Below, in pieces: positions 1-64,000 of a stretch of DNA of 64,000 bases. This DNA is from Hymenobacter sp. 15J16-1T3B. GTDB lineage: Bacteria; Bacteroidota; Bacteroidia; Cytophagales; Hymenobacteraceae. Positions within the stretch are counted from its first letter, which is position 1; the number at the start of each line of letters is the position of its first letter. The translations under genes were made by a program, and so were the position numbers. The notes under the pieces are model-generated. The model saw only the letters and a program-made list of their open reading frames with translations. It made no database searches and was not told the DNA's origin. The DNA lies in contig NZ_JAJFAV010000004.1 of NCBI RefSeq assembly GCF_020711235.1, positions 310,001 to 374,000 on the forward strand. Direction: 5' to 3'.

Positions 1-127
1 CCCCTGGTTTGTGGCCGGCCAATTCCACCCCGAGCTGAAGAGCACCGTGCAGAACCCGCACCCGCTTTTCGTGCGCTTCGTGCGCGCCGCCATTCAACAC
101 CACAAGCAGCAGGTGGCCGTGGCGTAA
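1..127 (+). CDS. pyrG: CTP synthase, C-terminal end (partial)
   Basis: Only the last 41 codons lie in the window, read from base 2 to the TAA at 125-127. The tail contains FHPELKS and PHPLFVRFV, which match the C-terminal end of the class I glutamine amidotransferase domain of CTP synthase. The His and Glu of FHPE are the His-Glu part of the glutaminase triad. CTP synthase makes CTP from UTP, ATP and glutamine in the cytosol. The next gene on the same strand is yidC, and pyrG-yidC is a familiar order in Bacteroidota, which supports the call. The 390-base gap and a palindromic repeat between them suggest separate transcription. Confidence 0.9.
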
Positions 128-145
128 GCGGCCACCACAACGGTA

Positions 146-279
146 AGCAGAACGTCATTCCGAGCTTGTCGAGGAATCTCGCGTGTTTAGCCGGATAGTA
201 AACTTCTCGTTGAACGAGAAATACGCTACCGGCCGTCAGCACGCGAGATTCCTCGACAAGCTCGGAATGACGTTCTGCT
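146..279. repeat. 134-bp near-palindromic repeat element
   Basis: Bases 146-185 and 240-279 are perfect 40-base inverted repeats. Inside them 204-211 and 213-220 form a second perfect inverted repeat (ttctcgtt / aacgagaa) on the same centre near 212, so the whole unit can fold as one long hairpin. It lies wholly between pyrG and yidC and has no coding capacity. The arm sequence (cattccgagcttgtcgagg and its complement) looks like a dispersed intergenic repeat or MITE-like element rather than a simple terminator, because it lacks a T-tract and is far too long. No clear target duplication is visible. The symmetry is read directly; its mobility is an inference. Confidence 0.8.
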
Positions 280-440
280 GTTAACGCTTTGGTGTTAACG
301 CTCTTTTTTGGCGGATGCTTACCAATGCGCAGCCCTCTCGGCGGCCAATTTGGCATAGCCCCCTGGCCGCGCCCGGTTGTTGCAGACGCGGCCCGGCTGC
401 GCAGTTCAGGCAGGGTGCAGTCACTTCGCTGATTACCACG

Positions 441-448
441 TACTTTTG
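441..448 (+). promoter_or_regulatory. Bacteroidota -7 element (TAnnTTTG) for yidC
   Basis: The octamer tacttttg matches the TAnnTTTG -7 consensus exactly and lies 70 bases before the yidC ATG. No good TTG -33 box is seen at the usual spacing, so this is a motif-based call. Confidence 0.5.
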
Positions 449-518
449 CGGCTCCATTTGGTGGCGCTGAACTGCGTAGGCGGCGCTAACTGCTTTTTAC
501 CCAATACCTAATCCATTC

Positions 519-2354
519 ATGGATAAGAATCAGGCCACGGGCCTCATGCTCATTTCGGCGCTGCTGCTGGCGTACTTGTTCTTCTTCAAGCCCAAGGCCG
601 AAGAACAAGCCAAGCAGGCCGAGAAACCGGCCGCTGCGGCGGCCGCCAAACCCGCCGCCGCGCCCGTCCCGCTCGACTCGGCCGCCACCGCGCGCCTGCT
701 CGGTGCTTTTGCCGCCGCCGGCCAGGGCCAGGAGCAGAATGTGGAGCTGCGCAACAGCAAAGTGAGCGTGATGCTGAGCACCCGCGGCGGCCGCCCGCAG
801 GTAGTGCTGCTCGAAGGCGAAAAGACCTTCACCGGTCAGCCGCTGTATTTGCTCGACAAGCAGAGCGCCGACATCGACGTGCAAGTGCCGACTTCGGAAG
901 GCCGCCGCGTGAAGCTCAGCAGCCTCTACTTCCGCCCCTCGGCCGTGACGCCGGTGACGGAAAACGGCAAGAAGGGCCAGCGCGTGCAGCTGACGGCTGA
1001 GTTGAGCCCCGGCCAGCAGATTCAGCAGACTTATACGCTGTTTGATGACTCCTACCAGCTGGGCTACAACCTGAAATTCCAGAACCTGAACGGGCTGGTG
1101 ACGGCCGAGCCGCTGACCTACACCTGGCTGGACCACGTGCGCCAGACTGAGCAGAGCGCCAAGCAGAACCGCAACCACTCGACCATCAACTACTACCTCG
1201 CCGAAGACGACCTGGGCTCCATTGCCGAGGCCAGCGAGAAGCCCGAGGAGCAGACGGCCCCCGGCGCGGTGAAGTGGATCGGCCACAAGCACGACTTCTT
1301 CACCGCCGGCCTGATTGCCGACAAGCCTTTCCCGAGCGGCAAGTTCAACACCAACGTCAACGCCGCCGACTCGTCGTACCTGAAGACCATGCAGAGCACC
1401 CTGCAGATTCCGGCCGCCGATGTGCAGTCGGAGCAGGGGGCGAGCTTTCAGTACTACTTCGGCCCGAACTCCTTCCGGGTGCTGAAGGACGTGGCGCCGC
1501 ATTTCGAGCGCAACGTGTACCTGGGCTGGGGCGTGTTCCGCTACGTGAACCGCTTCCTGGTCATCCCGGTGTTCAACTTCCTGGAGCAGTACATCAGTTC
1601 TTACGGCCTGATCATCGTGCTGCTGGTGGTGTTCCTGAAGACGCTGCTGTGGCCGCTGGTGTACAAGTCCTACCTCTCGCAGGCCAAGATGCGGGTGCTC
1701 AAGCCCGAAATCGACGAGATTAAGGAGAAGCACGGCGACGACCAGATGGCCGTGCAGCAAGCCACCATGAAGCTTTACCAGAGCACCGGCTCCAGCCCGC
1801 TGGCCGGCTGCCTGCCCATGCTGGCCACCCTGCCGATTCTCTTCGCCTTGTTCCAGTTTTTCCCCAACGCCATCGAGCTGCGCGGGGAGTCCTTCCTCTG
1901 GGCCAAAGACCTAAGCACCTACGACGCGCCCATCATCCTGCCCTTCACGCTGCCCTTCCTGGGCAACCACATCAGCCTGTTCACGGTGATGATGACCATC
2001 AGCACCCTGCTGATGACCTGGCAGAGCAACCAGATGAACCCGGCGGCCATGCAGGGCCCGATGAAGATGTACAGCTACCTGATGCCGCTGATTTTCTTCT
2101 TCGTGCTCAACGACTTCCCCGCCGGCCTGACCTGGTACTACTTCGTGTCGAACGTGGTGACCTTCGCCCAGCAAGCTATTACTCGCCGCTTCGTCGACGA
2201 AGACAAGCTGCACGCCCAGCTGCAGGCCAACAAGGAAAAAAACAAGGACAAGAAGCCCGCCGGCTTCCAGGCCCGCTTGGCTGAGGCCATGAAGGCCGCC
2301 CAGGAGCGCGAAACCGAAGCCCGCAAAAGCGGCCAGCAGTCCAAGAAAAAATAA
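519..2354 (+). CDS. yidC: Membrane protein insertase YidC
   Basis: This 611-residue protein is a full-length YidC/Oxa1 insertase, which places membrane proteins into the inner membrane alone or with SecYEG. The N-terminus has one membrane anchor (residues about 8-23) followed by an Ala/Lys/Pro-rich linker. A large periplasmic beta domain spans about residues 70-340. The 60KD_IMP/OxaA membrane domain runs from about 355 to 570, with LAGCLPMLATLPILFALF and the final DFPAGLTWYY segment typical of the family. The C-tail is a basic, Lys-rich extension (ending GQQSKKK) of the kind that contacts ribosomes. The ATG at 519 directly precedes the anchor. It follows pyrG and ends just before a strong terminator. 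Confidence 0.97.
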   Translation: MDKNQATGLMLISALLLAYLFFFKPKAEEQAKQAEKPAAAAAAKPAAAPVPLDSAATARLLGAFAAAGQGQEQNVELRNSKVSVMLSTRGGRPQVVLLEGEKTFTGQPLYLLDKQSADIDVQVPTSEGRRVKLSSLYFRPSAVTPVTENGKKGQRVQLTAELSPGQQIQQTYTLFDDSYQLGYNLKFQNLNGLVTAEPLTYTWLDHVRQTEQSAKQNRNHSTINYYLAEDDLGSIAEASEKPEEQTAPGAVKWIGHKHDFFTAGLIADKPFPSGKFNTNVNAADSSYLKTMQSTLQIPAADVQSEQGASFQYYFGPNSFRVLKDVAPHFERNVYLGWGVFRYVNRFLVIPVFNFLEQYISSYGLIIVLLVVFLKTLLWPLVYKSYLSQAKMRVLKPEIDEIKEKHGDDQMAVQQATMKLYQSTGSSPLAGCLPMLATLPILFALFQFFPNAIELRGESFLWAKDLSTYDAPIILPFTLPFLGNHISLFTVMMTISTLLMTWQSNQMNPAAMQGPMKMYSYLMPLIFFFVLNDFPAGLTWYYFVSNVVTFAQQAITRRFVDEDKLHAQLQANKEKNKDKKPAGFQARLAEAMKAAQERETEARKSGQQSKKK

Positions 2355-2378
2355 TTTAGGCTTCTGCCTCAAGTAGTT

Positions 2379-2413
2379 AAAAGCCCTTCCGCGCCTTGCG
2401 GAAGGGCTTTTTT
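2379..2413 (+). terminator. Rho-independent terminator after yidC
   Basis: A 14-bp perfect stem (2379-2392 with 2398-2411, aaaagcccttccgc and its complement) with a five-base loop is followed by a T-run. It sits 25 bases after the yidC stop. Confidence 0.9.
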
Positions 2414-2494
2414 GTAGTCGAATATTAGCAACTTGCAGTGTTGGTCCGCTTTTTGGAAAAAGCCAGCCGCATCCCTTCTCCCTCTACAACCGCT

Positions 2495-3784
2495 ATGCGC
2501 GCAAACTTACTTCCGTTGGCCCTCGGGGCCCTGTTGCTCGGCTCGCTCTCGGCCTGCTCCGTGAACTACTACGTGGGCGGCACGCGCTACCAGCAAGCTC
2601 CGCCCCAGCCCGGCTACGACTACGATTACCCCGCCACCCAGCCCGGGCCGGTGGTCGTGGTGCCCGGCCCCACTTCCCAGCCACCCATCCGCACGGCGCC
2701 GCCCGTGCGCAACCCGCCGGTACGCACGCCTCCGGTGCGCACCACGCCCGGTACCGGGCACGGCGGCGGCTCCGGCCCGGGCCACTCGGGCGGCTCGGGA
2801 GCCGGCCCTTCGACCCCGCCCAACGCCGGCGGCGGCACCTTGCCGACGGCCCCGCCCAAGCCCATTCCCGGGCAGACCACCACTACCGGCCCGACCCGCC
2901 AGCCCGTACGGCAGCAGCCCGACTTGCTGCCCACGGCGCCCCCGAAACCCATGCCGAGCCAAAGCGGCAACCCGGGGCCCACGCGTCAGCCGCCGGTAAA
3001 GCAGCCCGACTTGCTGCCCACGGCCCCGCCCAAGCCCATGCCGGAGCAGGCCCCCAGCCCCGGCCCGACGCGCCAGCCCGTGAAGGAAAAGGACTCGGAC
3101 CTGCTGCCGACCGCGCCGCCCAAGCCCATGCCGACCTCCGCCCCGCAGGGCGAGGCCGTGCCCGCCAGCGGTACTGAGCTGCTGCCGACGGCCCCGCCCA
3201 AGCCCGCGCCGAGCCACAGCGAGCAGGCTCCCGCGGCTCCCGAGCCAACCAAGGAGCCCGACCTGCTGCCCACGGCGCCACCCAAGCCCGCACCGCAGAA
3301 CGAGTCGGAGGGCGCCGGGCCGCGCCGCCGAGGACGCGTAGAGGAAGGAGCAGAAAAGACGCCGTTGGGAGTAAACCAAGGAGCGCCGGCCCAAGCGGCC
3401 GGCGCTCCTGTTTTGGTGCTGCGCAAAACGCCCTGCCTGGGACCTTGCCCGCACTTCGAAGCCTCGATTTACGCCGACGGGCGCGTGCATTATGTGGGCT
3501 ACCGGAACGTGGCCAAAGTGGGCACCTACGAGCTGCAGCTGCCCGCCGACGCCGTGCGCGAAATGATGCGCCGGGCCGATGAAATCGGCTTCAGCAACTT
3601 TCAGGACCAGTACGTGAGCGGGGCCACCGACATGCCCTCGACCTACCTGACCTACAACCGCCCGGGCCAGCCCGGCAAAACGGTGCAGGTCGAAGAAGGC
3701 GCTCCGGGCGAGTTGATGGGCCTGCTCAATTACGTCGGCAACCTAGTCGACAGCGTGAGCGGGGGCGTAAACCCGGACCGCTAG
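2495..3784 (+). CDS. Proline-rich repeat lipoprotein with C-terminal DUF6438 domain
   Basis: The start is placed at the ATG at 2495, because that gives a clean lipoprotein signal (MRANLLPLALGALLLGSLSAC) with lipobox LSAC; an upstream in-frame ATG at 2438 would bury it. The mature protein has three parts. First comes a Gly/Pro/Thr linker. Then come six copies of LPTAPPKP, each about 30 residues apart and separated by variable GPTRQP-type spacers. A globular C-terminal domain of about 115 residues follows, containing KTPCLGPCPHFE, which matches the DUF6438 signature. The product is probably a surface or periplasmic lipoprotein, with the repeats acting as a stalk. The function of DUF6438 is not known to me. 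It ends in a perfect 48-base palindrome shared with the convergent gene. Confidence 0.75.
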   Translation: MRANLLPLALGALLLGSLSACSVNYYVGGTRYQQAPPQPGYDYDYPATQPGPVVVVPGPTSQPPIRTAPPVRNPPVRTPPVRTTPGTGHGGGSGPGHSGGSGAGPSTPPNAGGGTLPTAPPKPIPGQTTTTGPTRQPVRQQPDLLPTAPPKPMPSQSGNPGPTRQPPVKQPDLLPTAPPKPMPEQAPSPGPTRQPVKEKDSDLLPTAPPKPMPTSAPQGEAVPASGTELLPTAPPKPAPSHSEQAPAAPEPTKEPDLLPTAPPKPAPQNESEGAGPRRRGRVEEGAEKTPLGVNQGAPAQAAGAPVLVLRKTPCLGPCPHFEASIYADGRVHYVGYRNVAKVGTYELQLPADAVREMMRRADEIGFSNFQDQYVSGATDMPSTYLTYNRPGQPGKTVQVEEGAPGELMGLLNYVGNLVDSVSGGVNPDR

Positions 3785-3794
3785 GCGGCTTTGC

Positions 3795-3842
3795 CCCGAC
3801 GCAAAACGGCCCGGCTAGCTAGCCGGGCCGTTTTGCGTCGGG
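3795..3842. terminator. Bidirectional terminator, perfect 48-base palindrome
   Basis: Bases 3795-3842 are a perfect 24+24 inverted repeat (cccgacgcaaaacggcccgg...). They lie between two convergent genes, 10 bases after one stop and 13 bases before the other gene's stop, with short A and T runs inside the stem. It can act in both directions. Confidence 0.9.
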
Positions 3843-3855
3843 AGTCACTCGGAAG

Positions 3856-5634
3856 TTAGTCTTTCCACACCCGCTCCAGCACCAGCTGGTTCATGGGGTT
3901 GGGGGTGAGGCCGTGCACGTTGTTTTGGGTGAGGCGCACCACTTGGTCGTAGTAGAGCGGAATGACGGGCACGTCGCGCACCACGAGGCGGTCCATGGCT
4001 TGGTAGAGGGCCCAGCGGCGGCGGTCGTCGCGCTCCAGCTTGGCTTGCTCGTAGAGCTTGTCGTACTCGGCGTTTTTGTAGTGCGTTTTATTCGGGCCGG
4101 CGGGGCTGAAGTTGGGGCTGTAAAACAGGGCCAGGTAGTTTTCCGCGTCGGGGTAGTCGCCCAGCCAGCTTTTGGTGAAGAAGCCCACCCGGCCGTTGTC
4201 GACGACCTCCTGCTGGGCCGCCGACTGGTTCACGTCGATGCCGACCTGAATGCCCACCTCGGCCCACTTTTTCTGCAGGTACTCGCACACTTCCTTGCGC
4301 TCGGCCACGGTGGTCAGCGTGAGGGCGAGCGGCTTGGCGGGCCCGTAGCCGGCCTGGCGCAGCAGCTCCCGGGCTTTGGCGGGTTGGTACGAGTAGCCGG
4401 GCACTTCCTTTTCGCTGTAAGAGGGCAGCGAAGACGGCACGAAGCCCGAGGCGCCGGGCACGCCTACGTTATTGAGAAAGTAAGCCAGCAGCTCAGGCTT
4501 GTTCAGCGCGTAGTTCAGGGCCTGGCGCACGCGCCGGTCGCGCAGGGCGGGCTGGTTGGCGGGGCCGCGCAGGTTGGTAGGGTCGAGCTGGAAGCCGAGG
4601 TACTCCGTGTTCAGGTACGGCACCTTCTCGAAGCGGAACTTGCCGGCAAAATCCTCGCGCACCTGCCCGTTGGGGTACAGAATCAGGTCGCGGGAGCCGG
4701 CGCGGATGCCTGAAAGGAAGTCCAGCTTGCCCTGCTGAAAGGTCAGAAACTCCGATTTACGGTCGGCAATGAAGCTGATCTGCACCGCGTCGAGGTAGGG
4801 AAGTTGCTTGCCCTTGGCGTCGCGGCGCCAGTAGTTCGGGTTGCGGTGGTACACGATGGCCGAGCCCTCGTCCCAGCGCTTGAACACGAACGGCCCGGTG
4901 CCCACCGGATGCTCCCGGAAGTCTTTGCCGTAGCGCTGCACCGCCTCGCGCGGCACCACGTAGGCGTAAGGCATGGTCAGAATGCCCAAAAACGGGATGA
5001 ACGGCTCCTTCAGGTAGATGCGCACCGTGGAATCATTCGCCGCCACGAAGGCTGTGTCGGAAGGCTCCCCGTCGGGCGTTTCCAGAATTTTGCCGCGGAA
5101 AATCCAGCCGCCGGGGCTGGCCGTGGGCTTGTCGAGGATGCGGCGGAAGGAGTAGACCACGTCCTGGGCCTTCACCTCCCGGCCCTTGCCGCCGGCAAAT
5201 ACCTCCGAGTCGTGGAAGTGCACGCCCGGGCGCAGCACGAAGGTGTAGGTTTTGCCGTCGGGGCTGATTTGGTAGCGCCGGGCCAGGGCGGGGGCGGGGC
5301 GCAGCGAGTCGTCGAGGTCGACGAGGCCGTTGTAGAGCTGGGTGACGGCCCAAATATTGGCCTGGTTGCGCGAAAAAGCCGGGTCGAGCGAGGTCAGCGC
5401 CTCGGGCTGGTTGTAGCGAAACACCCGGCGCGCGTCGGCCGGCTTATCGGCTGAGCCACAGCTGGCTAAAAAACTTAGGCTCAGCAGGCCGAGCCCCGCG
5501 GCGCGGGGGGCACGGCCGTTGAACGGCAAGCGGAAAAGCCGCGGGAAAATCGGCGTTTGCCGGGCCGCAATGGCCGAAACAGCTGATTCTGAGGAGCCCT
5601 GAAAGCGGCCCAAACGGGCTAAAAAGCGGGGCAT
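3856..5634 (-). CDS. Peptide ABC transporter substrate-binding lipoprotein (SBP_bac_5 / DppA-OppA family)
   Basis: The protein is a family 5 extracellular solute-binding protein. This family binds di/oligopeptides (or nickel and other ligands) for ABC uptake. Visible signatures are FRYNQPEALTSLDPAF near the mature N-terminus, YNGLVDLDDSLRPAPALA, ISPDGKTYTFVLRPGVHFHD and a late KTHYKNAEYDKLYEQA block. The lipobox LASC has its Cys at residue 59, unusually far from the ATG at 5634. An in-frame TTG at 5529 would give a normal short signal peptide and could be the true start. No permease or ATPase gene lies next to it, so the partner transporter must be elsewhere. It is divergent from the UPF0173 gene. 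Confidence 0.88.
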   Translation of the reverse strand: MPRFLARLGRFQGSSESAVSAIAARQTPIFPRLFRLPFNGRAPRAAGLGLLSLSFLASCGSADKPADARRVFRYNQPEALTSLDPAFSRNQANIWAVTQLYNGLVDLDDSLRPAPALARRYQISPDGKTYTFVLRPGVHFHDSEVFAGGKGREVKAQDVVYSFRRILDKPTASPGGWIFRGKILETPDGEPSDTAFVAANDSTVRIYLKEPFIPFLGILTMPYAYVVPREAVQRYGKDFREHPVGTGPFVFKRWDEGSAIVYHRNPNYWRRDAKGKQLPYLDAVQISFIADRKSEFLTFQQGKLDFLSGIRAGSRDLILYPNGQVREDFAGKFRFEKVPYLNTEYLGFQLDPTNLRGPANQPALRDRRVRQALNYALNKPELLAYFLNNVGVPGASGFVPSSLPSYSEKEVPGYSYQPAKARELLRQAGYGPAKPLALTLTTVAERKEVCEYLQKKWAEVGIQVGIDVNQSAAQQEVVDNGRVGFFTKSWLGDYPDAENYLALFYSPNFSPAGPNKTHYKNAEYDKLYEQAKLERDDRRRWALYQAMDRLVVRDVPVIPLYYDQVVRLTQNNVHGLTPNPMNQLVLERVWKD

Positions 5635-5652
5635 GCGAACGGGAAAGAGGTG

Positions 5653-5660
5653 TATATTTG
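5653..5660 (+). promoter_or_regulatory. -7 element (tatatttg) for the UPF0173 gene
   Basis: The octamer tatatttg matches TAnnTTTG exactly, 63 bases before the ATG at 5723. Its position rules out the longer reading frame starting at 5633. No clear -33 TTG is visible. Confidence 0.55.
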
Positions 5661-5722
5661 TAGCAAAGTACGCCGAAAACCGCGGGCCGCCGCGGCCGTA
5701 CTACGCAGCTAAAACTCGTCGC

Positions 5723-6403
5723 ATGGAACTCACCTACTACGGCCACGCCAGCTTTGGCCTGCAAGTCGCCGGCTCCCGGCTGCTCTTCGACCCCTTCATC
5801 AGCCCCAATCCGCTGGCCAAGGACATCAAGGTCGACGAAATCGAAGCCGATTACATCCTGCTCTCCCACGGCCACGGGGACCACGTCGCCGACGCCGAAG
5901 CCGTTGGCAAGCGCACGGGCGCCGAGCTGGTGGCCATAGCCGAAGTGGCGGGCTGGTTCGGCCAAAAAGGCCTGAAGGCCACTTACCAAATGAACATCGG
6001 CGGGCGGGTGAAGCTGCCCTTCGGCTCGGTGAAGATGGTGGCCGCCCTGCACAGCTCCTCTCTGCCCGACGGCTCCTACGGCGGCCTGGCGGCGGGCTTC
6101 GTGCTCGAAACGGCCGAGGGCAACCTGTACTTCGCCGGCGACACGGCGCTGACCTATGACCTCAAGCTGCTCGGCGAGCAGCACAAGCTTGACGTGGCCC
6201 TGTTGCCCATCGGCGACAACTACACCATGGGCATCGACGACGCGCTGACGGCCGCCAAGTGGGTGGGCGTCAAGAAAGTCATCGGCATGCACTTCGATAC
6301 CTTCCCGGTCATCAAAATCGACCACGCGGAGGCGTTGCGCAAAGCCGAGGCGGCCGGCATCGAACTCATTTTGCCGACCATCGGGCAGAAGATTAATTTG
6401 TAA
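5723..6403 (+). CDS. UPF0173 metal-dependent hydrolase (metallo-beta-lactamase fold)
   Basis: This 226-residue protein has the compact MBL fold of the UPF0173/YtkL group. It starts MELTYYGHASFGLQ and has the metal-binding signature SHGHGDHVADAEAV (HxHxDH), then a later FAGDTALTYDLK motif and GMHFDTFP near the end. The substrate is not established for the family. The ATG at 5723 was chosen because homologues begin at MxLTYYGHA and because the -7 element lies inside the longer frame. It is transcribed away from the binding-protein gene and is followed 97 bases later by parA. Confidence 0.9.
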   Translation: MELTYYGHASFGLQVAGSRLLFDPFISPNPLAKDIKVDEIEADYILLSHGHGDHVADAEAVGKRTGAELVAIAEVAGWFGQKGLKATYQMNIGGRVKLPFGSVKMVAALHSSSLPDGSYGGLAAGFVLETAEGNLYFAGDTALTYDLKLLGEQHKLDVALLPIGDNYTMGIDDALTAAKWVGVKKVIGMHFDTFPVIKIDHAEALRKAEAAGIELILPTIGQKINL

Positions 6404-6500
6404 AGTGGTCCGTTGCGCGTTGTCAATTGGCAGTTTCTTACCTTCGAAAACTGAATTGTAGACTGACAACGGACAACTGACCACTGTCAACTAGAAAGAA

Positions 6501-7310
6501 ATGGGCAAAATCATTGCGGTAGCTAACCAGAAAGGCGGCGTGGGCAAAACCACCTCGTCCATCAACCTCGCGGCCTCCCTGGCGGCGCTGGAATACCGCA
6601 CCCTGCTGGTGGATGCCGACCCGCAGGCCAACGCTACCTCCGGCGTGGGCTTCGACCCCAAGGACATTCAGCACAGCATCTACGAGTGCATGGTCGACGG
6701 CATCAATGCCCAGGACATCATCCTGCCGACCAACATCCTGCCCCACCTCGACCTGATGCCCTCCCACATCGACCTCGTCGGGGCCGAAGTGGAGATGATC
6801 AACCTGCCAAACCGGGAGGAGAAGATGAAAACCGCGCTGGCCCCCATCGTGGAGCAGTACGACTTCATCATCATCGACTGCTCGCCCTCGCTGGGCCTCA
6901 TCACGGTGAATGCCCTGACGGCGGCCAACTCGGTTATCATCCCGGTGCAGTGCGAGTACTTCGCCCTGGAGGGCCTGGGCAAGCTCTTGAACACCATCAA
7001 GATCATCCAGAGCCGCCTGAATCCGCAGCTGGAAATCGAGGGCATCCTGCTCACGATGTACGACGTGCGCCTGCGCCTCTCCAACCAAGTGGTGGAGGAA
7101 GTGAAGCTGCACTTCCAGCAGCTCGTGTTCGACACCATCATCCCGCGCAACGTGAAGCTGTCGGAGTCGCCGAGCTTCGGCATTCCCGTCATCCTGCACG
7201 ACGCCGAGAGCAAGGGCTCGATCAGCTACCTGAACCTAGCCCGCGAAATCGTGGAGAAGAACGTGGTGCCCGGCGGCGAAGGCGCCTACGCCGAAGACGA
7301 TGCCGCGTAA
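6501..7310 (+). CDS. parA: ParA/Soj-family chromosome partitioning ATPase
   Basis: This 269-residue protein is a Walker-type ParA ATPase that binds DNA non-specifically and works with ParB-parS in chromosome segregation. The deviant Walker A motif [10 protein letters not shown] lies at residues about 11-20. Walker A' is [11 protein letters not shown], and Walker B-like [15 protein letters not shown] is near 130-145. Full length and all motifs are intact. No parB follows: a terminator starts 22 bases after the stop and unrelated secreted proteins come next. The short gap before it (6404-6500) holds a degenerate -7 box (taccttcg, 6439-6446) and several acaac/gttgtc short repeats. Confidence 0.95.
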
Positions 7311-7331
7311 GCACCGCCAACGTGAAACCCG

Positions 7332-7360
7332 AAAGCCCCGGCCAGCGCCGGGGCTTTTTT
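7332..7360 (+). terminator. Rho-independent terminator after parA
   Basis: An 11-bp perfect GC stem (7332-7342 with 7347-7357) with a four-base loop is followed by a run of T. It isolates parA from the downstream gene. Confidence 0.92.
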
Positions 7361-7536
7361 TATGAGCCGGCGCGAGGGTAGAACGTGACGCCAAGCCTTG
7401 CCACGCGGGCACCGCTGATTGGCGGACCCGGGAACGGAAGCAGCAGTGGGCTTGGCCAACCGGGAGGCGTTTCACCGTTTGCCCAGCAAAAGCCACCGTT
7501 CGCACAGAGGGGGCGGGCCCCAGCCGAAACGCCCGG

Positions 7537-7565
7537 TTGGGCGGGGGAGGGGCCACCTAATTTTG
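7537..7565 (+). promoter_or_regulatory. Bacteroidota promoter, TTG-N18-TAATTTTG
   Basis: The best promoter in the window. A TTG (-33) at 7537-7539 and an exact TAnnTTTG -7 element (taattttg, 7558-7565) are separated by 18 bases. It lies 71 bases before the ATG at 7637. The rest of 7361-7536 shows nothing else I can interpret apart from a short motif also seen near 37.57 kb. Confidence 0.65.
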
Positions 7566-7636
7566 GCTCAGTCAACCGGAGATAAGGGCGCGAGACGCCG
7601 CCGGATGCCGCTCAACCACTGCTTCTTCTGCTCATC

Positions 7637-9493
7637 ATGGCCCCTGTTTTTGCCTCCGCTTCGTCCTCCATCCGCCGCGCTGCTCTGGCCGGTTTCCTGG
7701 GCTTGCTGGCCACCGCCGCCCAGGCTCAAACCATTTCGAGCTTCTCGCCCCAGGGCGGGGTGACGGGCACGCAGATTACCATCACCGGCCTGGCCCTGGG
7801 CAACACCTCGGCCGTGCTGCTGAACGGGCAGCCGATGCCCATCGTGTCGAAGGGCACCACGCAGGTGACGGTGAAAATTCCGGCCGCGGCCAGCTCGGGC
7901 AAGATCCTGCTGGTGTCGACCGTCAGCGGCGTGTCGACCAGCGCGGTGAGCAGCAACGTGCTCTTCGCCACCCGCACCTCGGCCGGCGTGTACCTGCCGC
8001 AGGTGGGCACCGCGGCGGTTATTGCCGCGGCGGGCACCACGGCCGGGCAGTACTCCACCCCGACCTTCGCCGACCTGAACAACGACGGCGCGCAGGACTT
8101 GCTGGTGGGCTACTCCGACGGCACCATCAAGAGCTACACCTTCAACAGCGCGGCCGGCACCTTCGGCGCGGGCGTGAACCTGACCAACACCACCGGCAAC
8201 ACCGTGTTTACCACCGTGGCCGGCACGGCGGGCAGCTACGCCAAGCCCACGGCCACCGACCTCGACGGGGACGGCCTGCTCGACCTCATCGTGGGTACGG
8301 GCACCAACCAGACGCTGGCCCGCTACGAGCAGACCACGGCCGGCGGCACGGCTTTCGGCGCCCAGCAGCTGCTGACGGCCAGCTATACCAACACCCCGAC
8401 CAGCTTCTTCAACATCGACATGGGCTACAACTACCCGCGCCCGGTGGTGACGGACCTCGACGGCAATGGCAAGCTGGACCTCATCGTGGGCGACGACAAC
8501 GGCATGCTGGCCCGCTTCGAGCAACTCGACAACACGACCAACGCCGGCAAGTTCTCGACCCTGACCACGAGCACCACCGCCGCTTTTTCCTACCTGAAGC
8601 TGGCCAATGGCACCACCATCGACGTGGGCAATACCTCCAAGCCCCAGGTGACGGACCTCGACGGCGACGGGAAAATTGACTTGCTGGTGGGCACCCGCAC
8701 CGGCTACGTGCAGCGCTACGAGCAAAGCGTCACCAACGGCGTGGCCTTCAACGACCTGGGCACCGTGGCCTACACCAATACCAACACGGCCATCAAAGTC
8801 GGCACCGCCGGCACCGACAACAACTACGCCGCACCCGCCATCGGCGACGTGGACGGCGACGGGGTAGAAGACCTGGCCATCGGCAGCAACGACGGCGCCG
8901 TTATGCGCTTCGAGCAGGTGGCTGCCACGCCCACGCCCCTGCCCGTGGTTCTGACCAGCTTCGGCGGCCAAGCTACCCCGGCCGGCGTGAAGCTGAGCTG
9001 GATTACCGCCCAGGAGAAAAACAGCGCCGCCTTCTACGTGGAGCGCTCCGCCGACGGCAAAATCTTCGCGACGGTGGGGGAAGTAGCCGCCGCCGGCAAC
9101 AGTACCACCGCCCGCAGCTACCAGTTCCTCGACGCCGGCGCCGCCGGCACCCGCTACTACCGCCTGCGCCAGGTCGACCAAGACGGCACCACCGACTACT
9201 CGGCCGTTGTGGTGGTGAGCTCCCAAGCCACCGTGGCCGGCCCCGGCGCCGCCGCTTACCCCAATCCCTTTGTGGATGCGCTCTACGTGGCGCTTCCTGC
9301 CGGCACCGAGCCCCAGGCGGCCCACGCCGAGCTGCTAAACCTGGCCGGCCAGCCTATCTTCAGCGCTAAACTGCAGCTGCAAGCCACGCCCCAGCCGCTG
9401 AGCGGCCTGCCCGCCCTGACGCCCGGCATCTACGTGCTGCGCCTCACCACGGCCGCCGGCACCACCACCGTGCAGCGCCTCGTGCGCCGCTAA
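7637..9493 (+). CDS. T9SS-exported FG-GAP/VCBS repeat protein with N-terminal IPT/TIG domain
   Basis: This 618-residue protein has a Sec signal peptide ending AAQAQ. An IPT/TIG-like immunoglobulin domain follows (about 32-115, FSPQGGVTGTQITITG). Next come about five FG-GAP-type calcium-binding repeats with DLNNDGAQDLLVG, DLDGDGLLDLIVG, DLDGNGKLDLIVG, DLDGDGKIDLLVG and DVDGDGVEDLAIG, which probably form a beta-propeller. A LPVVLTSF...LRQVDQDGT fibronectin-like module and a type A T9SS sorting domain (AYPNPF ... VQRLVRR) close the protein. It is likely secreted or cell-surface attached through the Por system. Adhesion or carbohydrate binding is a family-based guess. A full promoter lies upstream and a GC hairpin follows. 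Confidence 0.88.
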   Translation: MAPVFASASSSIRRAALAGFLGLLATAAQAQTISSFSPQGGVTGTQITITGLALGNTSAVLLNGQPMPIVSKGTTQVTVKIPAAASSGKILLVSTVSGVSTSAVSSNVLFATRTSAGVYLPQVGTAAVIAAAGTTAGQYSTPTFADLNNDGAQDLLVGYSDGTIKSYTFNSAAGTFGAGVNLTNTTGNTVFTTVAGTAGSYAKPTATDLDGDGLLDLIVGTGTNQTLARYEQTTAGGTAFGAQQLLTASYTNTPTSFFNIDMGYNYPRPVVTDLDGNGKLDLIVGDDNGMLARFEQLDNTTNAGKFSTLTTSTTAAFSYLKLANGTTIDVGNTSKPQVTDLDGDGKIDLLVGTRTGYVQRYEQSVTNGVAFNDLGTVAYTNTNTAIKVGTAGTDNNYAAPAIGDVDGDGVEDLAIGSNDGAVMRFEQVAATPTPLPVVLTSFGGQATPAGVKLSWITAQEKNSAAFYVERSADGKIFATVGEVAAAGNSTTARSYQFLDAGAAGTRYYRLRQVDQDGTTDYSAVVVVSSQATVAGPGAAAYPNPFVDALYVALPAGTEPQAAHAELLNLAGQPIFSAKLQLQATPQPLSGLPALTPGIYVLRLTTAAGTTTVQRLVRR

Positions 9494-9513
9494 ATCCTGT
9501 TGCCTCATCGGTT

Positions 9514-9555
9514 GCCGCCCCGCCGTCGTTCAACTCCGGACGACGGCGGGGCGGC
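9514..9555 (+). terminator. GC-rich hairpin after the FG-GAP gene
   Basis: A 16-bp perfect stem (9514-9529 with 9540-9555) starts 20 bases after the stop. No T-tract follows, so it is a likely but not classical terminator. Confidence 0.65.
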
Positions 9556-9849
9556 GGCATGTAGACTGCGGAGCCGGCCCCGCTCGCCGGCGAAAGAGCC
9601 GCCAGCATGACCAGCGCCCAGCCTACTGCCGGGCCCTGGCCGTCGCGCAGGTTAGCACAGGCCCCCGATGCAGTTAGGCTCAGCCGGGAAAATATGAAAA
9701 AAGGTGGGGGGCGGCGGGGCCGAAACTTGGCATGGCTGGCTGATAAGCCGTAGATTCAACCCACCGCTTGCCCTGCTCCGCCACTGCGGGGTGGGAGCAG
9801 CGGCCGCTTCAGCCCCGCGGCCAGCGGTACCACCTCTAATTCTCCTGCC
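9556..9849. other. Intergenic region without a recognised feature
   Basis: Between the hairpin and the GTG at 9850 I see no TAnnTTTG element, RNA gene or convincing small gene. Confidence 0.5.
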
Positions 9850-11469
9850 GTGCGTAGACTTCTACTCTGCTCGCTGCTCGCCGGAATCAGCTCCGGCAAT
9901 GCCTTTTTGACCACGGCCGCCAGCGGCCCGACGCTTGCGCCGGCGGCGCTGGCCGCCCCGGTACAGGGCATCGGCACCGGCCTGACGGCTTCGTATTTCA
10001 CCAACGGCACGCTGGCCGGCGCGCCCGTGCTGCGCCGCGTCGACCCGAGCTTGGATTTTCGCTGGAACCAGGGCGTACCCGCGCCGGGCATTCCGCAAGA
10101 CAACTTCTCGGTGCGCTGGGAAGGCATGCTGGCCTCGCCCGGCACCGGCAATTACCGCTTCGTGGCCCGCACCGACGACGAAGTGCGCCTCTGGATCAAC
10201 GGCAAAATTGTGCTGGATACTTTCAACGGCAAAAAGAAGAACGGGGAAGGCTCGGTAGGGCTGGCGGCCGGCGAAAAAGCCACCATCAAGCTCGAATTTG
10301 CCGAAGCCGACGGCGACGCCCACCTGCAGCTGCTCTGGGCCGGCCCGGGTCAGGCGCCGCAAATTATTCCGACGAGCTACCTCTACCCGCTGGAAGGCCC
10401 CGGCATGCCCACGGCCACTCCCCCGGTAGCGGCGCCCGCGCCGGCCCCCGCCCCCAAGGCCGTAGCCAAGGCCAGCGCCGAGGTTGACAAAGCCGAAACC
10501 AAGGCCGCTAAGGCCGAGGCCAAAGTCGAAGACAAAGTGGACAAGGCCGAAGCCAAGGTGGCCAAGGCCGAAAGCAAAGCCGATAAGGCCAGCGCCAAAG
10601 TAGCCGAAGCCGAAGCCAAGGCCAAAGCCAAAGCGGAGGCTACCGCCAAAGCCAAGGCCGACGCCCAGGCCAAAGCCGAGGCCGACGCACCCGTTGCGGT
10701 GGAGCCCGGCGTGTACGTGCTCACCTCGCGCACCACTGGCAAGCCGCTGGAAGTGGTGGACCCGGCCCGCCCCAACAGCCGCGCCTACCAAGCCGCCGGC
10801 CTGACCACCACCGACACCAACAAGGGCGCTCCGCAGTGGCGCATCGAGAGCCTGGGCAACGGCTATTATCGCCTGCTGGTGCCCGGCAACAACAAAGTGC
10901 TGGAAGTGCTCGGCTCGTCGACCTCCAACGGCACGCCGATGAACGTGTGGACCTACTACAGCGGCAACAACCAGCTCTGGCGCATCGAGCCCACCGAGCA
11001 CGGCTACTACAAGCTGCTGGCCAAGCACAGCAACAAGGCCCTCTCGGTGCGCGACTCGGTGGACGGGGCCGTGCAATGGCGCTACAGCGGCAAGGAAAGC
11101 CAGATGTGGAAGCTCACGCCGGTGCAGGACGAAGAGCCGGCCCCGCTCATCATGGCCGGCGCCCGGCCCGGCGTGGGGGCCAACAAGATGAGCATCTACC
11201 CCAACCCCTCGAACGGCGTGGTGCAGCTGCGCTACGAGCTGCCCGAGGCCATTCCCATGGGTTGGGTGCTCTACAACCAGAGCGGCGCCCCGGTGCGCGT
11301 GTCGGACTACCGCCGCCAGAACGCGGGCCTGCACCACCAGACCCTGGACTTCACCGGCCTGCCCCCGGGCGACTACAACCTGCGCATGACCGTGGGCACC
11401 GTGACCACGCGCGAGCAGCTGCAGCTGCGCAAGGTGCGCCCGGCCGAGGCCGCCCCGCTCGGCGAGTAA
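9850..11469 (+). CDS. PA14 - Ala/Lys/Glu coiled coil - ricin-like lectin protein with T9SS tail
   Basis: The start is a GTG. The 539-residue product has a signal peptide. A PA14 domain spans about 38-180 (LTASYFTNGTLAG, FVARTDDEVRLWINGK). An 85-residue low-complexity helix built of KAEAK/KADKA heptad-like units spans about 197-282. A ricin-type beta-trefoil lectin-like domain spans about 287-425, with three QWRIE/LWRIE/MWKLT repeats. A C-terminal YPNPSNG-containing sorting-like domain closes it, although the tail ends in KVRPAEAAPLGE rather than a basic VKR motif. PA14 and ricin-type folds commonly bind carbohydrate, so it looks like a two-headed surface glycan-binding protein with a rigid spacer. 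This role is inferred. Confidence 0.8.
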   Translation: MRRLLLCSLLAGISSGNAFLTTAASGPTLAPAALAAPVQGIGTGLTASYFTNGTLAGAPVLRRVDPSLDFRWNQGVPAPGIPQDNFSVRWEGMLASPGTGNYRFVARTDDEVRLWINGKIVLDTFNGKKKNGEGSVGLAAGEKATIKLEFAEADGDAHLQLLWAGPGQAPQIIPTSYLYPLEGPGMPTATPPVAAPAPAPAPKAVAKASAEVDKAETKAAKAEAKVEDKVDKAEAKVAKAESKADKASAKVAEAEAKAKAKAEATAKAKADAQAKAEADAPVAVEPGVYVLTSRTTGKPLEVVDPARPNSRAYQAAGLTTTDTNKGAPQWRIESLGNGYYRLLVPGNNKVLEVLGSSTSNGTPMNVWTYYSGNNQLWRIEPTEHGYYKLLAKHSNKALSVRDSVDGAVQWRYSGKESQMWKLTPVQDEEPAPLIMAGARPGVGANKMSIYPNPSNGVVQLRYELPEAIPMGWVLYNQSGAPVRVSDYRRQNAGLHHQTLDFTGLPPGDYNLRMTVGTVTTREQLQLRKVRPAEAAPLGE

Positions 11470-11489
11470 GCCCCGCAAACCTTCCATAG

Positions 11490-11534
11490 AAAACGCCAAC
11501 GGCGGCCCTGCTCAGGACCGCCGTTGGCGTTTTT
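11490..11534. terminator. Bidirectional terminator between convergent secreted-protein genes
   Basis: A 16-bp perfect stem (11490-11505 with 11518-11533) is flanked by A-run and T-run (aaaacgccaacggcgg ... ttttt). It is placed between the stops at 11469 and 11551. Confidence 0.9.
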
Positions 11535-11550
11535 AGTTCGTAGGCCGGCC

Positions 11551-12783
11551 TCAGTGCGTGACGAGTACCCGGCCCACGGCGGCGGTGCCGGCCCCCTCGA
11601 TGCGCAGAAAGTACACGCCGGCGGCCAGCCCGGATACGTCGAAGGTGTGCGGCACGGCGGGGTGCACGGCGGCGCTCAGGCCGGTGGGCTGCCCCAGACT
11701 GGTGAGCAGGCTGGCGCGCAGGTCGTTGGCCGTGCCGCCGTCGGGCATTACCGTAAGGGTGCTGGTAGCAGGGCTGGGGTAGGCCTGAATGCGCACGCCG
11801 GTGGCTGCGAAGCTGGCCGTCACCACGTAGGTCGTCACCGGCTCGGTGACGGTAGCGTGGCCGGAAGTGGGGCCAATGGCGCCGGCGGGCACCACGCCGT
11901 AGTACGTCGGGCCGGCCGTGTAGGGGTAGGCGCCTTCGTAGAGGCGGTTGATGGTCACGAAGTAGGCGTAGGTGCCCTGTGGGTACTCGGGCGTCACGCA
12001 GAAGCGGCCGTTGTGGCTGTCCAGGTCGCCGCGGCCGGCCACGTACTCGTAGTCTTCCACGTAGTAGCCCAGCGGCCGGGTGGTGGATACCGGCGGGCCG
12101 TATTGGCTGGCGCTGAGCACCGTGCCGTTGGGCAGCGTGGTGCGGGCGCTGAGGCTGCGGGTGCGGTAGGCGGTGCGCATGCTCTTGACCGGGCCCGGCG
12201 TGCTGGCGTTGGCGTAGCCGTAGGCCCCGTAGATGGGGTAGCCGTCGAGGGCGAAGCCGATGAGCGGGGAGTGGCGCGAGCTGTCGTGGTCGTCGTAAAG
12301 GCAGCGCGGGTTCAGGTGGTGGTGGTACTCGCCGTTGCCGGCCGGGTGACCCAGGCAGCTGTCGAAACTGGGGCCTTCCACCACCACGGCGTTCTGGTTC
12401 CACACGCCCTGGTTGTTATAGCTCATGGCATCCAGGGCGTTGAACATGCTCACCCCGTTGCTCCAGAGGCCCGAGTGGCCCAGCGGCGTGGCGGTGGGCG
12501 TGCCCGCGTTGGGCTGGGGCGTACGGGTGATTTTGAACACGAAGTTCTGGTTGGTCGCCGTGTTCGGGTTGTTCGGCCAGGGCCCGATGGTGTAGCTCGG
12601 CACGCCGGTGCACGTCACGTACACGTTGCCGGCCGAGTACTGCACCCGCTGCACGTTGCTTGGAATGCCGTTGAAGCCGGCCGCCCCGGTGGTATTCACA
12701 ATCCAGGCGCTGACGTTGGGGGTAACCTGAGCCCGGGCTAGCGCGGGGAACAGCAGCAACAGAACGTAGAGGTATTTGGGCAT
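11551..12783 (-). CDS. T9SS-exported YHYH-domain protein
   Basis: This 410-residue protein starts with a signal peptide (MPKYLYVLLLLFPALARAQ). It carries the YHYH family core, with the diagnostic GEYHHHLNPRCLY and the following LIGFALDGYPIYGAYG. The remaining middle part includes YAYFVTINRLYEGAYPY. A T9SS sorting domain (AYPSPATSTLTV ... VGRVLVTH) ends the protein. YHYH proteins are widespread secreted proteins of unknown function; the His-rich motif suggests metal binding, which is a guess. No exact promoter element is seen upstream; gaaagcta near 12870 differs by one base from the reverse -7 consensus. Confidence 0.88.
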   Translation of the reverse strand: MPKYLYVLLLLFPALARAQVTPNVSAWIVNTTGAAGFNGIPSNVQRVQYSAGNVYVTCTGVPSYTIGPWPNNPNTATNQNFVFKITRTPQPNAGTPTATPLGHSGLWSNGVSMFNALDAMSYNNQGVWNQNAVVVEGPSFDSCLGHPAGNGEYHHHLNPRCLYDDHDSSRHSPLIGFALDGYPIYGAYGYANASTPGPVKSMRTAYRTRSLSARTTLPNGTVLSASQYGPPVSTTRPLGYYVEDYEYVAGRGDLDSHNGRFCVTPEYPQGTYAYFVTINRLYEGAYPYTAGPTYYGVVPAGAIGPTSGHATVTEPVTTYVVTASFAATGVRIQAYPSPATSTLTVMPDGGTANDLRASLLTSLGQPTGLSAAVHPAVPHTFDVSGLAAGVYFLRIEGAGTAAVGRVLVTH

Positions 12784-12911
12784 GCGGCGGGGAATGGCGC
12801 CGGCAGCGGCGTTGTCGCCGGCCCGGCGAAGCTACGGGCGCGCCGCCGCCGCCGCGTGCCTAATCGACGGAAAGCTAGCGTGAACCGACCAACGGCGCGT
12901 ATGCCCACGCC

Positions 12912-13391
12912 TCAGTCGCCCTGCTGCAGCCAGGTGTAGCGCCGCCCGTCCCAGTACACCAGCCCGCCGCTATACTGCTCGTCGGTGGCCAAGATGAGCA
13001 GGCCCGGCCGGCGCAGCCGCACGGGGCGCGTGCCCGCCACGTCGCCGCCGGCAGTGGTGACGGTGGCCTCCGCCGAGGTTGCCTTGTACAGCTTCCACTC
13101 CGTGAGCCAGTCGAAATTGTCGCCGCCGTTGCCGAAGCGGTGGCCGGCCCCCAGCACCGCCGGCGCGGCCGCGCCCTGGTGCAGCACCACGATACCCCGG
13201 CGCTGCCGCCGGTCGACGACCAGCACGGCCACATCGGTTTTGCCGTCCCCGTCGAAATCTGCCTGCTGCGTGGCCGGCTGCAGGTAGGCCTTGCGGGAGT
13301 AGGTGCGGCCCAGGCCGGCGGCCTGCCAGCGGGCTTCGGCCCAGGCGGGCAGGGGAGGAGTGGGCGCCGGAGGCAACGTGAAGGGCATCAT
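12912..13391 (-). CDS. Hypothetical protein with one FG-GAP-like calcium loop
   Basis: The product has 159 residues and no signal peptide. The only recognisable element is ADFDGDGKTDVAVLVVD at about residues 44-60, which is a DxDGDGxxD calcium-binding loop as in FG-GAP repeats. It is followed by LVYWDGRRYTWLQQGD at the C-terminus. It starts five bases after the stop of the HEAT-like gene and so probably belongs to the serBA operon as the last gene. No function can be given. It could be a small stand-alone member of a VCBS-like family. Confidence 0.65.
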   Translation of the reverse strand: MMPFTLPPAPTPPLPAWAEARWQAAGLGRTYSRKAYLQPATQQADFDGDGKTDVAVLVVDRRQRRGIVVLHQGAAAPAVLGAGHRFGNGGDNFDWLTEWKLYKATSAEATVTTAGGDVAGTRPVRLRRPGLLILATDEQYSGGLVYWDGRRYTWLQQGD

Positions 13392-13396
13392 GAAGG

Positions 13397-13990
13397 CTAG
13401 CGGGACTGTTTGTACTCGCGGTTGAGCTGGGTGAAATACTTGTCGAGCAGAATGTAAGCGGCTTGGGTGGTAAGTAGCTCATCCAACTGATGCACGTCGG
13501 CATCGGGTACCAGCTGCGGCCCGCGGCGCCGCAGCAGCTGTGCGACGCTTCTTTTTAGCACGGTTGGCTGGAAAGGGCCTTTCATGTTATCCAGCACATG
13601 CAGGCAAGCCAAGGCCGGTTCGCCGGGGTCGGTGCTGCGCAGCAGCAGGCGTACAAAAAACGGCAGGTGCTTGGTGCAGTCGTAGGAGCTGCAGGCCCAA
13701 ATGAAATTGGCCGCAAAACCCGTGTTGCCGGGGTCGGCAATAGCTTTCAGCAGGGGCCGCAGCACCCGTTCGTCCTTCGCCTTTTCAAAGACCCGGCTGA
13801 TGAAATACTTCACCTCCTGGTGAGGCGTCGCGTTCAAGCGCTTCATCAGCAGGCCGATGGCCTTGGCCCGGGGCTGCTCCAGCCCGTGTAGCACCTGCTC
13901 AAAATCCGCGGCCAGCGCGGTATTGCCGGCGGCCTGGGCTTCGCGCCAGTACTGCCGGGCGCGTTGGCCGTGGGTTTGCTTTTTGGTCAT
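13397..13990 (-). CDS. Hypothetical alpha-helical (HEAT-like) protein
   Basis: This 197-residue cytosolic protein is all-helical in appearance. Two or three repeats of about 35-40 residues (LLKAIADPGNTGFAANFIWA, VRLLLRSTDPGEPALACLHV) resemble HEAT or armadillo-type repeats. It is basic at both ends. Two bases separate it from the stop of the upstream serB-serA fusion, so the two are almost certainly co-transcribed. A scaffold or protein-protein interaction role is an inference from the fold only. I do not recognise a named family. Confidence 0.65.
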   Translation of the reverse strand: MTKKQTHGQRARQYWREAQAAGNTALAADFEQVLHGLEQPRAKAIGLLMKRLNATPHQEVKYFISRVFEKAKDERVLRPLLKAIADPGNTGFAANFIWACSSYDCTKHLPFFVRLLLRSTDPGEPALACLHVLDNMKGPFQPTVLKRSVAQLLRRRGPQLVPDADVHQLDELLTTQAAYILLDKYFTQLNREYKQSR

Positions 13991-13992
13991 TA

Positions 13993-15900
13993 TTAGTACA
14001 GCACCCGGAACTTGATGGTATGCTCCACCACCCGCAGGGCCTGAATCACGTCCTGGTCGTACTGGCGGTTCACGTCGGTAATCACGTAGCCGATGTGCTC
14101 GTTGGTTTTCAGATACTGGCCGAGGATGTTCACTTGGTGTTCGGCCAGCACGTTGTTGATGCGGGCCAGCACGCCGGGCACGTTGTGGTGAATGTGGATG
14201 AGGCGGTGCGCTTCCTGTTGAGCCGGCAGCTGCAGGTTGGGCAGGTTCACGCTCTGCTGGGTGTTGCCGGTGTTGATGTACTGCATGATGCGCTCCGGCA
14301 CAAACTCGGCGATGTTGCGCTGGGCCTCGGCCGTGCTGCCGCCGATGTGGGGCGTGAGCAGCACGTTCGGGAGGCTGCGCAGCTCGTTTTCGAACGTTTC
14401 GTGGTTGGTTTTGGGCTCGTAGGGAAACACGTCGACGGCGGCGCCGCCGAGGTGGCCGCTGCGCAGGGCGGTGGCCAGGGCTGGCACGTCCACCACGTGG
14501 CCGCGGGCGTTGTTGATGAGCAGGGCCCCGGGCTTCATCTGGGCCAGCTCCTCGGCGCCGATGAGGTTGGTGTTTTCCTTACGCCCGTCCACGTGCAGGG
14601 TCACGATGTCGGCCTGCTGCAGCAGCTCCTGCAGCGTGCGGCACTTCACTGCGTTGCCCAGCTGCAGCTTTTCGGCAATGTCGAAGTACAGCACCTGCAT
14701 GCCCAGGTTTTCGGCTAGCACCGAGAGTTGGGCCCCGATGTTGCCGTAGCCCACGATGCCCAGCTTCTTGCCGCGCACCTCAAAGGCCCCGGCGGCCGAC
14801 TTGTCCCACTCGCCGCGGTGCATCTTCTCGCTCTTGACGGGCAGGCGCCGGGCCAGCGAAATGATTTCGCTGATGGTCAGCTCCACCACCGAGCGGGTGT
14901 TCGAGAACGGGGCGTTGAACACGGCAATGCCGCGCTGCATGCACCCCGTGAGGTCAATCTGGTTGGTGCCGATGCAAAACGCGCCCACGGCAATAAGGCG
15001 GTTGGCCCGCTCCAGCACCCGCGGCGTCACCTGCGTCTTCGAGCGGATGCCCAGGATGCTCACGCCCTCGATGCGCTGCATCAGCTCCTCCTCGTCCAGC
15101 CCGCCCGGCACGATTTCCACCTGGTAGCCCTCCTCCCGGAACAGCTTTTCGGCGGTGGGTTCGATGTTTTCGAGCAGCAGAGCCTTGATGCGGTTCTTGG
15201 GGTAGGAGAGGGTCATCGGAAGCTTGTTCTGGTAGAGAAATTCGTCGAAGGTGGGGGCCACTTGGTCGGCGTTGGCCACCACGGCCGGGCGCGACACGTT
15301 TTCGGTGAAGGCGTAGAAGCGGTTGGCCAGCCCGGCCTCGCGGATCTGGTAGTCCGTGATTCCGTCGCCGAGCACGTACACCTCAGCGCCTTCCAGGCCC
15401 AGCTGCTGCAACTGCCGGATTTTGCCGCCGTCCTGGCTGAGCGGGTTCGTGGGGTCGAAGCCGGTGATGTTGCCGGCTTCATCGAAGGTGAAGGTGTTGG
15501 CCAGCACCTGCTCGGCCGGAATGCCAAACTCGGCCACCACCGGCACGATGAACTCCCGAAACCCGCTGCTGACGATGTAGATGCGGCCCGGGGCGTGCTC
15601 GTGGAAAAAGCTCTGGTTGCGGCGGATGCTCTCCGACACCTTGCCGCGCAGGTGCTGCACCAGCTCGTCGAGGTGCTCCCGGCGGGCGGGCAGCAGGGCA
15701 ATCCGGCGCTTGAGCGACTCGCTGAAGGAGAGGGAGCCGTCCATGCCCGCGTCGGTCAGGGCCTTGATGTCGGCCACCACTTGGGCCCGCTCGGGGCGGC
15801 CACGCAGGGCAATGTCGGCCAGCTCGTCCAGGGCTTCGACCTGGGTGAACGTGCTATCGAAGTCGATTACCAGAAAGGGTAAGGGCGCAGGTGCAGTCAT
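13993..15900 (-). CDS. serA: Fused phosphoserine phosphatase-like / D-3-phosphoglycerate dehydrogenase
   Basis: The 635-residue product joins two steps of serine synthesis. Residues 1 to about 220 are a HAD phosphatase of SerB type, with DFDST at 13-17, an IYIVSSGF motif and VLGDGITDYQI. Residues about 230-550 are a phosphoglycerate dehydrogenase, with the NAD-binding loop GIVGYGNIG, NNARGHVVD carrying the catalytic Arg, and LTPHIGGSTAEAQRN carrying the catalytic His. A C-terminal ACT domain (IHIHHNVPGVLARINNVLAEH) is typical for serine feedback control. The ATG at 15900 was preferred over an upstream start at 15981, because the HAD core begins directly after it. It is the first gene of a three-gene minus-strand operon. 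The middle enzyme SerC is not here. Confidence 0.9.
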   Translation of the reverse strand: MTAPAPLPFLVIDFDSTFTQVEALDELADIALRGRPERAQVVADIKALTDAGMDGSLSFSESLKRRIALLPARREHLDELVQHLRGKVSESIRRNQSFFHEHAPGRIYIVSSGFREFIVPVVAEFGIPAEQVLANTFTFDEAGNITGFDPTNPLSQDGGKIRQLQQLGLEGAEVYVLGDGITDYQIREAGLANRFYAFTENVSRPAVVANADQVAPTFDEFLYQNKLPMTLSYPKNRIKALLLENIEPTAEKLFREEGYQVEIVPGGLDEEELMQRIEGVSILGIRSKTQVTPRVLERANRLIAVGAFCIGTNQIDLTGCMQRGIAVFNAPFSNTRSVVELTISEIISLARRLPVKSEKMHRGEWDKSAAGAFEVRGKKLGIVGYGNIGAQLSVLAENLGMQVLYFDIAEKLQLGNAVKCRTLQELLQQADIVTLHVDGRKENTNLIGAEELAQMKPGALLINNARGHVVDVPALATALRSGHLGGAAVDVFPYEPKTNHETFENELRSLPNVLLTPHIGGSTAEAQRNIAEFVPERIMQYINTGNTQQSVNLPNLQLPAQQEAHRLIHIHHNVPGVLARINNVLAEHQVNILGQYLKTNEHIGYVITDVNRQYDQDVIQALRVVEHTIKFRVLY

Positions 15901-16097
15901 GGCCGCAATATCGGGCAGAATGCGCAGCGGCAGCCCCCATTCGAAAATTACCGCAAAACGCGGCGGGGTGCAACGTTCCACCGCGCGCCGGACTCTACCC
16001 TACGCGGGCCGCCGGCCCGGCGTGCGGCGGTTGTGGCCTGCCCCGCTCGCCGACTGCCTAACCCACGGCCTGGTATTCCCCTTTATCGTTTTTTTCT

Positions 16098-16847
16098 ATG
16101 CTGCATTCGTACCCCCATCCGACCACCGCCACCCCCCATTTGCGCCCCGTGGCCGCCGGTCTGCTGCTCGCGGCCGCGCTGGGGCTGAGCTCGGGCGCTC
16201 AGGCCCAGACCTGGGAAAGCGCCGCGCTGCTGACGTCGACTGGTTTCAATTTCCGCGGGGCCTCGGCCGCGCGCGAATCCATGATCAATGTGCGCTCCAA
16301 TTCCAGCAACGGCTACACCAACAACCCCTACGGCGCCTTGCCGGGCGTAGCCTACGGGGCGGCCTTGCAGCAGCAGCGCGTCACGCGCGGCAAGGTGCTG
16401 TTCGGCCTGCAGGCGGGCTACGAGCGGCTGCGCAGCCGCGTCAACAACGTGCTGGTATGGTCCGGCGGCGACGTGCTCGAAGAGGCCCGCGGGCATACCA
16501 ACCTGATTCATGATTTCGTGAACGTGCACCCGTACGCGGGCCGGCGCTTCGGGCTGGGGCCACTTAGCCTGGACGCCGCCGCCGGCCTCGACCTAGGCCT
16601 GCTGCTGCACTGCCAGGAAAAGGGCTTTGCCACCACCAGCGCCCAGCGCTTCACCACCGACCTGGAGCGTGGGCAGCCCGGCCTCGATACCCGCCTACGC
16701 CTCGACCTGACCGGCTACTACCACCGCGTGGGGCTGGCCGCCAGCTACTCGCACGGCCTGACCAACTACCGCAGCGGCTGGGTGGGCGGCGCCAACGAAG
16801 CCTACAGCCAGGTGTGGCGCCTGGGCGTGGTCTACCGCCTGTTCTAA
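16098..16847 (+). CDS. Outer-membrane beta-barrel protein (hypothetical)
   Basis: The 249-residue protein has a signal peptide (VAAGLLLAAALGLSSGAQAQ, cleavage near residue 36). The mature part has alternating hydrophobic/polar strands (KVLFGLQAGYERL, VHPYAGRRFGLG, RLRLDLTGYYHRVGLAASYSHG) and ends in VWRLGVVYRLF. A C-terminal Phe after an aromatic-rich strand is the usual mark of an outer-membrane barrel inserted by BAM. It resembles PorT/OmpA-like small barrels but I cannot name a family. It is divergent from the serB-serA fusion; no clear promoter is seen in between. Confidence 0.7.
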   Translation: MLHSYPHPTTATPHLRPVAAGLLLAAALGLSSGAQAQTWESAALLTSTGFNFRGASAARESMINVRSNSSNGYTNNPYGALPGVAYGAALQQQRVTRGKVLFGLQAGYERLRSRVNNVLVWSGGDVLEEARGHTNLIHDFVNVHPYAGRRFGLGPLSLDAAAGLDLGLLLHCQEKGFATTSAQRFTTDLERGQPGLDTRLRLDLTGYYHRVGLAASYSHGLTNYRSGWVGGANEAYSQVWRLGVVYRLF

Positions 16848-16937
16848 CCCGGCACGGAGGCGGCCATTAAACCTGGCGGCGCACCAACCCTCCAAGGAAA
16901 GCAACTCGTTGATGTTTCACCTTAACCGGTCTTTCCC

Positions 16938-17207
16938 ATGACACTCCGCCCCGTCATTGCCGCCGCTACGCTGTTTTTGGCCACGTGCGCGGCGCTGCCC
17001 GCCCAGGCCCAACGCGTGTACTACCGCCGGCCCGCCCCGCGGGTGATGGTGCTGCGGCCCGCGCCGCGCCCGGTAGTGCTGGTGCCCGCGCCCGTGGTGC
17101 TGCGGCCCCTGCGGCCGGTGGCCTACGCGCCGGCGCCGGTCGTGGTGGTTCGTCCGCGGCCCGCCGTGGTGCATCCGCGCCCGGTGGTGCGCTACCGCTA
17201 CTACTAA
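16938..17207 (+). CDS. Small exported Pro/Val/Arg-rich protein
   Basis: The product is 89 residues long with a signal peptide ending LPAQAQ. The mature part is about 65 residues of almost only Pro, Val, Arg, Ala, Leu and Tyr, in repeats such as RPAPRPVVLVPAP, ending in RYRYY. It has no Cys or catalytic residues. It could be a basic envelope or cell-wall binding peptide; this is only an inference. A hairpin terminator follows, shared with the convergent Thr-rich gene. Confidence 0.6.
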   Translation: MTLRPVIAAATLFLATCAALPAQAQRVYYRRPAPRVMVLRPAPRPVVLVPAPVVLRPLRPVAYAPAPVVVVRPRPAVVHPRPVVRYRYY

Positions 17208-17224
17208 GCCCTCCGCCTGAAATG

Positions 17225-17263
17225 CAACGGCCCGGCGCACCATTGCGGTACGTCGGGCCGTTG
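17225..17263. terminator. Hairpin between convergent small exported-protein genes
   Basis: A 10-bp stem (caacggcccg at 17225-17234 with cgggccgttg at 17254-17263) with a 19-base loop lies between the stops of the two convergent genes. Confidence 0.6.
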
Positions 17264-17286
17264 GCAGTTAAGCCCGTTAGCCGGGC

Positions 17287-17610
17287 CTAGTTGTCGACTT
17301 TGGCTTTCGACTTACGACGCTTGTCTTTCACTTTTGCGTCGTCGGTGCGGGGCGTCACGGTGCCCTGCGTCACGCCGGTGCCCGACTGCGTCTGCAGGCC
17401 GGTGCCGCCGCCCGTCGTGGTCGATTCCACGGTCGTGGTGGTGGTTTCGGTGGTCGTGGGAGCCGGGGTGGCCGGCTGCACGATTACCGGGGCCGGGGTG
17501 GTCGTGGCGGGCGTGGTGGTGGTTTGCTGGGTGGTCGTGGTGGTGCGCGTCTGGGCTTGGGCGGCGGTGCCGGCGGCCAGCAGAGCAGCAAATACGAGGA
17601 GCTTCTTCAT
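17287..17610 (-). CDS. Small exported Thr-rich protein
   Basis: This 107-residue protein has a signal peptide (MKKLLVFAALLAAGTAAQAQ) and a mature region dominated by Thr and Pro (TTTTTQQTTTTPATTTPAP, TTTETTTTTVE). A Lys/Arg-rich tail (KVKDKRRKSKAKVDN) follows. It is low in complexity and probably unfolded. A periplasmic or surface location is likely. The function is unknown. It sits opposite another low-complexity exported protein. Confidence 0.6.
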   Translation of the reverse strand: MKKLLVFAALLAAGTAAQAQTRTTTTTQQTTTTPATTTPAPVIVQPATPAPTTTETTTTTVESTTTGGGTGLQTQSGTGVTQGTVTPRTDDAKVKDKRRKSKAKVDN

Positions 17611-17712
17611 GGCTAGGTCAGTTTCAGGTTGGGGTGAAACAAGGGCCGCTAGAAATTCGGCGGCGAACTAGCCCTTAAACGAAGCTCGGCTGCAGAGGTT
17701 GGGGCCCGCGGT

Positions 17713-18132
17713 TTAGCCCTGGGTGGACAGCCGCGCGGTGGAGCGGCCGTGCCGCCACTGCGGGTCGTAGTGCACGCCGCCGAAAAGGTAGAGCATCAGG
17801 GCGCGGGAGTAGCGCAGCACCAGCGGCGTGGTGACCAGAGCGGCCAGGCCCACCGTCACCACGTACACCCACAGGGGCGGGTCCCCGGCGAGGTAGTAGA
17901 GCAACACGCCCGAAACGGCGAAAATGGCCACCGTGAAGGCGTAGCTCACGAACATGGCCCCCCAGTAGAAACCCGGCTCGGGCTCGTAGGCTTGCTCGCA
18001 CACGGGGCAGTGCTCGGGCATCTGGGCAAACTTGGTCACGTTAAACGCGGAGGTCGAAAACAGGTCCCCTTCGTGGCAGTGGGGGCACTTTAGGCGCAGC
18101 AGCGCCAGGGTAGAAGAATCAACGGCAGCCAT
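17713..18132 (-). CDS. DUF983 family membrane protein
   Basis: This protein of about 139 residues has an N-terminal zinc-ribbon-like part (LKCPHCHEGDLF and later CPVCEQAYEPEPGFYWGAM), which is the DUF983 signature. Two membrane helices follow (AFTVAIFAVSGVLLYYLAG and VVTVGLAALVTTPLVLRYS). DUF983 proteins are small inner-membrane proteins of unknown function, often near cytochrome oxidase genes, which is not the case here. The start at 18132 gives the standard N-terminus; another ATG at 18165 adds 11 residues. Confidence 0.85.
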   Translation of the reverse strand: MAAVDSSTLALLRLKCPHCHEGDLFSTSAFNVTKFAQMPEHCPVCEQAYEPEPGFYWGAMFVSYAFTVAIFAVSGVLLYYLAGDPPLWVYVVTVGLAALVTTPLVLRYSRALMLYLFGGVHYDPQWRHGRSTARLSTQG

Positions 18133-18250
18133 AGCAAAAGCGAAGTTGAGTGGGAGGGAGGCCACCGGGCAGCAAGCGTCGCGGCGGCCGAAACCAGCAC
18201 CACCGGGGCCCTTGCGGCGCGCGGCGCGGGGTGGTGCTGAAGTTCTACGG

Positions 18251-18258
18251 CAAAATTA
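18251..18258 (-). promoter_or_regulatory. -7 element (TAATTTTG on the minus strand) for the DUF983 gene
   Basis: The plus-strand octamer caaaatta is the exact reverse complement of TAnnTTTG. It lies about 120 bases upstream of the DUF983 start codon. No -33 box was found. Confidence 0.4.
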
Positions 18259-18310
18259 CTGCGGCGGTACACGGCCGTTGTGGACTGCTTGCGGGGCGTT
18301 CTGGTACAAA

Positions 18311-19174
18311 TTACCGGTGCTGCTGGCGGTAGGCTTCGGGCGAGTGGCCGCTGTACTTGCGGAAGTAGCGCCCAAAGTAGCTCGGGTCGTCGAAGCCCAG
18401 CTCGTCGGCCACCTGGGCCACCGTCAGGGCCGAGTGCGTGAGCAGGCGCTGGGCTTCCACCACCACCCGCTCGTGAATCAGCGCGCTGGCGGTTTTGTTG
18501 AGCACCCGGCGGCATACCGCGTTCAGGTGGTTGGCCGTCAGGTGTAGCAGCTCGGCGTACTGCTGCACGGTGCGCATCTGGCGGTAGTGTTGGTTGAGCA
18601 AAGCCCCAAACTGCCGGATCTGCTGCTGGGCCAGCGCCGCCCCGCCGGTGGCCGGGGCGGCAAAGTGCCGGGTGGCCAGCTCCAGCAGCAGCAGCAGATA
18701 GGCCCGCACCACTTCGGGCTGCGGCGGTTCCGCCGCGCGGGTTTCGGCGTGCAGCCGCAGCAACAGAGGCCGCAGCTCCGCTTCGTCGGCGGGCAGGTAG
18801 AGCACCGGCGGGTGCACCCCGTCGAAAAACGGGTACTCGTAAAGGCGCTGGCCCGGGTAGCGGAACAGGTAGAACTCGGCGCTGAAAAACACCACGTAGC
18901 CCTGCACCTCGGGCGGCAGCTGCCAGTGGTGCACCTGCCCCGGCGCCACAAAAAACAGGCTGCCCGGCCGCAGCTCGTAGGTGACCTGGTCGATGGTGTG
19001 GGTGCCTGCGCCCTCGGACACGTAGATGAGCAGGTAGAAGTCGTGGGCGTGCGGCTCGCGCACGTGCGGAAAGCGCGCCAGGTGCTCGGCCAGCCCGGCC
19101 ACGTAGTACGACTGCGGCCCGGCGGAGGGCGGAAACGAGGTCAGCGCAAGAACGGGCGGGGCGGTGGGTTTCAT
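18311..19174 (-). CDS. AraC-family transcriptional regulator
   Basis: The 287-residue protein has an N-terminal AraC-type cupin sensor domain (HAHDFYLLIYVSEGAGTHTID, LRPGSLFFVAPGQVHHW) at about residues 40-130. A C-terminal pair of helix-turn-helix motifs (LHLTANHLNAVCRR and VAQVADELGFDDPSYFGRYF) ends in the family signature KYSGHSPEAYRQ. The ATG at 19174 was chosen because the upstream in-frame codons to 19276 overlap the divergent promoter region. It is divergent from the transglutaminase-like gene, which it may regulate. The ligand is unknown. Confidence 0.9.
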   Translation of the reverse strand: MKPTAPPVLALTSFPPSAGPQSYYVAGLAEHLARFPHVREPHAHDFYLLIYVSEGAGTHTIDQVTYELRPGSLFFVAPGQVHHWQLPPEVQGYVVFFSAEFYLFRYPGQRLYEYPFFDGVHPPVLYLPADEAELRPLLLRLHAETRAAEPPQPEVVRAYLLLLLELATRHFAAPATGGAALAQQQIRQFGALLNQHYRQMRTVQQYAELLHLTANHLNAVCRRVLNKTASALIHERVVVEAQRLLTHSALTVAQVADELGFDDPSYFGRYFRKYSGHSPEAYRQQHR

Positions 19175-19247
19175 CGGCGGGCGGCAAAATAGCGGAAAGC
19201 CCGCGGCCCGCGGGGCTTTCCGCGCTGAACTAGCCCCGCGGCGGCCG

Positions 19248-19255
19248 TACCTTTG
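19248..19255 (+). promoter_or_regulatory. -7 element (tacctttg) for the transglutaminase-like gene
   Basis: An exact TAnnTTTG match 54 bases before the ATG at 19309. A CTG at 19225-19227 is a weak -33 candidate (20-base spacing). Confidence 0.55.
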
Positions 19256-19308
19256 CCGGCTGGCAGCTCGGACCAAACCCGGCGGGCTGCTGGCCGTTTC
19301 CAGGTTAT

Positions 19309-20325
19309 ATGTCCTTGCTCGTTCGTTTTACGCCGCGCCCGGCCGGGCTGCTTGCCGCCGCTGCCTCCCTGCTGATGCTCACTGCCGCCTCGCCCATCGT
19401 GCCGCGCGTGCGCACGTTTGCCTTCGATTACCAGACCACCGTGGCTGCCGCGCCGGCCGGCGCCAAGGCCCTGGACCTCTGGCTGCCTGTGCCCCACGAC
19501 GATGCCTCGCAGGACGTGGCCAAGCTGAAAATCGACGCGCCGTACCCCTACGAGGTGCGCACCGGCGAGTACGGCAACAAGATGCTGCACCTGCGCGTGA
19601 GCCCGGCGCCGGCCCAGCCCTTTGCCGTGGCCTTGCACTGCCAGGTCACGCGCCGGGAGCACATCAACCCGCTGCTGCCCAAGGTGGCTGGCGGCAAGAA
19701 AGCCCAGGAACCCGACGACCCCAACCTGAGCCGCTGGCTGGCCCCCGACCGCCTCGTGCCGCTCGACGACTCCATCCGGGTGTGGGCCCTGCGCGTGACG
19801 GCCCAAGCCGGCGCCCGCACCGACCTCGACCGGGCCCGCGCCATCTACAACCACGTGGTGAGCACCGTGAAGTACGACAAGAGCGGGCAGGGCTGGGGCC
19901 GCGGCGACATTTACTACGCCTGCGATGCGCGCCGCGGCAACTGCACCGACTTCCACGCCCTCTTCATTGGCTACTGCCGCGCCCTGGGCATTCCGGCCCG
20001 CTTCAGCATCGGTTTTCCGCTGCCCCCGGAGCGCGGCGCGGGCGAGGTCAAAGGTTACCACTGCTGGGCCGAATTCTACACCAAGCAAACCGGCTGGGTG
20101 CCCATCGATGCCTCTGAGGCCGCCAAGAACCCCGACAAGCGCGAGTATTTCTTCGGCCACCACGACGAAAACCGCGTGGAGCTGACCCGCGGCCGCGACC
20201 TGACGCTGACGCCTCGCCAGCAGGGCGAACCGCTGAACTACTTCGTGTATCCCTACGCCGAGGTCGACGGCCAGCCCTTCACCAGCCTCACGAACCAGTT
20301 CCGCTACCGCGACGCGACGGAGTAG
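19309..20325 (+). CDS. Exported transglutaminase-like domain protein
   Basis: The 338-residue protein has an N-terminal signal or anchor segment (about 11-28). An N-terminal beta domain follows (FDYQTTVAAAPAGAKALDLW). A transglutaminase-like catalytic core spans about residues 170-265: GNCTDFHALF gives the Cys, YHCWAEFY the His and WVPIDASEA the Asp of the triad. It probably acts as a protease, amidase or cross-linking enzyme in the periplasm; the substrate is unknown. All three catalytic residues are present. It is divergent from the AraC gene and precedes the accessory island. Confidence 0.87.
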   Translation: MSLLVRFTPRPAGLLAAAASLLMLTAASPIVPRVRTFAFDYQTTVAAAPAGAKALDLWLPVPHDDASQDVAKLKIDAPYPYEVRTGEYGNKMLHLRVSPAPAQPFAVALHCQVTRREHINPLLPKVAGGKKAQEPDDPNLSRWLAPDRLVPLDDSIRVWALRVTAQAGARTDLDRARAIYNHVVSTVKYDKSGQGWGRGDIYYACDARRGNCTDFHALFIGYCRALGIPARFSIGFPLPPERGAGEVKGYHCWAEFYTKQTGWVPIDASEAAKNPDKREYFFGHHDENRVELTRGRDLTLTPRQQGEPLNYFVYPYAEVDGQPFTSLTNQFRYRDATE

Positions 20326-21140
20326 CCCGCCCGGCGGCGTTGAACGACCGTCACGCGGAGCGCCGCAACGGGTGTGTTTGACCAACTGCCTCAATCCAGG
20401 TGGCGGGCAGGTTGATTCCTCGCCGGCCGACTGCTTCTTGTCGCCTGCTGTTGAGTTTGGGAGAATATTACCCAGCTAGACGCGGACGAATTGCCGAAAC
20501 AAACCGGCGGCGCGCCGATTGCAATGATGCACAGGCCCTTGCTACGGGCACGTCTTGGCGCTGTGCTGGCGGAGGCTGCAGTTGCTGTTGCCTAATCCCC
20601 AAGGATGAAAACCCTCTTCGATTTCTAGCGGCGGCAGAAGCCGCAGAATTCAGAGAAGGTAGTTGCGCGGATTTAATCTGTTGTTCTATATTGCAGCCGT
20701 CACCCGGTCGAAAACCGGCTACGCGCTCCGCTTACCTCCTTTTTACACACCTGTCTCGCAACAACTCAAGGCATTCTCCCAAATGCTTTGGGTTTGACCT
20801 TTGGCACTTGCGGCTTAGGCGCTAGCCTCGCAAGGGACAGGATGTTTGTGCGCGCCCTCCGCGTAGTGACGTGCCCTTTATCCTTTATGTTATACCCGAA
20901 GACTTCTCGACCGGAGCCGGGTGCACTACTGTTTTTTGTTCTTCGTTAGCCATTGCCCGAGCACCCGGTAACAGGTGTGGTGTTTTGCCAATCGATAAGT
21001 CGTTTCTGAATTCTTTCGGACTCTCCTAAGTCCCGCTGCGGCCAAGCTGAGCTCGGTACGTTAACCGTGCTCATTCCTGATTACCCCTGGTTCTGAACCG
21101 CATATCTACTGCTCGGCAACGAGCCGTTAATTCCTATCAT
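20326..21140. other. 815-base intergenic region at the left edge of the peptide island
   Basis: No recognisable gene, RNA or transposase remnant is seen. The base composition becomes visibly less GC-rich from about 20.4 kb. A 141-codon open frame at 20400-20825 is Cys/Arg/Ser-rich without family features and is not called. No exact TAnnTTTG element for the downstream exporter was found; tatcatttg at 21135-21143 has one extra base and overlaps the start codon. The region could hold the island's promoter, a degraded gene or an untranslated RNA. Confidence 0.4.
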
Positions 21141-23390
21141 TTGAAAACGTTTCCCTTTTACCGGCAGGTCGATACCATGGATTGTGGGCCCAGTTGCCTG
21201 CGAATGATTGCCAAGTTTTATGGATATCAACTGAACCTCAATAAACTACGAACCAGCAGTCAGGTAGGCGTGCACGGCAGCTCGTTGTTGGGTTTGAGCA
21301 AAGCCGCCGAGTCGTGCGGATTTAAGACCATAGCGGCCCGCGTCACCCTGGAACAACTGACCACGCAGGTGCCCCTGCCGTGCATTGTGCATTGGGAGCA
21401 GAAACACTTCGTGGTCGTCCACGCAGTAGGCGAATCCCGGAGCGCTTGGTTACGCAAGTTCAGGGCAGGCAAGTCAACTGCAGAGGGTAGCGCTTTGCGT
21501 CTGCAGGTGGCCGACCCCGGGCTGGGGCTGGTAAGCTATTCGGCCGCGGAATTCCTGAAAGCTTGGGGAGGGGAGCAGGCCGAAGTTCACGGTGGTGTAT
21601 GCCTGATACTGGAGCCGACTGCTGCCCTAGCCGCGCCAGACGAGCAGGAGCAGCGCTCAAAATATGGGTTGCGCCACGTCCTGAAGCAGTTAACCGATGC
21701 GCGCAAGCTCGTTGTCCAACTCTTGCTGGGCCTTCTGGTAGGCAGCAGCGTGCAGTTTATATTTCCTTTTTTAACCCAATCGTTGGTTGACATTGGAATT
21801 GCCACCAAAGACTACGGCATAGTATATACCATTCTGCTGGCGCAGGGCCTGCTGTTGATTGGGCGCCTGGTAAATGACTTTGTGAGAGGCTGGATTCTGT
21901 TGCACATTAGCACCAGAATTAATTTACGAATTCTGTCTGATTTTATCATAAAGTTAATGTCGTTGCCCGTAAGCTATTTCGAAAGAAAGACTTTTGGGGA
22001 TATTATGCAGCGGATTAATGATCATGGTAGAATCGAACAGTTTTTGACTAATCAATCATTAAATATATTGTTTTCTTTTCTGCAGCTAGTTGTATTTGGT
22101 GGGGTTATATTGATATACAGCAGAGTTATATTTATTGTATTTTTTGTTCTGTCCCTTATTTATATATTATGGACGGCTTATCTACTAAAAAAACGCAAGG
22201 TTCTAGACGCTGAGCGTTTTCAACTGGCTTCGAAAAGCCAGAATGCAATAAATCAGATCATTCAAGGTATCCATGATATTAAGCTAGCCAATGCAGAACA
22301 GCCCATGCGCTGGGTATGGGAACGAGTACAAGCCAAAAACCTGCGCCTGCAATACAAAGTGTTGTCTCTGTCGCAGTTGCAACAAACCGGGGCGTTTATT
22401 CTTAATGAAGGTCGAAACCTGTCCATAAGCTTTCTAGCTGCCAAAGCAGTCATTGATAATCAAATGACGCTGGGCATGATGCTCGCAATGCAATACATCA
22501 TTGGGCAGTTAACCGGTCCCATTGAGATGCTGGTTATGTTTATTCAAACGTATCAGGATGCCAGCCTGAGCCTAGAGCGTCTCTCGGAAGTGCACGAGCT
22601 GGATGAAGAGGATAAGTGGACGGACGCGCAGGTGGGGCAAGTGCATGCTGGCCAGAGCTTGCATCTGCGAAACGTGACCTTTGCCTACCCGAATACGCCG
22701 ACCAAACCAGTGCTGCGCAACATTGACTTGCACATTCCGGCTGGCAAAATAACGGCCGTAGTGGGCAGCAGCGGTAGCGGCAAAAGCAGCCTACTTAAGC
22801 TGCTGATGAAAACCTACGAGCCCTTAGAAGGCAGTATTCACCTGAGCAATACCAATCTGAAGCATCTTACCCACAGCTCGTGGCGGTCCAAATGCGCAGT
22901 GGTAGCGCAGGAAGGCTTTATTTTCTCCGATACGGTGGCCGGAAATATTGCGGTTGGTGACGAAACACCCGATTTGACCAAGCTACTGTATGCGGCCAGA
23001 ATGGCTAATATTTTAGAATTTATAGAAACGTTGCCGCGGGGCTTTAGTACCAAAATTGGTAGCGACGGGCAGCAAGTTAGCCAAGGGCAAAAGCAACGCA
23101 TATTAATTGCCCGTGCAATTTACAAGGAACCCGAATTTCTGTTTTTTGACGAGGCTACTAACGCCTTGGATACGGAGAATGAATCTATTATCGTTCAGAA
23201 CCTAAGCAATTTCTTTGATAATCGTACCGTTGTTATTGTGGCGCATCGTTTGAGTACGGTGCGCTACGCCGATCAAATAGTGGTAATGGAAAATGGGCAA
23301 ATAAGTGAGCAAGGTTCGCACGAGGAATTACTCCAGCAATGCGGTACCTACTGGAATTTAGTTCGGAATCAAGTAGAATTAGTAGGATAA
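21141..23390 (+). CDS. C39 peptidase-containing ABC transporter (bacteriocin/RiPP exporter)
   Basis: The 749-residue protein starts at a TTG. Residues 1-150 are a C39 double-glycine peptidase, with Gln9, Cys15 (MDCGPSCL), His89 (KHFVVV) and Asp125 (ADPG) in place. Residues about 180-460 are an ABC exporter membrane domain (FPFLTQSLVDIGI and following helices). Residues about 500-740 are the ATPase, with Walker A GSSGSGKSS, signature SQGQKQR and Walker B FLFFDEAT. This type (PCAT) cuts leader peptides after Gly-Gly and exports the core. About 20 extra residues lie between His89 and Asp125. It is followed seven bases later by the HlyD gene and precedes a double-glycine precursor, so it is very likely the island's exporter. 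Confidence 0.95.
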   Translation: MKTFPFYRQVDTMDCGPSCLRMIAKFYGYQLNLNKLRTSSQVGVHGSSLLGLSKAAESCGFKTIAARVTLEQLTTQVPLPCIVHWEQKHFVVVHAVGESRSAWLRKFRAGKSTAEGSALRLQVADPGLGLVSYSAAEFLKAWGGEQAEVHGGVCLILEPTAALAAPDEQEQRSKYGLRHVLKQLTDARKLVVQLLLGLLVGSSVQFIFPFLTQSLVDIGIATKDYGIVYTILLAQGLLLIGRLVNDFVRGWILLHISTRINLRILSDFIIKLMSLPVSYFERKTFGDIMQRINDHGRIEQFLTNQSLNILFSFLQLVVFGGVILIYSRVIFIVFFVLSLIYILWTAYLLKKRKVLDAERFQLASKSQNAINQIIQGIHDIKLANAEQPMRWVWERVQAKNLRLQYKVLSLSQLQQTGAFILNEGRNLSISFLAAKAVIDNQMTLGMMLAMQYIIGQLTGPIEMLVMFIQTYQDASLSLERLSEVHELDEEDKWTDAQVGQVHAGQSLHLRNVTFAYPNTPTKPVLRNIDLHIPAGKITAVVGSSGSGKSSLLKLLMKTYEPLEGSIHLSNTNLKHLTHSSWRSKCAVVAQEGFIFSDTVAGNIAVGDETPDLTKLLYAARMANILEFIETLPRGFSTKIGSDGQQVSQGQKQRILIARAIYKEPEFLFFDEATNALDTENESIIVQNLSNFFDNRTVVIVAHRLSTVRYADQIVVMENGQISEQGSHEELLQQCGTYWNLVRNQVELVG

Positions 23391-23397
23391 AGCGGCT

Positions 23398-24675
23398 ATG
23401 CCTCAGCAGCAAATTGCAAGACCGCCCGTTACCCATACCCACGAACTTGACGTTGTTATTTCCCGCGCGCCGTCTTGGCTGATATGGTGGGGCAGCAGTA
23501 TCGCCTTTCTCGTATTGCTGAGCTTGTTTGGCGTGGCTTGGTTTGTACAGTACCCAGATACGGTGCAGGCGCGTATGATAATCACGTCCGTACGAGCGCC
23601 CAAGCAGGTGAGTGCACGCGCGCAAGGAAAGATTGTGCGCTTGACGCACGCGGCCAACCAGCCGGTGGCGGAAGGCACGGTGTTAGCCGTTATCGAAAGC
23701 ACTGCCGACCCGCAGCAGGTGTTGGGGCTGCTACGTGGTGCCAAAGCGGTTGAGGCTGCTGGCAGTAATGCAGTGGCTGCCACCCAACACCTCAAGCAAC
23801 TCCCGCACTCCCGGCTAGGGGAAGTGCAGGCGGCTTACCTCGCGTTCATCCAGGCGGATGACGAACTAAACCGCTACAGCGGCCGCGGTACCGAAGCTCG
23901 AAAGGCGTCTGTGCTTGCTGCTAGCTTGCAACTGCTGGCCCGCCGCCGTGCCAACCTGGAAACCCAACTCGCGCTTGCACGGCAGGAGCTGGGGTTGGCA
24001 CGCAAAGAGTTTGCTGCTCAGGAGCAGTTGTTTAAGCAAGGCGTTTTGGCTCCTCTGGAATTCAACCGCTTGCAAGCCAATCAATTGCGGGGACAGGCGC
24101 CGGTAAAAAACTTGGAAATGAGTTTGTTGGATGCGCAAGCCCAGGTGCATACCGTGGAAATGGCTTTGATCGAAGTAGAGAGCCAACGGCAAGCCCGGGT
24201 TGTTGAGCAGGAACGTCGGCTGCACGAATTGGGCACGGCTATTGAAAATTGGCAGGCCAAGTACGTGGTCACCAGCCCGGCGCAGGGGACATTGATGGTG
24301 GAGCCCCTTACGCAATTCAATCAGCCGGTTGCCGTTGGGCAGCACCTGTTCACGATTGCGCCCCCGCGCCCCGAATACATTGGGGTGGTGGAATTACCCC
24401 AAAGCCGTATCGGGGAAGTCCGGGTGGGCAACGAAGCCTATGTGCACCTGGATGCCTACCCGTACCTGAAGTATGGCAAAACGGCGGGCACCGTCACGGA
24501 GCTGCAGGAACTGAGCACGAACAACGCAACCTACCGAGCTAAAATCAAACTGTATCAGCCCGGCAACAGCACCCCGGCCATGCCGTTGCACGTCGGCATG
24601 GGAGGCACGGTATTCGTCGTTACCAAAACCTCCCGCTTGCTAGAAAAGCTATTCGACAAAGCCATACGGCAGTAA
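23398..24675 (+). CDS. HlyD-family membrane fusion (adaptor) protein
   Basis: This 425-residue protein has one N-terminal membrane helix (WWGSSIAFLVLLSLFGVAWF, about 30-49). A split biotinyl-lipoyl-like domain follows (QGKIVRLTHAANQPVAEGTVLAVI). A long helical hairpin rich in Ala/Gln/Leu spans about 165-285, and a C-terminal beta-barrel domain includes YVHLDAYPYLKYGKTAGTV. These are the parts of a HlyD/NHLM-type adaptor linking an inner-membrane ABC exporter to the envelope. It lies seven bases after the C39-ABC gene and is surely co-transcribed. No outer-membrane TolC gene lies in the island, so a partner encoded elsewhere is implied. Confidence 0.93.
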   Translation: MPQQQIARPPVTHTHELDVVISRAPSWLIWWGSSIAFLVLLSLFGVAWFVQYPDTVQARMIITSVRAPKQVSARAQGKIVRLTHAANQPVAEGTVLAVIESTADPQQVLGLLRGAKAVEAAGSNAVAATQHLKQLPHSRLGEVQAAYLAFIQADDELNRYSGRGTEARKASVLAASLQLLARRRANLETQLALARQELGLARKEFAAQEQLFKQGVLAPLEFNRLQANQLRGQAPVKNLEMSLLDAQAQVHTVEMALIEVESQRQARVVEQERRLHELGTAIENWQAKYVVTSPAQGTLMVEPLTQFNQPVAVGQHLFTIAPPRPEYIGVVELPQSRIGEVRVGNEAYVHLDAYPYLKYGKTAGTVTELQELSTNNATYRAKIKLYQPGNSTPAMPLHVGMGGTVFVVTKTSRLLEKLFDKAIRQ

Positions 24676-24827
24676 GCGACTCCGCAAAACAGCTGCCGTG
24701 CTGCCGCCGCTTCTTTGGCGGAACAGGCCCCGGTTGGCAGTTGCTGAAGACTTCGCCAATAGTACTGATTGCCAACTTATTTCAATTGATTGTGCACTCT
24801 CGGCTACCGCAAAATCTGTCCGGCGCA

Positions 24828-26639
24828 ATGCGGCTCACTCATGTAAGCCGGCATCACGTGGCTGCACTCATGCTAGTGGGGGCAGGGCTGCTAGGCTCGT
24901 GTACCACAGCCAACCACTGGCAGCAGGTTGGCCACGTGCGGCAGAGTTACATCATTCGCTACTGCAATGACAGTTTAGGAACTTGCCTTACCACCAACGG
25001 GGATTTCATCCTGCGTCAAGACCGCCGGGCCTTCACCCGGAAGGAGCGCCGCGTGGCCGCCAAAAAGCTGGGGGTAGCCGCGCGACAGTTCTTGCCCCTT
25101 TTCACGGGCACCACCAACGTACCTCCCTACTACCGCCTGCGGGCGGCTTTCATTCGGCACCGGCCAGGAAGCTGGTGGCTGACGGCGGGATTCACCGCTG
25201 TAGGGGCCGGACGGTTTGCCCGCAGCATAACCCAAGCGACGGAGTTGTCGAGGGAGTATGCCTACCAAGTGCCAAACAGAGATGGGTTCCTGTACTTAGT
25301 CGCGACGGAGGCTCCCGGCAAGAAAAATGAGGGTAAGCCTCTGGTTGATCGGGCTTTCGACATGGACATGGAATTCAACGCCTATGTCTTTCCCTCGGTA
25401 CAGCCCCGCGGTGACTCCACGCTGCTCAACGTGTCAGAGCAGGTGGACCAAGCCTTTTTGGCAAGTTCCGGCGGCAATTACCTGGCCCCGCTTATTGCGC
25501 TGCTCGACGCCCGCCGCAATCCGGCCCTGATCAACGACGCGTCGCAGCATCCGCTGTTGCAACAACTGTTAGTGCAGTATCATGCAATGGCGGGCAACCA
25601 GGATTCTGCCCGGTATTTCCGCTTGTGCAGCAAAAAGGCACTGCTGCGCACCAGCGTCCCGTTGCCCGCAGAACCGGATTTTCCTCATTCGTCGGTACCG
25701 CCGGCAATTGAATCGTTTCAGACCGAACCGGCGGTTCAGGACATTTTGCAGCGCGCTGCTTCCGCCAAGGCATTGCTTATCAACGAACACCATGGCTCGG
25801 CCCACCACCGGAGTCTGCTGGCAGCCCTGCTGCCTCAGGTCTATGCATTGGGTTACAGATACTTGGCTTTGGAAACCCTAAGCGACTCTGGTTTCAACGA
25901 ACGCGGTTTTCCGCTGATGTCTTCGGGCTTTTACACCCGCGAGCCAACATTTGCCAACCTGGTGCGCACCGCCCACCGCATTGGGTTCAAACTCGTTGGC
26001 TACGATGACATGCGTGCGGAAAACCGGGAGCTAAGTCAGGCCCAGCACTTGTTGCAGGCGCTGAAAACAGACCCCCAAGCTCGGGTAGTCGTGTATGGAG
26101 GCGGGCAGCATATGGAAGTCAGGCCAGGCACCCAGGCTGGAGCGCCGGGTGGGGCTAAAAAATGGATGGGCCAGTACTTGGCCGAGCTAAGTCAGTGGCC
26201 TCTGACCAGCGTCAATCAGACGTATCTGGAAGATGTTTCCTTGCCGGCCGTTGACTCGCTCCAGCCCGGAAGCGCTACTGCGCTGTACAAAATGGTAAAC
26301 AACCGTCGGGCCCCCTTAAGAGCGGTGCAGGACGTATATGTGCGTAATAAAATGATGGTCAGTTATTTACCGGTTCCTTACTTCGACCAAAGTCAAACTC
26401 CTTGGGTGAATCTACCCTTGCCTGCGCCCAGCAGCCAAGCCGCCGGGCGTCAGCGACAATTGATCCAGGTTTACCTAGCCCGTGAGCTTAACCGCTACCC
26501 CGATCCGGTGCCGGTTTATACCGCTGAGCTAACTCCTCGACAACAACAGCTGCATCTGAGACTCTGCCCTGGCCAGTACAGCTACAAAATCTATGACGAA
26601 GCGGCTGAGGTGATAACCGGAAATTGGAATATAGAATGA
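24828..26639 (+). CDS. Lipoprotein with C-terminal erythromycin-esterase/ChaN-like domain
   Basis: The start at the ATG 24828 gives a lipoprotein signal with lipobox LLGSC, for a 603-residue product. The N-terminal half (about 20-300) is not recognised and includes RRAFTRKERRVAAKKLGVAA and FDMDMEFNAYVFPS. The C-terminal half has INEHHGSAHHRSLLAALLP, YRYLALETLSDSG and VVVYGGGQHMEVRPG. This pattern (His-His, a conserved Glu after a strand, a late His) fits the EreA/ChaN/TIKI metal-dependent superfamily, which hydrolyses esters or peptides or binds haem. It lies 152 bases after hlyD, on the same strand. An immunity or product-processing role is inference. A longer TTG start at 24741 is less likely. 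Confidence 0.6.
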   Translation: MRLTHVSRHHVAALMLVGAGLLGSCTTANHWQQVGHVRQSYIIRYCNDSLGTCLTTNGDFILRQDRRAFTRKERRVAAKKLGVAARQFLPLFTGTTNVPPYYRLRAAFIRHRPGSWWLTAGFTAVGAGRFARSITQATELSREYAYQVPNRDGFLYLVATEAPGKKNEGKPLVDRAFDMDMEFNAYVFPSVQPRGDSTLLNVSEQVDQAFLASSGGNYLAPLIALLDARRNPALINDASQHPLLQQLLVQYHAMAGNQDSARYFRLCSKKALLRTSVPLPAEPDFPHSSVPPAIESFQTEPAVQDILQRAASAKALLINEHHGSAHHRSLLAALLPQVYALGYRYLALETLSDSGFNERGFPLMSSGFYTREPTFANLVRTAHRIGFKLVGYDDMRAENRELSQAQHLLQALKTDPQARVVVYGGGQHMEVRPGTQAGAPGGAKKWMGQYLAELSQWPLTSVNQTYLEDVSLPAVDSLQPGSATALYKMVNNRRAPLRAVQDVYVRNKMMVSYLPVPYFDQSQTPWVNLPLPAPSSQAAGRQRQLIQVYLARELNRYPDPVPVYTAELTPRQQQLHLRLCPGQYSYKIYDEAAEVITGNWNIE

Positions 26640-26640
26640 T

Positions 26641-26748
26641 ATGAAAGCTGAGATGAAAGAATTAGGGGTTAAGCAGAAAATATTTTTTCCATGTAAAACG
26701 GTTGCCTTTTGCAATGGCTCCTGTGATTATCGGAGTTGGGGCTTCTGA
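26641..26748 (+). CDS. Possible 35-residue Cys-containing small peptide
   Basis: An ATG begins one base after the lipoprotein stop and opens a 35-codon frame ending in TGA at 26746-26748. The peptide has a basic N-terminal half (MKAEMKELGVKQK) and three cysteines at 18, 24 and 28 (CKTVAFCNGSC). The close coupling resembles that of the 67-residue ORF further downstream in the island. The frame is short and the region AT-rich, so chance is possible. No family is recognised. Confidence 0.25.
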   Translation: MKAEMKELGVKQKIFFPCKTVAFCNGSCDYRSWGF

Positions 26749-27020
26749 AAGAGCTCGTTTAGTTACTCATTATGGAAATGTTTTAAAACAATGCCAGGTT
26801 CGGACAAAATAAAATTGTAACGACGAAATAGTTAATTATAAAAAATGCAGTAATGGTGCATTTAATTGCGTTGAAAATACTTGACGCAAAACAGAATTGC
26901 TATGTCTAAAATTTATGTTTAAAATATTTTTTATTAATTCTATTATTGGTCTTGATTTGCATGATTGCTTTGTACTAGTATTGCATCACTAGCAAGCCAG
27001 AGCAACGAAGCCGAGGTATT
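26749..27020. promoter_or_regulatory. AT-rich leader/promoter region of the precursor gene
   Basis: This is the most AT-rich stretch of the window and directly precedes the precursor gene. A near-consensus promoter is TTG at 26946-26948 with ttgctttg at 26965-26972 (one mismatch to TAnnTTTG, spacing 16). A purine-rich gaggt lies shortly before the ATG at 27021. No other gene is seen. Confidence 0.35.
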
Positions 27021-27209
27021 ATGCTACCAAAAAAAATTATGTTAAAGTTTGAAAACCTTAGCGAAGACAAATTCCAAAAGCTGTCCGAGGAAGAACAGAA
27101 CAACGTTCTCGGCGGTAAATTCGACAACGAAGGCGCTACGGCCGCTGACTTCACGAAATACAGCGACGGCAGCTGGGCCAAAGACGGCGAAGCCCAGTGG
27201 GATAACTAA
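27021..27209 (+). CDS. Double-glycine RiPP precursor peptide (probable graspetide precursor)
   Basis: The 62-residue peptide has an N-terminal acidic/amphipathic leader with ENLSEDKFQKLSEEEQNNVL ending in Gly31-Gly32. That is a classical double-glycine cleavage site for the C39 exporter. The 30-residue core (33-62) contains seven Asp/Glu and six Thr/Ser/Lys, including KFDNEGATAADFTKYSDG. This is the composition expected when an ATP-grasp ligase makes side-chain ester or amide links. No Cys is present. An alternative start at 27039 would shorten only the leader. It is followed by its own terminator, so it may be expressed at a higher level than the maturases. The ring pattern is unknown. Confidence 0.8.
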   Translation: MLPKKIMLKFENLSEDKFQKLSEEEQNNVLGGKFDNEGATAADFTKYSDGSWAKDGEAQWDN

Positions 27210-27221
27210 TATCCGCTGAAT

Positions 27222-27264
27222 AAAAAGGGCAAGACTTGTGGTTTGTACAGGTCTTGCCCTTTTT
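27222..27264 (+). terminator. Terminator directly after the precursor gene
   Basis: A perfect stem (aaaaagggcaagac at 27222-27235 with gtcttgcccttttt at 27251-27264) has a 15-base loop and a T-run. It begins 13 bases after the precursor stop and separates precursor from maturases. Confidence 0.88.
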
Positions 27265-27291
27265 ATATAACTTATTAATGCTTCAAATAGC

Positions 27292-27320
27292 GCTCAATCT
27301 AAATATTGCTTAGATTGAGC
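27292..27320. promoter_or_regulatory. 10-bp inverted repeat upstream of the ATP-grasp gene
   Basis: A perfect inverted repeat, gctcaatcta (27292-27301) and tagattgagc (27311-27320), with a nine-base AT-rich spacer. It has no T-tract and lies 40 bases before a -7 element. It could be an operator or an RNA hairpin. Confidence 0.5.
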
Positions 27321-27359
27321 TGAAAATGCTCTTGGTGGTGCTAGTTGTTATGTGTTTGA

Positions 27360-27367
27360 TAGATTTG
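27360..27367 (+). promoter_or_regulatory. -7 element (tagatttg) for the maturase operon
   Basis: An exact TAnnTTTG match 72 bases before the ATP-grasp ATG at 27440. TTG triplets occur at 27332 and 27345, but at non-ideal spacing. Confidence 0.5.
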
Positions 27368-27439
27368 AAAAATAGAGCAAGAAGTTGATGCTATTACTGA
27401 TAGTAATTTACGGTTAGGATACCGACACTTTTCTCAGCC

Positions 27440-28459
27440 ATGATCTTAATTCTAAGCACCAGTGGTGAATACACTACCGACATAGTAATCGATTGGCTAG
27501 ATGCCAAACAGCAACCTTGGATCAGGATCAATGACGATGACATTGCTGCAAGCCACGAAATCGTGGTAACGGAGGGCGTGTGCGAGGAGCCTGCAACGGG
27601 TACCGGGGGCCAGCCGGGAGGATTTACGGTTAACGGGGAGTGGGTAGCTCTGGAGAGCATCAAGACGGTCTGGTTCAGGAAGTATGGTTTCTATAGCACA
27701 GAGCATCTGATCAAGAAGTTAGAGACCAGCTACGGGGTCGACACGGCCATACATCTGCAGAGCGAGTACACGGCATTTGCACGGGCCTTTGCGGGTGCTT
27801 TTGATCATGGAGTCAAGTGGTTGACCGATCCATCGGTGCTGCCGATCAACAAAATTACTACGCTGCGTTTAGCAAAATCCTTGGGGTTGGACGTGCCCCG
27901 AACTTTGCTTACCAATTCGAAAGCCCAGGTGGAGGCTTTCGTAGCGCAAGTAGGACCGGTCATCACCAAGTGCACACGGGATATGTTCGGTATCAAATCC
28001 CGAGTCGATGAGGCTACTAATACCACATATTATTTTACGATGTATACGCAGCTGCTGACGGCAGAAATAATAACTCAGCTACCAGCGTATTTTTTGCCAT
28101 CTACCATTCAGGAGTACATTGATAAAGCCTTTGAGATACGATGCTTCTACCTGGACGGAGCAGTATACAGCATGGCCATCTTCTCGCAGGACCACGAACG
28201 AACAAAGCTGGACTTCCGGAAATACGATGTGCACAAGCCCAATCGGATGGTGCCCTTTGTTCTGCCCGCTGAGGTTTCGGACAAACTGTGTCAATTGATG
28301 ACGCGTCTGGGTTTGAATACCGGGTCGATTGACTTTATGGTGTCTGCTTCTGGAAAGTATTATTTCTTGGAAGTAAACCCCACAGGCCAGTTCGGTTTTT
28401 TGTCGACGGCCTGTAATTATGGGCTTGAAGAAAAAGTTGCAGATTACTTAATGAGGTAA
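27440..28459 (+). CDS. gwsG: ATP-grasp peptide maturase of a grasp-with-spasm system
   Basis: This 339-residue protein is a graspetide-type ATP-grasp ligase. The N-terminus MILILSTSGEYTTDIVIDWL and the WFRKYGFYS motif (about residue 77) match the grasp-with-spasm group. The ATP-grasp core includes VITKCTRDMFGI, QEYIDKAFEIRCFYLDG and, at the end, GSIDFMVSASGKYYFLEVNP with the Mg-binding Glu and Asn. Such enzymes use ATP to form ester or amide links between Asp/Glu and Thr/Ser/Lys side chains of a precursor core. It has its own -7 element. Two bases after its stop a small ORF starts, and then the SPASM maturase. The substrate is presumably the 62-residue precursor upstream. Confidence 0.85.
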   Translation: MILILSTSGEYTTDIVIDWLDAKQQPWIRINDDDIAASHEIVVTEGVCEEPATGTGGQPGGFTVNGEWVALESIKTVWFRKYGFYSTEHLIKKLETSYGVDTAIHLQSEYTAFARAFAGAFDHGVKWLTDPSVLPINKITTLRLAKSLGLDVPRTLLTNSKAQVEAFVAQVGPVITKCTRDMFGIKSRVDEATNTTYYFTMYTQLLTAEIITQLPAYFLPSTIQEYIDKAFEIRCFYLDGAVYSMAIFSQDHERTKLDFRKYDVHKPNRMVPFVLPAEVSDKLCQLMTRLGLNTGSIDFMVSASGKYYFLEVNPTGQFGFLSTACNYGLEEKVADYLMR

Positions 28460-28461
28460 GT

Positions 28462-28665
28462 ATGAACAAGGGCAATGAGCAATTTCGTAACAGGATAGGA
28501 AAGGACGGTCAGGAGGTTTTCCCGGTTGTTTATCATGTTATGGAAGAAATGCCAGGTGGCGACAAGAGTGACCGTGTAAAAAACAGGAGTGATTATTATA
28601 ATAATAATATATTTACACCGGTGTCTTTTAAGAAGGTAATTTCAAAAATTAAATTTTCATACTGA
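28462..28665 (+). CDS. 67-residue protein of unknown function between the two maturases
   Basis: This small ORF starts two bases after the ATP-grasp stop and ends one base before the SPASM maturase start, so translation coupling is almost certain. The protein has a hydrophilic N-terminus (MNKGNEQFRNRIGKDGQEVF), a middle VVYHVMEEMPGGDKSD with a Gly-Gly, then DYYNNN and a basic C-terminus (SFKKVISKIKFSY). It has no Cys and no membrane helix. The EVF...VMEEMPGGD part faintly recalls a motif of Bacteroidota TonB-like proteins, but this may be chance. It could be a second precursor, a leader-binding helper or a small accessory subunit. Confidence 0.6.
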   Translation: MNKGNEQFRNRIGKDGQEVFPVVYHVMEEMPGGDKSDRVKNRSDYYNNNIFTPVSFKKVISKIKFSY

Positions 28666-28666
28666 T

Positions 28667-29755
28667 ATGCTATTTGCGAAGCAGTTTGCTCCAGGCAATA
28701 CTTTTGAAGTGTATTTCAAATTATTCGCTTGCTGCCTGCCAGTGCGCGGAGCACAGCGCAGCGTTGTGTGTGATTTGCAAAGAGCCAGTTATGATTATAT
28801 TCCTAACGCGCTGCAAAGCATATTAGAGCAAGACCATCTGCTCTCGGTCGGAGAGGTGTTGAATAAGTATCCGACTCAGCACGCGGATACGATACTTGGG
28901 TATTTTGATTTTTTGGTGGAGAAAGAGTACGGGTTCTATACGCAGCAGCCCGAGCTTTTTCCGAAGATGAGCTTGGCGTATAACCATCCCAAGCTGATTA
29001 CCAATGCCATCCTCGACATCGGGGCGCAGAGTAAATACAACGTCTTGCGGGCCATTGCCCTGATTGAGCTGACTGGGTGCGAGCATCTGCAGGTGCGCAG
29101 CTTCGTAGCACTGACGGAAGGGTTTTTCCAGGAGTTGGATCAGCAAATCAAGACGTCGCGCTTTCGATCCATTGAAATTATAACGAAGCACAGCCCCGGG
29201 CTAAGCGAGGACTTCTGCCGACTTCTGTTGCAACAGAATCCGCGCATAAGTCAAATCATTGTACACTCTGCTCCGGACGAAAAACAGGAGTTTATTTACA
29301 ACGAGGTGAGCCAGTGCTTAATTCACGCCCGGGCTCCAATTGATTCGGAAGCTCACTGCGGCTACATCCATCCGGCGCTATTTTCGATTCACCTGTCGAC
29401 GTTTACCGAAGCGCAGCAATTTAATTCGTGTTTGAACCGCAAAATTGCCGTTGACCAGTTCGGAAACGTCAAAAATTGTCCGAGTCACGCGGCTTCCTAT
29501 GGCGCTGTAGACGACCAGGCCAGCTTACTGCCGATTGCGCAGCAGAAACGCTTCCAGGAAATATGGGGCGTGAGCAAGGACCAAATCAACGTCTGCCAAG
29601 ACTGCGAATTTCGTTACATCTGTACTGATTGTCGGGCCTACGTAGAGGCGGGCCCCCTTTCCAAACCGGCTAAGTGTACGTATGACCCTTACGCCGCTGC
29701 TTGGCAGCAGCCGCAGACTACAATGGCTAACCAAAGCCGCTTGGTGCCGGCGTAA
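28667..29755 (+). CDS. gwsS: SPASM-domain peptide maturase of a grasp-with-spasm system (no radical SAM motif)
   Basis: This 362-residue protein matches the SPASM-type partner of grasp-with-spasm ATP-grasp ligases. The N-terminus has YFKLFACCLPVRGAQRSVVC and DLQRASYDYIPNAL, typical of the group. The C-terminal SPASM-like part carries Cys255, Cys271, Cys310, Cys313, Cys319, Cys322 and Cys337 (VCQDCEFRYICTDC), able to bind an auxiliary Fe-S cluster. No CxxxCxxC radical SAM motif is present, so it is not expected to make a 5'-deoxyadenosyl radical. It probably helps the ATP-grasp enzyme or performs an unknown step. It is the last gene of the maturase operon and is followed by a hairpin. Confidence 0.83.
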   Translation: MLFAKQFAPGNTFEVYFKLFACCLPVRGAQRSVVCDLQRASYDYIPNALQSILEQDHLLSVGEVLNKYPTQHADTILGYFDFLVEKEYGFYTQQPELFPKMSLAYNHPKLITNAILDIGAQSKYNVLRAIALIELTGCEHLQVRSFVALTEGFFQELDQQIKTSRFRSIEIITKHSPGLSEDFCRLLLQQNPRISQIIVHSAPDEKQEFIYNEVSQCLIHARAPIDSEAHCGYIHPALFSIHLSTFTEAQQFNSCLNRKIAVDQFGNVKNCPSHAASYGAVDDQASLLPIAQQKRFQEIWGVSKDQINVCQDCEFRYICTDCRAYVEAGPLSKPAKCTYDPYAAAWQQPQTTMANQSRLVPA

Positions 29756-29776
29756 GCATGCCGCTGTTTGCCCTTC

Positions 29777-29812
29777 CCGCAACCCTGATCCGCTAGTAGA
29801 TCAGGGTTGCGG
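29777..29812 (+). terminator. Hairpin at the end of the peptide island
   Basis: A perfect 14-bp stem (29777-29790 with 29799-29812) and an eight-base loop begin 21 bases after the gwsS stop. No T-tract follows. Up to 29960 nothing else is seen except a possible taccttgc promoter-like element at 29932. Confidence 0.65.
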
Positions 29813-29960
29813 TCTGAAAGCGGGTGCGGACCAAGTTTTCTGGAAAGCAAGGAAACGCGAGGGAGGCGGCCAGCAAAGACCGGGCTGGGTAAGCAGCAGC
29901 AGAATCAGAATGGGGTAAAGTCAGCGGCTGCTACCTTGCCGGCTTCCGAGCCGCTCCGCT

Positions 29961-31163
29961 ATGCAGATACCCTTTACCCCCGTTGTGGTGCTCTTGCTAG
30001 CCGTGGTGGCGCAGGCCGTCTTTGCGGCCGGGCTGCTGTGGCTGGCCCCGCACAACCGCCGCCCCAACCGCCTGCTAGCCCTGCTCATGCTGGCCATTGC
30101 ACTCTGGATTCTAGATGGGTTTTTTCGCGCGGCCAACGTGTACGGGCAGAATGCCAACTGGTACTTCGCCCCGATTTACTACTCTTTCGCCTTCGGGCCG
30201 CTGCTCTACTTATACGTGCGCAGCCTCACCAACCACGCCTTCCGGTTGCGCCCGCGTCAGCTCTGGCACTTCGCGCCGGTGCTGCTGCAGGCCGGGCTCT
30301 ACGCCACGCTGCGCCTGACCGATTATCCCACGCGGCTCTGGTTTTGGGAGCACGTGCATCGGCCCTACACCTACCGCCTGGAGTTTATCGGCACTTGGCT
30401 GTCCTTGATGGTGTACTTAGCGCTGAGTCTGCGCCTGCTGCGCCAGTACCGCCGCTACCTCGACGACAACTTCTCCGAAACCTCCCAGCTGCGCCTGCGC
30501 TGGCTGCGCGTGTTGCTGGTGCTGCTGGCTGTCGTCAGCGCGCAGTGGCTGGTGGAGGTGGTGCTGCGTGAGTTTTTCGGCCTGTATTACCGCTACGACT
30601 ACTCCACCGAACTACTTGGCGCGGTGGTGTTCTGCATTGGCGTGGTAGGCCTGCGTCAGGCCGATATGCAGGCCGTGCATTTCGCCGCCGACGTTGAGCC
30701 ACTTGGCAAAGCACCCACCGCGCTGGTGTGGGCGACTGAAACCGCACCGCCAGCTGCGCCCGGTGGCCCGATGCCGGGCGCGGCCCGCAGCCAGGCCCAA
30801 GCTGCTGCGCGGCAGCAGCCGGCCGTTGATGCGCGGGTGCTGGAGCGCATCCGTCGGGCCTTGGAGGACGAGCAGCTCTTCCGCAACCCCACGCTCACCC
30901 TGGCCGAGCTGGCGGCTCACACCGACCTGCCCACTCGGCTAATTTCTTTTACCGTCAACCAGGGCTTCGGCAAGTCCTTCAACGACTTGGTCAACGGCTA
31001 CCGCGTGGCCGAGGTGCAGCGCCGCCTGACCCGCACCGACGACGCCCAGCGCCTGACCCTGCTCGGCATTGCCTTCGAGAGCGGGTTCAACTCCAAGACT
31101 ACCTTCAACCGCATTTTCAAGCAGGTTACCGGCGTGGCACCGAGCGAGTTTGGCAAGCAGTGA
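29961..31163 (+). CDS. Membrane-anchored AraC-family regulator
   Basis: The 400-residue protein has an N-terminal membrane sensor of about seven helices (residues about 8-235; e.g. VVVLLLAVVAQAVFAAGLLW and LLALLMLAIALWILDGFF). An Ala/Pro/Gln-rich linker follows. A C-terminal AraC DNA-binding domain spans about 300-400, with LTLAELAAHTDLPTRLISF as first helix-turn-helix and LLGIAFESGFNSKTTFNRIF as second, ending VTGVAPSEF. It is a one-component membrane-linked transcription factor, common in Bacteroidota. It lies directly downstream of the peptide island on the same strand, after a hairpin. A link to the island is possible but not shown. Confidence 0.9.
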   Translation: MQIPFTPVVVLLLAVVAQAVFAAGLLWLAPHNRRPNRLLALLMLAIALWILDGFFRAANVYGQNANWYFAPIYYSFAFGPLLYLYVRSLTNHAFRLRPRQLWHFAPVLLQAGLYATLRLTDYPTRLWFWEHVHRPYTYRLEFIGTWLSLMVYLALSLRLLRQYRRYLDDNFSETSQLRLRWLRVLLVLLAVVSAQWLVEVVLREFFGLYYRYDYSTELLGAVVFCIGVVGLRQADMQAVHFAADVEPLGKAPTALVWATETAPPAAPGGPMPGAARSQAQAAARQQPAVDARVLERIRRALEDEQLFRNPTLTLAELAAHTDLPTRLISFTVNQGFGKSFNDLVNGYRVAEVQRRLTRTDDAQRLTLLGIAFESGFNSKTTFNRIFKQVTGVAPSEFGKQ

Positions 31164-31204
31164 GTGGATGACGTTCAGGGTTATCCGCTCACCACCAGCT
31201 ACAG

Positions 31205-31226
31205 GTCCCAAAATATGTTTTGGGAC
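31205..31226. terminator. Short hairpin after the AraC gene
   Basis: A perfect nine-bp stem (gtcccaaaa / ttttgggac) with a tetraloop starts 41 bases after the stop. It may be a terminator or an operator for the next gene. Confidence 0.45.
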
Positions 31227-31308
31227 GTTCCACTTCCGCCGCTGGGGCGCTTCGGGCTGGCTGAGCGGGCACTTTTGGGTCGTTGTTTAACCCCAATCGA
31301 ACCCGCTC

Positions 31309-31872
31309 ATGAAGCACCTGATTTTCATCCTGCTGCCCGCCTGGGGCCTGCTCTTAGGGCAGTGCGCCCAAGCCCAAACCACGCCCGCCACCCCGGCCGC
31401 CAGCGGCTGGACCGACCACTCGCGCGTCCTGCCCGACAAGCTGCGCCGCGTGCCGGTGGGCCTCTCGCTCTGGCACGCTCCCAACCCCAACTACCCCGAG
31501 CCCAACCCTGAGCGGCCCGGCGGCTACGTGTGGAAGCACCAGACCACGGTGCGCGCTGACGTGGCCGACCTGGAAATCGTGGAGTGCGGTAGCTTTATCT
31601 GGTACAGCGCCGCTGGCTGGCAGCAAAATATGCGCGAGACGCCCGCTGAGTTTGCCGAGCTGTTTCAGTGCCCCGGTGGCCGCCTGCAGCAGGGCCGCAG
31701 CTACACTTTCCCCCGCAATTACCGCTACGCCGACAGCGCCCAGCGCCTTTACGGCGGTGATGCGCTCTGGTACATCTTGGCCAAGGACAAACAGGGCCGC
31801 CTTTACAAGGGCATGGGCCTGATCGAAACCGAAGCCGACGTACAGCCGGCTGCGCCTACCGCCGGCCGCTAG
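31309..31872 (+). CDS. Exported hypothetical protein
   Basis: The 187-residue protein has a signal peptide (MKHLIFILLPAWGLLLGQCAQAQ). The mature domain has ADVADLEIVECGSFIWYSAAGWQQN and RSYTFPRNYRYADSAQRLYGGDALWYI. It is rich in aromatic residues and probably a small beta-sandwich in the periplasm. I do not recognise a family. It is followed by a YceI-like gene on the same strand 40 bases later and may share its transcript. Confidence 0.65.
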   Translation: MKHLIFILLPAWGLLLGQCAQAQTTPATPAASGWTDHSRVLPDKLRRVPVGLSLWHAPNPNYPEPNPERPGGYVWKHQTTVRADVADLEIVECGSFIWYSAAGWQQNMRETPAEFAELFQCPGGRLQQGRSYTFPRNYRYADSAQRLYGGDALWYILAKDKQGRLYKGMGLIETEADVQPAAPTAGR

Positions 31873-31912
31873 GCAGCTTCCTGTTTTCCGTCAGCCTTAT
31901 TCCGTGCTCGTC

Positions 31913-32491
31913 ATGAACACTCGCGTGTTTCCCGTTCTGCTGGCCTGCCTGACGCTGGCCGCTCACCCCGCCACCCAGCTCTACCACGCCCAGCCCGCCG
32001 CCAGCCGCCTCACCTGGACGGGCCACGCCGAGGTGGGCAGCTACGCGCCCAGCGGCAGCCTGCAGCTGCGCGCCGCCACGTTTGGCTGCGCGGGCAGCCG
32101 CCTGCGCAGCGCCCGCGTTACCGTCGATATGGCCAGCCTGCGCCACGACAACGCCCAACTGCAGGAGCACCTGCGCGGCACCGACTTTTTCGACGTGGCC
32201 CGCTTTCCCACGGCTGAGTTTCGCCTGCAGGCGGCCACGGCCACCCAGGCCACGGGGCTGCTCACCATTAAGGGCGTCAGCCAGCGCGTCACGTTTCCCT
32301 ACACCCTCGGGCCCGGGGCGGCTGGCGAACTGCGCCTGCGCGGTACCCTCACGCTCGACCGCACCCGCTTCGGCATCCGCTACAACTCGCGCAGCTTCTT
32401 CGCCGACCTCGGCGACCAAGCCATTCGCAACGATTTTCAGCTGGACTTCGACGTGCTGGCGGTGGATGAAAATCAGGGGGCTAGGCGCTGA
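31913..32491 (+). CDS. YceI-family periplasmic lipid-binding protein
   Basis: The start at the ATG 31913 gives a signal peptide (MNTRVFPVLLACLTLAAHPA) and a product of 192 residues. An earlier GTG at 31904 is in frame but less likely. The YceI lipocalin-like beta-barrel is seen from SRLTWTGHAEVG, MASLRHDNAQLQEHLRGTDFFD and FPTAEFRL to GVSQRVTFPYTL and the last strand NDFQLDFDVLAV. The family binds isoprenoid or other lipids in the periplasm. The motif DFFDVARFPTAEF is the usual family hallmark. It is likely co-transcribed with the preceding exported protein. Confidence 0.88.
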   Translation: MNTRVFPVLLACLTLAAHPATQLYHAQPAASRLTWTGHAEVGSYAPSGSLQLRAATFGCAGSRLRSARVTVDMASLRHDNAQLQEHLRGTDFFDVARFPTAEFRLQAATATQATGLLTIKGVSQRVTFPYTLGPGAAGELRLRGTLTLDRTRFGIRYNSRSFFADLGDQAIRNDFQLDFDVLAVDENQGARR

Positions 32492-32597
32492 TTGCTAATG
32501 CGTCGCCATTGATTTGCTATTTTTATTAGTAAGTGCATGGCTATATATTTTAGTGCGCGTATCTTGCAGCCCTGACCACGCTAACGGGACAACGGCT

Positions 32598-33002
32598 ATG
32601 AACGAACGCGCTTTGAGTACCCTGGAGCTAGAGGCTTGGCTGGAGCAAGCCTGCCACGAAATCGACGGGCAGCCGGTGCTGGCCCGTGCCAGCGCCACCC
32701 AGCAGTTTCGCGGCGACATTGAGGGCACCGGCCAGCTGGAAGTGCTGCTGACCTACCACGCCGACGGTTCGGCCAGCTCGGTGGGGCTGGAGCGGGTGGT
32801 GGGCCGGGTGGGCGGCCGGGCGGGCACGTTCGTGCTGGAGCACACCGGCTGCGTGGAAGACGGCGTGGCCAAGGCTCAGCTGGCCGTGGTGCCCGGCTCC
32901 GGCACCGACGACCTCGACGGCCTGCGCGGCCGCGGCTGGTTTGTGCGCCGGCCCGGCCGCGCCGCCGCCCTGACCCTGGACTACGAATTTTTGGAGCAGT
33001 AA
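32598..33002 (+). CDS. DUF3224 domain protein
   Basis: The 134-residue cytosolic protein matches DUF3224: ATQQFRGDIEGTGQLEVLLTYH at the start of the beta domain, then GTFVLEHTGCVEDGVAKAQLAVVPGSGTDDLDGLRG, which is the family core, and a final ALTLDYEFLEQ. DUF3224 is a small barrel related to allene-oxide-cyclase-like folds; its function is unknown. The ATG at 32598 was chosen over 32514, since the added residues look like untranslated sequence. A tatcttgc promoter-like element lies at 32560-32567. Confidence 0.85.
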   Translation: MNERALSTLELEAWLEQACHEIDGQPVLARASATQQFRGDIEGTGQLEVLLTYHADGSASSVGLERVVGRVGGRAGTFVLEHTGCVEDGVAKAQLAVVPGSGTDDLDGLRGRGWFVRRPGRAAALTLDYEFLEQ

Positions 33003-33017
33003 GACCGTCGCTTTTGG

Positions 33018-36000
33018 CTACAGCGTCGGTTCTTCTGCCTTGACGGAGCGGGGCGCCGCCGATTGGGGCCGGGCCACGAGCGTACCGGGCAACTGCAGCC
33101 GGAAGGCGGTGCCCTCGTGCACCACGCTCGCCACGCTGAGCGTGCCGCCGAGCTGTTGCACGATGCGGTTGACGAGGTAAAGGCCGATGCCCGAGCCTTC
33201 CACGTGGTCGTGGAAGCGGCGGAACATCTGAAACAGCTCCCGGCCGTGGCGCTCCAAATCGATGCCCAAGCCGTTGTCCTGCACCAGCAGCACCGGTTCG
33301 TTGTCGACGAGCTCGGTGCGCACCAGCACCACCGGCGGGCGGTCGGGGTGGGCGTACTTGAGCGCGTTGGAGAGCAGGTTGTAGAGGATGCTCTGCAAGT
33401 TGGGCCGCACAAACTGCAGGGTCGGCGCGGCGTCGAAGTCCAGCGTGAACGTGGCCCCGGCCACGGCCGCCGCGGGTTGCAGGCTGCGGATGATTTCCTC
33501 GGTGAAGGCGCGCAGCTCCACCGGCTCGGCGGGCAGCTGCTCGTGGCGGCGCTGCACCTGCACCACGTCCGAGAGGTCTTCCACGGTGTCGTGCATCTGG
33601 TGCATGGCCCGCTCAAACATGCCGCGCAGCTCGTGGGCGGCCGGGTCGTCGAAGCGGGCGGTGCGCATGAGCTCCTCGAAGATGCCGGCCATGTTGTTGA
33701 CGGGCTGCTTCAGGTCGTGGGAGGCGGTGTAGACGAAGTTGTCCAGGTCCTCGTTGATGCGCCGCAGCTGGGCATTCTGGGCCTGCAGCTGCTGCTGGGC
33801 CTGCTTGAAGTCGTGGATGTCGGTGCTTGTGCCAAACCACTTCACGACCTCACCCGCGGCGTTACGCATGGGCATGGCCCGGTGCAAAAACCAGCGGTAC
33901 TGCCCGTCCTGGGCCGAAAGCAGCCGGCTTTCCTGTTCGTAATCGGTGCCGGAGCGCATGCTCGTGAGGTACTTGCCCACCACCACGGCCACGTCGTCGG
34001 GTGGCACCAGCTCGGTCCAGCCAAAGCGCAGGGAGTGCTCCACCGGCACGCCCGTCAGCTCCTGCCAGCGTTGGTTGAGGTAGTCGATGCGGCCGTCGGG
34101 CTGGGCCGTCCACACCACCTGCGGTATGCTCTCGGCCATGAAGCGGAACCGCGCTTCGGAGCGCAGCAGCTCGTCGCGCAACTCCTTCTGTTCGTGGTTG
34201 TCGACCACGGTGCCGTACCAGCGCACGGCCTGCCCGTCGGGGCCAAGCTCGGGCACGGCGCGGCACACCTGCCAGCGGTACTGCCCGTCGTGGTGGAGCA
34301 AGCGGTACTCAAACTCCAGCGGCGTGTTTTGCGCAATGGCCCGCTCGTAGGTGGCGTAGGCGGTGGGCCGGTCGTCGGGGTGGATGAGCGTGGGCCAGAC
34401 GGCGTCGGCATCGGTGCCGGGCGGGAAACCGGTGAGCTGGTGCCATTGCGGGCTGAAGTACTCCAGCCGCATGTCGGGGGTGAGGATAAAGGAAATGGCC
34501 GGCAGCGCCTCGGTCATGCGGCTGAGCTTGACGGCGTGGCGGTTCACCTCGGCCTGCAGCTCCTCGGTCCGCTGCCGGGCCCGCACCTGCTCCGTCACGT
34601 CGAGGGCGAAGGAGAGGATGCCGCGCGAGGCCGGCCGGTTGTCCACTTCGGGCAGCAATTGGTAGCTGAAGTTGAAGTAGCGCGTTTCCAGCTGTCCGGT
34701 GTCGGGGCTGAGCAAATCAACGCGCTGCTCCAGGGCCACGAACGGCTCCCCGCTCTGGTACACGCGGTCGAGCACCTCGACAAAGCCCTGCTCGGCAATT
34801 TCCGGCTGGGCCTCCACCACGCGCAGGCCCAGTTGCACCCGCTGGCCCACCAGCGCCTGCATTTGCGGTGAGATGTACGTGTAGCGGTGTTCGGGGCCTT
34901 CCATGGTGTTGATGATGGCCGGCAGCGTGCGCAGCATGCGTTGCAGCTGCTCGTCCTGCTGCTCCAGCCGTTGCTGCAGCCGCTTCTGGTCGTCGATGTC
35001 GACGCTGGAGCCGTACCAGCGCTGCACTTGGCCCTGCGCGTCGAACAGGGGCACGGCGTGGGTGAGCACCCAGCGGTAGTGGCCGTCGTGGCGGCGCAGG
35101 CGGTACTCCCCGCTCCAGGGCCGGCGCAGCAGCCGGCCCTCGGCAAACAGCTCGCGCATGCGCGGCGCATCGTCGGGGTGCACCGGTTCGTCCCAGTGGG
35201 TGAGGGCGCGCACCGCGTCCTGGCCGGTGTAGGCCCGGCGCTGGGGGTTGACGTAGAGCATGCGCCCCTCGGCATCGGTGATGTACACGTAGAGCGGCAA
35301 GGACTCCACCAGCAGCCGGAACTGCTCGTTTTGCTGGCGCACCTCTTCCTGCAGCTCGGCGGCGCGCTGCTGGGCCTGCACCCGCGGCGTCACATCGACG
35401 CCGAACACGAGCACGCCCGTCGACTGGCCCTGCTCGTCGGTGAGGGGTTGAAATACGCCGTCGAAGTAGCGGGGGTGCTCGGCCGAGGCCGCCGGCGGCG
35501 CACTGACGGGCATTTCGTTGAGCACGTGCGGCTGCTGGGTGCGGTACACCAGGTCGAGCACCTGGGCCAGGCCGCTGGGCTGTAGGTCGGGCAGCACCTG
35601 GGCGGCGGGCCGGCCTAGCTCCGCGTCGGGCCCGAGCAGGTCGCGGCTGCGCTCGTTGACGAAGGTGTAGATGTGCTCGGGTCCCTGCAGGGTGGCCACG
35701 TAGGCCGGTAGCAGCTGCAGAATCTGCTGCAGCTGGCGGTCCTTCTCGCTCACCCATTGCTGGCTGAGCTTTTGCTCGTGGATGTCGGTGCCGGTGCCTA
35801 CCCAGCTGGAAATGCGGCCGTCGGCGCTGCGGCGGGGCACGGCCTGCACCAGCAGCCAGCGGTACTCGCCGTCGTGGCGGCGCAGGCGGTATTCCACCTG
35901 GTAATCGGTACCAGTGGCCAGCGCCTGCTGCCAGGCCTGGTTGACGTGGGCGCGGTCGTCGGGGTGAATGTCGTCGAGCCAGCCCCATTCCCGGGCCTGG

Positions 36001-36575
36001 TCCAGGGTGCGGCCGGTGAAGCGCAGCCAGCCCGGGTTCTGGTAATCGGCCGTGCCGTCGGCGCGGGTGGTCCAGAGCATCAGGGGCAGGGCTTCGAGCA
36101 TGAAGCGAATCTGCTCCTGGCTTTCGGCTAGGTCTTGCTGCGCCAGCCGGGCGCGCTGCTCGGCCAGGTGGCGCTCCGTTACGTCCTCGGTTTGCTGCAG
36201 GATGTAGCGCAACTGGCCGTCGTCGCCCACGATGGGGTAGTGCTTGGCTTGCCAGTAGCGCTCCTCCAAGCCGCCGCCCAGCGCGGCGGGCCGCTCCAGG
36301 TCGTAGCGGATCAGCGGCATGGTGTGCGGCTCGTGGTGGTGGCGCACATGCTCGATGGAAGCGCGCAACACCGCGGCCTCGTTGTGGTCGGCGGCCGGGA
36401 AGGCCTCGAACAGCGGCCGGCCGGCCACTTCGGCGCGGCTTTTCAGGGCCACGGCCGCGTGCTGCTCGGTGTTGTCGACGATGGTTATGGCTTCGTCGGG
36501 GGCCAGCAATAAATAATTGCCCGGCAGGTGCCGAAACAGGGCCAGGTAGTCAGACAAAGCAGTGGGAGGCACCAT
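33018..36575 (-). CDS. Cytosolic histidine kinase with seven PAS domains
   Basis: This 1185-residue protein has no membrane helix. Seven PAS/PAC units follow one another (about 1-130, then about every 120-135 residues), several with HPDD and EYRLRRHDGEYRWLL-type PAS_3 motifs. Then comes a HisKA domain with the phospho-acceptor His in TASHDLKQPVNN (about residue 965). The ATPase domain has NALKYAHPDR (N box), DNGLGIDLERHG (G1) and GSGIGLYLVNRI (G2). There is no receiver domain, so the partner regulator must be separate. It is convergent with the DUF3224 gene. The signal sensed is unknown; the number of PAS units suggests several inputs or a redox/light role. Confidence 0.9.
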   Translation of the reverse strand: MVPPTALSDYLALFRHLPGNYLLLAPDEAITIVDNTEQHAAVALKSRAEVAGRPLFEAFPAADHNEAAVLRASIEHVRHHHEPHTMPLIRYDLERPAALGGGLEERYWQAKHYPIVGDDGQLRYILQQTEDVTERHLAEQRARLAQQDLAESQEQIRFMLEALPLMLWTTRADGTADYQNPGWLRFTGRTLDQAREWGWLDDIHPDDRAHVNQAWQQALATGTDYQVEYRLRRHDGEYRWLLVQAVPRRSADGRISSWVGTGTDIHEQKLSQQWVSEKDRQLQQILQLLPAYVATLQGPEHIYTFVNERSRDLLGPDAELGRPAAQVLPDLQPSGLAQVLDLVYRTQQPHVLNEMPVSAPPAASAEHPRYFDGVFQPLTDEQGQSTGVLVFGVDVTPRVQAQQRAAELQEEVRQQNEQFRLLVESLPLYVYITDAEGRMLYVNPQRRAYTGQDAVRALTHWDEPVHPDDAPRMRELFAEGRLLRRPWSGEYRLRRHDGHYRWVLTHAVPLFDAQGQVQRWYGSSVDIDDQKRLQQRLEQQDEQLQRMLRTLPAIINTMEGPEHRYTYISPQMQALVGQRVQLGLRVVEAQPEIAEQGFVEVLDRVYQSGEPFVALEQRVDLLSPDTGQLETRYFNFSYQLLPEVDNRPASRGILSFALDVTEQVRARQRTEELQAEVNRHAVKLSRMTEALPAISFILTPDMRLEYFSPQWHQLTGFPPGTDADAVWPTLIHPDDRPTAYATYERAIAQNTPLEFEYRLLHHDGQYRWQVCRAVPELGPDGQAVRWYGTVVDNHEQKELRDELLRSEARFRFMAESIPQVVWTAQPDGRIDYLNQRWQELTGVPVEHSLRFGWTELVPPDDVAVVVGKYLTSMRSGTDYEQESRLLSAQDGQYRWFLHRAMPMRNAAGEVVKWFGTSTDIHDFKQAQQQLQAQNAQLRRINEDLDNFVYTASHDLKQPVNNMAGIFEELMRTARFDDPAAHELRGMFERAMHQMHDTVEDLSDVVQVQRRHEQLPAEPVELRAFTEEIIRSLQPAAAVAGATFTLDFDAAPTLQFVRPNLQSILYNLLSNALKYAHPDRPPVVLVRTELVDNEPVLLVQDNGLGIDLERHGRELFQMFRRFHDHVEGSGIGLYLVNRIVQQLGGTLSVASVVHEGTAFRLQLPGTLVARPQSAAPRSVKAEEPTL

Positions 36576-36696
36576 AAAAGACCGGCGAAGCGGGCAAGGA
36601 CGGGGAGGAGCGCGGCGCGGTCAGCCCCAAGGGGGTGGCCGAAGATAAATGTACCGAAAAATTGCCGCGTCGGGGCCGGGGCGGGCCGCCGGCTGC

Positions 36697-37515
36697 TCAG
36701 CCCTCGTGGTAGAGCTTGCCCGCTTTGTCGGCCGACACCTTGATGCCCTTGATCAGAGCCGAGCTAAACCCCTGGTGCTCCATCTCGTTCAGGCCCGCAA
36801 TGGTGCAGCCCTTGGGCGAGGTCACCTTGTCGATTTCCTGCTCGGGGTGCGAGGCCAGCTGCAGCAGCAGGTCGGCAGCGCCCTTGGCCGTTTGGGCGGC
36901 CATTTTCAGCGCGTCGTGGGCGTGAAACCCGATTTCGGTGCCGCCCTGCGAAGCCGCCCGGATGGCCCGCAGGAAAAACGCCACCCCGCAGGCGCACAGG
37001 GCCGTGGCCGAGGTCATCAGTTCCTCCTGAATGCGCACGCTCACGCCCACCGTGTTGAAGAGCCGCTCCACCAAGTCCATATCGGCGGCCGGCGCGTCGT
37101 CGGTGGCCAGGCAGGTCATCGACTGCCCGATGGCAATGGCCGTGTTGGGCATGGCCCGCACCACCCGCACGGGCAGCTGCAGGCGCTGGCGAATGGCCGC
37201 GCAGCTCACCCCCGAGGCCACCGACACGAGCAGGTGGCGCGCCGGGTCGAGGGCCGGGGCAATGAGGTCGAGTAGCTGGTCGAGCTGCTGCGGGAGCACG
37301 GCCAGCACCACCAGGTCGGCCTGCTGCAGAGCGGCGCGGTTGTCGGCCGTGACGCGGTAGCCGACCGCGGCCAGCGGGGCCAGGGCGGCCACGTTGCGGC
37401 GGGTAAGGGTAATGGCCGCGGGCGCAGTCAGGCCGGCTTTTACCAGGCCCTTGGCCAAGGAAAGGCCGATATTGCCGCTGCCCAGAATGGCAATGCGCGG
37501 GGAAGTGGTGTCCAT
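36697..37515 (-). CDS. proC: Pyrroline-5-carboxylate reductase
   Basis: The 272-residue enzyme makes the last step of proline synthesis, reducing 1-pyrroline-5-carboxylate with NAD(P)H. It has the N-terminal Rossmann motif AILGSGNIGLSLAKGLV, the mid-domain VVRAMPNTAIAIGQSMTCL, and the C-terminal family signature KVTSPKGCTIAGLNEMEHQG with the SPKG(C)T element. Length and motifs are normal. It lies between two kinases, on the minus strand, and is probably its own transcription unit. Confidence 0.95.
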   Translation of the reverse strand: MDTTSPRIAILGSGNIGLSLAKGLVKAGLTAPAAITLTRRNVAALAPLAAVGYRVTADNRAALQQADLVVLAVLPQQLDQLLDLIAPALDPARHLLVSVASGVSCAAIRQRLQLPVRVVRAMPNTAIAIGQSMTCLATDDAPAADMDLVERLFNTVGVSVRIQEELMTSATALCACGVAFFLRAIRAASQGGTEIGFHAHDALKMAAQTAKGAADLLLQLASHPEQEIDKVTSPKGCTIAGLNEMEHQGFSSALIKGIKVSADKAGKLYHEG

Positions 37516-37665
37516 AGGCTACAATAGTAGGGGAGAGGACGGGTTCTTTCGCAGGGCGTTGCGCGTCGTTCGCCCAGCAAAACCCATCATTGAGCGAGAA
37601 ACAGCCGGCCACCCCCGGGCCGGCGGCTAATTTCGAAGGATTGCATTGCTACTGATTGCCCCAAC

Positions 37666-40704
<3,039 letters not shown>

Positions 40705-40779
40705 GAGAAGGGCCGGCTTGCAGCAGCACCGCGGGCCTGACGGCCGGCCGGCAATTTGTGGTGAGCCGCCAACCGCTGA

Positions 40780-40842
40780 GTCTTCCCAAAACGGCGACGC
40801 CCGCACTAGTTAAGGTGCGGGCGTCGCCGTTTTGGGGAAGAC
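40780..40842. terminator. Bidirectional terminator between hybrid kinase and LytTR regulator
   Basis: A 27-base arm (40780-40806) pairs with 40815-40842 with a single extra G and an eight-base loop. It lies between the convergent stops at 40704 and 40859. Confidence 0.88.
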
Positions 40843-40858
40843 CTGAAACCGTGGCGTC

Positions 40859-41599
40859 TTACAGCCCGCGCAACTGCTTCATAAACTCCTCGGCGTAGGA
40901 TTTGCCCACCGGCACCTCGTAGGAGCCGAGCTGCAGCATGTTGTCCTGCACCGCGTCGATGCGGCGGGTGTTGACGATGTAGGAGCGGTGCACCCGGCGG
41001 AAGTGGGCGAAGGGCAGGCGCTCCTCCAGGGCCTTGAGGGTGATGTAGACGATGTGCTTCTGCGTCTCGGTGACCAGGATGGAGTACGTCGACATGGCTT
41101 CGATGAAGAGCACTTCGTTGAAGTCGAGCCGCAGCAGCTTGTTGTTGACTTTCACGAACAGGTGCGAGTCCTCCACGTTCAGGGCCGAGGCGTCGGCAGC
41201 AGGGGCCGCGGGGGCGGCCGCGCGGCGCTGCTCGCGCACGCGGTCCACGGCCTTGAGGAAGCGGCCGTAGTCGACGGGCTTCACCAGGTAGTCGGTCACG
41301 CGCAGGTCGAACGCGTCGACGGCGAAGCTGGGGTGGGAGGTGACCATGACCACGTCCGGGGCGGGCGAGGGCAGCAGCGGCACCAGCTCCAGGCCGCTGA
41401 GCACGGGCATTTCGATGTCGAGAAAGAGCACGTCGACGGGCGGCTCGGCCGCGCGCGTGAGGGCCAGCGCGGCGCGGGCGTCGGGCAACGAAGCCACCAG
41501 CTCCAGGTTGTCGGTGAGGCTCACGTAGTGCTCCAGCGTGAGGCGGTTGATTTCGTTGTCGTCGACGATAACGACGCGCAGGATGGCGGAAGAGGGCAT
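40859..41599 (-). CDS. LytR/AlgR-family response regulator (REC-LytTR)
   Basis: The 246-residue regulator starts at the ATG 41599; the in-frame extension to 41827 overlaps the divergent promoter. The receiver domain has VVIVDDNEINR, the phospho-Asp in VLFLDIEMPVLSGLEL and the Lys in DYLVKPVDYGRF. An Ala/Pro linker follows. The LytTR DNA-binding domain has FVKVNNKLLRLDFNEVLFIE and FRRVHRSYIVNTRRID, a family hallmark. LytTR proteins bind DNA through a beta fold. It is likely controlled by a nearby kinase. Confidence 0.94.
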   Translation of the reverse strand: MPSSAILRVVIVDDNEINRLTLEHYVSLTDNLELVASLPDARAALALTRAAEPPVDVLFLDIEMPVLSGLELVPLLPSPAPDVVMVTSHPSFAVDAFDLRVTDYLVKPVDYGRFLKAVDRVREQRRAAAPAAPAADASALNVEDSHLFVKVNNKLLRLDFNEVLFIEAMSTYSILVTETQKHIVYITLKALEERLPFAHFRRVHRSYIVNTRRIDAVQDNMLQLGSYEVPVGKSYAEEFMKQLRGL

Positions 41600-41709
41600 A
41601 AGGTGCAAGAGGTGTGGGGCGCGCAGCGGCTTGGCAGAGCGGGCGCCGTCATTCGCATAGAGATACGAAGCTCCGGGCAAAATATCCAACTCGGCTATTG
41701 AGGCGAAAC

Positions 41710-41717
41710 TAAGTTTG
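41710..41717 (+). promoter_or_regulatory. -7 element (taagtttg) for the small exported-protein operon
   Basis: An exact TAnnTTTG match 48 bases before the ATG at 41766. A clear -33 box is not visible. Confidence 0.5.
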
Positions 41718-41765
41718 AATCGAATCAAGTACGCAGCTTTTCGATAAACCCCCCGTTCTCGCCCG

Positions 41766-42092
41766 ATGAAACAGCTTCTACTCCTGCTTGGGTTGCTGGC
41801 CGTCCTCGCCACATCGGCCGCCGCCAAGCCGCGCCGTCCCGGCCGGCCCGCCGTGCAGCCGGCCGCAGTCGACTCGGTGCAGCAACGGGCGGCTTGCTAC
41901 ACGCAGTACCTGACCGATGCGCTGCGCCTGAGCAGCCGGCAGGCCCTGGCCGTGCACCGCTTTGCCGCCGAGCAGGCCCACGCAGCTGCCCCGGCCGCGG
42001 CTTGGCAGCGCTTCGACGAGCAGATGCTCGGCATTCTCAGCCCCGGTCAGTACAATGCCTTCGCGTGGCTGGCCGGGCGGCTGCCCCGCTAG
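41766..42092 (+). CDS. Small exported protein, paralogue of the product at 42637-43038
   Basis: The product is 108 residues long with a signal peptide (MKQLLLLLGLLAVLATSAAA). The mature part is helical and contains YLTDALRLSSRQALAVHRFA and a final GILSPGQYNAFAWLAGRLPR. Both motifs recur in the third gene of this small cluster (YLTDALHLTQAQAQAVREC and RILNPEQYRAFQQLE). The two are thus distant paralogues of one unnamed family of periplasmic helical proteins. Three small exported-protein genes follow each other with gaps of 78 and 49 bases, behind one -7 element. The function is unknown. Confidence 0.65.
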   Translation: MKQLLLLLGLLAVLATSAAAKPRRPGRPAVQPAAVDSVQQRAACYTQYLTDALRLSSRQALAVHRFAAEQAHAAAPAAAWQRFDEQMLGILSPGQYNAFAWLAGRLPR

Positions 42093-42170
42093 CCGCCGAA
42101 CTGCCGCCCGCCGCCCGGCAGCACCTCGTTTGCCCCGCTTCTTCCTCCGACGCTTCCACCACACCTGATT

Positions 42171-42587
42171 ATGCGTCTTGTCCTCTTGCTCGCCGGCGCC
42201 CTGCTGAGCGTTGCCGCCCTCGGGCAAGGGCGCGCCAGCGGCCCGGGCCGCACCCAGCCCGCCGCCAAACCGGCCGCGCCCCCCGCCAAAGCCGCTCCGG
42301 CCCCGCCCGCCGCCCCCGAATCGTTTGCCGTGACCGTATCGGGCAGCATCACCGACGGGGAGGGGCTGCCGCTGCCCGGCGCCACCGTCTGGAACCCGAC
42401 CACCCGCGAAATTCTGGCCGTGACCAACTCGCAGGGCGAGTTCACCCTGAACCTGCCCACCAACGCCGCCGTGACGCTGGTTTGCGGCTACGCCGGCTTC
42501 GGCGACCAATCCATCAAGCTGAGCCGCCCCCACCGCCACAACGACTTCGTCATCAGCCTAGAGCGCGTGGCGCCCCGCCCGCACTAG
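42171..42587 (+). CDS. Small exported carboxypeptidase-regulatory-like domain protein
   Basis: The 138-residue protein has a signal peptide, a Pro/Ala linker and one CarboxypepD_reg-like beta-sandwich. Motifs are VSGSITDGEGLPLPGATVWNPTTRE and SQGEFTLNLPTNAAVTLVCGYAGF. This is the domain at the N-terminus of SusC/TonB-dependent receptors, but no receptor follows, so it is a free-standing copy. It probably works as a small periplasmic or surface binding unit. It lies between two paralogous small exported proteins and is likely co-transcribed with them. Confidence 0.78.
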   Translation: MRLVLLLAGALLSVAALGQGRASGPGRTQPAAKPAAPPAKAAPAPPAAPESFAVTVSGSITDGEGLPLPGATVWNPTTREILAVTNSQGEFTLNLPTNAAVTLVCGYAGFGDQSIKLSRPHRHNDFVISLERVAPRPH

Positions 42588-42636
42588 CTCCGGCTGCTTC
42601 CTGCCCTTTTTCCACACCACTTGCCGCACGCACACC

Positions 42637-43038
42637 ATGCAACGTAACCGCCGCATCCTCCTCGCCCTTTCCTTCACCGCCCTGCTGCTGCCCGGCCTGA
42701 GCTTTACCAGCTTCGGGGCCAACGAGCCCGTGCTCAACCCCGGCGCCAAAGACGCCGCCGGCCAGGGTGCCCTCTCCATTTCCCTCTACCTGACCGACGC
42801 GCTGCACCTCACGCAAGCCCAGGCCCAGGCCGTGCGCGAATGCACCCGCCACGAGCTGGAGCAGCTGGCCACCACGCCCGGCGCCGCCAGCCCGGCCGAC
42901 GCCCCGCTGCAAGTGCAAAAGGAGTACGAGCTGGCCATGGCCCGCATCCTGAACCCCGAGCAGTACCGCGCGTTCCAGCAACTGGAACGTGGTCCGCTGG
43001 TAATATCCACCGTGTCGCGGGTGCTGGCCGCCCGGTAA
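42637..43038 (+). CDS. Small exported helical protein, paralogue of the product at 41766-42092
   Basis: The 133-residue protein has a signal peptide (about residues 1-28). The mature part contains YLTDALHLTQAQAQAVREC, an acidic/helical middle and MARILNPEQYRAFQQLERG. The spacing of these two blocks equals that in the 41766 gene, so they share a fold. The pattern of a hydrophobic helix followed by xxLNPEQYRAF recalls Spy/CpxP-like periplasmic chaperone families, but the match is too weak to name it. It ends the three-gene cluster, followed by a long hairpin. Confidence 0.65.
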   Translation: MQRNRRILLALSFTALLLPGLSFTSFGANEPVLNPGAKDAAGQGALSISLYLTDALHLTQAQAQAVRECTRHELEQLATTPGAASPADAPLQVQKEYELAMARILNPEQYRAFQQLERGPLVISTVSRVLAAR

Positions 43039-43053
43039 GGTAGAGCTGCCCGC

Positions 43054-43120
43054 CAAACAAGGGGTCGGGGGCTCGTGTCGTTCTTTATCCGGACGACACG
43101 GGCCCCCGACCCCTTGTTTG
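43054..43120. terminator. Long bidirectional terminator
   Basis: A 27-bp stem (43054-43080 with 43094-43120) with one G-T wobble and a 13-base loop lies between convergent genes. Confidence 0.9.
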
Positions 43121-43133
43121 ACTGTCACCTGCG

Positions 43134-43847
43134 CTACGCCTGGCGGCGCGCGGTGCAGGCGGGCACCCACGCGTCGGCGCGGCAAACGGGGCAGGGGCGG
43201 ACGCCGCCGCGGGGCAGCGCCAGCACGTGGCCGCACTGGCAGCAGGCGTGCTGGCCTTCTTCCTCCACCCGGCGGCGCTCCTGCTGCAGCCGCTCAGGCC
43301 AAATGGGCAGGCCGGGGCGCACGTCGTCGTCGGCGAAAAAATAGGCGCTGATGTTGCCGGTGGCTTCGATGTAGGCGCGCCGCACCTGGCCCAGGTGCTC
43401 CACCTGCTGCTGGCGCAGCTCCCCGAACAGCTCCTTCTGCGTCAGGTTCTGGCGGCGGAAGTTGGGCATGTTCACTTCGCCGTCCGCCACCAACAGCACT
43501 GGCGCGCCCTCCAGCCAGTCGCTGAAGCGCGGGTACCGTTCGGTGAGGCGGTTGAAGAGCAGGTACAGCCCCGATATGAGGGCAAACACCACCGCCACGT
43601 GGGTTAGCGGCACGTCGTCGTAGAACATGGCGTCGCCGGCGGCCGAGCCCAGGGCCAGGATGATGCTCAGCTCGAAAATGCTCAGCTGCCGCACGCCGCG
43701 CCGGCCCGTCACGCGCAGGGCCGCGAGGGTGAGCAGGTAGGTGATGACGCAGCGTGCGGCTACTTCGAGCAAAAACAGCGGCGGGGCATCGGCCCAGAGC
43801 AGGCGTTGCCAGTCGAAAGGTGTGATGGGAGCTTGCAAAAACAGCAT
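43134..43847 (-). CDS. DUF421 (YetF-like) membrane protein with C-terminal zinc ribbon
   Basis: The protein has about 237 residues. The N-terminal membrane part has about three helices (AARCVITYLLTLAALRVTG; VAVVFALISGLYLLFNRL). The cytosolic DUF421 part has SIFELSIILALGSAAGDAM, APVLLVADGEVNM and the paired-motif KELFGELRQQQVEHLGQVRRAYIEATG. Unusually the tail adds a two-CxxC ribbon (CCQCGHVLALPRG, CPVCRADAW). The YetF family is of unclear function. The start at 43847 begins directly before the first helix; an in-frame start at 43877 is possible. Confidence 0.85.
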   Translation of the reverse strand: MLFLQAPITPFDWQRLLWADAPPLFLLEVAARCVITYLLTLAALRVTGRRGVRQLSIFELSIILALGSAAGDAMFYDDVPLTHVAVVFALISGLYLLFNRLTERYPRFSDWLEGAPVLLVADGEVNMPNFRRQNLTQKELFGELRQQQVEHLGQVRRAYIEATGNISAYFFADDDVRPGLPIWPERLQQERRRVEEEGQHACCQCGHVLALPRGGVRPCPVCRADAWVPACTARRQA

Positions 43848-43962
43848 GGCGGCGGGCAGGCTGGCGGGTCCGCCCAAGCGGCGGCCCCAATAAAAACGCG
43901 GCCCCCGAACGACGGGAGCCGCGTAGTCTTACGAAGCTCAGCGGTAATGGGCTGCGTCCCAG

Positions 43963-45264
43963 CTATTGTTTGACGAAGCGCTGCACGGTGGTGCCCGCCG
44001 CCGTGCGCATCCGCAGCACGTAGAGCCCGGCGGGCCAGGCCTGCACGTCCCAGGTTTCGGCGAGGGTGCGGCCCTGGGGCCGGACCTGGCGCCGCGCCAC
44101 CACCTGCCCGAGGGCGTTGACGACCTCCAGCTCGACGGGCAGGCCCGGCGCCGGCAGGTCCGGGGCCGTGAGCAGCAGGTGCCGGCTGACCGGGTTGGGG
44201 CTGAGCGTGAGCTGCAGCGGAGCCGCGGCCGGGGCGGCTGCCGTCACGGTGCCGGGCGCGTAGTAAAAGGAGAGGAGCAACACGACCGGCGCGGGGTTAT
44301 AGTCCTCGTGCCGCGTCCATTGGTAGCGCAGGTGGTGGTCGGCGCTGTAGCGAAATTCGCTGGAGTCCTGGTGCAGCACGGACGACGAGGCCACGAAGTT
44401 GCCGTGGGCGTCAAAGCGGCCCCGGTAGGGCGTGGCGGCCTGCCAGCCGCCGGGGTGCAGGAACTGCGCAGTCCGGAATACCACGGTATCAGTGCCGCTA
44501 GTCGTAAAGCGCACGGTGTCGCGGGCTTCGGAGGCCGTCACGCCGCCGTAATCGGTCCAGCGGCTGGCGTTGAGCCGCCGCAGCGGCCAGTTGCGCCAGT
44601 TGTAGCGGTGAACCTGGCGGCGCAGCACCCAGCTGCCGTTATCGTATTCTTCCTGCACGCTGCTCTGCCAGCGGCCGTTTTGCAGCGCGAAAGTAATGCG
44701 CCCCACGGGCTGGCGGGGTTGCCCGCCCAGCTGCATGTAGTACACCATGCTGGTAATGGTGCCGGCCGCGTCGTAGGTGTAACTGCTCTCGAAGAGGTTA
44801 GTCTGCCGGCCGTCGTTGGCTTCGTTGCGGGTCAGGTTGCCGTGCGCGTCGTAGGCGTAGGTAAAAGTGTAGGTGACGGGCGGCGCCGGCGGCGCGTTTT
44901 CCCACCGCTCCATCGTGACGCCAACGAGCTGGTTGTTGGCGTTGTACGTGCTGTTTTGCCGGTACTGCAGCTGGCCGCTGAGCGAGTCGGTCCCGACCAA
45001 GAAGGCAAGCTGGCCCGCGGCGTTATAAGTGTACCGATACAGCGTAATGCCGCCCGTAGCGTAATGGAACGACACCCAGGCCGGCCGCTGGTTCATAAAA
45101 TTGTTCGCCGACCACTCGACGGGACGACCCGTCACCATCGGCGGCACGACCTGCGGAACCGCCCACAGGAGGTTCGGCCTGCTCACGCCGGAGATGGTAG
45201 TGCCCTGCGCCAAGGCGCCGTAGCCAAGAACCTGCAGACTTAGTAAGAGTAACAGGTGCTTCAT
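43963..45264 (-). CDS. T9SS-exported YD-repeat-like protein
   Basis: The start at ATG 45264 gives a signal peptide (MKHLLLLLSLQVLGYGALAQ). The 433-residue product has Tyr/Asp-rich strands such as YTYNAAGQLAFL, TYNANNQLVGVTMERW, YAYDAHGNLTRNE and YTYDAAGTITSMV, which resemble single YD/RHS repeats. A type A T9SS sorting domain closes it (LSPNPVSRHLLL ... LYVLRMRTAAGTTVQRFVKQ). It is therefore a secreted, probably cell-surface protein. No toxin domain is present, so it is not a polymorphic-toxin RHS. The role is unknown. Confidence 0.8.
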   Translation of the reverse strand: MKHLLLLLSLQVLGYGALAQGTTISGVSRPNLLWAVPQVVPPMVTGRPVEWSANNFMNQRPAWVSFHYATGGITLYRYTYNAAGQLAFLVGTDSLSGQLQYRQNSTYNANNQLVGVTMERWENAPPAPPVTYTFTYAYDAHGNLTRNEANDGRQTNLFESSYTYDAAGTITSMVYYMQLGGQPRQPVGRITFALQNGRWQSSVQEEYDNGSWVLRRQVHRYNWRNWPLRRLNASRWTDYGGVTASEARDTVRFTTSGTDTVVFRTAQFLHPGGWQAATPYRGRFDAHGNFVASSSVLHQDSSEFRYSADHHLRYQWTRHEDYNPAPVVLLLSFYYAPGTVTAAAPAAAPLQLTLSPNPVSRHLLLTAPDLPAPGLPVELEVVNALGQVVARRQVRPQGRTLAETWDVQAWPAGLYVLRMRTAAGTTVQRFVKQ

Positions 45265-45318
45265 AAACAACTGGAACGAGGAATGAAGCCAGCCCTGCGC
45301 AATAACCGTACCTCCGGA

Positions 45319-45366
45319 ACCGCCCCGCTGCGCCTGCGCACCGGCGCGCAGGCGCAGCGGGGCGGT
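45319..45366 (-). terminator. GC-rich hairpin after the pectin-esterase operon
   Basis: A perfect 21-bp stem (45319-45339 with 45346-45366) with a six-base loop. It lies downstream of the last pectinesterase gene (stop at 45448) and upstream of the next minus-strand gene. There is no T-tract. Confidence 0.7.
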
Positions 45367-45447
45367 GCGGTGCAGGCAATGCCCGAAAACAAGGCCGCCG
45401 GCCGCCGCAGCTGCGGGGCCGGCGGGACCGAGTTGCCGAAAAGCAAG

Positions 45448-46452
45448 TTACCGGGCTGGCGTGGGGTTCCAGTCGCCGAATACTTTCTGCGTAGTGTACT
45501 GCCGCGCCTCGCGGCGCGTCAGCTGCCGGCTCCAGGCCGCGCGCTGCCCCGTCGGCGCGCCCGGGCCCGTCGAGTGGTACTCGGCGTAATAGGCCGTCTT
45601 TTCGTTGTCGGGCTGGCCCCAGTTGTGCCAGCCCTCGGGCCGGATGTGGGCGCCCAGCTCGCAGCCGATAAACACCGTGCGGGCGTGGGGGCGCCAGGGC
45701 CGGCCCAGGTACACCGTGGTGGCCGCCGGCGCCGCCGTCAGCCGGCAGTGCAAAAACACCAGTCCAAAGGCCTGCCGGGGCGTGGTGGAAGCGGCGGTGA
45801 CGTAGGAGTTGGACTTGCTATGGATGACGCAGCGCTCAAACACGGCCGTGGCCGCGCCGAAGATAAAGTCGGTGGTGCCCTCGATGTAGCAGTCTTGGTA
45901 GAGCTGCCGGCTGTTGTCCTGGGCCAGAAACAGCGTGTCCTGGTGGCCCAGCAGCCGGCAGTTGCGCACCTGCGCCCGGTCGCCTTCCACGTGCAGGGCC
46001 ACGGCCTGGCCCACCGGCCCGGCCGCGTTTTCGATGGTGAGGTTTTCGGCCCGGAAGTCGTTGCCCTGCACCCGCACCGTGGACGAGGTGTAGGTCGTGT
46101 GCTTTTCGGCGTCGCCGGAGTAGTCGCTCCAGCTGATGACCACGCCCTGCTGGCTCTCCCCGAGCAGGGTAATGTGGGTTTTCTGGGACGGAATCAGCAG
46201 CTTCTCGCGGTAGGTGCCGTTTTTGAGGAAGATGACGGCCTCCACCTGCATAAAGTCGCGCACGGCCATGACGGCCTCCTGCACGGTGCGGTAGTCGCCC
46301 GTGCCGTCGGCGGCTACCACCAGCCGCACCGGTTGGTTGAACGAGGGCGGCGCGGGGGCTTTGGCCGCGGGGGCGGGCGTAGTCTGGGCGCGCAGGGCCG
46401 GGCCGCTCAGCAGCAAGGCCGCCGTCAGCAGGGGCCAAAAGAGCTTGCTCAC
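45448..46452 (-). CDS. Pectin methylesterase (CE8), fourth gene of the pectin operon
   Basis: The start is the GTG at 46452, which overlaps the upstream stop in GTGA. This gives a 334-residue product with a signal peptide ending ALRAQ. It is a carbohydrate esterase family 8 beta-helix: VRLVVAADGTGDYRTVQEAV, GPVGQAVALHVEGDRAQVRNC, GHQDTLF with the catalytic Asp, YIEGTTDFIFG with the second Asp, and YLGRPWRPHARTVF with the conserved Arg/Trp. It removes methyl groups from homogalacturonan outside the inner membrane. It is a close paralogue of the preceding gene. Confidence 0.92.
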   Translation of the reverse strand: MSKLFWPLLTAALLLSGPALRAQTTPAPAAKAPAPPSFNQPVRLVVAADGTGDYRTVQEAVMAVRDFMQVEAVIFLKNGTYREKLLIPSQKTHITLLGESQQGVVISWSDYSGDAEKHTTYTSSTVRVQGNDFRAENLTIENAAGPVGQAVALHVEGDRAQVRNCRLLGHQDTLFLAQDNSRQLYQDCYIEGTTDFIFGAATAVFERCVIHSKSNSYVTAASTTPRQAFGLVFLHCRLTAAPAATTVYLGRPWRPHARTVFIGCELGAHIRPEGWHNWGQPDNEKTAYYAEYHSTGPGAPTGQRAAWSRQLTRREARQYTTQKVFGDWNPTPAR

Positions 46453-47399
46453 AGGTCGAGTTTGGGGTTCCAGTTGCGGAATACGTGCTCCACGGTGTAC
46501 TGCCGGGCTTCCTCGTCGCTGAGCTGGTGGCTCCACATCACGCGTTTGGCCGGCTGCGCCCCGGGGCCGCGGTTCTGGTACTCGGCGTAGCGGGCGGTCT
46601 GCTTGTTCGACTCCTTTTCCCAATGGTCCCAGCCCAGGGCGCCAATCTGCGGGCCCAGCTCGCAGCGCAGAAACACCGTTTTGGCGTAGGGCCGCCAGGG
46701 CCGGCCGAGCAGGAAGGAGCCCGCCGGAGCGTCGCCGCTCACGCGGCAGTTGTTGAACACGTAGCCGTAGCGCACGCTGTCGGGGGTAGAGGCGGCCGTC
46801 ACGTAGCCTTTCTGCTTGCAGAAAATGGTGCAGCCCTCAAACCACGCCGTCGAGGAGCCGAAGATGAAATCCACCGTGCCCTCGATGTAGCAGTCCTGGT
46901 AGTACTGGCGCGAGCCGTAGCCGTAGGTATACAGCGTGTCCTGGAAGCCGAGGAAGCGGCAGTTCTTGAAGCGCATCCTGTCCCCAGCTACCCACAGCGC
47001 CACGGCCTGGCCCACCGGCCCCGAGGAGTTCTGGAAGGTCAGGTTTTCGGCCGTGAAATCGGTGCCGTAGAGGTAGCAACTCGCCGAGCCCGACGTGCCC
47101 TTCTCCTCGCCGAAGATGTTTTTCTTCTGGTTGTAGTCGTCGTAGGTCAGGATGGTCCGGTCCCGGTCCTCGCCGATAAGGCGCACCAGGTTTTTGGAGC
47201 CGGCCAGGATGAGCTTCTCCTTATATGTCCCCCGCTTGACGAAGATGGTGGTGACTTTCTTGCGGAAGTCGGGCACGGCGTTGAAGGCTTCCTGCACCGT
47301 GCGAAACTGCCCGGAGCCGTCCTGGGCCACCACGAAGTCGTAGGCCAGGGCCCGGCCCAGCGTAAGCCAGCTGAAAACGAGAACGAGGAGGTACTTCAC
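46449..47399 (-). CDS. Pectin methylesterase (CE8), third gene of the pectin operon
   Basis: The 316-residue protein starts at a GTG (47399) overlapping the stop of the upstream esterase in GTGA, so translation is coupled. It has a signal peptide (MKYLLVLVFSWLTLGRALA) and the full CE8 set: VVAQDGSGQFRTVQEAFNAV, GQAVALWVAGDRMRFKNC, GFQDTLY, YIEGTVDFIFGSS and LLGRPWRPYAKTVF. The catalytic Asp residues and the RPW motif are intact. It demethylates pectin and is likely periplasmic. It is overlapped by the second CE8 gene downstream. Confidence 0.93.
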   Translation of the reverse strand: MKYLLVLVFSWLTLGRALAYDFVVAQDGSGQFRTVQEAFNAVPDFRKKVTTIFVKRGTYKEKLILAGSKNLVRLIGEDRDRTILTYDDYNQKKNIFGEEKGTSGSASCYLYGTDFTAENLTFQNSSGPVGQAVALWVAGDRMRFKNCRFLGFQDTLYTYGYGSRQYYQDCYIEGTVDFIFGSSTAWFEGCTIFCKQKGYVTAASTPDSVRYGYVFNNCRVSGDAPAGSFLLGRPWRPYAKTVFLRCELGPQIGALGWDHWEKESNKQTARYAEYQNRGPGAQPAKRVMWSHQLSDEEARQYTVEHVFRNWNPKLDL

Positions 47400-48232
47400 G
47401 GCGTGGTCGGTTGAGCGTCTTTGGCACCGGCGGCGGGCGGCACGGCGTTTTTGGGCAGGGGCTGGGCCATCCGCTCCGAGAGCAGCGGCAGCTGCTGCGC
47501 TTTGATTTCACCCACAACCAGCTGGGCCATCTTGCGCGCCCCCAGCTCCGAAAAGTGCGTGTTGTCCTGGCGGCCGTAGGGGTAATTGGGATGGTCGCCC
47601 GGGGCCAGTTGCAGAAACAGCAGCTTGGAGTTTTCCTCGCCGAACTGCTGCAGCAGCTCCCGGCTCAGCTTGTCGAGGTCGATGAGCGGCACGCGCTCGG
47701 CTTTGGCTAGCTCGGCGGTGGCGGCCGAATAGGCCACGTGGGTTTCCTGCTGGCGGCCGTCCTTGAACTTGCGCCGCGTCACCGGGGTGATGAGCACCGG
47801 GTAGGCCTTTTTGGCGCGCGTTTCCTGCACGAACTTCAGCAGGTTGCGGCGGTAGTCGGCCGGGGAGGTGTAGCGGTCCGGGTGCGCTTCCGATTCGTCG
47901 TTGTGGCCGAATTGGATCAGCACGTAGTCGCCGGGCTGCAGGGCGTCGACGATGGGCTGCCAGCGGTTTTCGGCCAAAAAGGTGCGGGTGCTGCGCCCGT
48001 TCTGGGCGCGGTTGTCCACCACCACCGTCGTGTCGAAAAACGTGCCCAGTGGCATGCCCCAGCCGGTTTCGGGGAAGGTCTGCCGCACTTTCTGGGCAAT
48101 GGTGGAGTCGCCGATGAGGTAGAGCTTGAGCTTCTTGGGCGGGGCGGGGGGCGCCGTGAAGGCCGCCAGCAGCAAGAGCAGCAAGCTCAGCGGCCAGAAG
48201 CGGCGCAGCAGGACGCGGTGGTGGGTGGGCAT
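47396..48232 (-). CDS. Rhamnogalacturonan acetylesterase-like SGNH hydrolase (CE12), second gene of the pectin operon
   Basis: The start at ATG 48232 gives a signal-anchor (RRFWPLSLLLLLLAAF) and a 278-residue enzyme. The SGNH blocks are present: LYLIGDSTIAQ with the nucleophile Ser, TGWGMPL, DNRAQNGRSTRTF with the Gly/Asn oxyanion residues, IQFGHNDES and DNTHFSELGARKMA with the catalytic Asp-x-x-His. Family CE12 removes acetyl groups from rhamnogalacturonan or pectin. The frame extends upstream, but the extra residues overlap the next gene. It is a close paralogue of the first gene in the operon. Its stop overlaps the start of the CE8 gene. Confidence 0.9.
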   Translation of the reverse strand: MPTHHRVLLRRFWPLSLLLLLLAAFTAPPAPPKKLKLYLIGDSTIAQKVRQTFPETGWGMPLGTFFDTTVVVDNRAQNGRSTRTFLAENRWQPIVDALQPGDYVLIQFGHNDESEAHPDRYTSPADYRRNLLKFVQETRAKKAYPVLITPVTRRKFKDGRQQETHVAYSAATAELAKAERVPLIDLDKLSRELLQQFGEENSKLLFLQLAPGDHPNYPYGRQDNTHFSELGARKMAQLVVGEIKAQQLPLLSERMAQPLPKNAVPPAAGAKDAQPTTP

Positions 48233-48273
48233 AGGGAAACGGAATGGAGATGACGCGCTGGGCAAACCGGCGG

Positions 48274-49053
48274 TTACTTCGCCTGCGCGTCGACGGTCTT
48301 TTTCGACTCGCGCTTGACGATGCGCTCGGCCAGTTCCAGCCTGAGGGCGCGCACGTCGGCCAGTACCAGCTCGGCCATGCGGCGGGCGCCCAGCTCCGAG
48401 AAGTGGGTGTTGTCGTCGCGGCCGTCGGGGTAGTTCGGGTGCTCCCCGGGCACGAGCTGGTTGAAGAGCAGCTTGGAATTTTCGACCCCAAACTGCTGCA
48501 GCAGGGCCATGCTGGTCTGGCTCAGGTCGATGAGCGGCACCTGGTTGGCGCGGGCCACTTTGCGCACCAGCTCGGCGTAGGCGGCGTGGGTGTCCTCCAC
48601 CTTGCCGGCGGCGTCGAACTTGCGGCGGGCCACCGGCGTGAGCAGCACCGGCATGGCCTTCTTGGCCCGGGTTTCCGTCACGAAGCGCAGCAGGTTCTGC
48701 TGAAACTCGGTTTCGGTGGTGTAGCTGCGCTTGGTGGGCACCTCGTCGTTGTGGCCGAACTGAATGAACACGTAGTCGCCCGGCTTGAGCGCGTCGACCA
48801 CGGCCTGCCAGCGGTTTTCGGTGATAAAGGTTTTGGTGCTGCGCCCGTTCTGGGCGCGGTTGTCCACGGCCACCGTCTCGTCGAAGAACACGGCGAAGGG
48901 GGTGCCCCAGCCGGTTTCGGGGTAAGCCTTGACCTCCTTCTGGGCCATGGTGGAGTCGCCGACGAGGTAGACCTTGATGGACGTGGGGGCCGGGGCGGTG
49001 AAGGCGGCCAGGAGCAGCAGGAGCAAGGCGCCGGCCGCAAAACGAATACGCAT
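48274..49053 (-). CDS. Rhamnogalacturonan acetylesterase-like SGNH hydrolase (CE12), first gene of the pectin operon
   Basis: The 259-residue enzyme starts at ATG 49053 (a start at 49083 adds ten residues) and has a signal peptide (MRIRFAAGALLLLLLAAFTA). SGNH/CE12 motifs are VYLVGDSTMAQ, TGWGTPF, DNRAQNGRSTKTF, IQFGHNDEV and DNTHFSELGARRMAEL. All catalytic residues are present. It leads the four-gene minus-strand operon, 41 bases before the second CE12 gene. Upstream (49054-49315) no exact -7 element was found on the minus strand. Confidence 0.9.
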   Translation of the reverse strand: MRIRFAAGALLLLLLAAFTAPAPTSIKVYLVGDSTMAQKEVKAYPETGWGTPFAVFFDETVAVDNRAQNGRSTKTFITENRWQAVVDALKPGDYVFIQFGHNDEVPTKRSYTTETEFQQNLLRFVTETRAKKAMPVLLTPVARRKFDAAGKVEDTHAAYAELVRKVARANQVPLIDLSQTSMALLQQFGVENSKLLFNQLVPGEHPNYPDGRDDNTHFSELGARRMAELVLADVRALRLELAERIVKRESKKTVDAQAK

Positions 49054-49315
49054 AGTGCAAGCCAGTGAGCGAGAAAAATGCAAGCACCCGCGGCGCCAAC
49101 CCGCCTGCCCGAAAGCAGCGGCCGGCGCCGGGGCATTTCACTCACCACCCGATAGTTGGGGCTTTCCCGGGCGGCGTGCAAGCGGGCCCGCGCATTTTTC
49201 TGCGCAATCGTTATCGGGAACGTTGCCATCTTTAGCGCGTAGTAGGGCGCAACCCACCGGCCCACCGCCGCGTCTGTGGCCGAAGTTGCCGCCCCGTTTT
49301 TCCGCGCTATTGCTA

Positions 49316-49786
49316 ATGACTGCTTCTTCTTCCTCTTCAGCCGCCCCCACGCAATACTTCGATAATCCCGCCGGAACTATCTGGTATTATCCCGCGGGCT
49401 ACCTCCGTCTGGATTGGCACCGCACGCCCGGCCGCGAGGCCAACGTGCGCGACCTATACAAGGCTACCGCCGAGGCCTTGAAGCAGTTCGGCGTAACCCG
49501 GATTCTCTCCGACCACCGCCACATGCCGCCCATTTCGCCGCCCCTGCAGCGCTGGCTGGCCGAGCAGTGGGTGCCCGATACCGCCCGCGAAACTGGCTAC
49601 AACCGCGGGGCCGTGGTGCAGGCCTTTAATCTGTTCAATCGCATGGCTACCAATCAGATAGTCACGCAGATGACCAACACCAACGTGCCGGTCGCCGTCG
49701 ATTACTTCGACAGCGAGGAGGCGGCGGAACGCTGGCTGCTGAGCGACGACGCTCCCCAGTCCGGGGCCGTCGGCAGCGGGGTGTAG
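49316..49786 (+). CDS. Hypothetical STAS/SpoIIAA-like protein
   Basis: The 156-residue cytosolic protein starts at ATG 49316. It has YYPAGYLRLDWHRTPGREANVRDLYKATAEAL followed by VTRILSDHRHMPPISPPLQRWL and late VPVAVDYFDSEEAAERWLL. The strand-helix pattern and the closing D/E-E-A-x-x-WL element resemble the SpoIIAA-like/STAS group that holds small regulatory proteins in Bacteroidota. I cannot name the family firmly. It is divergent from the pectin operon and precedes the CPBP protease gene. Confidence 0.55.
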   Translation: MTASSSSSAAPTQYFDNPAGTIWYYPAGYLRLDWHRTPGREANVRDLYKATAEALKQFGVTRILSDHRHMPPISPPLQRWLAEQWVPDTARETGYNRGAVVQAFNLFNRMATNQIVTQMTNTNVPVAVDYFDSEEAAERWLLSDDAPQSGAVGSGV

Positions 49787-49860
49787 TGCCGGCGCGCCGG
49801 ACAAATAATCGACTAGATCTATATTCGCGGTCTACGCTTACTGCTAACGTTCCGCGACTC

Positions 49861-50658
49861 GTGCTTACCACGTCTGCGCCGCGCCCCGTGCGGGCGGGGC
49901 AGCGCCTTTCGCCCGTGCTGGGTTTTCTGCTGCTGGCCGCCACTTACCACGCGGCCGAGTACACCATGCGCTTTCACCAGCAGGTGGTGCTGTTTCTAAT
50001 TCTGATGCTGGCCGTGGTGGGCGTGGCCTACGCCGTGGCGCGGTGGCAGGGCTTGGGCGGGCTCAGCGCCTGGGGGCTCGGTGGCGGGCGCCGCGGTGCC
50101 ATACTGCTGGGCGCGGGCCTGCTGATTGGTCTTGCGGGCAACCTGCTGGCCTTTGGACTGCGGCTTGGGTTGGGCATTGAGGTGTTGGGGCCGTGGCCCG
50201 CCCCGGCCGCGCTGGCCCAGGGCCTGCTGCTGTTCGGGCTGGGCACGTTGCTGCCCTCCCTGGCCGAAGACATTCTCACCCGCGGCTACCTGTGGCGGCA
50301 TCTGAGTGGGCGGCTGCAGCCCGGCGCGCTGGTGCTGGCGTCGGCGGCAGTGTACGTGCTCAACCACGTGTACGCCCTCGGCAGCGGCCCGGCCCAACTC
50401 ACCTACCTGTTCGTGTTGGGGGTGAGCTTTGCCATTCCGCTGGTCGTGACGGGCAATCTGTGGTACGCCGTGGGCGCGCACTGGGCCGGCAACATCGTCT
50501 ACCGCCTCGGCCACGACGTGCTCAGCGTCGCCGACGGCCCAAATCCGTTTTCTGGCCTCTGGGCCCTGACCATCTGCATGGTCCTGCTGATTCCGGTGCA
50601 CTTGCTGGTGGCCCGCACGCTCGGCCGCCGGCTGTTCAGTCGACAGTTCAGGGCCTAA
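49861..50658 (+). CDS. CPBP-family intramembrane metalloprotease
   Basis: The start at GTG 49861 was chosen because a near-consensus -7 element (tatattcg, 49820-49827) lies inside the longer frame that begins at 49786. The 265-residue protein has about seven membrane helices. CPBP/Abi motifs are LAEDILTRGYLWR (a variant of EExxxR with Glu-Asp), VLNHVYAL (the His of the second motif) and AHWAGNIVYRL (HxxxN). These proteins cut membrane-bound substrates; in bacteria they are tied to bacteriocin immunity or surface-protein processing, but the substrate here is unknown. Confidence 0.85.
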   Translation: MLTTSAPRPVRAGQRLSPVLGFLLLAATYHAAEYTMRFHQQVVLFLILMLAVVGVAYAVARWQGLGGLSAWGLGGGRRGAILLGAGLLIGLAGNLLAFGLRLGLGIEVLGPWPAPAALAQGLLLFGLGTLLPSLAEDILTRGYLWRHLSGRLQPGALVLASAAVYVLNHVYALGSGPAQLTYLFVLGVSFAIPLVVTGNLWYAVGAHWAGNIVYRLGHDVLSVADGPNPFSGLWALTICMVLLIPVHLLVARTLGRRLFSRQFRA

Positions 50659-50715
50659 CGCCGGTGCTGCGCCCGGCTAGCCGGCCGGGCCGCCGGCCGC
50701 GGGCCTAAGCAATGG

Positions 50716-50758
50716 CACAAAAAAGCCTCCGCTAGCAACTGACGGAGGCTTTTTTGTG
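50716..50758. terminator. Bidirectional terminator
   Basis: A perfect 16-bp stem (50716-50731 with 50743-50758) carries A-run and T-run (caaaaaagcctccg / cggaggcttttttg). It lies between the convergent CPBP and aldo/keto reductase genes. Confidence 0.9.
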
Positions 50759-50837
50759 CAGTCAACGGGCCGGCGTGCTTGGTGGCGCAGACCGTACGCT
50801 AGCAAGAGGCTCTGGCGGACTATTGTGCGCTGCTGCC

Positions 50838-51791
50838 CTAGGAGGCGCTGGCCTGCTCCAGGGCGCGGAGGTCATCGGCACTAAGCTGCAGCTGCAGGGC
50901 CGGCAGCAGCTCCTCGATCTGTTCGGGCTTGCTGCCCGAGGCAATGGGCGCCGTCAGGCCGGGCTGAGCCATGATCCAGGCCAGGGCCACCTGCGCGGGC
51001 GTAGCTTGGTGCCGGGCCGCCACTTCGTCGACGGCCGCTAGAATGCGCAGGCCGCGCTCGTTCAGGTATTTCTGGCCCACGCCGCCGCCACGGGCGCTTT
51101 TCTGCAAGTCGGCTTCGGAGCGGTACTTGCCGGTGAGGAAGCCCGCCGCGAGGCCGTAGTAGGGAATCACGCCCAGGCCGTACTGCTGCACCACCGGCAG
51201 CAGCTCCCGCTCGAAGTCGGCGCGGTCGTAGAGGTTGTAGAGCGGCTGCAGCGTCTCGTAGCGGGGCAGGCCGTGCTGCTCGCTGGCCTGCAGCGCCTCG
51301 GTCAGGCGCTGGGCCGAGAAGTTGGAGGCCCCGATGGCGCGCACCTTACCCTCCTTGATGAGCTGGGCGTAGGCCTCCAGCGGCTCCTGCACCGACACCG
51401 TCGGGTCGTCCTTGTGCGACTGGTAAAGGTCGATGTAATCGGTTTGCAGGCGCTGCAGGGAGCCTTCCACGGCGCGCAGGATGTAGTCTTTTTTCAGGCC
51501 CTTGTTTTCCGCGTTGACTTCCCAGCCGACTTTGGTGGCGATGATAACGTCGTCGCGGCGGCCGCGCTGCTTGAGCCACTGGCCGATGATGGTTTCAGAT
51601 TCGCCGCCCACGTGCCCGGGCACCCACACCGAGTAGCCGTCGGCCGTGTCGATGGCGTTGCCGCCGCCGGCCACGAAGGCGTCGAGGATGCGGAAGGACG
51701 TGGCTTGGTCGGCCGTCCAGCCGAAGACGTTGCCGCCGAGCACGAGCGGCGCAATGCGCAGGCCGGAGCGGCCCAGTTCGCGTTGTTGCAT
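50838..51791 (-). CDS. Aldo/keto reductase
   Basis: This 317-residue NADPH-dependent reductase starts MQQRELGRSGLRIAPLVLGG. The TIM-barrel active site is visible: NAIDTADGYS with Asp and Tyr, VIIATKVG with Lys and LYQSHKDDPTV with the His. The C-terminal cofactor loop is APIASGSKPEQIEELL, close to the usual IPGxxxxxQ form. It belongs to the YajO/Tas-like AKR group by eye. The physiological substrate is not predictable. It is divergent from the class D beta-lactamase gene. Confidence 0.93.
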   Translation of the reverse strand: MQQRELGRSGLRIAPLVLGGNVFGWTADQATSFRILDAFVAGGGNAIDTADGYSVWVPGHVGGESETIIGQWLKQRGRRDDVIIATKVGWEVNAENKGLKKDYILRAVEGSLQRLQTDYIDLYQSHKDDPTVSVQEPLEAYAQLIKEGKVRAIGASNFSAQRLTEALQASEQHGLPRYETLQPLYNLYDRADFERELLPVVQQYGLGVIPYYGLAAGFLTGKYRSEADLQKSARGGGVGQKYLNERGLRILAAVDEVAARHQATPAQVALAWIMAQPGLTAPIASGSKPEQIEELLPALQLQLSADDLRALEQASAS

Positions 51792-52002
51792 GGTTCAGGA
51801 GGGTTGGTAGGAGTGGCTATAACTCCCCGAAGGGCGCTTGGGTTTGGACTTCGGTCCCTCCGCAGTCGTGCGGGCTGGCCGTGCGCGGGGCATCCACCGA
51901 TGGCGGAGCCGCCGGCGCCGCTGCGTGCCCGAGCGGTGCGCGCCAGCGCGCAGTCGGCCCGAACGCGGTAACTTGCCAGTCCCAACCCTGTCCGCTTGCG
52001 CC

Positions 52003-52827
52003 ATGCTAGTTCGTCTTTGCCTGCTGCTGTTGACGTTGCTGAGCCTGCCGGCCGCACCGCCGCTGGCCGGATCCGGCCCGACCGAGCACAACTTTCAGCC
52101 CCTATTCGACAAATACGGGCTGCGCGGCTCGCTGCTGCTCTACGACGCGGCAACGGGGAAATTCACGGCCTACAACCCCAAGCGCTGCCGGCAAGGCTTC
52201 ATCCCCGCGTCCACGTTTAAGATTCCCAACACGCTCATCGGCCTGGAAACCGGCGCGCTGCGCGACACGGCCGACATCTGCAAGTGGGACGGCGTCAAGC
52301 GCAGCTTCCCGCAATGGAACCAGGACATGACCTACGCCCGGGCCCTGCGCGTGTCGTGCGTGCCCTGCTACCAGCAGCTGGCCCGGCGCGTGGGCGTGGC
52401 CCGCTACCACGCGCAACTACGCCGCATCGGCTACCCCGGCATGCAAGTCACGGCCGCCACCCTCGACACGTTCTGGCTGGGCGGCCCCTCGCGGCTCACT
52501 TCGTTTGAGCAAATCGAGTTTCTGCGCCGCCTGCACGCCGAACGACTGCCCGTAGCCCTTCGGCACCAGCGGGCCGTGAAGCAGTTGCTGGTGCTCCAGA
52601 AAACGGCCGCCTACACCTTCTGCGGCAAAACCGGCTGGCGCTTCCGCTCGGCCCAAAACCGCGACATCGGCTGGTTTGTGGGCTGGCTCACGCGGGCCGA
52701 CGGGCGCACCGTGTTTTTCGCCCTGAACGCCGAAACCCAGCCCGACCACGTGGCCGACGAGCGGTTTCAGACGGGGCGCCGCGCCATTGTGGAGCAGGCC
52801 CTGGCGGAGCTGGGCTGGCTGGGGTAG
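52003..52827 (+). CDS. Class D (OXA-type) beta-lactamase
   Basis: The 274-residue protein has a signal peptide (about residues 1-22). It carries the class D motifs: PASTFKIPN with the nucleophile Ser and the carbamylated Lys, the SxV-type element in RVSCVPCYQQLARRVG, and the KTG box in FCGKTGWRF. WDGVKRSFPQWNQDM before the second motif is also typical. The length is normal. Such enzymes hydrolyse penicillins and sometimes carbapenems in the periplasm. No integron or IS lies beside it, so it looks like an intrinsic chromosomal gene. The start at 52003 gives the signal peptide. A taacttgc promoter-like element is at 51969. Confidence 0.93.
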   Translation: MLVRLCLLLLTLLSLPAAPPLAGSGPTEHNFQPLFDKYGLRGSLLLYDAATGKFTAYNPKRCRQGFIPASTFKIPNTLIGLETGALRDTADICKWDGVKRSFPQWNQDMTYARALRVSCVPCYQQLARRVGVARYHAQLRRIGYPGMQVTAATLDTFWLGGPSRLTSFEQIEFLRRLHAERLPVALRHQRAVKQLLVLQKTAAYTFCGKTGWRFRSAQNRDIGWFVGWLTRADGRTVFFALNAETQPDHVADERFQTGRRAIVEQALAELGWLG

Positions 52828-52916
52828 CTGCGGCCCTGCCACCGCGGGCCCCGTTTGCGGCTCAATAAGGGAGCTAACCTCGTCGTTTTCGGCGGCGAAT
52901 TGCCTAATCTGCGTGT

Positions 52917-54557
52917 ATGAAGCTTTTGTTGCGGCTGCGCTTTCTGCTGATGCTACTCGCCCTGGCCCCGCCGGCCCGGGCCCAGCAGCCGCGTGCCGAC
53001 GTGCTCATCCGCCACGGCCGCCTCTACGATGGCACCGGCAACGCCTGGACCTACGGCGACGTGGCCGTGCGCGCCGGCCGCATCGTGGCCGTGGGCCGGC
53101 TGCCCGCCGATTACCCGGCCGACACGGTTATCGACGCCACCGGCCTGGCCGTGGCCCCGGGCTTTATCGACGTGCACACCCACATCGAGGACGACGACGT
53201 GCGCCAGCCCACGGCCGACAACTTTCTCTACGACGGGGTGACGACGGTGGTGACGGGCAACTGCGGTTCCTCCCGCCTGGATTTGCGCCGCTACTTCCGC
53301 CTGCTCGACAGCACCCGCTTGTCGGTAAACGTGGCGTCGTTGGTGGGCCACGGCACGGTGCGCAAGGCCGTGATGGGCCGGGCCCGCCGCGCCCCCACGG
53401 AAACCGAGCTGCAGCGCATGGAAACGCTCATCGACTCGGCCATGCGGGCCGGGGCGGTGGGGCTGTCGTCGGGGCTGATTTACGTGCCGGGCACCTACAG
53501 CCGCCTGCCCGAGCTGGTGCGGCTGGCGCGGGTGGCGGCGCACTACCGCGGCCTCTACGCCACCCACATGCGCAACGAGAGTGACAGCGTGGCCTTTGCC
53601 GTGCTCGAAGCGCTGCGCGTGGGCCGCGAAGCCGGCCTGCCGGTGCAGATTTCGCACCTCAAGCTGGGCGGGCAGCAGAACTGGGGCCGCACTGCCGAGC
53701 TGCTCAACCTCATCGAAACGGCCCGGCGGACCGGGCAGGAAGTGACCATCGACCAGTACCCCTACACGGCCTCGTCCACTTCGCTGAGCACCCTGCTGCC
53801 CGACGACGTGCAGGCCGACGGAGCCGACTCGCTGCGCGCCCGCCTGCTGCGGCCGCGGGTGCGCGCGGCGGTGCTGCGCAGCATGGTGCGGCGGCTGCAC
53901 GCCCGGCAGCTGCGCCATTTCAGCTACGTGGTGGTGGCCAACTTTCCGCCCGACACCACGCTGAACGGGCTGAGCATCGAGGAAATCAACCGGCGGCGCA
54001 AACGCCCGCACCACGCCCGCGCCGAAGCCGCCACCGTGCTGGAGCTGGTGCAGCAGCACGACGCCAGCGCCATCTTCCACGGCCTGAGCGAAGACGACGT
54101 GCAGCAGATCATGCGCTACCCCCACAACATGGTGGCCAGCGACGCGAGCATCAGGGTGTGGCGGGAAGGTGTGCCGCACCCGCGCGGCTACGGCTCCAAC
54201 GCCCGCGTGCTCGGCCGCTACGTGCGCGAGCTGCGCGTGCTGCCGCTGGAAGAAGCCATTCGCCGCATGACTTCCCTGCCGGCCCAAACCTTCGGCCTCG
54301 CGGGCCGCGGCCTGCTGCGCCCCGGCTACGCCGCCGACCTGGTGGTGTTCGACCCGCTGACCGTGCAGGACCGCAGCACCTTCGCCCAGCCGCACCAGTA
54401 CTCGGTGGGCATGCGCTACGTGCTCGTCAACGGGCGCGTGACGGTGTGGGAAGGCCAGCACGTGGGCACCCGCGCCGGGCAGGTATTGCGCGGGCCCGGA
54501 GCCACGCAGCACCTGCCCGGCGCTCCGGCTGGGAAAACGGGTGAGTCGCGGCGCTAA
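52917..54557 (+). CDS. Exported D-aminoacylase-like amidohydrolase
   Basis: The 546-residue protein has a signal peptide ending PPARAQ. The amidohydrolase fold is seen from ADVLIRHGRLYDGTGN to APGFIDVHTHIEDDD (HxH metal ligands). TTVVTGNCGSS supplies the Cys typical of N-acyl-D-amino-acid deacylases. Further blocks are YATHMRNESDSV, QISHLKLGGQQNWG, and MVASDASIRVWREGVPHPRGYGSNARVLGRYV, which holds the catalytic Asp. These enzymes release D-amino acids from N-acyl derivatives or cleave related dipeptides. Here the enzyme is exported. It starts 89 bases after the beta-lactamase stop, on the same strand. Confidence 0.9.
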   Translation: MKLLLRLRFLLMLLALAPPARAQQPRADVLIRHGRLYDGTGNAWTYGDVAVRAGRIVAVGRLPADYPADTVIDATGLAVAPGFIDVHTHIEDDDVRQPTADNFLYDGVTTVVTGNCGSSRLDLRRYFRLLDSTRLSVNVASLVGHGTVRKAVMGRARRAPTETELQRMETLIDSAMRAGAVGLSSGLIYVPGTYSRLPELVRLARVAAHYRGLYATHMRNESDSVAFAVLEALRVGREAGLPVQISHLKLGGQQNWGRTAELLNLIETARRTGQEVTIDQYPYTASSTSLSTLLPDDVQADGADSLRARLLRPRVRAAVLRSMVRRLHARQLRHFSYVVVANFPPDTTLNGLSIEEINRRRKRPHHARAEAATVLELVQQHDASAIFHGLSEDDVQQIMRYPHNMVASDASIRVWREGVPHPRGYGSNARVLGRYVRELRVLPLEEAIRRMTSLPAQTFGLAGRGLLRPGYAADLVVFDPLTVQDRSTFAQPHQYSVGMRYVLVNGRVTVWEGQHVGTRAGQVLRGPGATQHLPGAPAGKTGESRR

Positions 54558-55045
54558 CGTCCGTATAAGCTTACGCTGCCCAGGCATCGTTGGCCGATAT
54601 GTGTTTGATAACGTCAGGCGTGGCTGTAAGAAGGCGTGATGAAGCCGGTTGGGGCGTCGACCAGCAACTTGCGCCGGGTCCCGGTCTGTAGTTCCATCAC
54701 AAGGACCAGGGCCTGGGCGAACCCGTCCCCGGCAAAGGCCTTTCTGCAGTCGAAACGGTGGAACTGACCGGCATCAGCCTATCCAGCGTCAAGAGCTACT
54801 GCAAGCACCTGCGCGCCGCACTTACGTAAGCGTACGGCTCTTTTTGTCCTTATTGAAGGTGCCTTTGGAATGGGACGAAGGATACACTACTACCCCAATC
54901 TTCCTGTGACTAGTGTAGCGTTTTTACTCAATCGATACGCACGAAGACACCAGAGCAAGGAAAGCAAACAGTAGGATAAAATTGCCTTTTATTTGCTGCC
55001 CGTATCATCTAATGAATAGTACTGTTCATTCTTTCTACCTATTTC
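54558..55045. other. 488-base intergenic region, possibly with decayed coding sequence
   Basis: No intact gene is recognised. Two short frames look more protein-like than chance. On the plus strand, a frame ending about 54829 contains VELTGISLSSVKSYCKHLRA, reminiscent of a helix-turn-helix end. On the minus strand, a frame ending at 54614 contains VLVMELQTGTRRKLLVDAP. Both are cut by stops. From 54840 the sequence becomes AT-richer and leads into the GTG-started serine hydrolase. Confidence 0.35.
55012..55029. promoter_or_regulatory. 18-base dyad upstream of the serine hydrolase gene
   Basis: The sequence atgaatagt-actgttcat is an inverted repeat with one mismatch per half-site, 17 bases before the GTG at 55046. 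It could be an operator overlapping the translation start region. Confidence 0.35.
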
Positions 55046-56287
55046 GTGCTTAGAACCCTCACTATCCTGCTATCATGCCTTGTTTGCGGGCTGGCTACGC
55101 CAGGAGTCGCGCAGTCCGCCCACCGTCGCGCCGCGCAGGATTCCTTGACGGCCGAACTGGAGACGTTGCGGAGCCAGGGCCATTTCAACGGCTTCGGGGT
55201 GGCCATCGTGACTGATCAGGGGGCGCTCTACCAACACGGCTTTGGCTACGCCGACGCAGAGGCGCGTACGCCCTACGATGTGCACACCCGCCAGCCCATT
55301 GCGTCGGTGAGCAAAACGGTGGTCGGGCTAGCCCTGCTCAAGGCCCAGGAACTCGGCAAGCTCACCCTGGACGACCCCATCAACCAGTATTTGCCCTTCC
55401 AGGTCGTGAACCCAGCCTTCCCCGACGTGCCGATTACGCTCCGGCAGTTGGCGAACCACACCTCCAGCATCCGCGACAACGACTACTACCTGAGCAATAA
55501 CCTCTACCTCAAGCCCGGCCAATCCCTCACGGGCTTACCGCGGACCTTTCGGGAAGAGCAAACGTTTATCCCGGCGGATTCGGCGGTGGCCCTGCCCGTG
55601 TTTCTGCAAAACGTGCTGACCCCGCAGGGCAAGTGGTACCAAGCCACGAGCTTTCTGGCCCGTCGGCCCGGCGAACGGTACGAGTATTCCAACGTAGGGA
55701 CCTGCCTGGCGGCGTACGTGGTGGAATTGGCCACCGGCCAGCCCTTTCCAGCTTTTACGGCCCAATATCTTACCCGACCGCTGCGCATGCGGGCGTCGGG
55801 GTGGAATGTTGGCAACGTCGATTTCGCCCAGTACGCGCGGCCGTACCAAGCCCCTGCGGTGCCCTTGCCCTATTACGCGCTGACCACCTACCCCGATGGC
55901 GGGTTGGTCTCGTCCGTGGCCGACATGAGTCGGTACTTACGCGAGCTAATTCGGGGCTATAAGGGTCAGGGCACGGTGTTGCGACCGGCAAGCTACCGCG
56001 ACTATTTTCGCCCCCAGCTGACGGCCAACAATTTCGAGGAGCGCAACGAGCGCAACCCCTTCAGCGAATCCTACAACGTGGGCGTGTTCATGGGCTTTGG
56101 CTACACCGGCTTCATCGGCCATACCGGCGGCGACCCCGGCGTGGTGACGCTGCTGTTTTTTGACCCCAAAACCGGCATTGGCCGGCTGTTGATGATGAAC
56201 ACCAACTTATCCAGTAGGGCTTCGGAAGTCGCGATGTATGCCATTTGGAACACGCTGGCTAAATACGAGCACCGGTTGGGTCGATGA
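55046..56287 (+). CDS. Serine hydrolase of the beta-lactamase class C / PBP4* family
   Basis: The 413-residue protein starts at a GTG and has a signal peptide (about residues 1-22, ending GVAQ). The serine beta-lactamase/transpeptidase fold has the SxxK motif in IASVSKTVVGLAL, the YxN motif in YEYSNVGTCLAAYV, and a C-terminal HTGGDPG in place of KTG. This matches the penicillin-binding-protein-like or esterase subgroup (Pfam Beta-lactamase) rather than an AmpC. It probably acts on peptidoglycan peptides or D-amino-acid peptides. It is convergent with the amylase gene. Confidence 0.9.
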   Translation: MLRTLTILLSCLVCGLATPGVAQSAHRRAAQDSLTAELETLRSQGHFNGFGVAIVTDQGALYQHGFGYADAEARTPYDVHTRQPIASVSKTVVGLALLKAQELGKLTLDDPINQYLPFQVVNPAFPDVPITLRQLANHTSSIRDNDYYLSNNLYLKPGQSLTGLPRTFREEQTFIPADSAVALPVFLQNVLTPQGKWYQATSFLARRPGERYEYSNVGTCLAAYVVELATGQPFPAFTAQYLTRPLRMRASGWNVGNVDFAQYARPYQAPAVPLPYYALTTYPDGGLVSSVADMSRYLRELIRGYKGQGTVLRPASYRDYFRPQLTANNFEERNERNPFSESYNVGVFMGFGYTGFIGHTGGDPGVVTLLFFDPKTGIGRLLMMNTNLSSRASEVAMYAIWNTLAKYEHRLGR

Positions 56288-56398
56288 TGAGTAAACAAGT
56301 TCAAGGCGAAAAGAGCGCCTTGGCGCTAGCCGTACGGTTTCGGTCAGTTACAGTGAAATGGCGTAGCGTAATTTTATCCCCCGCTGCTGCAAGAAGGC

Positions 56399-57751
56399 CT
56401 ACAAGACCACTCGCTCCAGCACCCGCCAGCCGTGGCCGGGCACGGGCAGTGCCTCGCCGGTGGCGAATAGCAGCGGCTCACCGCTGAACACGTCGCGCCA
56501 GGTGCCGGCGGCTTCTTCGGGCAGGGTGACGTCGGCGCTGGCAGAATCAATGTTGATGGCGCAGAGCACGGCGGCCGCACCCTGCTCCCGCAGGAAGGCG
56601 TACTGCTGGGGGCCGCAGGCGAGGCGGCAGAAGTGGCTCGTTACGTCGCCATTGCGCAGGGCGGGGTGGCGGCGCTTGAGCTGCAGCAGGCGGGAGTAGA
56701 AGTCTTGTAGCGGGTAGTCCTGCCAGTCGATGGGGTCGCGGTCGAAGAACCGCAGGCGCTTGCGCAGGGCGGCTTCCTGGCCCGAATACACCAGCGGCAT
56801 GCCGGGCAGCAGCACGGTGAGCACGGCGAAGGGCAGGGCCAGGGGCCCCAGCCGCTCGTACTCGGTGCCGTCCCAGCTGTTCACGTCGTGGTTGCTGGTG
56901 AAGTGCATCAGGTACACCGAGGGCGGGTACTTGGCCCGCTCGGCCGCTAAGTATTCATCGATGGCGTGCAGCGGCGCCTGGCCTTCGGCCACGTGGTCGA
57001 GCAGGTAATGCAGGCGCAGGCCGAAGGACATATTAAAGGCCTTTTCCAGCAGCTTGGTGTCGGAGTTGAAATTCTCCCAGCTCAGCCCGCCCGAGGGGTA
57101 CAGCTCGTCCCACTCGGCCAGCATGAACACGGGCTTCACCGCGTCCAGCTCCAGGCGCGCTTCGTCCCAGAAGTCGGTGGGCACGAGGCCGGCCACGTCG
57201 CAGCGGTAGCCGTCTACGTCGGCCTCGCGCAGCCAATAGAGCAAGGCGTCGGTCATGTAGCGGCGCAGCGCGGGCTGGCGGTAGTCCAGGGCCACCACGT
57301 CGGACCAGTCGGGCACGGGCGGCAGCAGGTTACTGGCTTCGTCGCGCTGAAACCAGTCGGGGTGCTCGGTCACCAGCGGGTTGTCCCAGCTCGTATGGTT
57401 AGCCACCCAGTCGAGCAGCACCTTCATGCCCAGCGCGTGGGCCGTCTGCACGAGCTGACGCAGGTCGTGGAGCGTGCCGAACTCGGGGTTGACAGCGAAG
57501 TAATCCTGCACGGCGTACTGGCTGCCGAGCGCGCCCTTGCGTCCTACGTGCCCGATGGGGTGCACCGGCATCAGCCACACGATGCTTACGCCCATGGCGG
57601 CTAGCCGCGGCAGGTGCGCCTCGAACGCCCGGAACGTGCCTTCGGGCGTGAATTGGCGGGTGTTGACTTCGTAAATGGTGGCAGTGGCCGCCCACTCGGG
57701 GTGGCGCACCTGGAACAGGTGTTGGTCGGGGTGCGGCGGTAGAGCAGGCAC
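56399..57751 (-). CDS. Alpha-amylase family glycoside hydrolase (GH13)
   Basis: The start is taken at GTG 57751, giving 450 residues without a signal peptide. Upstream in-frame codons to 58042 look untranslated. The GH13 barrel motifs are ATIYEVNTRQFTPEGTF, VLLDWVANHTSWDNP, VDGYRCDVAGLVP with the nucleophile Asp, FMLAEWDELYP with the acid Glu and HFTSNHDVNSWDG with the third Asp. A C-terminal beta domain ends VPGHGWRVLERVVL. It likely degrades alpha-glucans in the cytosol. A close paralogue is found at the right edge of the window. Confidence 0.92.
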   Translation of the reverse strand: MPALPPHPDQHLFQVRHPEWAATATIYEVNTRQFTPEGTFRAFEAHLPRLAAMGVSIVWLMPVHPIGHVGRKGALGSQYAVQDYFAVNPEFGTLHDLRQLVQTAHALGMKVLLDWVANHTSWDNPLVTEHPDWFQRDEASNLLPPVPDWSDVVALDYRQPALRRYMTDALLYWLREADVDGYRCDVAGLVPTDFWDEARLELDAVKPVFMLAEWDELYPSGGLSWENFNSDTKLLEKAFNMSFGLRLHYLLDHVAEGQAPLHAIDEYLAAERAKYPPSVYLMHFTSNHDVNSWDGTEYERLGPLALPFAVLTVLLPGMPLVYSGQEAALRKRLRFFDRDPIDWQDYPLQDFYSRLLQLKRRHPALRNGDVTSHFCRLACGPQQYAFLREQGAAAVLCAINIDSASADVTLPEEAAGTWRDVFSGEPLLFATGEALPVPGHGWRVLERVVL

Positions 57752-58074
57752 GGCAGCGGCGGTGGGGAAGAAGGAAGAAACGAGCTGCGTGTACGCAAAA
57801 CCGGCCCGGCAGGCCAATCGGGGGCGCGGCCCGGCGTCTAGTAACCAAAAGGAAAGCAGGCAGGCGGGCGGATAAATGTCGAGCTGTGTAAAACCTATGC
57901 CTGCGCGTGGTATTTTGCCCGGAATAATGTTAATAGATCGATATATGAATATTATATAATTAAGTCTTGTTCTTTTTCGTGATGTATCCGCTGCTTGCCT
58001 AGGAGTACCCTTGTTCCGACCCTGATTCCCACCCACTTCCATGAGTCAGTCCTTCACCCAACAACCCTCCTTAC
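57752..58074. other. Intergenic region with AT-rich core
   Basis: Between the divergent amylase and GEVED genes lies an AT-rich segment (about 57912-57990) with the palindrome attatataat at 57951-57960. No exact -7 element or RNA gene was found. Confidence 0.45.
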
Positions 58075-61000
58075 ATGAAGCACCCGTTTACGCTTTTCCT
58101 CAAGCTGATGCTGCTCGCCCTGGCCCTGGGCACCGGCTTCACCTCAGGGGCCCAGGTATCGTATAGCCCGGTGGCGCTGACCCCCAGCAGCTACACCGCC
58201 GACATCGTGGCCAACGGCACCGGCCAAACCAAACCCCAGAATTCGACTACCGCCGATACCGACGGCGCCTATTATTACCTGATGGCGGTGGACTACACCA
58301 CCTCCGCCGCGCCCTCCACCACCCACACCACGGGCCTGCCCATGAGCCGCACGCTTGCCAGTGCCGCCACCGCGGGCCTTTCCTTTGCCCTCGCCGACTA
58401 CACCGCCAACAACGCCCTGCGCCTGGCGGCCAACGGCTCGACCGGAACCCTGGCCTTGGCCTCGCCGCAGGCCGCCGCCGAGGTGTACGTGCTGCTCACG
58501 GCCGGCAGCGGGCCCAGCTCGGCCAACCTGACGGTGAAATTCACCGACGGCAGCAGCCAGGATTTCGGCGCGCAGGCCGTGCCCAACTGGTTTCTGGGCG
58601 GGGCCACTCTGGCCGACAACGCGGCTGTGGCCTTCAACATCGGCGGGCGCGTGCAGAGCAACGCCACCGGAACGACCAACACCATTCAGAACAACGCCCC
58701 GGACCCGCGCCTCTTTCAGCTCAAGCTGGCGCTGGCGGGCGGCAACGTGCAGAAGCTCATCGAGAGCGTGCAAGTGACCAAACTGGACGGCACCGGCGTG
58801 ATTGACGCCATGGCCGTGAGCGTGGGCTCGTACCCGGTGTGTTCGGCCGCGCCCGGTTCCCTGCAGGCAGTGGCCACCACTTCTTACGGCGGCAGCACGG
58901 CCCTGACCACGGCCTGCGCCTCCACCAATATCTACCTCGCGCTGACCGGTCTTCCGGCCCAGGCGGGCTACACCTACCAGTGGCAGCAGTCGGCCGACGG
59001 CAGCAACTTCGCCGACATCAGCGGGGCTACGGGTGCCGCCTATACGGCCACCGGCCAGCTGGCGGCCACGTACTACCGCGCCGTGGTAAGCTGCGCCTTC
59101 GGGGGAAGCAGCGTGGTATCGGCGGCCGTGCCGCTCACCCAGACGTGCTACTGCACGCCGCCGGCCCGCAGCAGCAGCAGCACCAGCTACACCAACGTGA
59201 CGGCGGTGACGCTGCCGGGCGAGCAGAGCACGCTCAGCCACGCGCCGGGCACCATCAGCGGCTCGCCCTACTACGCGCTGTACCCGGCCAGCACGGCCAC
59301 GCTGGTGGCGGGTAGCAACTACACCCTCACGGTGACGGTGCCGAGCAGCGCCCGGGCCTCGGCCTGGGTGGACTTCAACCAGAACGGCAGCTTTGAAGCC
59401 GGCGAGTTTTTTGTGCTGCGCACCAGCGGCGGCGCCATCTACGGCACGTCTACCGCCAACGCGCTGTCGGCCAGCATTGCCGTGCCCGCGGGGGCCACGG
59501 CCGGCACCGCGCGCCTGCGCATCCGCACCGACCTGCGCAGCAACACGGTGCTGGATACCTACTCCAACGTGTGCACCGCCACCCAGTACGGGCAGACGAT
59601 GGACTATTACCTCACCCTGACGGCCCCGGTGGCCTGCTCGGGCACGCCGCCCAGCTCCGCGGCCACGGCCTCGACCAGCGCGGCCTGCCCCACCACGGGC
59701 TTTACCCTGGGCCTGACGGGCATTGCACCGGGCACCACGGGCCTGAGCTACCAGTGGCAGAGCCGGGTGAGCGGCACCAGCGCCTACACCAACCTGGGCA
59801 CGGCCCAATCCACGCCCGCCTACGCCGTGAGCAGCCAGGCGGCCACCACGGACTACCGCGTGCTGGTCACGTGCACCAACAGCGGCCTTGCGCTGGCCTC
59901 CGACCCGGTGACGGTGACGCGCAACTACCTCAGCTGCTACTGCACCCCCACCGGCGTGCCCACCAACGAGTACATCACCAACGTGACCTTGCCGGGCAGC
60001 AGCGGCTTCGCCAACAGCAGCACCAACCCCGCCACTTCGCCCACCGGCTACAGCGACTACACCGGCCTGGCCAGCGCCACTACCACGCTTTACCGGGGCG
60101 TGGCCTACGTCAACGGGGTAAGCGTGTCGGTGCGCTCGAACGACACCGGCTCGACCGGCGGCATGTGGATCGACTACGACCACAGCGCCACCTTCGAGGC
60201 CAGCGAGTTTATTCCGCTGGGGTCTTCCGATGCCATTGCCACCATCGTCACGTTCACCAAGGACCTGACCGTGCCCCTGACGGCCGAGCTGGGCCCGACG
60301 CGTGTGCGGGTACGCTGGCGCAACGACCCCTTCGGCGGCACCGACGCCTGCTTTGCGCACGTGAACAGCACCACGAACTGGTACGGCGAAACCGAGGACT
60401 ACCTCGTCACCATTGCCGACGCGCCCACCTGCACGGCGCCCCCGGCCACTGTGGCCGCCACGGCCTCGGTGAGCAGCGCCTGCGCCAACGGCTCGTTCAG
60501 CTTGGCCACCAGCAGCATCCCGACCAGCCTGGGTGGCTACACCTACCAGTGGCAGAGCAGCCCGGCGGGGGCCGGCGCCTTCGCCGACATCAGCGGCGCC
60601 ACCACCAACCCCTACACCGTGACGGGCCAAACGGCCGCCACCGACTACCAGCTGATAGTCAGCTGCCAGTACGGGGGCACGCCGGTGACGTCGAACGTGG
60701 TGGCGGTGGGGCAGAACAGCTTCGACCAGTGCTACTGCGCGCCCGCGTCGACCAACGGCTGCGCCACCTACGGCGCCATTGCCAACGTGAAGCTCGGCAC
60801 GCTAGACAACAGCTCGGGCTGCGCGGGCAGCACGTACACCGCCTTTGCGCCCACCGGCGCGGCCACCACCAGCCTAAACCTGGGCAGCACCGTCCCACTC
60901 ACGCTGACCCTGGCCAACGCCAATTCCTATCGCTACGCCGTCTGGATTGACTTCAACCACAACGGCTCGTTCGACGCGACGGAGTTTGTGGCCAGCGGCA

Positions 61001-62517
61001 CGCCCTCGACCAGCCTTACCACCACGGCCAGCATCGTGCTGCCGGTGGAGTCTGCCACGGTGCTGAGCGGGGCCACGCGCCTGCGCATCCGCACCAACGC
61101 CGGCAACGCGGCCTACGGCAACTTTGCCGCCGGCGACGCCTGCTCGGTGACCTACGACGGCGAAACCGAGGACTACACCATCACGCTGCTGGGCCAGACG
61201 CCGTGCAGCGGCGGGGCACCCACGGCTACGGCCGCGGCCAGCGTGGCCAGTGCCTGCGTCAACAGCCCGTTCACGCTTACGGCCGCCGTGCCCGGCAACG
61301 TGACGGGCCTGAGCTACCAGTGGGAAAGCAGCCCGGCCGGCGCCGGTACCTTTGCGCCCATCGGCGGGGCTACGGCCGCCACCTACGCCGTGCCGCGCCA
61401 GGAGGCTGCTACCGACTACCGCGTGCAGGTGACGTGCGCGGCCAGCGCCCAGACGCAGCCCTCGAACACCGTGGCGGTGGGCCAGGTCGACTTCCTGACC
61501 TGCTACCCGACGCCCGTCGTGGGCGACGGTACGAACGAGTTTATCCGCAGCGTGAGCGTGAACGGCAGCAGCGGCTTTACCAACACCACCGACGCCAACG
61601 CCAGCGGCGGCTACGCCGATTTCACCGCCAACCAAGCCATGACCACCACGCTCAGCCGCGGCAGCAGCTACCCGCTGCGCGTCATCGTGAAATCGAACAA
61701 CGGCGGTTCGCAGGGTGCGCTCTGGATTGACTACGACCACAGCGCCACCTTCGACGCGGGCGAGTATTTCCGCTTTGGCCGCTCCAACCTCAACGGCTCG
61801 GCCGGCGCGTCGGTCACGCTGGACACGACCCTGACCATTCCGAACAACGCCACGGTGCACCTGGGCCCGACGCGCCTGCGGGTGCGCTGGCGCAACGGTG
61901 CCATTGCCGCCACCGACGGGCAGACGGCCGGTGCCACCGCTTGGTACGGCGAAACCGAGGACTACCTCATTACCCTGGCCGACGCCTCGCCGCTGCCGGT
62001 GGAGCTGCTGCGCTTTACGGCCACGCCCGGCCCAGCGGCCGTGCGCCTGGCCTGGGCCACCGCGACCGAGCGCAACAGCAGCCGCTTTGAAGTGGAGCGC
62101 CGCCTCGACGAGGCCGGTTTCCAGCGCATTGCCACAGTTGAAGCCGCCGGCACCAGCACCAGCGTCCGCAGCTACGCGCTGACCGATACCAACCTGCCCG
62201 CCGCGGGCAAACGCGCTTATTACCGTCTGCGCCAAGTGGATCAGGACGGCACGGCCAGCTACTCCGAGGTGCGCGCCGTGGCCCTGGGTACCGCCGGCCT
62301 CACGCTCTACCCGAACCCCACCGCCGCCGCGGCCAAGCTTACCGGGGCCGAGCCCGGCGCCGTGGTACAGGTGCTCGACGTGCTGAACAAAGTGGTCCTC
62401 ACCGTGCGGGCCGACGCCGCGGGCACGGCCCAGCTGCAGCTGCCGGCCACCCAGGCCCGTGGGGTGTACCTGGTGCGCACCGGCCCGCACACCGCCCGCC
62501 TGCTGCTGGAGCGGTAA
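58075..62517 (+). CDS. Large T9SS-exported protein with four GEVED domains
   Basis: The 1480-residue protein has a signal peptide (ending GAQ). A first unique domain of about 250 residues follows. Four modules come next, each an Ig-like YQWQSS...DISGAT unit plus a GEVED domain. The GEVED marks are SAWVDFNQNGSFEAGEFF, GGMWIDYDHSATFEASEF, YAVWIDFNHNGSFDATEF and GALWIDYDHSATFDAGEY, with three GETEDY motifs. A VELLRFTATPGPAAVRLAW module and a T9SS sorting domain (LYPNPTAAAAKL ... RLLLER) end it. It is a surface or secreted adhesin-like protein. GEVED function is unknown; calcium binding by the D-x-N/D-x-S/G loops is likely. Confidence 0.9.
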   Translation: MKHPFTLFLKLMLLALALGTGFTSGAQVSYSPVALTPSSYTADIVANGTGQTKPQNSTTADTDGAYYYLMAVDYTTSAAPSTTHTTGLPMSRTLASAATAGLSFALADYTANNALRLAANGSTGTLALASPQAAAEVYVLLTAGSGPSSANLTVKFTDGSSQDFGAQAVPNWFLGGATLADNAAVAFNIGGRVQSNATGTTNTIQNNAPDPRLFQLKLALAGGNVQKLIESVQVTKLDGTGVIDAMAVSVGSYPVCSAAPGSLQAVATTSYGGSTALTTACASTNIYLALTGLPAQAGYTYQWQQSADGSNFADISGATGAAYTATGQLAATYYRAVVSCAFGGSSVVSAAVPLTQTCYCTPPARSSSSTSYTNVTAVTLPGEQSTLSHAPGTISGSPYYALYPASTATLVAGSNYTLTVTVPSSARASAWVDFNQNGSFEAGEFFVLRTSGGAIYGTSTANALSASIAVPAGATAGTARLRIRTDLRSNTVLDTYSNVCTATQYGQTMDYYLTLTAPVACSGTPPSSAATASTSAACPTTGFTLGLTGIAPGTTGLSYQWQSRVSGTSAYTNLGTAQSTPAYAVSSQAATTDYRVLVTCTNSGLALASDPVTVTRNYLSCYCTPTGVPTNEYITNVTLPGSSGFANSSTNPATSPTGYSDYTGLASATTTLYRGVAYVNGVSVSVRSNDTGSTGGMWIDYDHSATFEASEFIPLGSSDAIATIVTFTKDLTVPLTAELGPTRVRVRWRNDPFGGTDACFAHVNSTTNWYGETEDYLVTIADAPTCTAPPATVAATASVSSACANGSFSLATSSIPTSLGGYTYQWQSSPAGAGAFADISGATTNPYTVTGQTAATDYQLIVSCQYGGTPVTSNVVAVGQNSFDQCYCAPASTNGCATYGAIANVKLGTLDNSSGCAGSTYTAFAPTGAATTSLNLGSTVPLTLTLANANSYRYAVWIDFNHNGSFDATEFVASGTPSTSLTTTASIVLPVESATVLSGATRLRIRTNAGNAAYGNFAAGDACSVTYDGETEDYTITLLGQTPCSGGAPTATAAASVASACVNSPFTLTAAVPGNVTGLSYQWESSPAGAGTFAPIGGATAATYAVPRQEAATDYRVQVTCAASAQTQPSNTVAVGQVDFLTCYPTPVVGDGTNEFIRSVSVNGSSGFTNTTDANASGGYADFTANQAMTTTLSRGSSYPLRVIVKSNNGGSQGALWIDYDHSATFDAGEYFRFGRSNLNGSAGASVTLDTTLTIPNNATVHLGPTRLRVRWRNGAIAATDGQTAGATAWYGETEDYLITLADASPLPVELLRFTATPGPAAVRLAWATATERNSSRFEVERRLDEAGFQRIATVEAAGTSTSVRSYALTDTNLPAAGKRAYYRLRQVDQDGTASYSEVRAVALGTAGLTLYPNPTAAAAKLTGAEPGAVVQVLDVLNKVVLTVRADAAGTAQLQLPATQARGVYLVRTGPHTARLLLER

Positions 62518-62540
62518 GCCCCGGCGTAGCCACGCGCATA

Positions 62541-62579
62541 CAACAAAGCCGCCGAGCCCGGAGCCCGGCGGCTTTGTTG
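62541..62579. terminator. Bidirectional hairpin terminator
   Basis: A perfect 13-bp stem (caacaaagccgcc at 62541-62553 with ggcggctttgttg at 62567-62579) lies between the convergent GEVED and DinB genes. Confidence 0.85.
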
Positions 62580-62616
62580 CGTTACTGCCGTTGTGCGTTT
62601 GCCCGGCGGCTCCGGT

Positions 62617-63096
62617 TCAGGTTCGAATTACGTCGGTGTCCACGGGCAGGTAGCCTAGCTGCCGGCTCATGCTCAGCACTTGGCCTTTGTGGTGGAATTC
62701 GTGGGTGAGCACGTGGGTGAACAGCTGCAGCGGCGTGAGCGGCAGCGGTTCGGGCCGGCGGGTCACGGTCAGCCATTCGGCCTGTTGCTCGTGGCCGGCG
62801 GCTCGGGCCAGAAACTCCGTTACCAACTCATCGACGCGAGCAAAGCAGGTGCGCAGGGCGGCCACGTCGGGCACGGCAGCCGGCTCGAAATAGCGGGGTG
62901 GAAGCTGCCGCGCCACCACGCCCAGCCAGTGGTAGTAGGTGTTGGCCATGTGCACCAGCAAGTCGCGGATGCTGCTGTTGTTGAAGGCCGGCAGCGGGGC
63001 TACCAAGTGCGCCGGCGTGAGGCTGGCGCAGTAGTCGAGCAGCACGCCCCGGGCGCTTTGGGTGAGGGCGTATTGCGCGCGGAGCAAGTCGTCCAT
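62617..63096 (-). CDS. DinB-family protein
   Basis: The 159-residue cytosolic protein is a four-helix DinB-like protein. Conserved metal-binding histidines lie in LLVHMANTYYHWL (about residue 49) and in FTHVLTHEFHHKGQVLSMSRQLG (two sites near 131-135). DinB/YfiT-like proteins bind a divalent metal and many are thiol-dependent transferases or hydrolases; the substrate is unknown. It lies 32 bases downstream of the amylase gene on the same strand and may be co-transcribed. Confidence 0.9.
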   Translation of the reverse strand: MDDLLRAQYALTQSARGVLLDYCASLTPAHLVAPLPAFNNSSIRDLLVHMANTYYHWLGVVARQLPPRYFEPAAVPDVAALRTCFARVDELVTEFLARAAGHEQQAEWLTVTRRPEPLPLTPLQLFTHVLTHEFHHKGQVLSMSRQLGYLPVDTDVIRT

Positions 63097-63128
63097 GCAG
63101 GGGAAGAAAGTGGCAGAGAGGGCGGCGC

Positions 63129-64000
63129 TCAGTTAGTTTGGGGGCCACGCTCCAGCACGCGGTAACTGTGCGGCGGCAGGGGCAGGGCAGCGCCGGGTGC
63201 CAGCGTGAAGGTTTGGTCCACAAACACATCCTGGTAGGCGCCGCCCCAGGCGGCGGGCACCGGCAGCTCGCGCAGCTCCGGGCCGAGGTTCACGGCCACC
63301 AGCACGGCCTCGGGGCCGGCTGGGCGGTGGCGCACGAAAGCGTACACGTTTTGGTCAGCGGTGGGCAGGCGGGTAAACTGCCCGCAGGCGTCGCCGTTGG
63401 CCAGGGCGGGGTTGCGCTTTTTGAGCTGCAGCAGGCGGGTGTAGAAATCCTGCAGCGGGTAGTTGTTCCAGGGAATCGGGTCTTTGTCGAAAAACTTCAA
63501 GCGCTTCTGCAGGGCCGCTTCCTGGCCCGAATACACCATCGGGATGCCCGGCAGCAGGGCGGCCAGCACGGCTTGGGGCTGCACGTTGGGGCCCAGCCGC
63601 TCGTACTCGGTACCCGTCCAACTGTTGATGTCGTGCGAGGAGGTGAAGTTCATCAGGTACACGCCCGCCGGGTACTTGCGGCGCTCCGCCCGCAGGTAGG
63701 TATCGATGGCGGCCACGGGCTGCTGGCCGCGGGCCACGCTGTCGAGCAGGTAGCGCAGGCGCAGGGCGTAGGTGGCGTCGAAGGCTTTTTCGAGCAGGCG
63801 GGTGTTGGGGTCGAACTGCCCGGGCTGCAGAAAGGGTGGGTCGTGCAGCTCGTCCCATTCGGCCAGCATAAACACCGGCTTAAGGTGCTCCAGCGCGGCG
63901 CGGGAGCTGTTCCAGAACTCGGTGGGCACGAGGCCGGCCACGTCGCAGCGGTAGCCGTCCACGTCGGCCTCGCGCACCCAGTAGAGCAGGCTTTCGGTCA
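63129..64000 (-). CDS. Alpha-amylase family glycoside hydrolase (GH13), C-terminal part, cut by window end
   Basis: The reading frame continues through the right edge (TESLLYWVREADVDGYRC), so this is the C-terminal 289 or so residues. Motifs: VDGYRCDVAGLVP (nucleophile Asp), FMLAEWDELHD (acid Glu) and NFTSSHDINSWTG (third Asp). The C-terminal beta domain ends HSYRVLERGPQTN. It is closely similar along its full visible length to the amylase at 56.4-57.8 kb, with the same GTEYERLGP and PLQDFYTRLLQLK blocks. DinB follows 32 bases later. Confidence 0.93.
   Translation of the reverse strand, partial: TESLLYWVREADVDGYRCDVAGLVPTEFWNSSRAALEHLKPVFMLAEWDELHDPPFLQPGQFDPNTRLLEKAFDATYALRLRYLLDSVARGQQPVAAIDTYLRAERRKYPAGVYLMNFTSSHDINSWTGTEYERLGPNVQPQAVLAALLPGIPMVYSGQEAALQKRLKFFDKDPIPWNNYPLQDFYTRLLQLKKRNPALANGDACGQFTRLPTADQNVYAFVRHRPAGPEAVLVAVNLGPELRELPVPAAWGGAYQDVFVDQTFTLAPGAALPLPPHSYRVLERGPQTN

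Follow-up and report, generated by a model that had tools for sequence, protein, structure and literature searches.

A complete grasp-with-spasm locus in Hymenobacter sp. 15J16-1T3B and its SPASM protein without a radical-SAM motif

The window (the whole 64,000-nucleotide stretch of Hymenobacter sp. 15J16-1T3B DNA that was analysed) contains a locus which, judged by its sequence, is a further example of an already described kind, grasp-with-spasm. The cluster is complete, otherwise ordinary, and probably makes and exports a small ring-closed peptide. We assign a probability of about 0.6 to the explanation that a graspetide is the product of this locus, which also trims and exports it, and that the SPASM protein, GwsS, is a non-redox, leader-binding partner of the ATP-grasp ligase GwsG. 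The window locus is one more member of a large family, and the reading of GwsS matters more. If GwsS is a leader-delivery scaffold, the family name misleads, a hunt for SAM-dependent chemistry in the products would fail, reconstitution needs three proteins, and natural relatives without the cysteine sets should work without iron or SAM. No report on the chemistry of the grasp-with-spasm family was found in the literature searched.

The initial annotation had described a seven-part block on one strand at positions 21141-29755, and ORF positions and profile matches bear this out. The seven ORFs have the stated positions, are all open and on the + strand, and run in the order C39-ABC exporter, HlyD adaptor, lipoprotein, double-glycine precursor, ATP-grasp ligase, small LPL protein and GwsS (Table 1). 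The double-glycine leader was confirmed, as was its occurrence in one block with a C39 exporter and HlyD, the latter two with Pfam matches over cut-off. The proposed grasp-with-spasm membership of the ATP-grasp and SPASM pair was upheld by a profile search, both proteins scoring above the family cut-offs. The SPASM gene lies 207 bp downstream of the ATP-grasp gene, and one locus of this kind was found in the genome.

Table 1. Features of the grasp-with-spasm locus in the window.
Feature	Coordinates	Strand	Basis
C39 peptidase-ABC exporter (PCAT type), 749 aa	21141..23390	+	Pfam over cut-off; 4ry2 alignment
HlyD-family adaptor, 425 aa	23398..24675	+	Pfam HlyD_3, 46.2 bits (cut-off 22.2)
Lipoprotein, 603 aa, C-terminal half weakly ChaN/Tiki-like; link with locus uncertain	24828..26639	+	LGSC lipobox by eye
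Precursor peptide, 26-aa leader ending GG and 30-aa core KFDNEGATAADFTKYSDGSWAKDGEAQWDN	27039..27209	+	Leader profile; start from relatives' leader length
Hairpin, uninterrupted 19 pairs (two G-U), 3' arm ending in five U	27222..27264	+	Folding energy vs shuffles
GwsG, ATP-grasp graspetide synthetase, 339 aa	27440..28459	+	TIGR04192, 270 bits (cut-off 230)
LPL-family small partner protein, 67 aa (FPVVYHVM ... FKKVISKI)	28462..28665	+	LPL profile, E 3.1e-7
GwsS: RRE-like domain ~16-85, radical-SAM-like half barrel without CX3CX2C ~86-230, SPASM with 8 Cys 231-346	28667..29755	+	TIGR04193, 302 bits (cut-off 175); model; Foldseek; Cys states

The GC content is 0.51 over positions 20800-29800 and 0.665 in the rest of the window, and GwsS above the TIGR04193 cut-off occurs in just 4 of 204 family genomes, its own counted. 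Both figures would suit an acquired island that is silent here and whose product is no longer made. With seven open frames, intact catalytic residues and a stable hairpin behind the precursor gene, we hold this to be very improbable.

No relatives were found when the window protein was the sole query; a search with an alignment found 538 in one scan, of which 80 were kept as named loci. The patterns used to pick these loci contain the SPASM cysteines, which skews the counts drawn from these loci in favour of two clusters. In 76 of the 80, GwsG precedes GwsS by no more than 600 bp.

A GwsG profile from 22 relatives matched the microviridin-type ligase structures 7m4s (AMdnB), 5ig9, 7mgv (CdnC) and 5ig8 at 1.5e-52 to 5.1e-43. 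We take 5ig9 and 5ig8 to be MdnC/MdnB. Among 127 GwsG proteins encoded beside GwsS, the 123 of at least 280 aa were aligned; K177, R234, D298 and N313 are kept in all of them and E311 in 122. The ligase residues are intact in all three cysteine classes of the partner GwsS, which are described below. By eye, several GwsG seem to have a shortened version of the helix matching the residues that we assume to form the MdnC leader-contact helix.

GwsS had been called a maturase, and this label is not supported: the radical-SAM motif CX3CX2C is found in 0 of 140 distinct GwsS, the window protein counted. It is present in 15 of 15 control SPASM-bearing proteins, whose standing as radical-SAM proteins was taken from CX3CX2C and a SPASM match alone. 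The 140 were obtained from 165 profile hits, of which 162 had at least 300 aa, by dropping proteins with identical last 250 residues. Against the SPASM model TIGR04085 the window protein scored 25.8 bits, slightly below the cut-off of 27, and 8 of 8 auxiliary-cluster cysteines of the SPASM domain are present. These form two sets, {231,255,271,322} and {310,313,319,337}, of which 4+4 residues are kept in 114 of the 140 proteins, 3+4 in 1, 0+4 in 17 and at most 2+0 in 8. By these counts the sets are lost as units, near all-or-none.

In the 115 of the 140 proteins (window counted) that have both clusters, the ligands are near-invariant, which argues that the clusters there still do something. The mean share of the top residue is 0.675 in the SPASM part, the best conserved, 0.571 in the RRE-like domain and 0.423 in the barrel. 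Cys 23 and Cys 138, which lie outside the SPASM part, are also conserved (124 and 118 of the 140) and occur in all three classes. The intact eight-cysteine sets and this conservation would suit a true second maturase in which the pair of Fe-S clusters carries out redox chemistry on the core without SAM, either ahead of ring closure or after it. The excerpts of PMC8939145 name the GwsS-type protein a radical SAM enzyme and mention C-C, C-O or thioether bonds as its possible products. A second maturase is unlikely in view of the missing CX3CX2C, of the 25 proteins among 140 that are without one or both cysteine sets next to a still intact GwsG, and of the window precursor, which like 27 of 74 other cores has no Cys, so that Cys-based thioethers cannot be general. 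GwsS is rather to be read, with fair probability, as a leader-binding scaffold for the ligase and not as a redox maturase.

The predicted model of GwsS (pLDDT 91.9), on whose reading the domain borders in Table 1 are based, has strands at 16-45 followed by helices at 47-85. The best Foldseek matches were 5why (2.6e-5), which we take to be CteB, and SuiB (5v1q; 5.7e-5). CteB and SuiB are SAM-dependent and have leader-binding domains; GwsS differs from both in being without CX3CX2C. Superpositions on the two gave low TM values (0.27-0.39), and the fold match therefore rests on parts. A match to leader-bound TbiB1 reached TMt 0.60 but E 0.067. As modelled, GwsS resembles radical-SAM/SPASM maturases, and its N-terminal domain looks like a leader-binding RRE.

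The ORF of the precursor opens at 27021. Its start is probably Met7 (27039), which is preferred because the resulting leader length matches that of the relatives. Precursor candidates numbered 107 by pattern and 86 after 21 were removed by hand as implausible, and gave 79 distinct leaders and 74 cores without near-copies. Against public models the precursor is weak (TIGR04149, 15.9 bits, under the cut-off of 25). A profile from the 79 relatives' leaders, the window precursor excluded, placed it first among the 489 window ORFs of at least 35 aa (E 1.3e-7, runner-up E 3), with 26.9 bits against a maximum of 13.6 among 2000 of its own shuffles.

The microviridin-type leader motif Phhx(1,2)h (PFFARFL-type) occurs in 0 of the 79 relatives' leaders, nor was it seen by eye in the window leader; therefore something else should recognise the leader. 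This speaks against GwsS and LPL only chaperoning or stabilising a GwsG that itself recognises the leader, as in microviridin. Such a role would accord with MirB being insoluble alone and MirC copurifying with it, as stated in the excerpts of PMC13097080, and with the alignment of GwsG to microviridin-type ligases from end to end. We nevertheless regard it as quite unlikely, the RRE-like domain of GwsS also being better conserved than its barrel.

Unmodified, the core of 30 residues has a monoisotopic mass of 3323.428 Da, and it offers 7 potential donors (S/T/K) and as many potential acceptors (D/E). Its best score against 80 other cores was 37, with a shuffle median of 34 and a 95th percentile of 42, and is thus not above shuffles. 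For these two reasons ring number and connectivity are not derivable from the sequence, and the earlier claim that the product is predictable is not supported. A core motif resembling T.Y..[DN]G[ST], by eye common to the window and two relatives (G591 and L104), was rejected, as the window core is no better than shuffles. [DN]G[ST] is enriched in cores (19/74, shuffle mean 9.7) and T.[YFW] is not (27/74, shuffle mean 24.2); such patterns are too loose to give ring connectivity.

The hairpin behind the precursor gene has a folding energy of -29 kcal/mol (z -8.66), and equal stability was reached in 0 of 200 shuffles. It is likely an intrinsic terminator or attenuator; a consensus terminator scan did not list it.

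The small protein encoded just ahead of the SPASM gene had been noted in the initial annotation and left without a role. Its presence was confirmed, and it is assigned here as the LPL partner. By an LPL profile from 81 relatives, itself excluded, it is top of the 489 window ORFs (runner-up E 2), with 25.8 bits against a maximum of 12.8 among 2000 shuffles. A first profile, from 19 hand-picked small proteins of unnamed loci with L044 omitted, had it as the sole match in the window (E 2.6e-4). The first profile matches the frame between GwsG and GwsS in 62 of 76 named loci at E < 1e-3, some unnamed and named loci overlapping (L044 and L120 are apparently one contig). The enlarged profile, which then contains those frames, matches in 71 of 76, and the remaining five have an LPL-like frame by eye, L131 weakly. 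The small proteins of one-cluster loci are divergent, and the LPL proline is missing in some.

The order of cluster loss was examined with trees. The whole-GwsS tree, made by a quick method with the eight Cys columns dropped and with long-branch warnings, requires 2 changes, and the forms with two, one and no clusters are nested. Without the SPASM columns the GwsS tree needs 14 changes, few of them forced, and the GwsG tree needs 12, of which at least 4 are forced by starred branches (two- vs one-cluster labels). A single origin of the fewer-cluster forms is not rejected by the GwsG data (AU p 0.552, the tree constrained to it being better by 8.67 log units). A single stepwise loss is favoured, not shown, the alternatives being partner exchange or repeated loss.

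A more tentative proposal is that GwsS is a pseudo-radical-SAM scaffold from which dispensable Fe-S clusters were shed stepwise (two, one, none), leaving a leader-binding receptor that turns on the graspetide ligase together with LPL, which would stand in for the leader in trans. The stepwise shedding would follow from the near all-or-none cysteine loss and the nested whole-protein tree, both of them sequence data, and the two other trees do not resolve the nesting. The role of LPL as a leader substitute is a guess by analogy from the loose likeness of its motif to the microviridin leader motif; a strict motif of this kind occurs in 31 of 81 LPL proteins. The likeness is already hinted at in the excerpts of PMC8939145.

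As to the main reading, we infer the following course. The precursor would be made with a leader of roughly 26 residues that has Gly-Gly at its end, and a terminator behind its gene would give precursor in excess over the enzymes. GwsS, a radical-SAM/SPASM homologue without the radical-SAM site, would bind the leader via its N-terminal RRE-like domain and hand the core to GwsG, acting as substrate-delivery and activating partner and not as a redox enzyme. GwsG would phosphorylate Asp/Glu side chains using ATP and form omega-ester or omega-amide links from them to the side chains of Ser/Thr/Lys, with -18.011 Da for each link. LPL may be a third subunit of the complex that either connects GwsS with GwsG or activates the latter. 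Cleavage after Gly-Gly would fall to the exporter's C39 domain, and the exporter and HlyD together would secrete the product.

As far as the excerpts of PMC8939145 (Makarova et al. 2022) describe it, the locus is their "branch 5". The two share the ATP-grasp protein, a small LPL protein whose gene immediately precedes that of the SPASM protein, a GG precursor, and C39-ABC, HlyD and a lipoprotein nearby, the lipoprotein of branch 5 being their cluster 23. Many branch 5 precursors have conserved Cys, unlike the window precursor. The locus is apparently also "group 14" of PMC13097080, a fit by SPASM co-occurrence only. By co-occurrence analysis a SPASM-domain protein always accompanies that group and an NHLM-type transporter often does, and the excerpts report no characterised member. 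They do describe partner-dependent graspetide synthetases, MirB needing MirC (rosaritide) and CorB needing CorC (corallotide). The strictly co-occurring partner shown there to be needed by the ligase is proposed here; MirC/CorC are a SurA/PPIase-like protein and an oxygenase, whereas the window partner is a SPASM protein. The window system differs from the microviridin type in its leader and in its extra partners, GwsS and LPL.

The exporter is a C39 domain fused to an ABC transporter (Peptidase_C39 94.8 bits, ABC_membrane 98.3, ABC_tran 104), and its residues 3-741 were aligned with 4ry2, presumably PCAT1, at 319 bits. QVDTMDCGPSCL and HFVVVHAV were spotted by eye and are assumed by us to be the C39 catalytic motif. 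An exporter of its own had been presented as noteworthy and is not unusual: a match of >250 bits to this exporter occurs in 41 of the 80 named loci, within the DNA retrieved around each, and the C39 motif pattern in 29. The lipoprotein probably starts at the ATG in Table 1 and not at 24741. It matched PF04187 at E 0.027, below cut-off, and a model built without alignment had pLDDT 35. It was rejected as a core part because its family is widespread (matches in 51 of 204 family genomes, its own counted) and 14 of 15 neighbourhoods looked at show no GwsG/GwsS; the fifteenth, G591, has a GwsG/GwsS pair with the lipoprotein behind HlyD.

All seven reading frames of the initial annotation were confirmed on the plus strand, at the coordinates given there. 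In the profile search the ATP-grasp protein (GwsG) reached 270 bits against TIGR04192 (curated cut-off 230) and the SPASM protein (GwsS) 302 bits against TIGR04193 (curated cut-off 175), which upholds their assignment as a grasp-with-spasm pair. The exporter contains C39, ABC membrane and ABC ATPase domains, each above the Pfam cut-off, and is alignable over residues 3-741 with 4ry2, which we take to be PCAT1; the gene right after it encodes the HlyD adaptor. The locus is a real, complete and ordinary member of a described class. One locus of this kind was found in the genome, and the TIGR04193 cut-off is exceeded in 12 of 395 genomes of the phylum and 4 of 204 of the family, this genome included in both counts. 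The G+C fraction of the peptide locus, an AT-richer island, is 0.51 versus 0.665 in the remaining window, which suggests horizontal acquisition. The lipoprotein is matched in 51 of 204 family genomes, including its own; 14 of 15 neighbourhoods examined lack GwsG/GwsS, and in the genus-mate genome G591 it comes after HlyD.

Features of the grasp-with-spasm locus and its surroundings
Feature	Position	Strand	Remarks
AraC-type regulator	18311-19276	minus	flanking
Transglutaminase-core protein	19309-20325		immediately upstream of exporter; Pfam 1.1e-28
AT-richer island	20800-29800
Lipoprotein	24828-26639	plus	weak ChaN/Tiki likeness
Precursor ORF	27021-27209	plus	suggested start Met7 (27039)
Hairpin	27222-27264		19 uninterrupted pairs; -29 kcal/mol, z -8.66
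GwsG	27440-28459	plus	ATP-grasp
Small protein (LPL)	28462-28665	plus	between GwsG and GwsS
GwsS	28667-29755	plus	SPASM
AraC-type regulator	29961-31163	plus	flanking

GwsG lies within 600 bp upstream of GwsS in 76 of the 80 relatives found with cysteine-containing patterns (named loci). Of the four exceptions, L122 ends at a contig edge; in L071 GwsG sits about 1.2 kb upstream; in L106 it is encoded immediately downstream, on the opposite strand; and in L107 none was seen. With 6 kb present on both flanks in 55 of the 80, matches above 250 bits to the window exporter occur in 41, an exporter match together with the C39 motif pattern in 29, and HlyD in 29.

Against public models the precursor gave a weak match. 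Beside 76 named and 20 second-set relatives (from other genomes) of the GwsG/GwsS pair 107 candidates were gathered by pattern, 21 implausible ones were discarded by hand, and the resulting leader profile holds 79 distinct leaders. With E 1.3e-7 the precursor ORF ranks first against it among the 489 ORFs of the window (runner-up E 3), and it outscores all 2000 shuffles of its own sequence. The leader lengths of the relatives suggest a start at Met7, giving a putative 26-residue leader and 30-residue core. The microviridin recognition motif was found in 0 of the 79 leaders. The downstream hairpin, whose 3' arm ends in five U, would fit a precursor produced in excess; it was not among the calls of a consensus terminator scan. 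The product had been held to be predictable from the locus, a claim given up here as the ring connectivity was judged not predictable. In the relative locus L160 the likely G591 precursor (1042-1215, minus strand; 57 aa, KGG, core YTMNTFTVYSNGTSNSNDGTGCQDGVCND) lies upstream of GwsG on the opposite strand (leader profile E 0.0083). Several cores from the relatives L083, L092, L117, L135 and L137 contain loops that by eye resemble EF-hands, e.g. DSNDNGKPDPGEC and DDTNDNGTLDAGEC; they may serve either for calcium binding or as acceptors in ring formation.

The radical-SAM motif CX3CX2C was detected in 0 of 140 distinct GwsS, the window protein included, while the identical scan recovered it in 15/15 weak TIGR04193 matches from other SPASM-bearing proteins. 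The protein had been called a SPASM maturase; its SPASM family membership stands, and its standing as a maturase enzyme is not supported by this result. An AlphaFold2 model (79 sequences, pLDDT 91.9) shows strands (16-45), helices (47-85), a short half barrel of alternating strands and helices, and the SPASM part. The best solved structures in Foldseek were the sactipeptide maturase 5why, presumably CteB, and SuiB (six chains, E 2.6e-5 to 4.7e-4, low global TM of 0.27-0.39); leader-bound TbiB1 gave TMt 0.60 at E 0.067. CteB and SuiB possess N-terminal leader-binding domains, and GwsS differs from these top structural matches in lacking CX3CX2C.

Conservation within GwsS is highest in the SPASM part, which in the window protein contains eight near-invariant cysteines. 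Across the 140 GwsS they split into two sets, {231,255,271,322} and {310,313,319,337}, kept as 4+4 in 114, 3+4 in one and 0+4 in 17; at most 2+0 is kept in eight (1+0 in seven, 2+0 in one). Such set-wise loss is the pattern expected of two [4Fe-4S] sites, and we infer from these alignments that GwsS may carry two clusters. The window protein falls in the two-cluster class, as do 82 of 85 distinct GwsS from the named loci (three one-cluster), a sample collected by patterns that include cysteines; the 54 from the second genome set comprise 32 two-, 14 one- and 8 no-cluster proteins. A whole-GwsS tree with the cysteine columns dropped, made by a quick method and with long-branch warnings, nests the three classes with two changes (SH-aLRT 99 and 95). 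Without the SPASM region 14 changes are required and the nesting order is not recovered; the GwsG tree requires 12, although one origin remains compatible with the data (p 0.552). Outside the SPASM part, Cys23 is retained in 124 of the 140 and Cys138 in 118, in all classes.

In GwsG, K177, R234, D298 and N313 are present in 123/123 sequences and E311 in 122/123, and the ATP-grasp residues are intact in all three GwsS classes. Position 260 is Lys in 7/7 of the no-cluster class and Arg in the others (one gap). GwsG is directly upstream in 104/115 two-cluster, 16/17 one-cluster and 7/8 no-cluster loci, counts that include some loci cut short.

A small frame between GwsG and GwsS is present in each of 20 second-set loci. 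A profile of 19 of these 20 proteins matched a single one of 489 window ORFs, the small protein (E 2.6e-4); at a threshold of E < 1e-3 it also matched 62 of the 76 named loci. An enlarged profile of 81 sequences, which leaves out the window and includes most of the matched named loci, recovered the small protein of the window with E 3.1e-7, together with 71 of the 76, most of them now profile members; an LPL-like frame was seen by eye in the other five, weakly in L131. The consensus has LPLNYQFLEK near the N-terminal start and FYKPISKI at the end, and several small proteins of the one-cluster class are divergent. PMC8939145 places an LPL family directly upstream of the SPASM gene, and the window protein is taken to be a member on the strength of that description.

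Because the GwsG residues are intact in all classes and the leaders lack the microviridin motif, the task for which GwsS is indispensable probably lies outside redox chemistry. GwsS would instead take up the leader and offer the core to GwsG, with LPL acting as a possible third subunit beside them. Several points run counter to such a scaffold. In most GwsS, among them the window protein, the cluster ligands are near-invariant and conservation peaks in the SPASM part, so that there the clusters probably still matter, at least structurally. The scaffold does not account for the conservation of Cys23 and Cys138 across classes, and over the whole structure the TM to CteB and SuiB is low.

PMC8939145 describes the class in detail as branch 5 (ATP-grasp, SPASM, LPL, lipoprotein) and calls the SPASM partner a radical SAM enzyme. 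PMC13097080 (2026) reports group 14 as always accompanied by SPASM, characterises groups 21 and 15, and presents graspetide ligases that need partner proteins; partner dependence is seen there, but with partners other than SPASM/LPL. Within a limited, partly covered literature collection, neither an experimental study of the class nor any mention of a missing radical-SAM motif in the SPASM partner was found. NCBI named the family after SPASM and not after radical SAM, a choice suggesting that its curators knew of the missing motif. Useful additions are the SPASM partner without the motif and the two GwsS cysteine sets, separable and missing from some relatives.

GwsS relatives outside the usual Bacteroidota occur at seven loci (L063, L069, L072, L073, L078, L101 and L122, the last cut before any GwsG) from metagenome bins labelled Acidobacteria, Thermoanaerobaculum, Blastocatellia and Gemmatimonadetes. 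The Flavobacterium locus L044, apparently on the same contig as L120, has two tandem GwsG/GwsS pairs, one GwsS being two-cluster and the other one-cluster.
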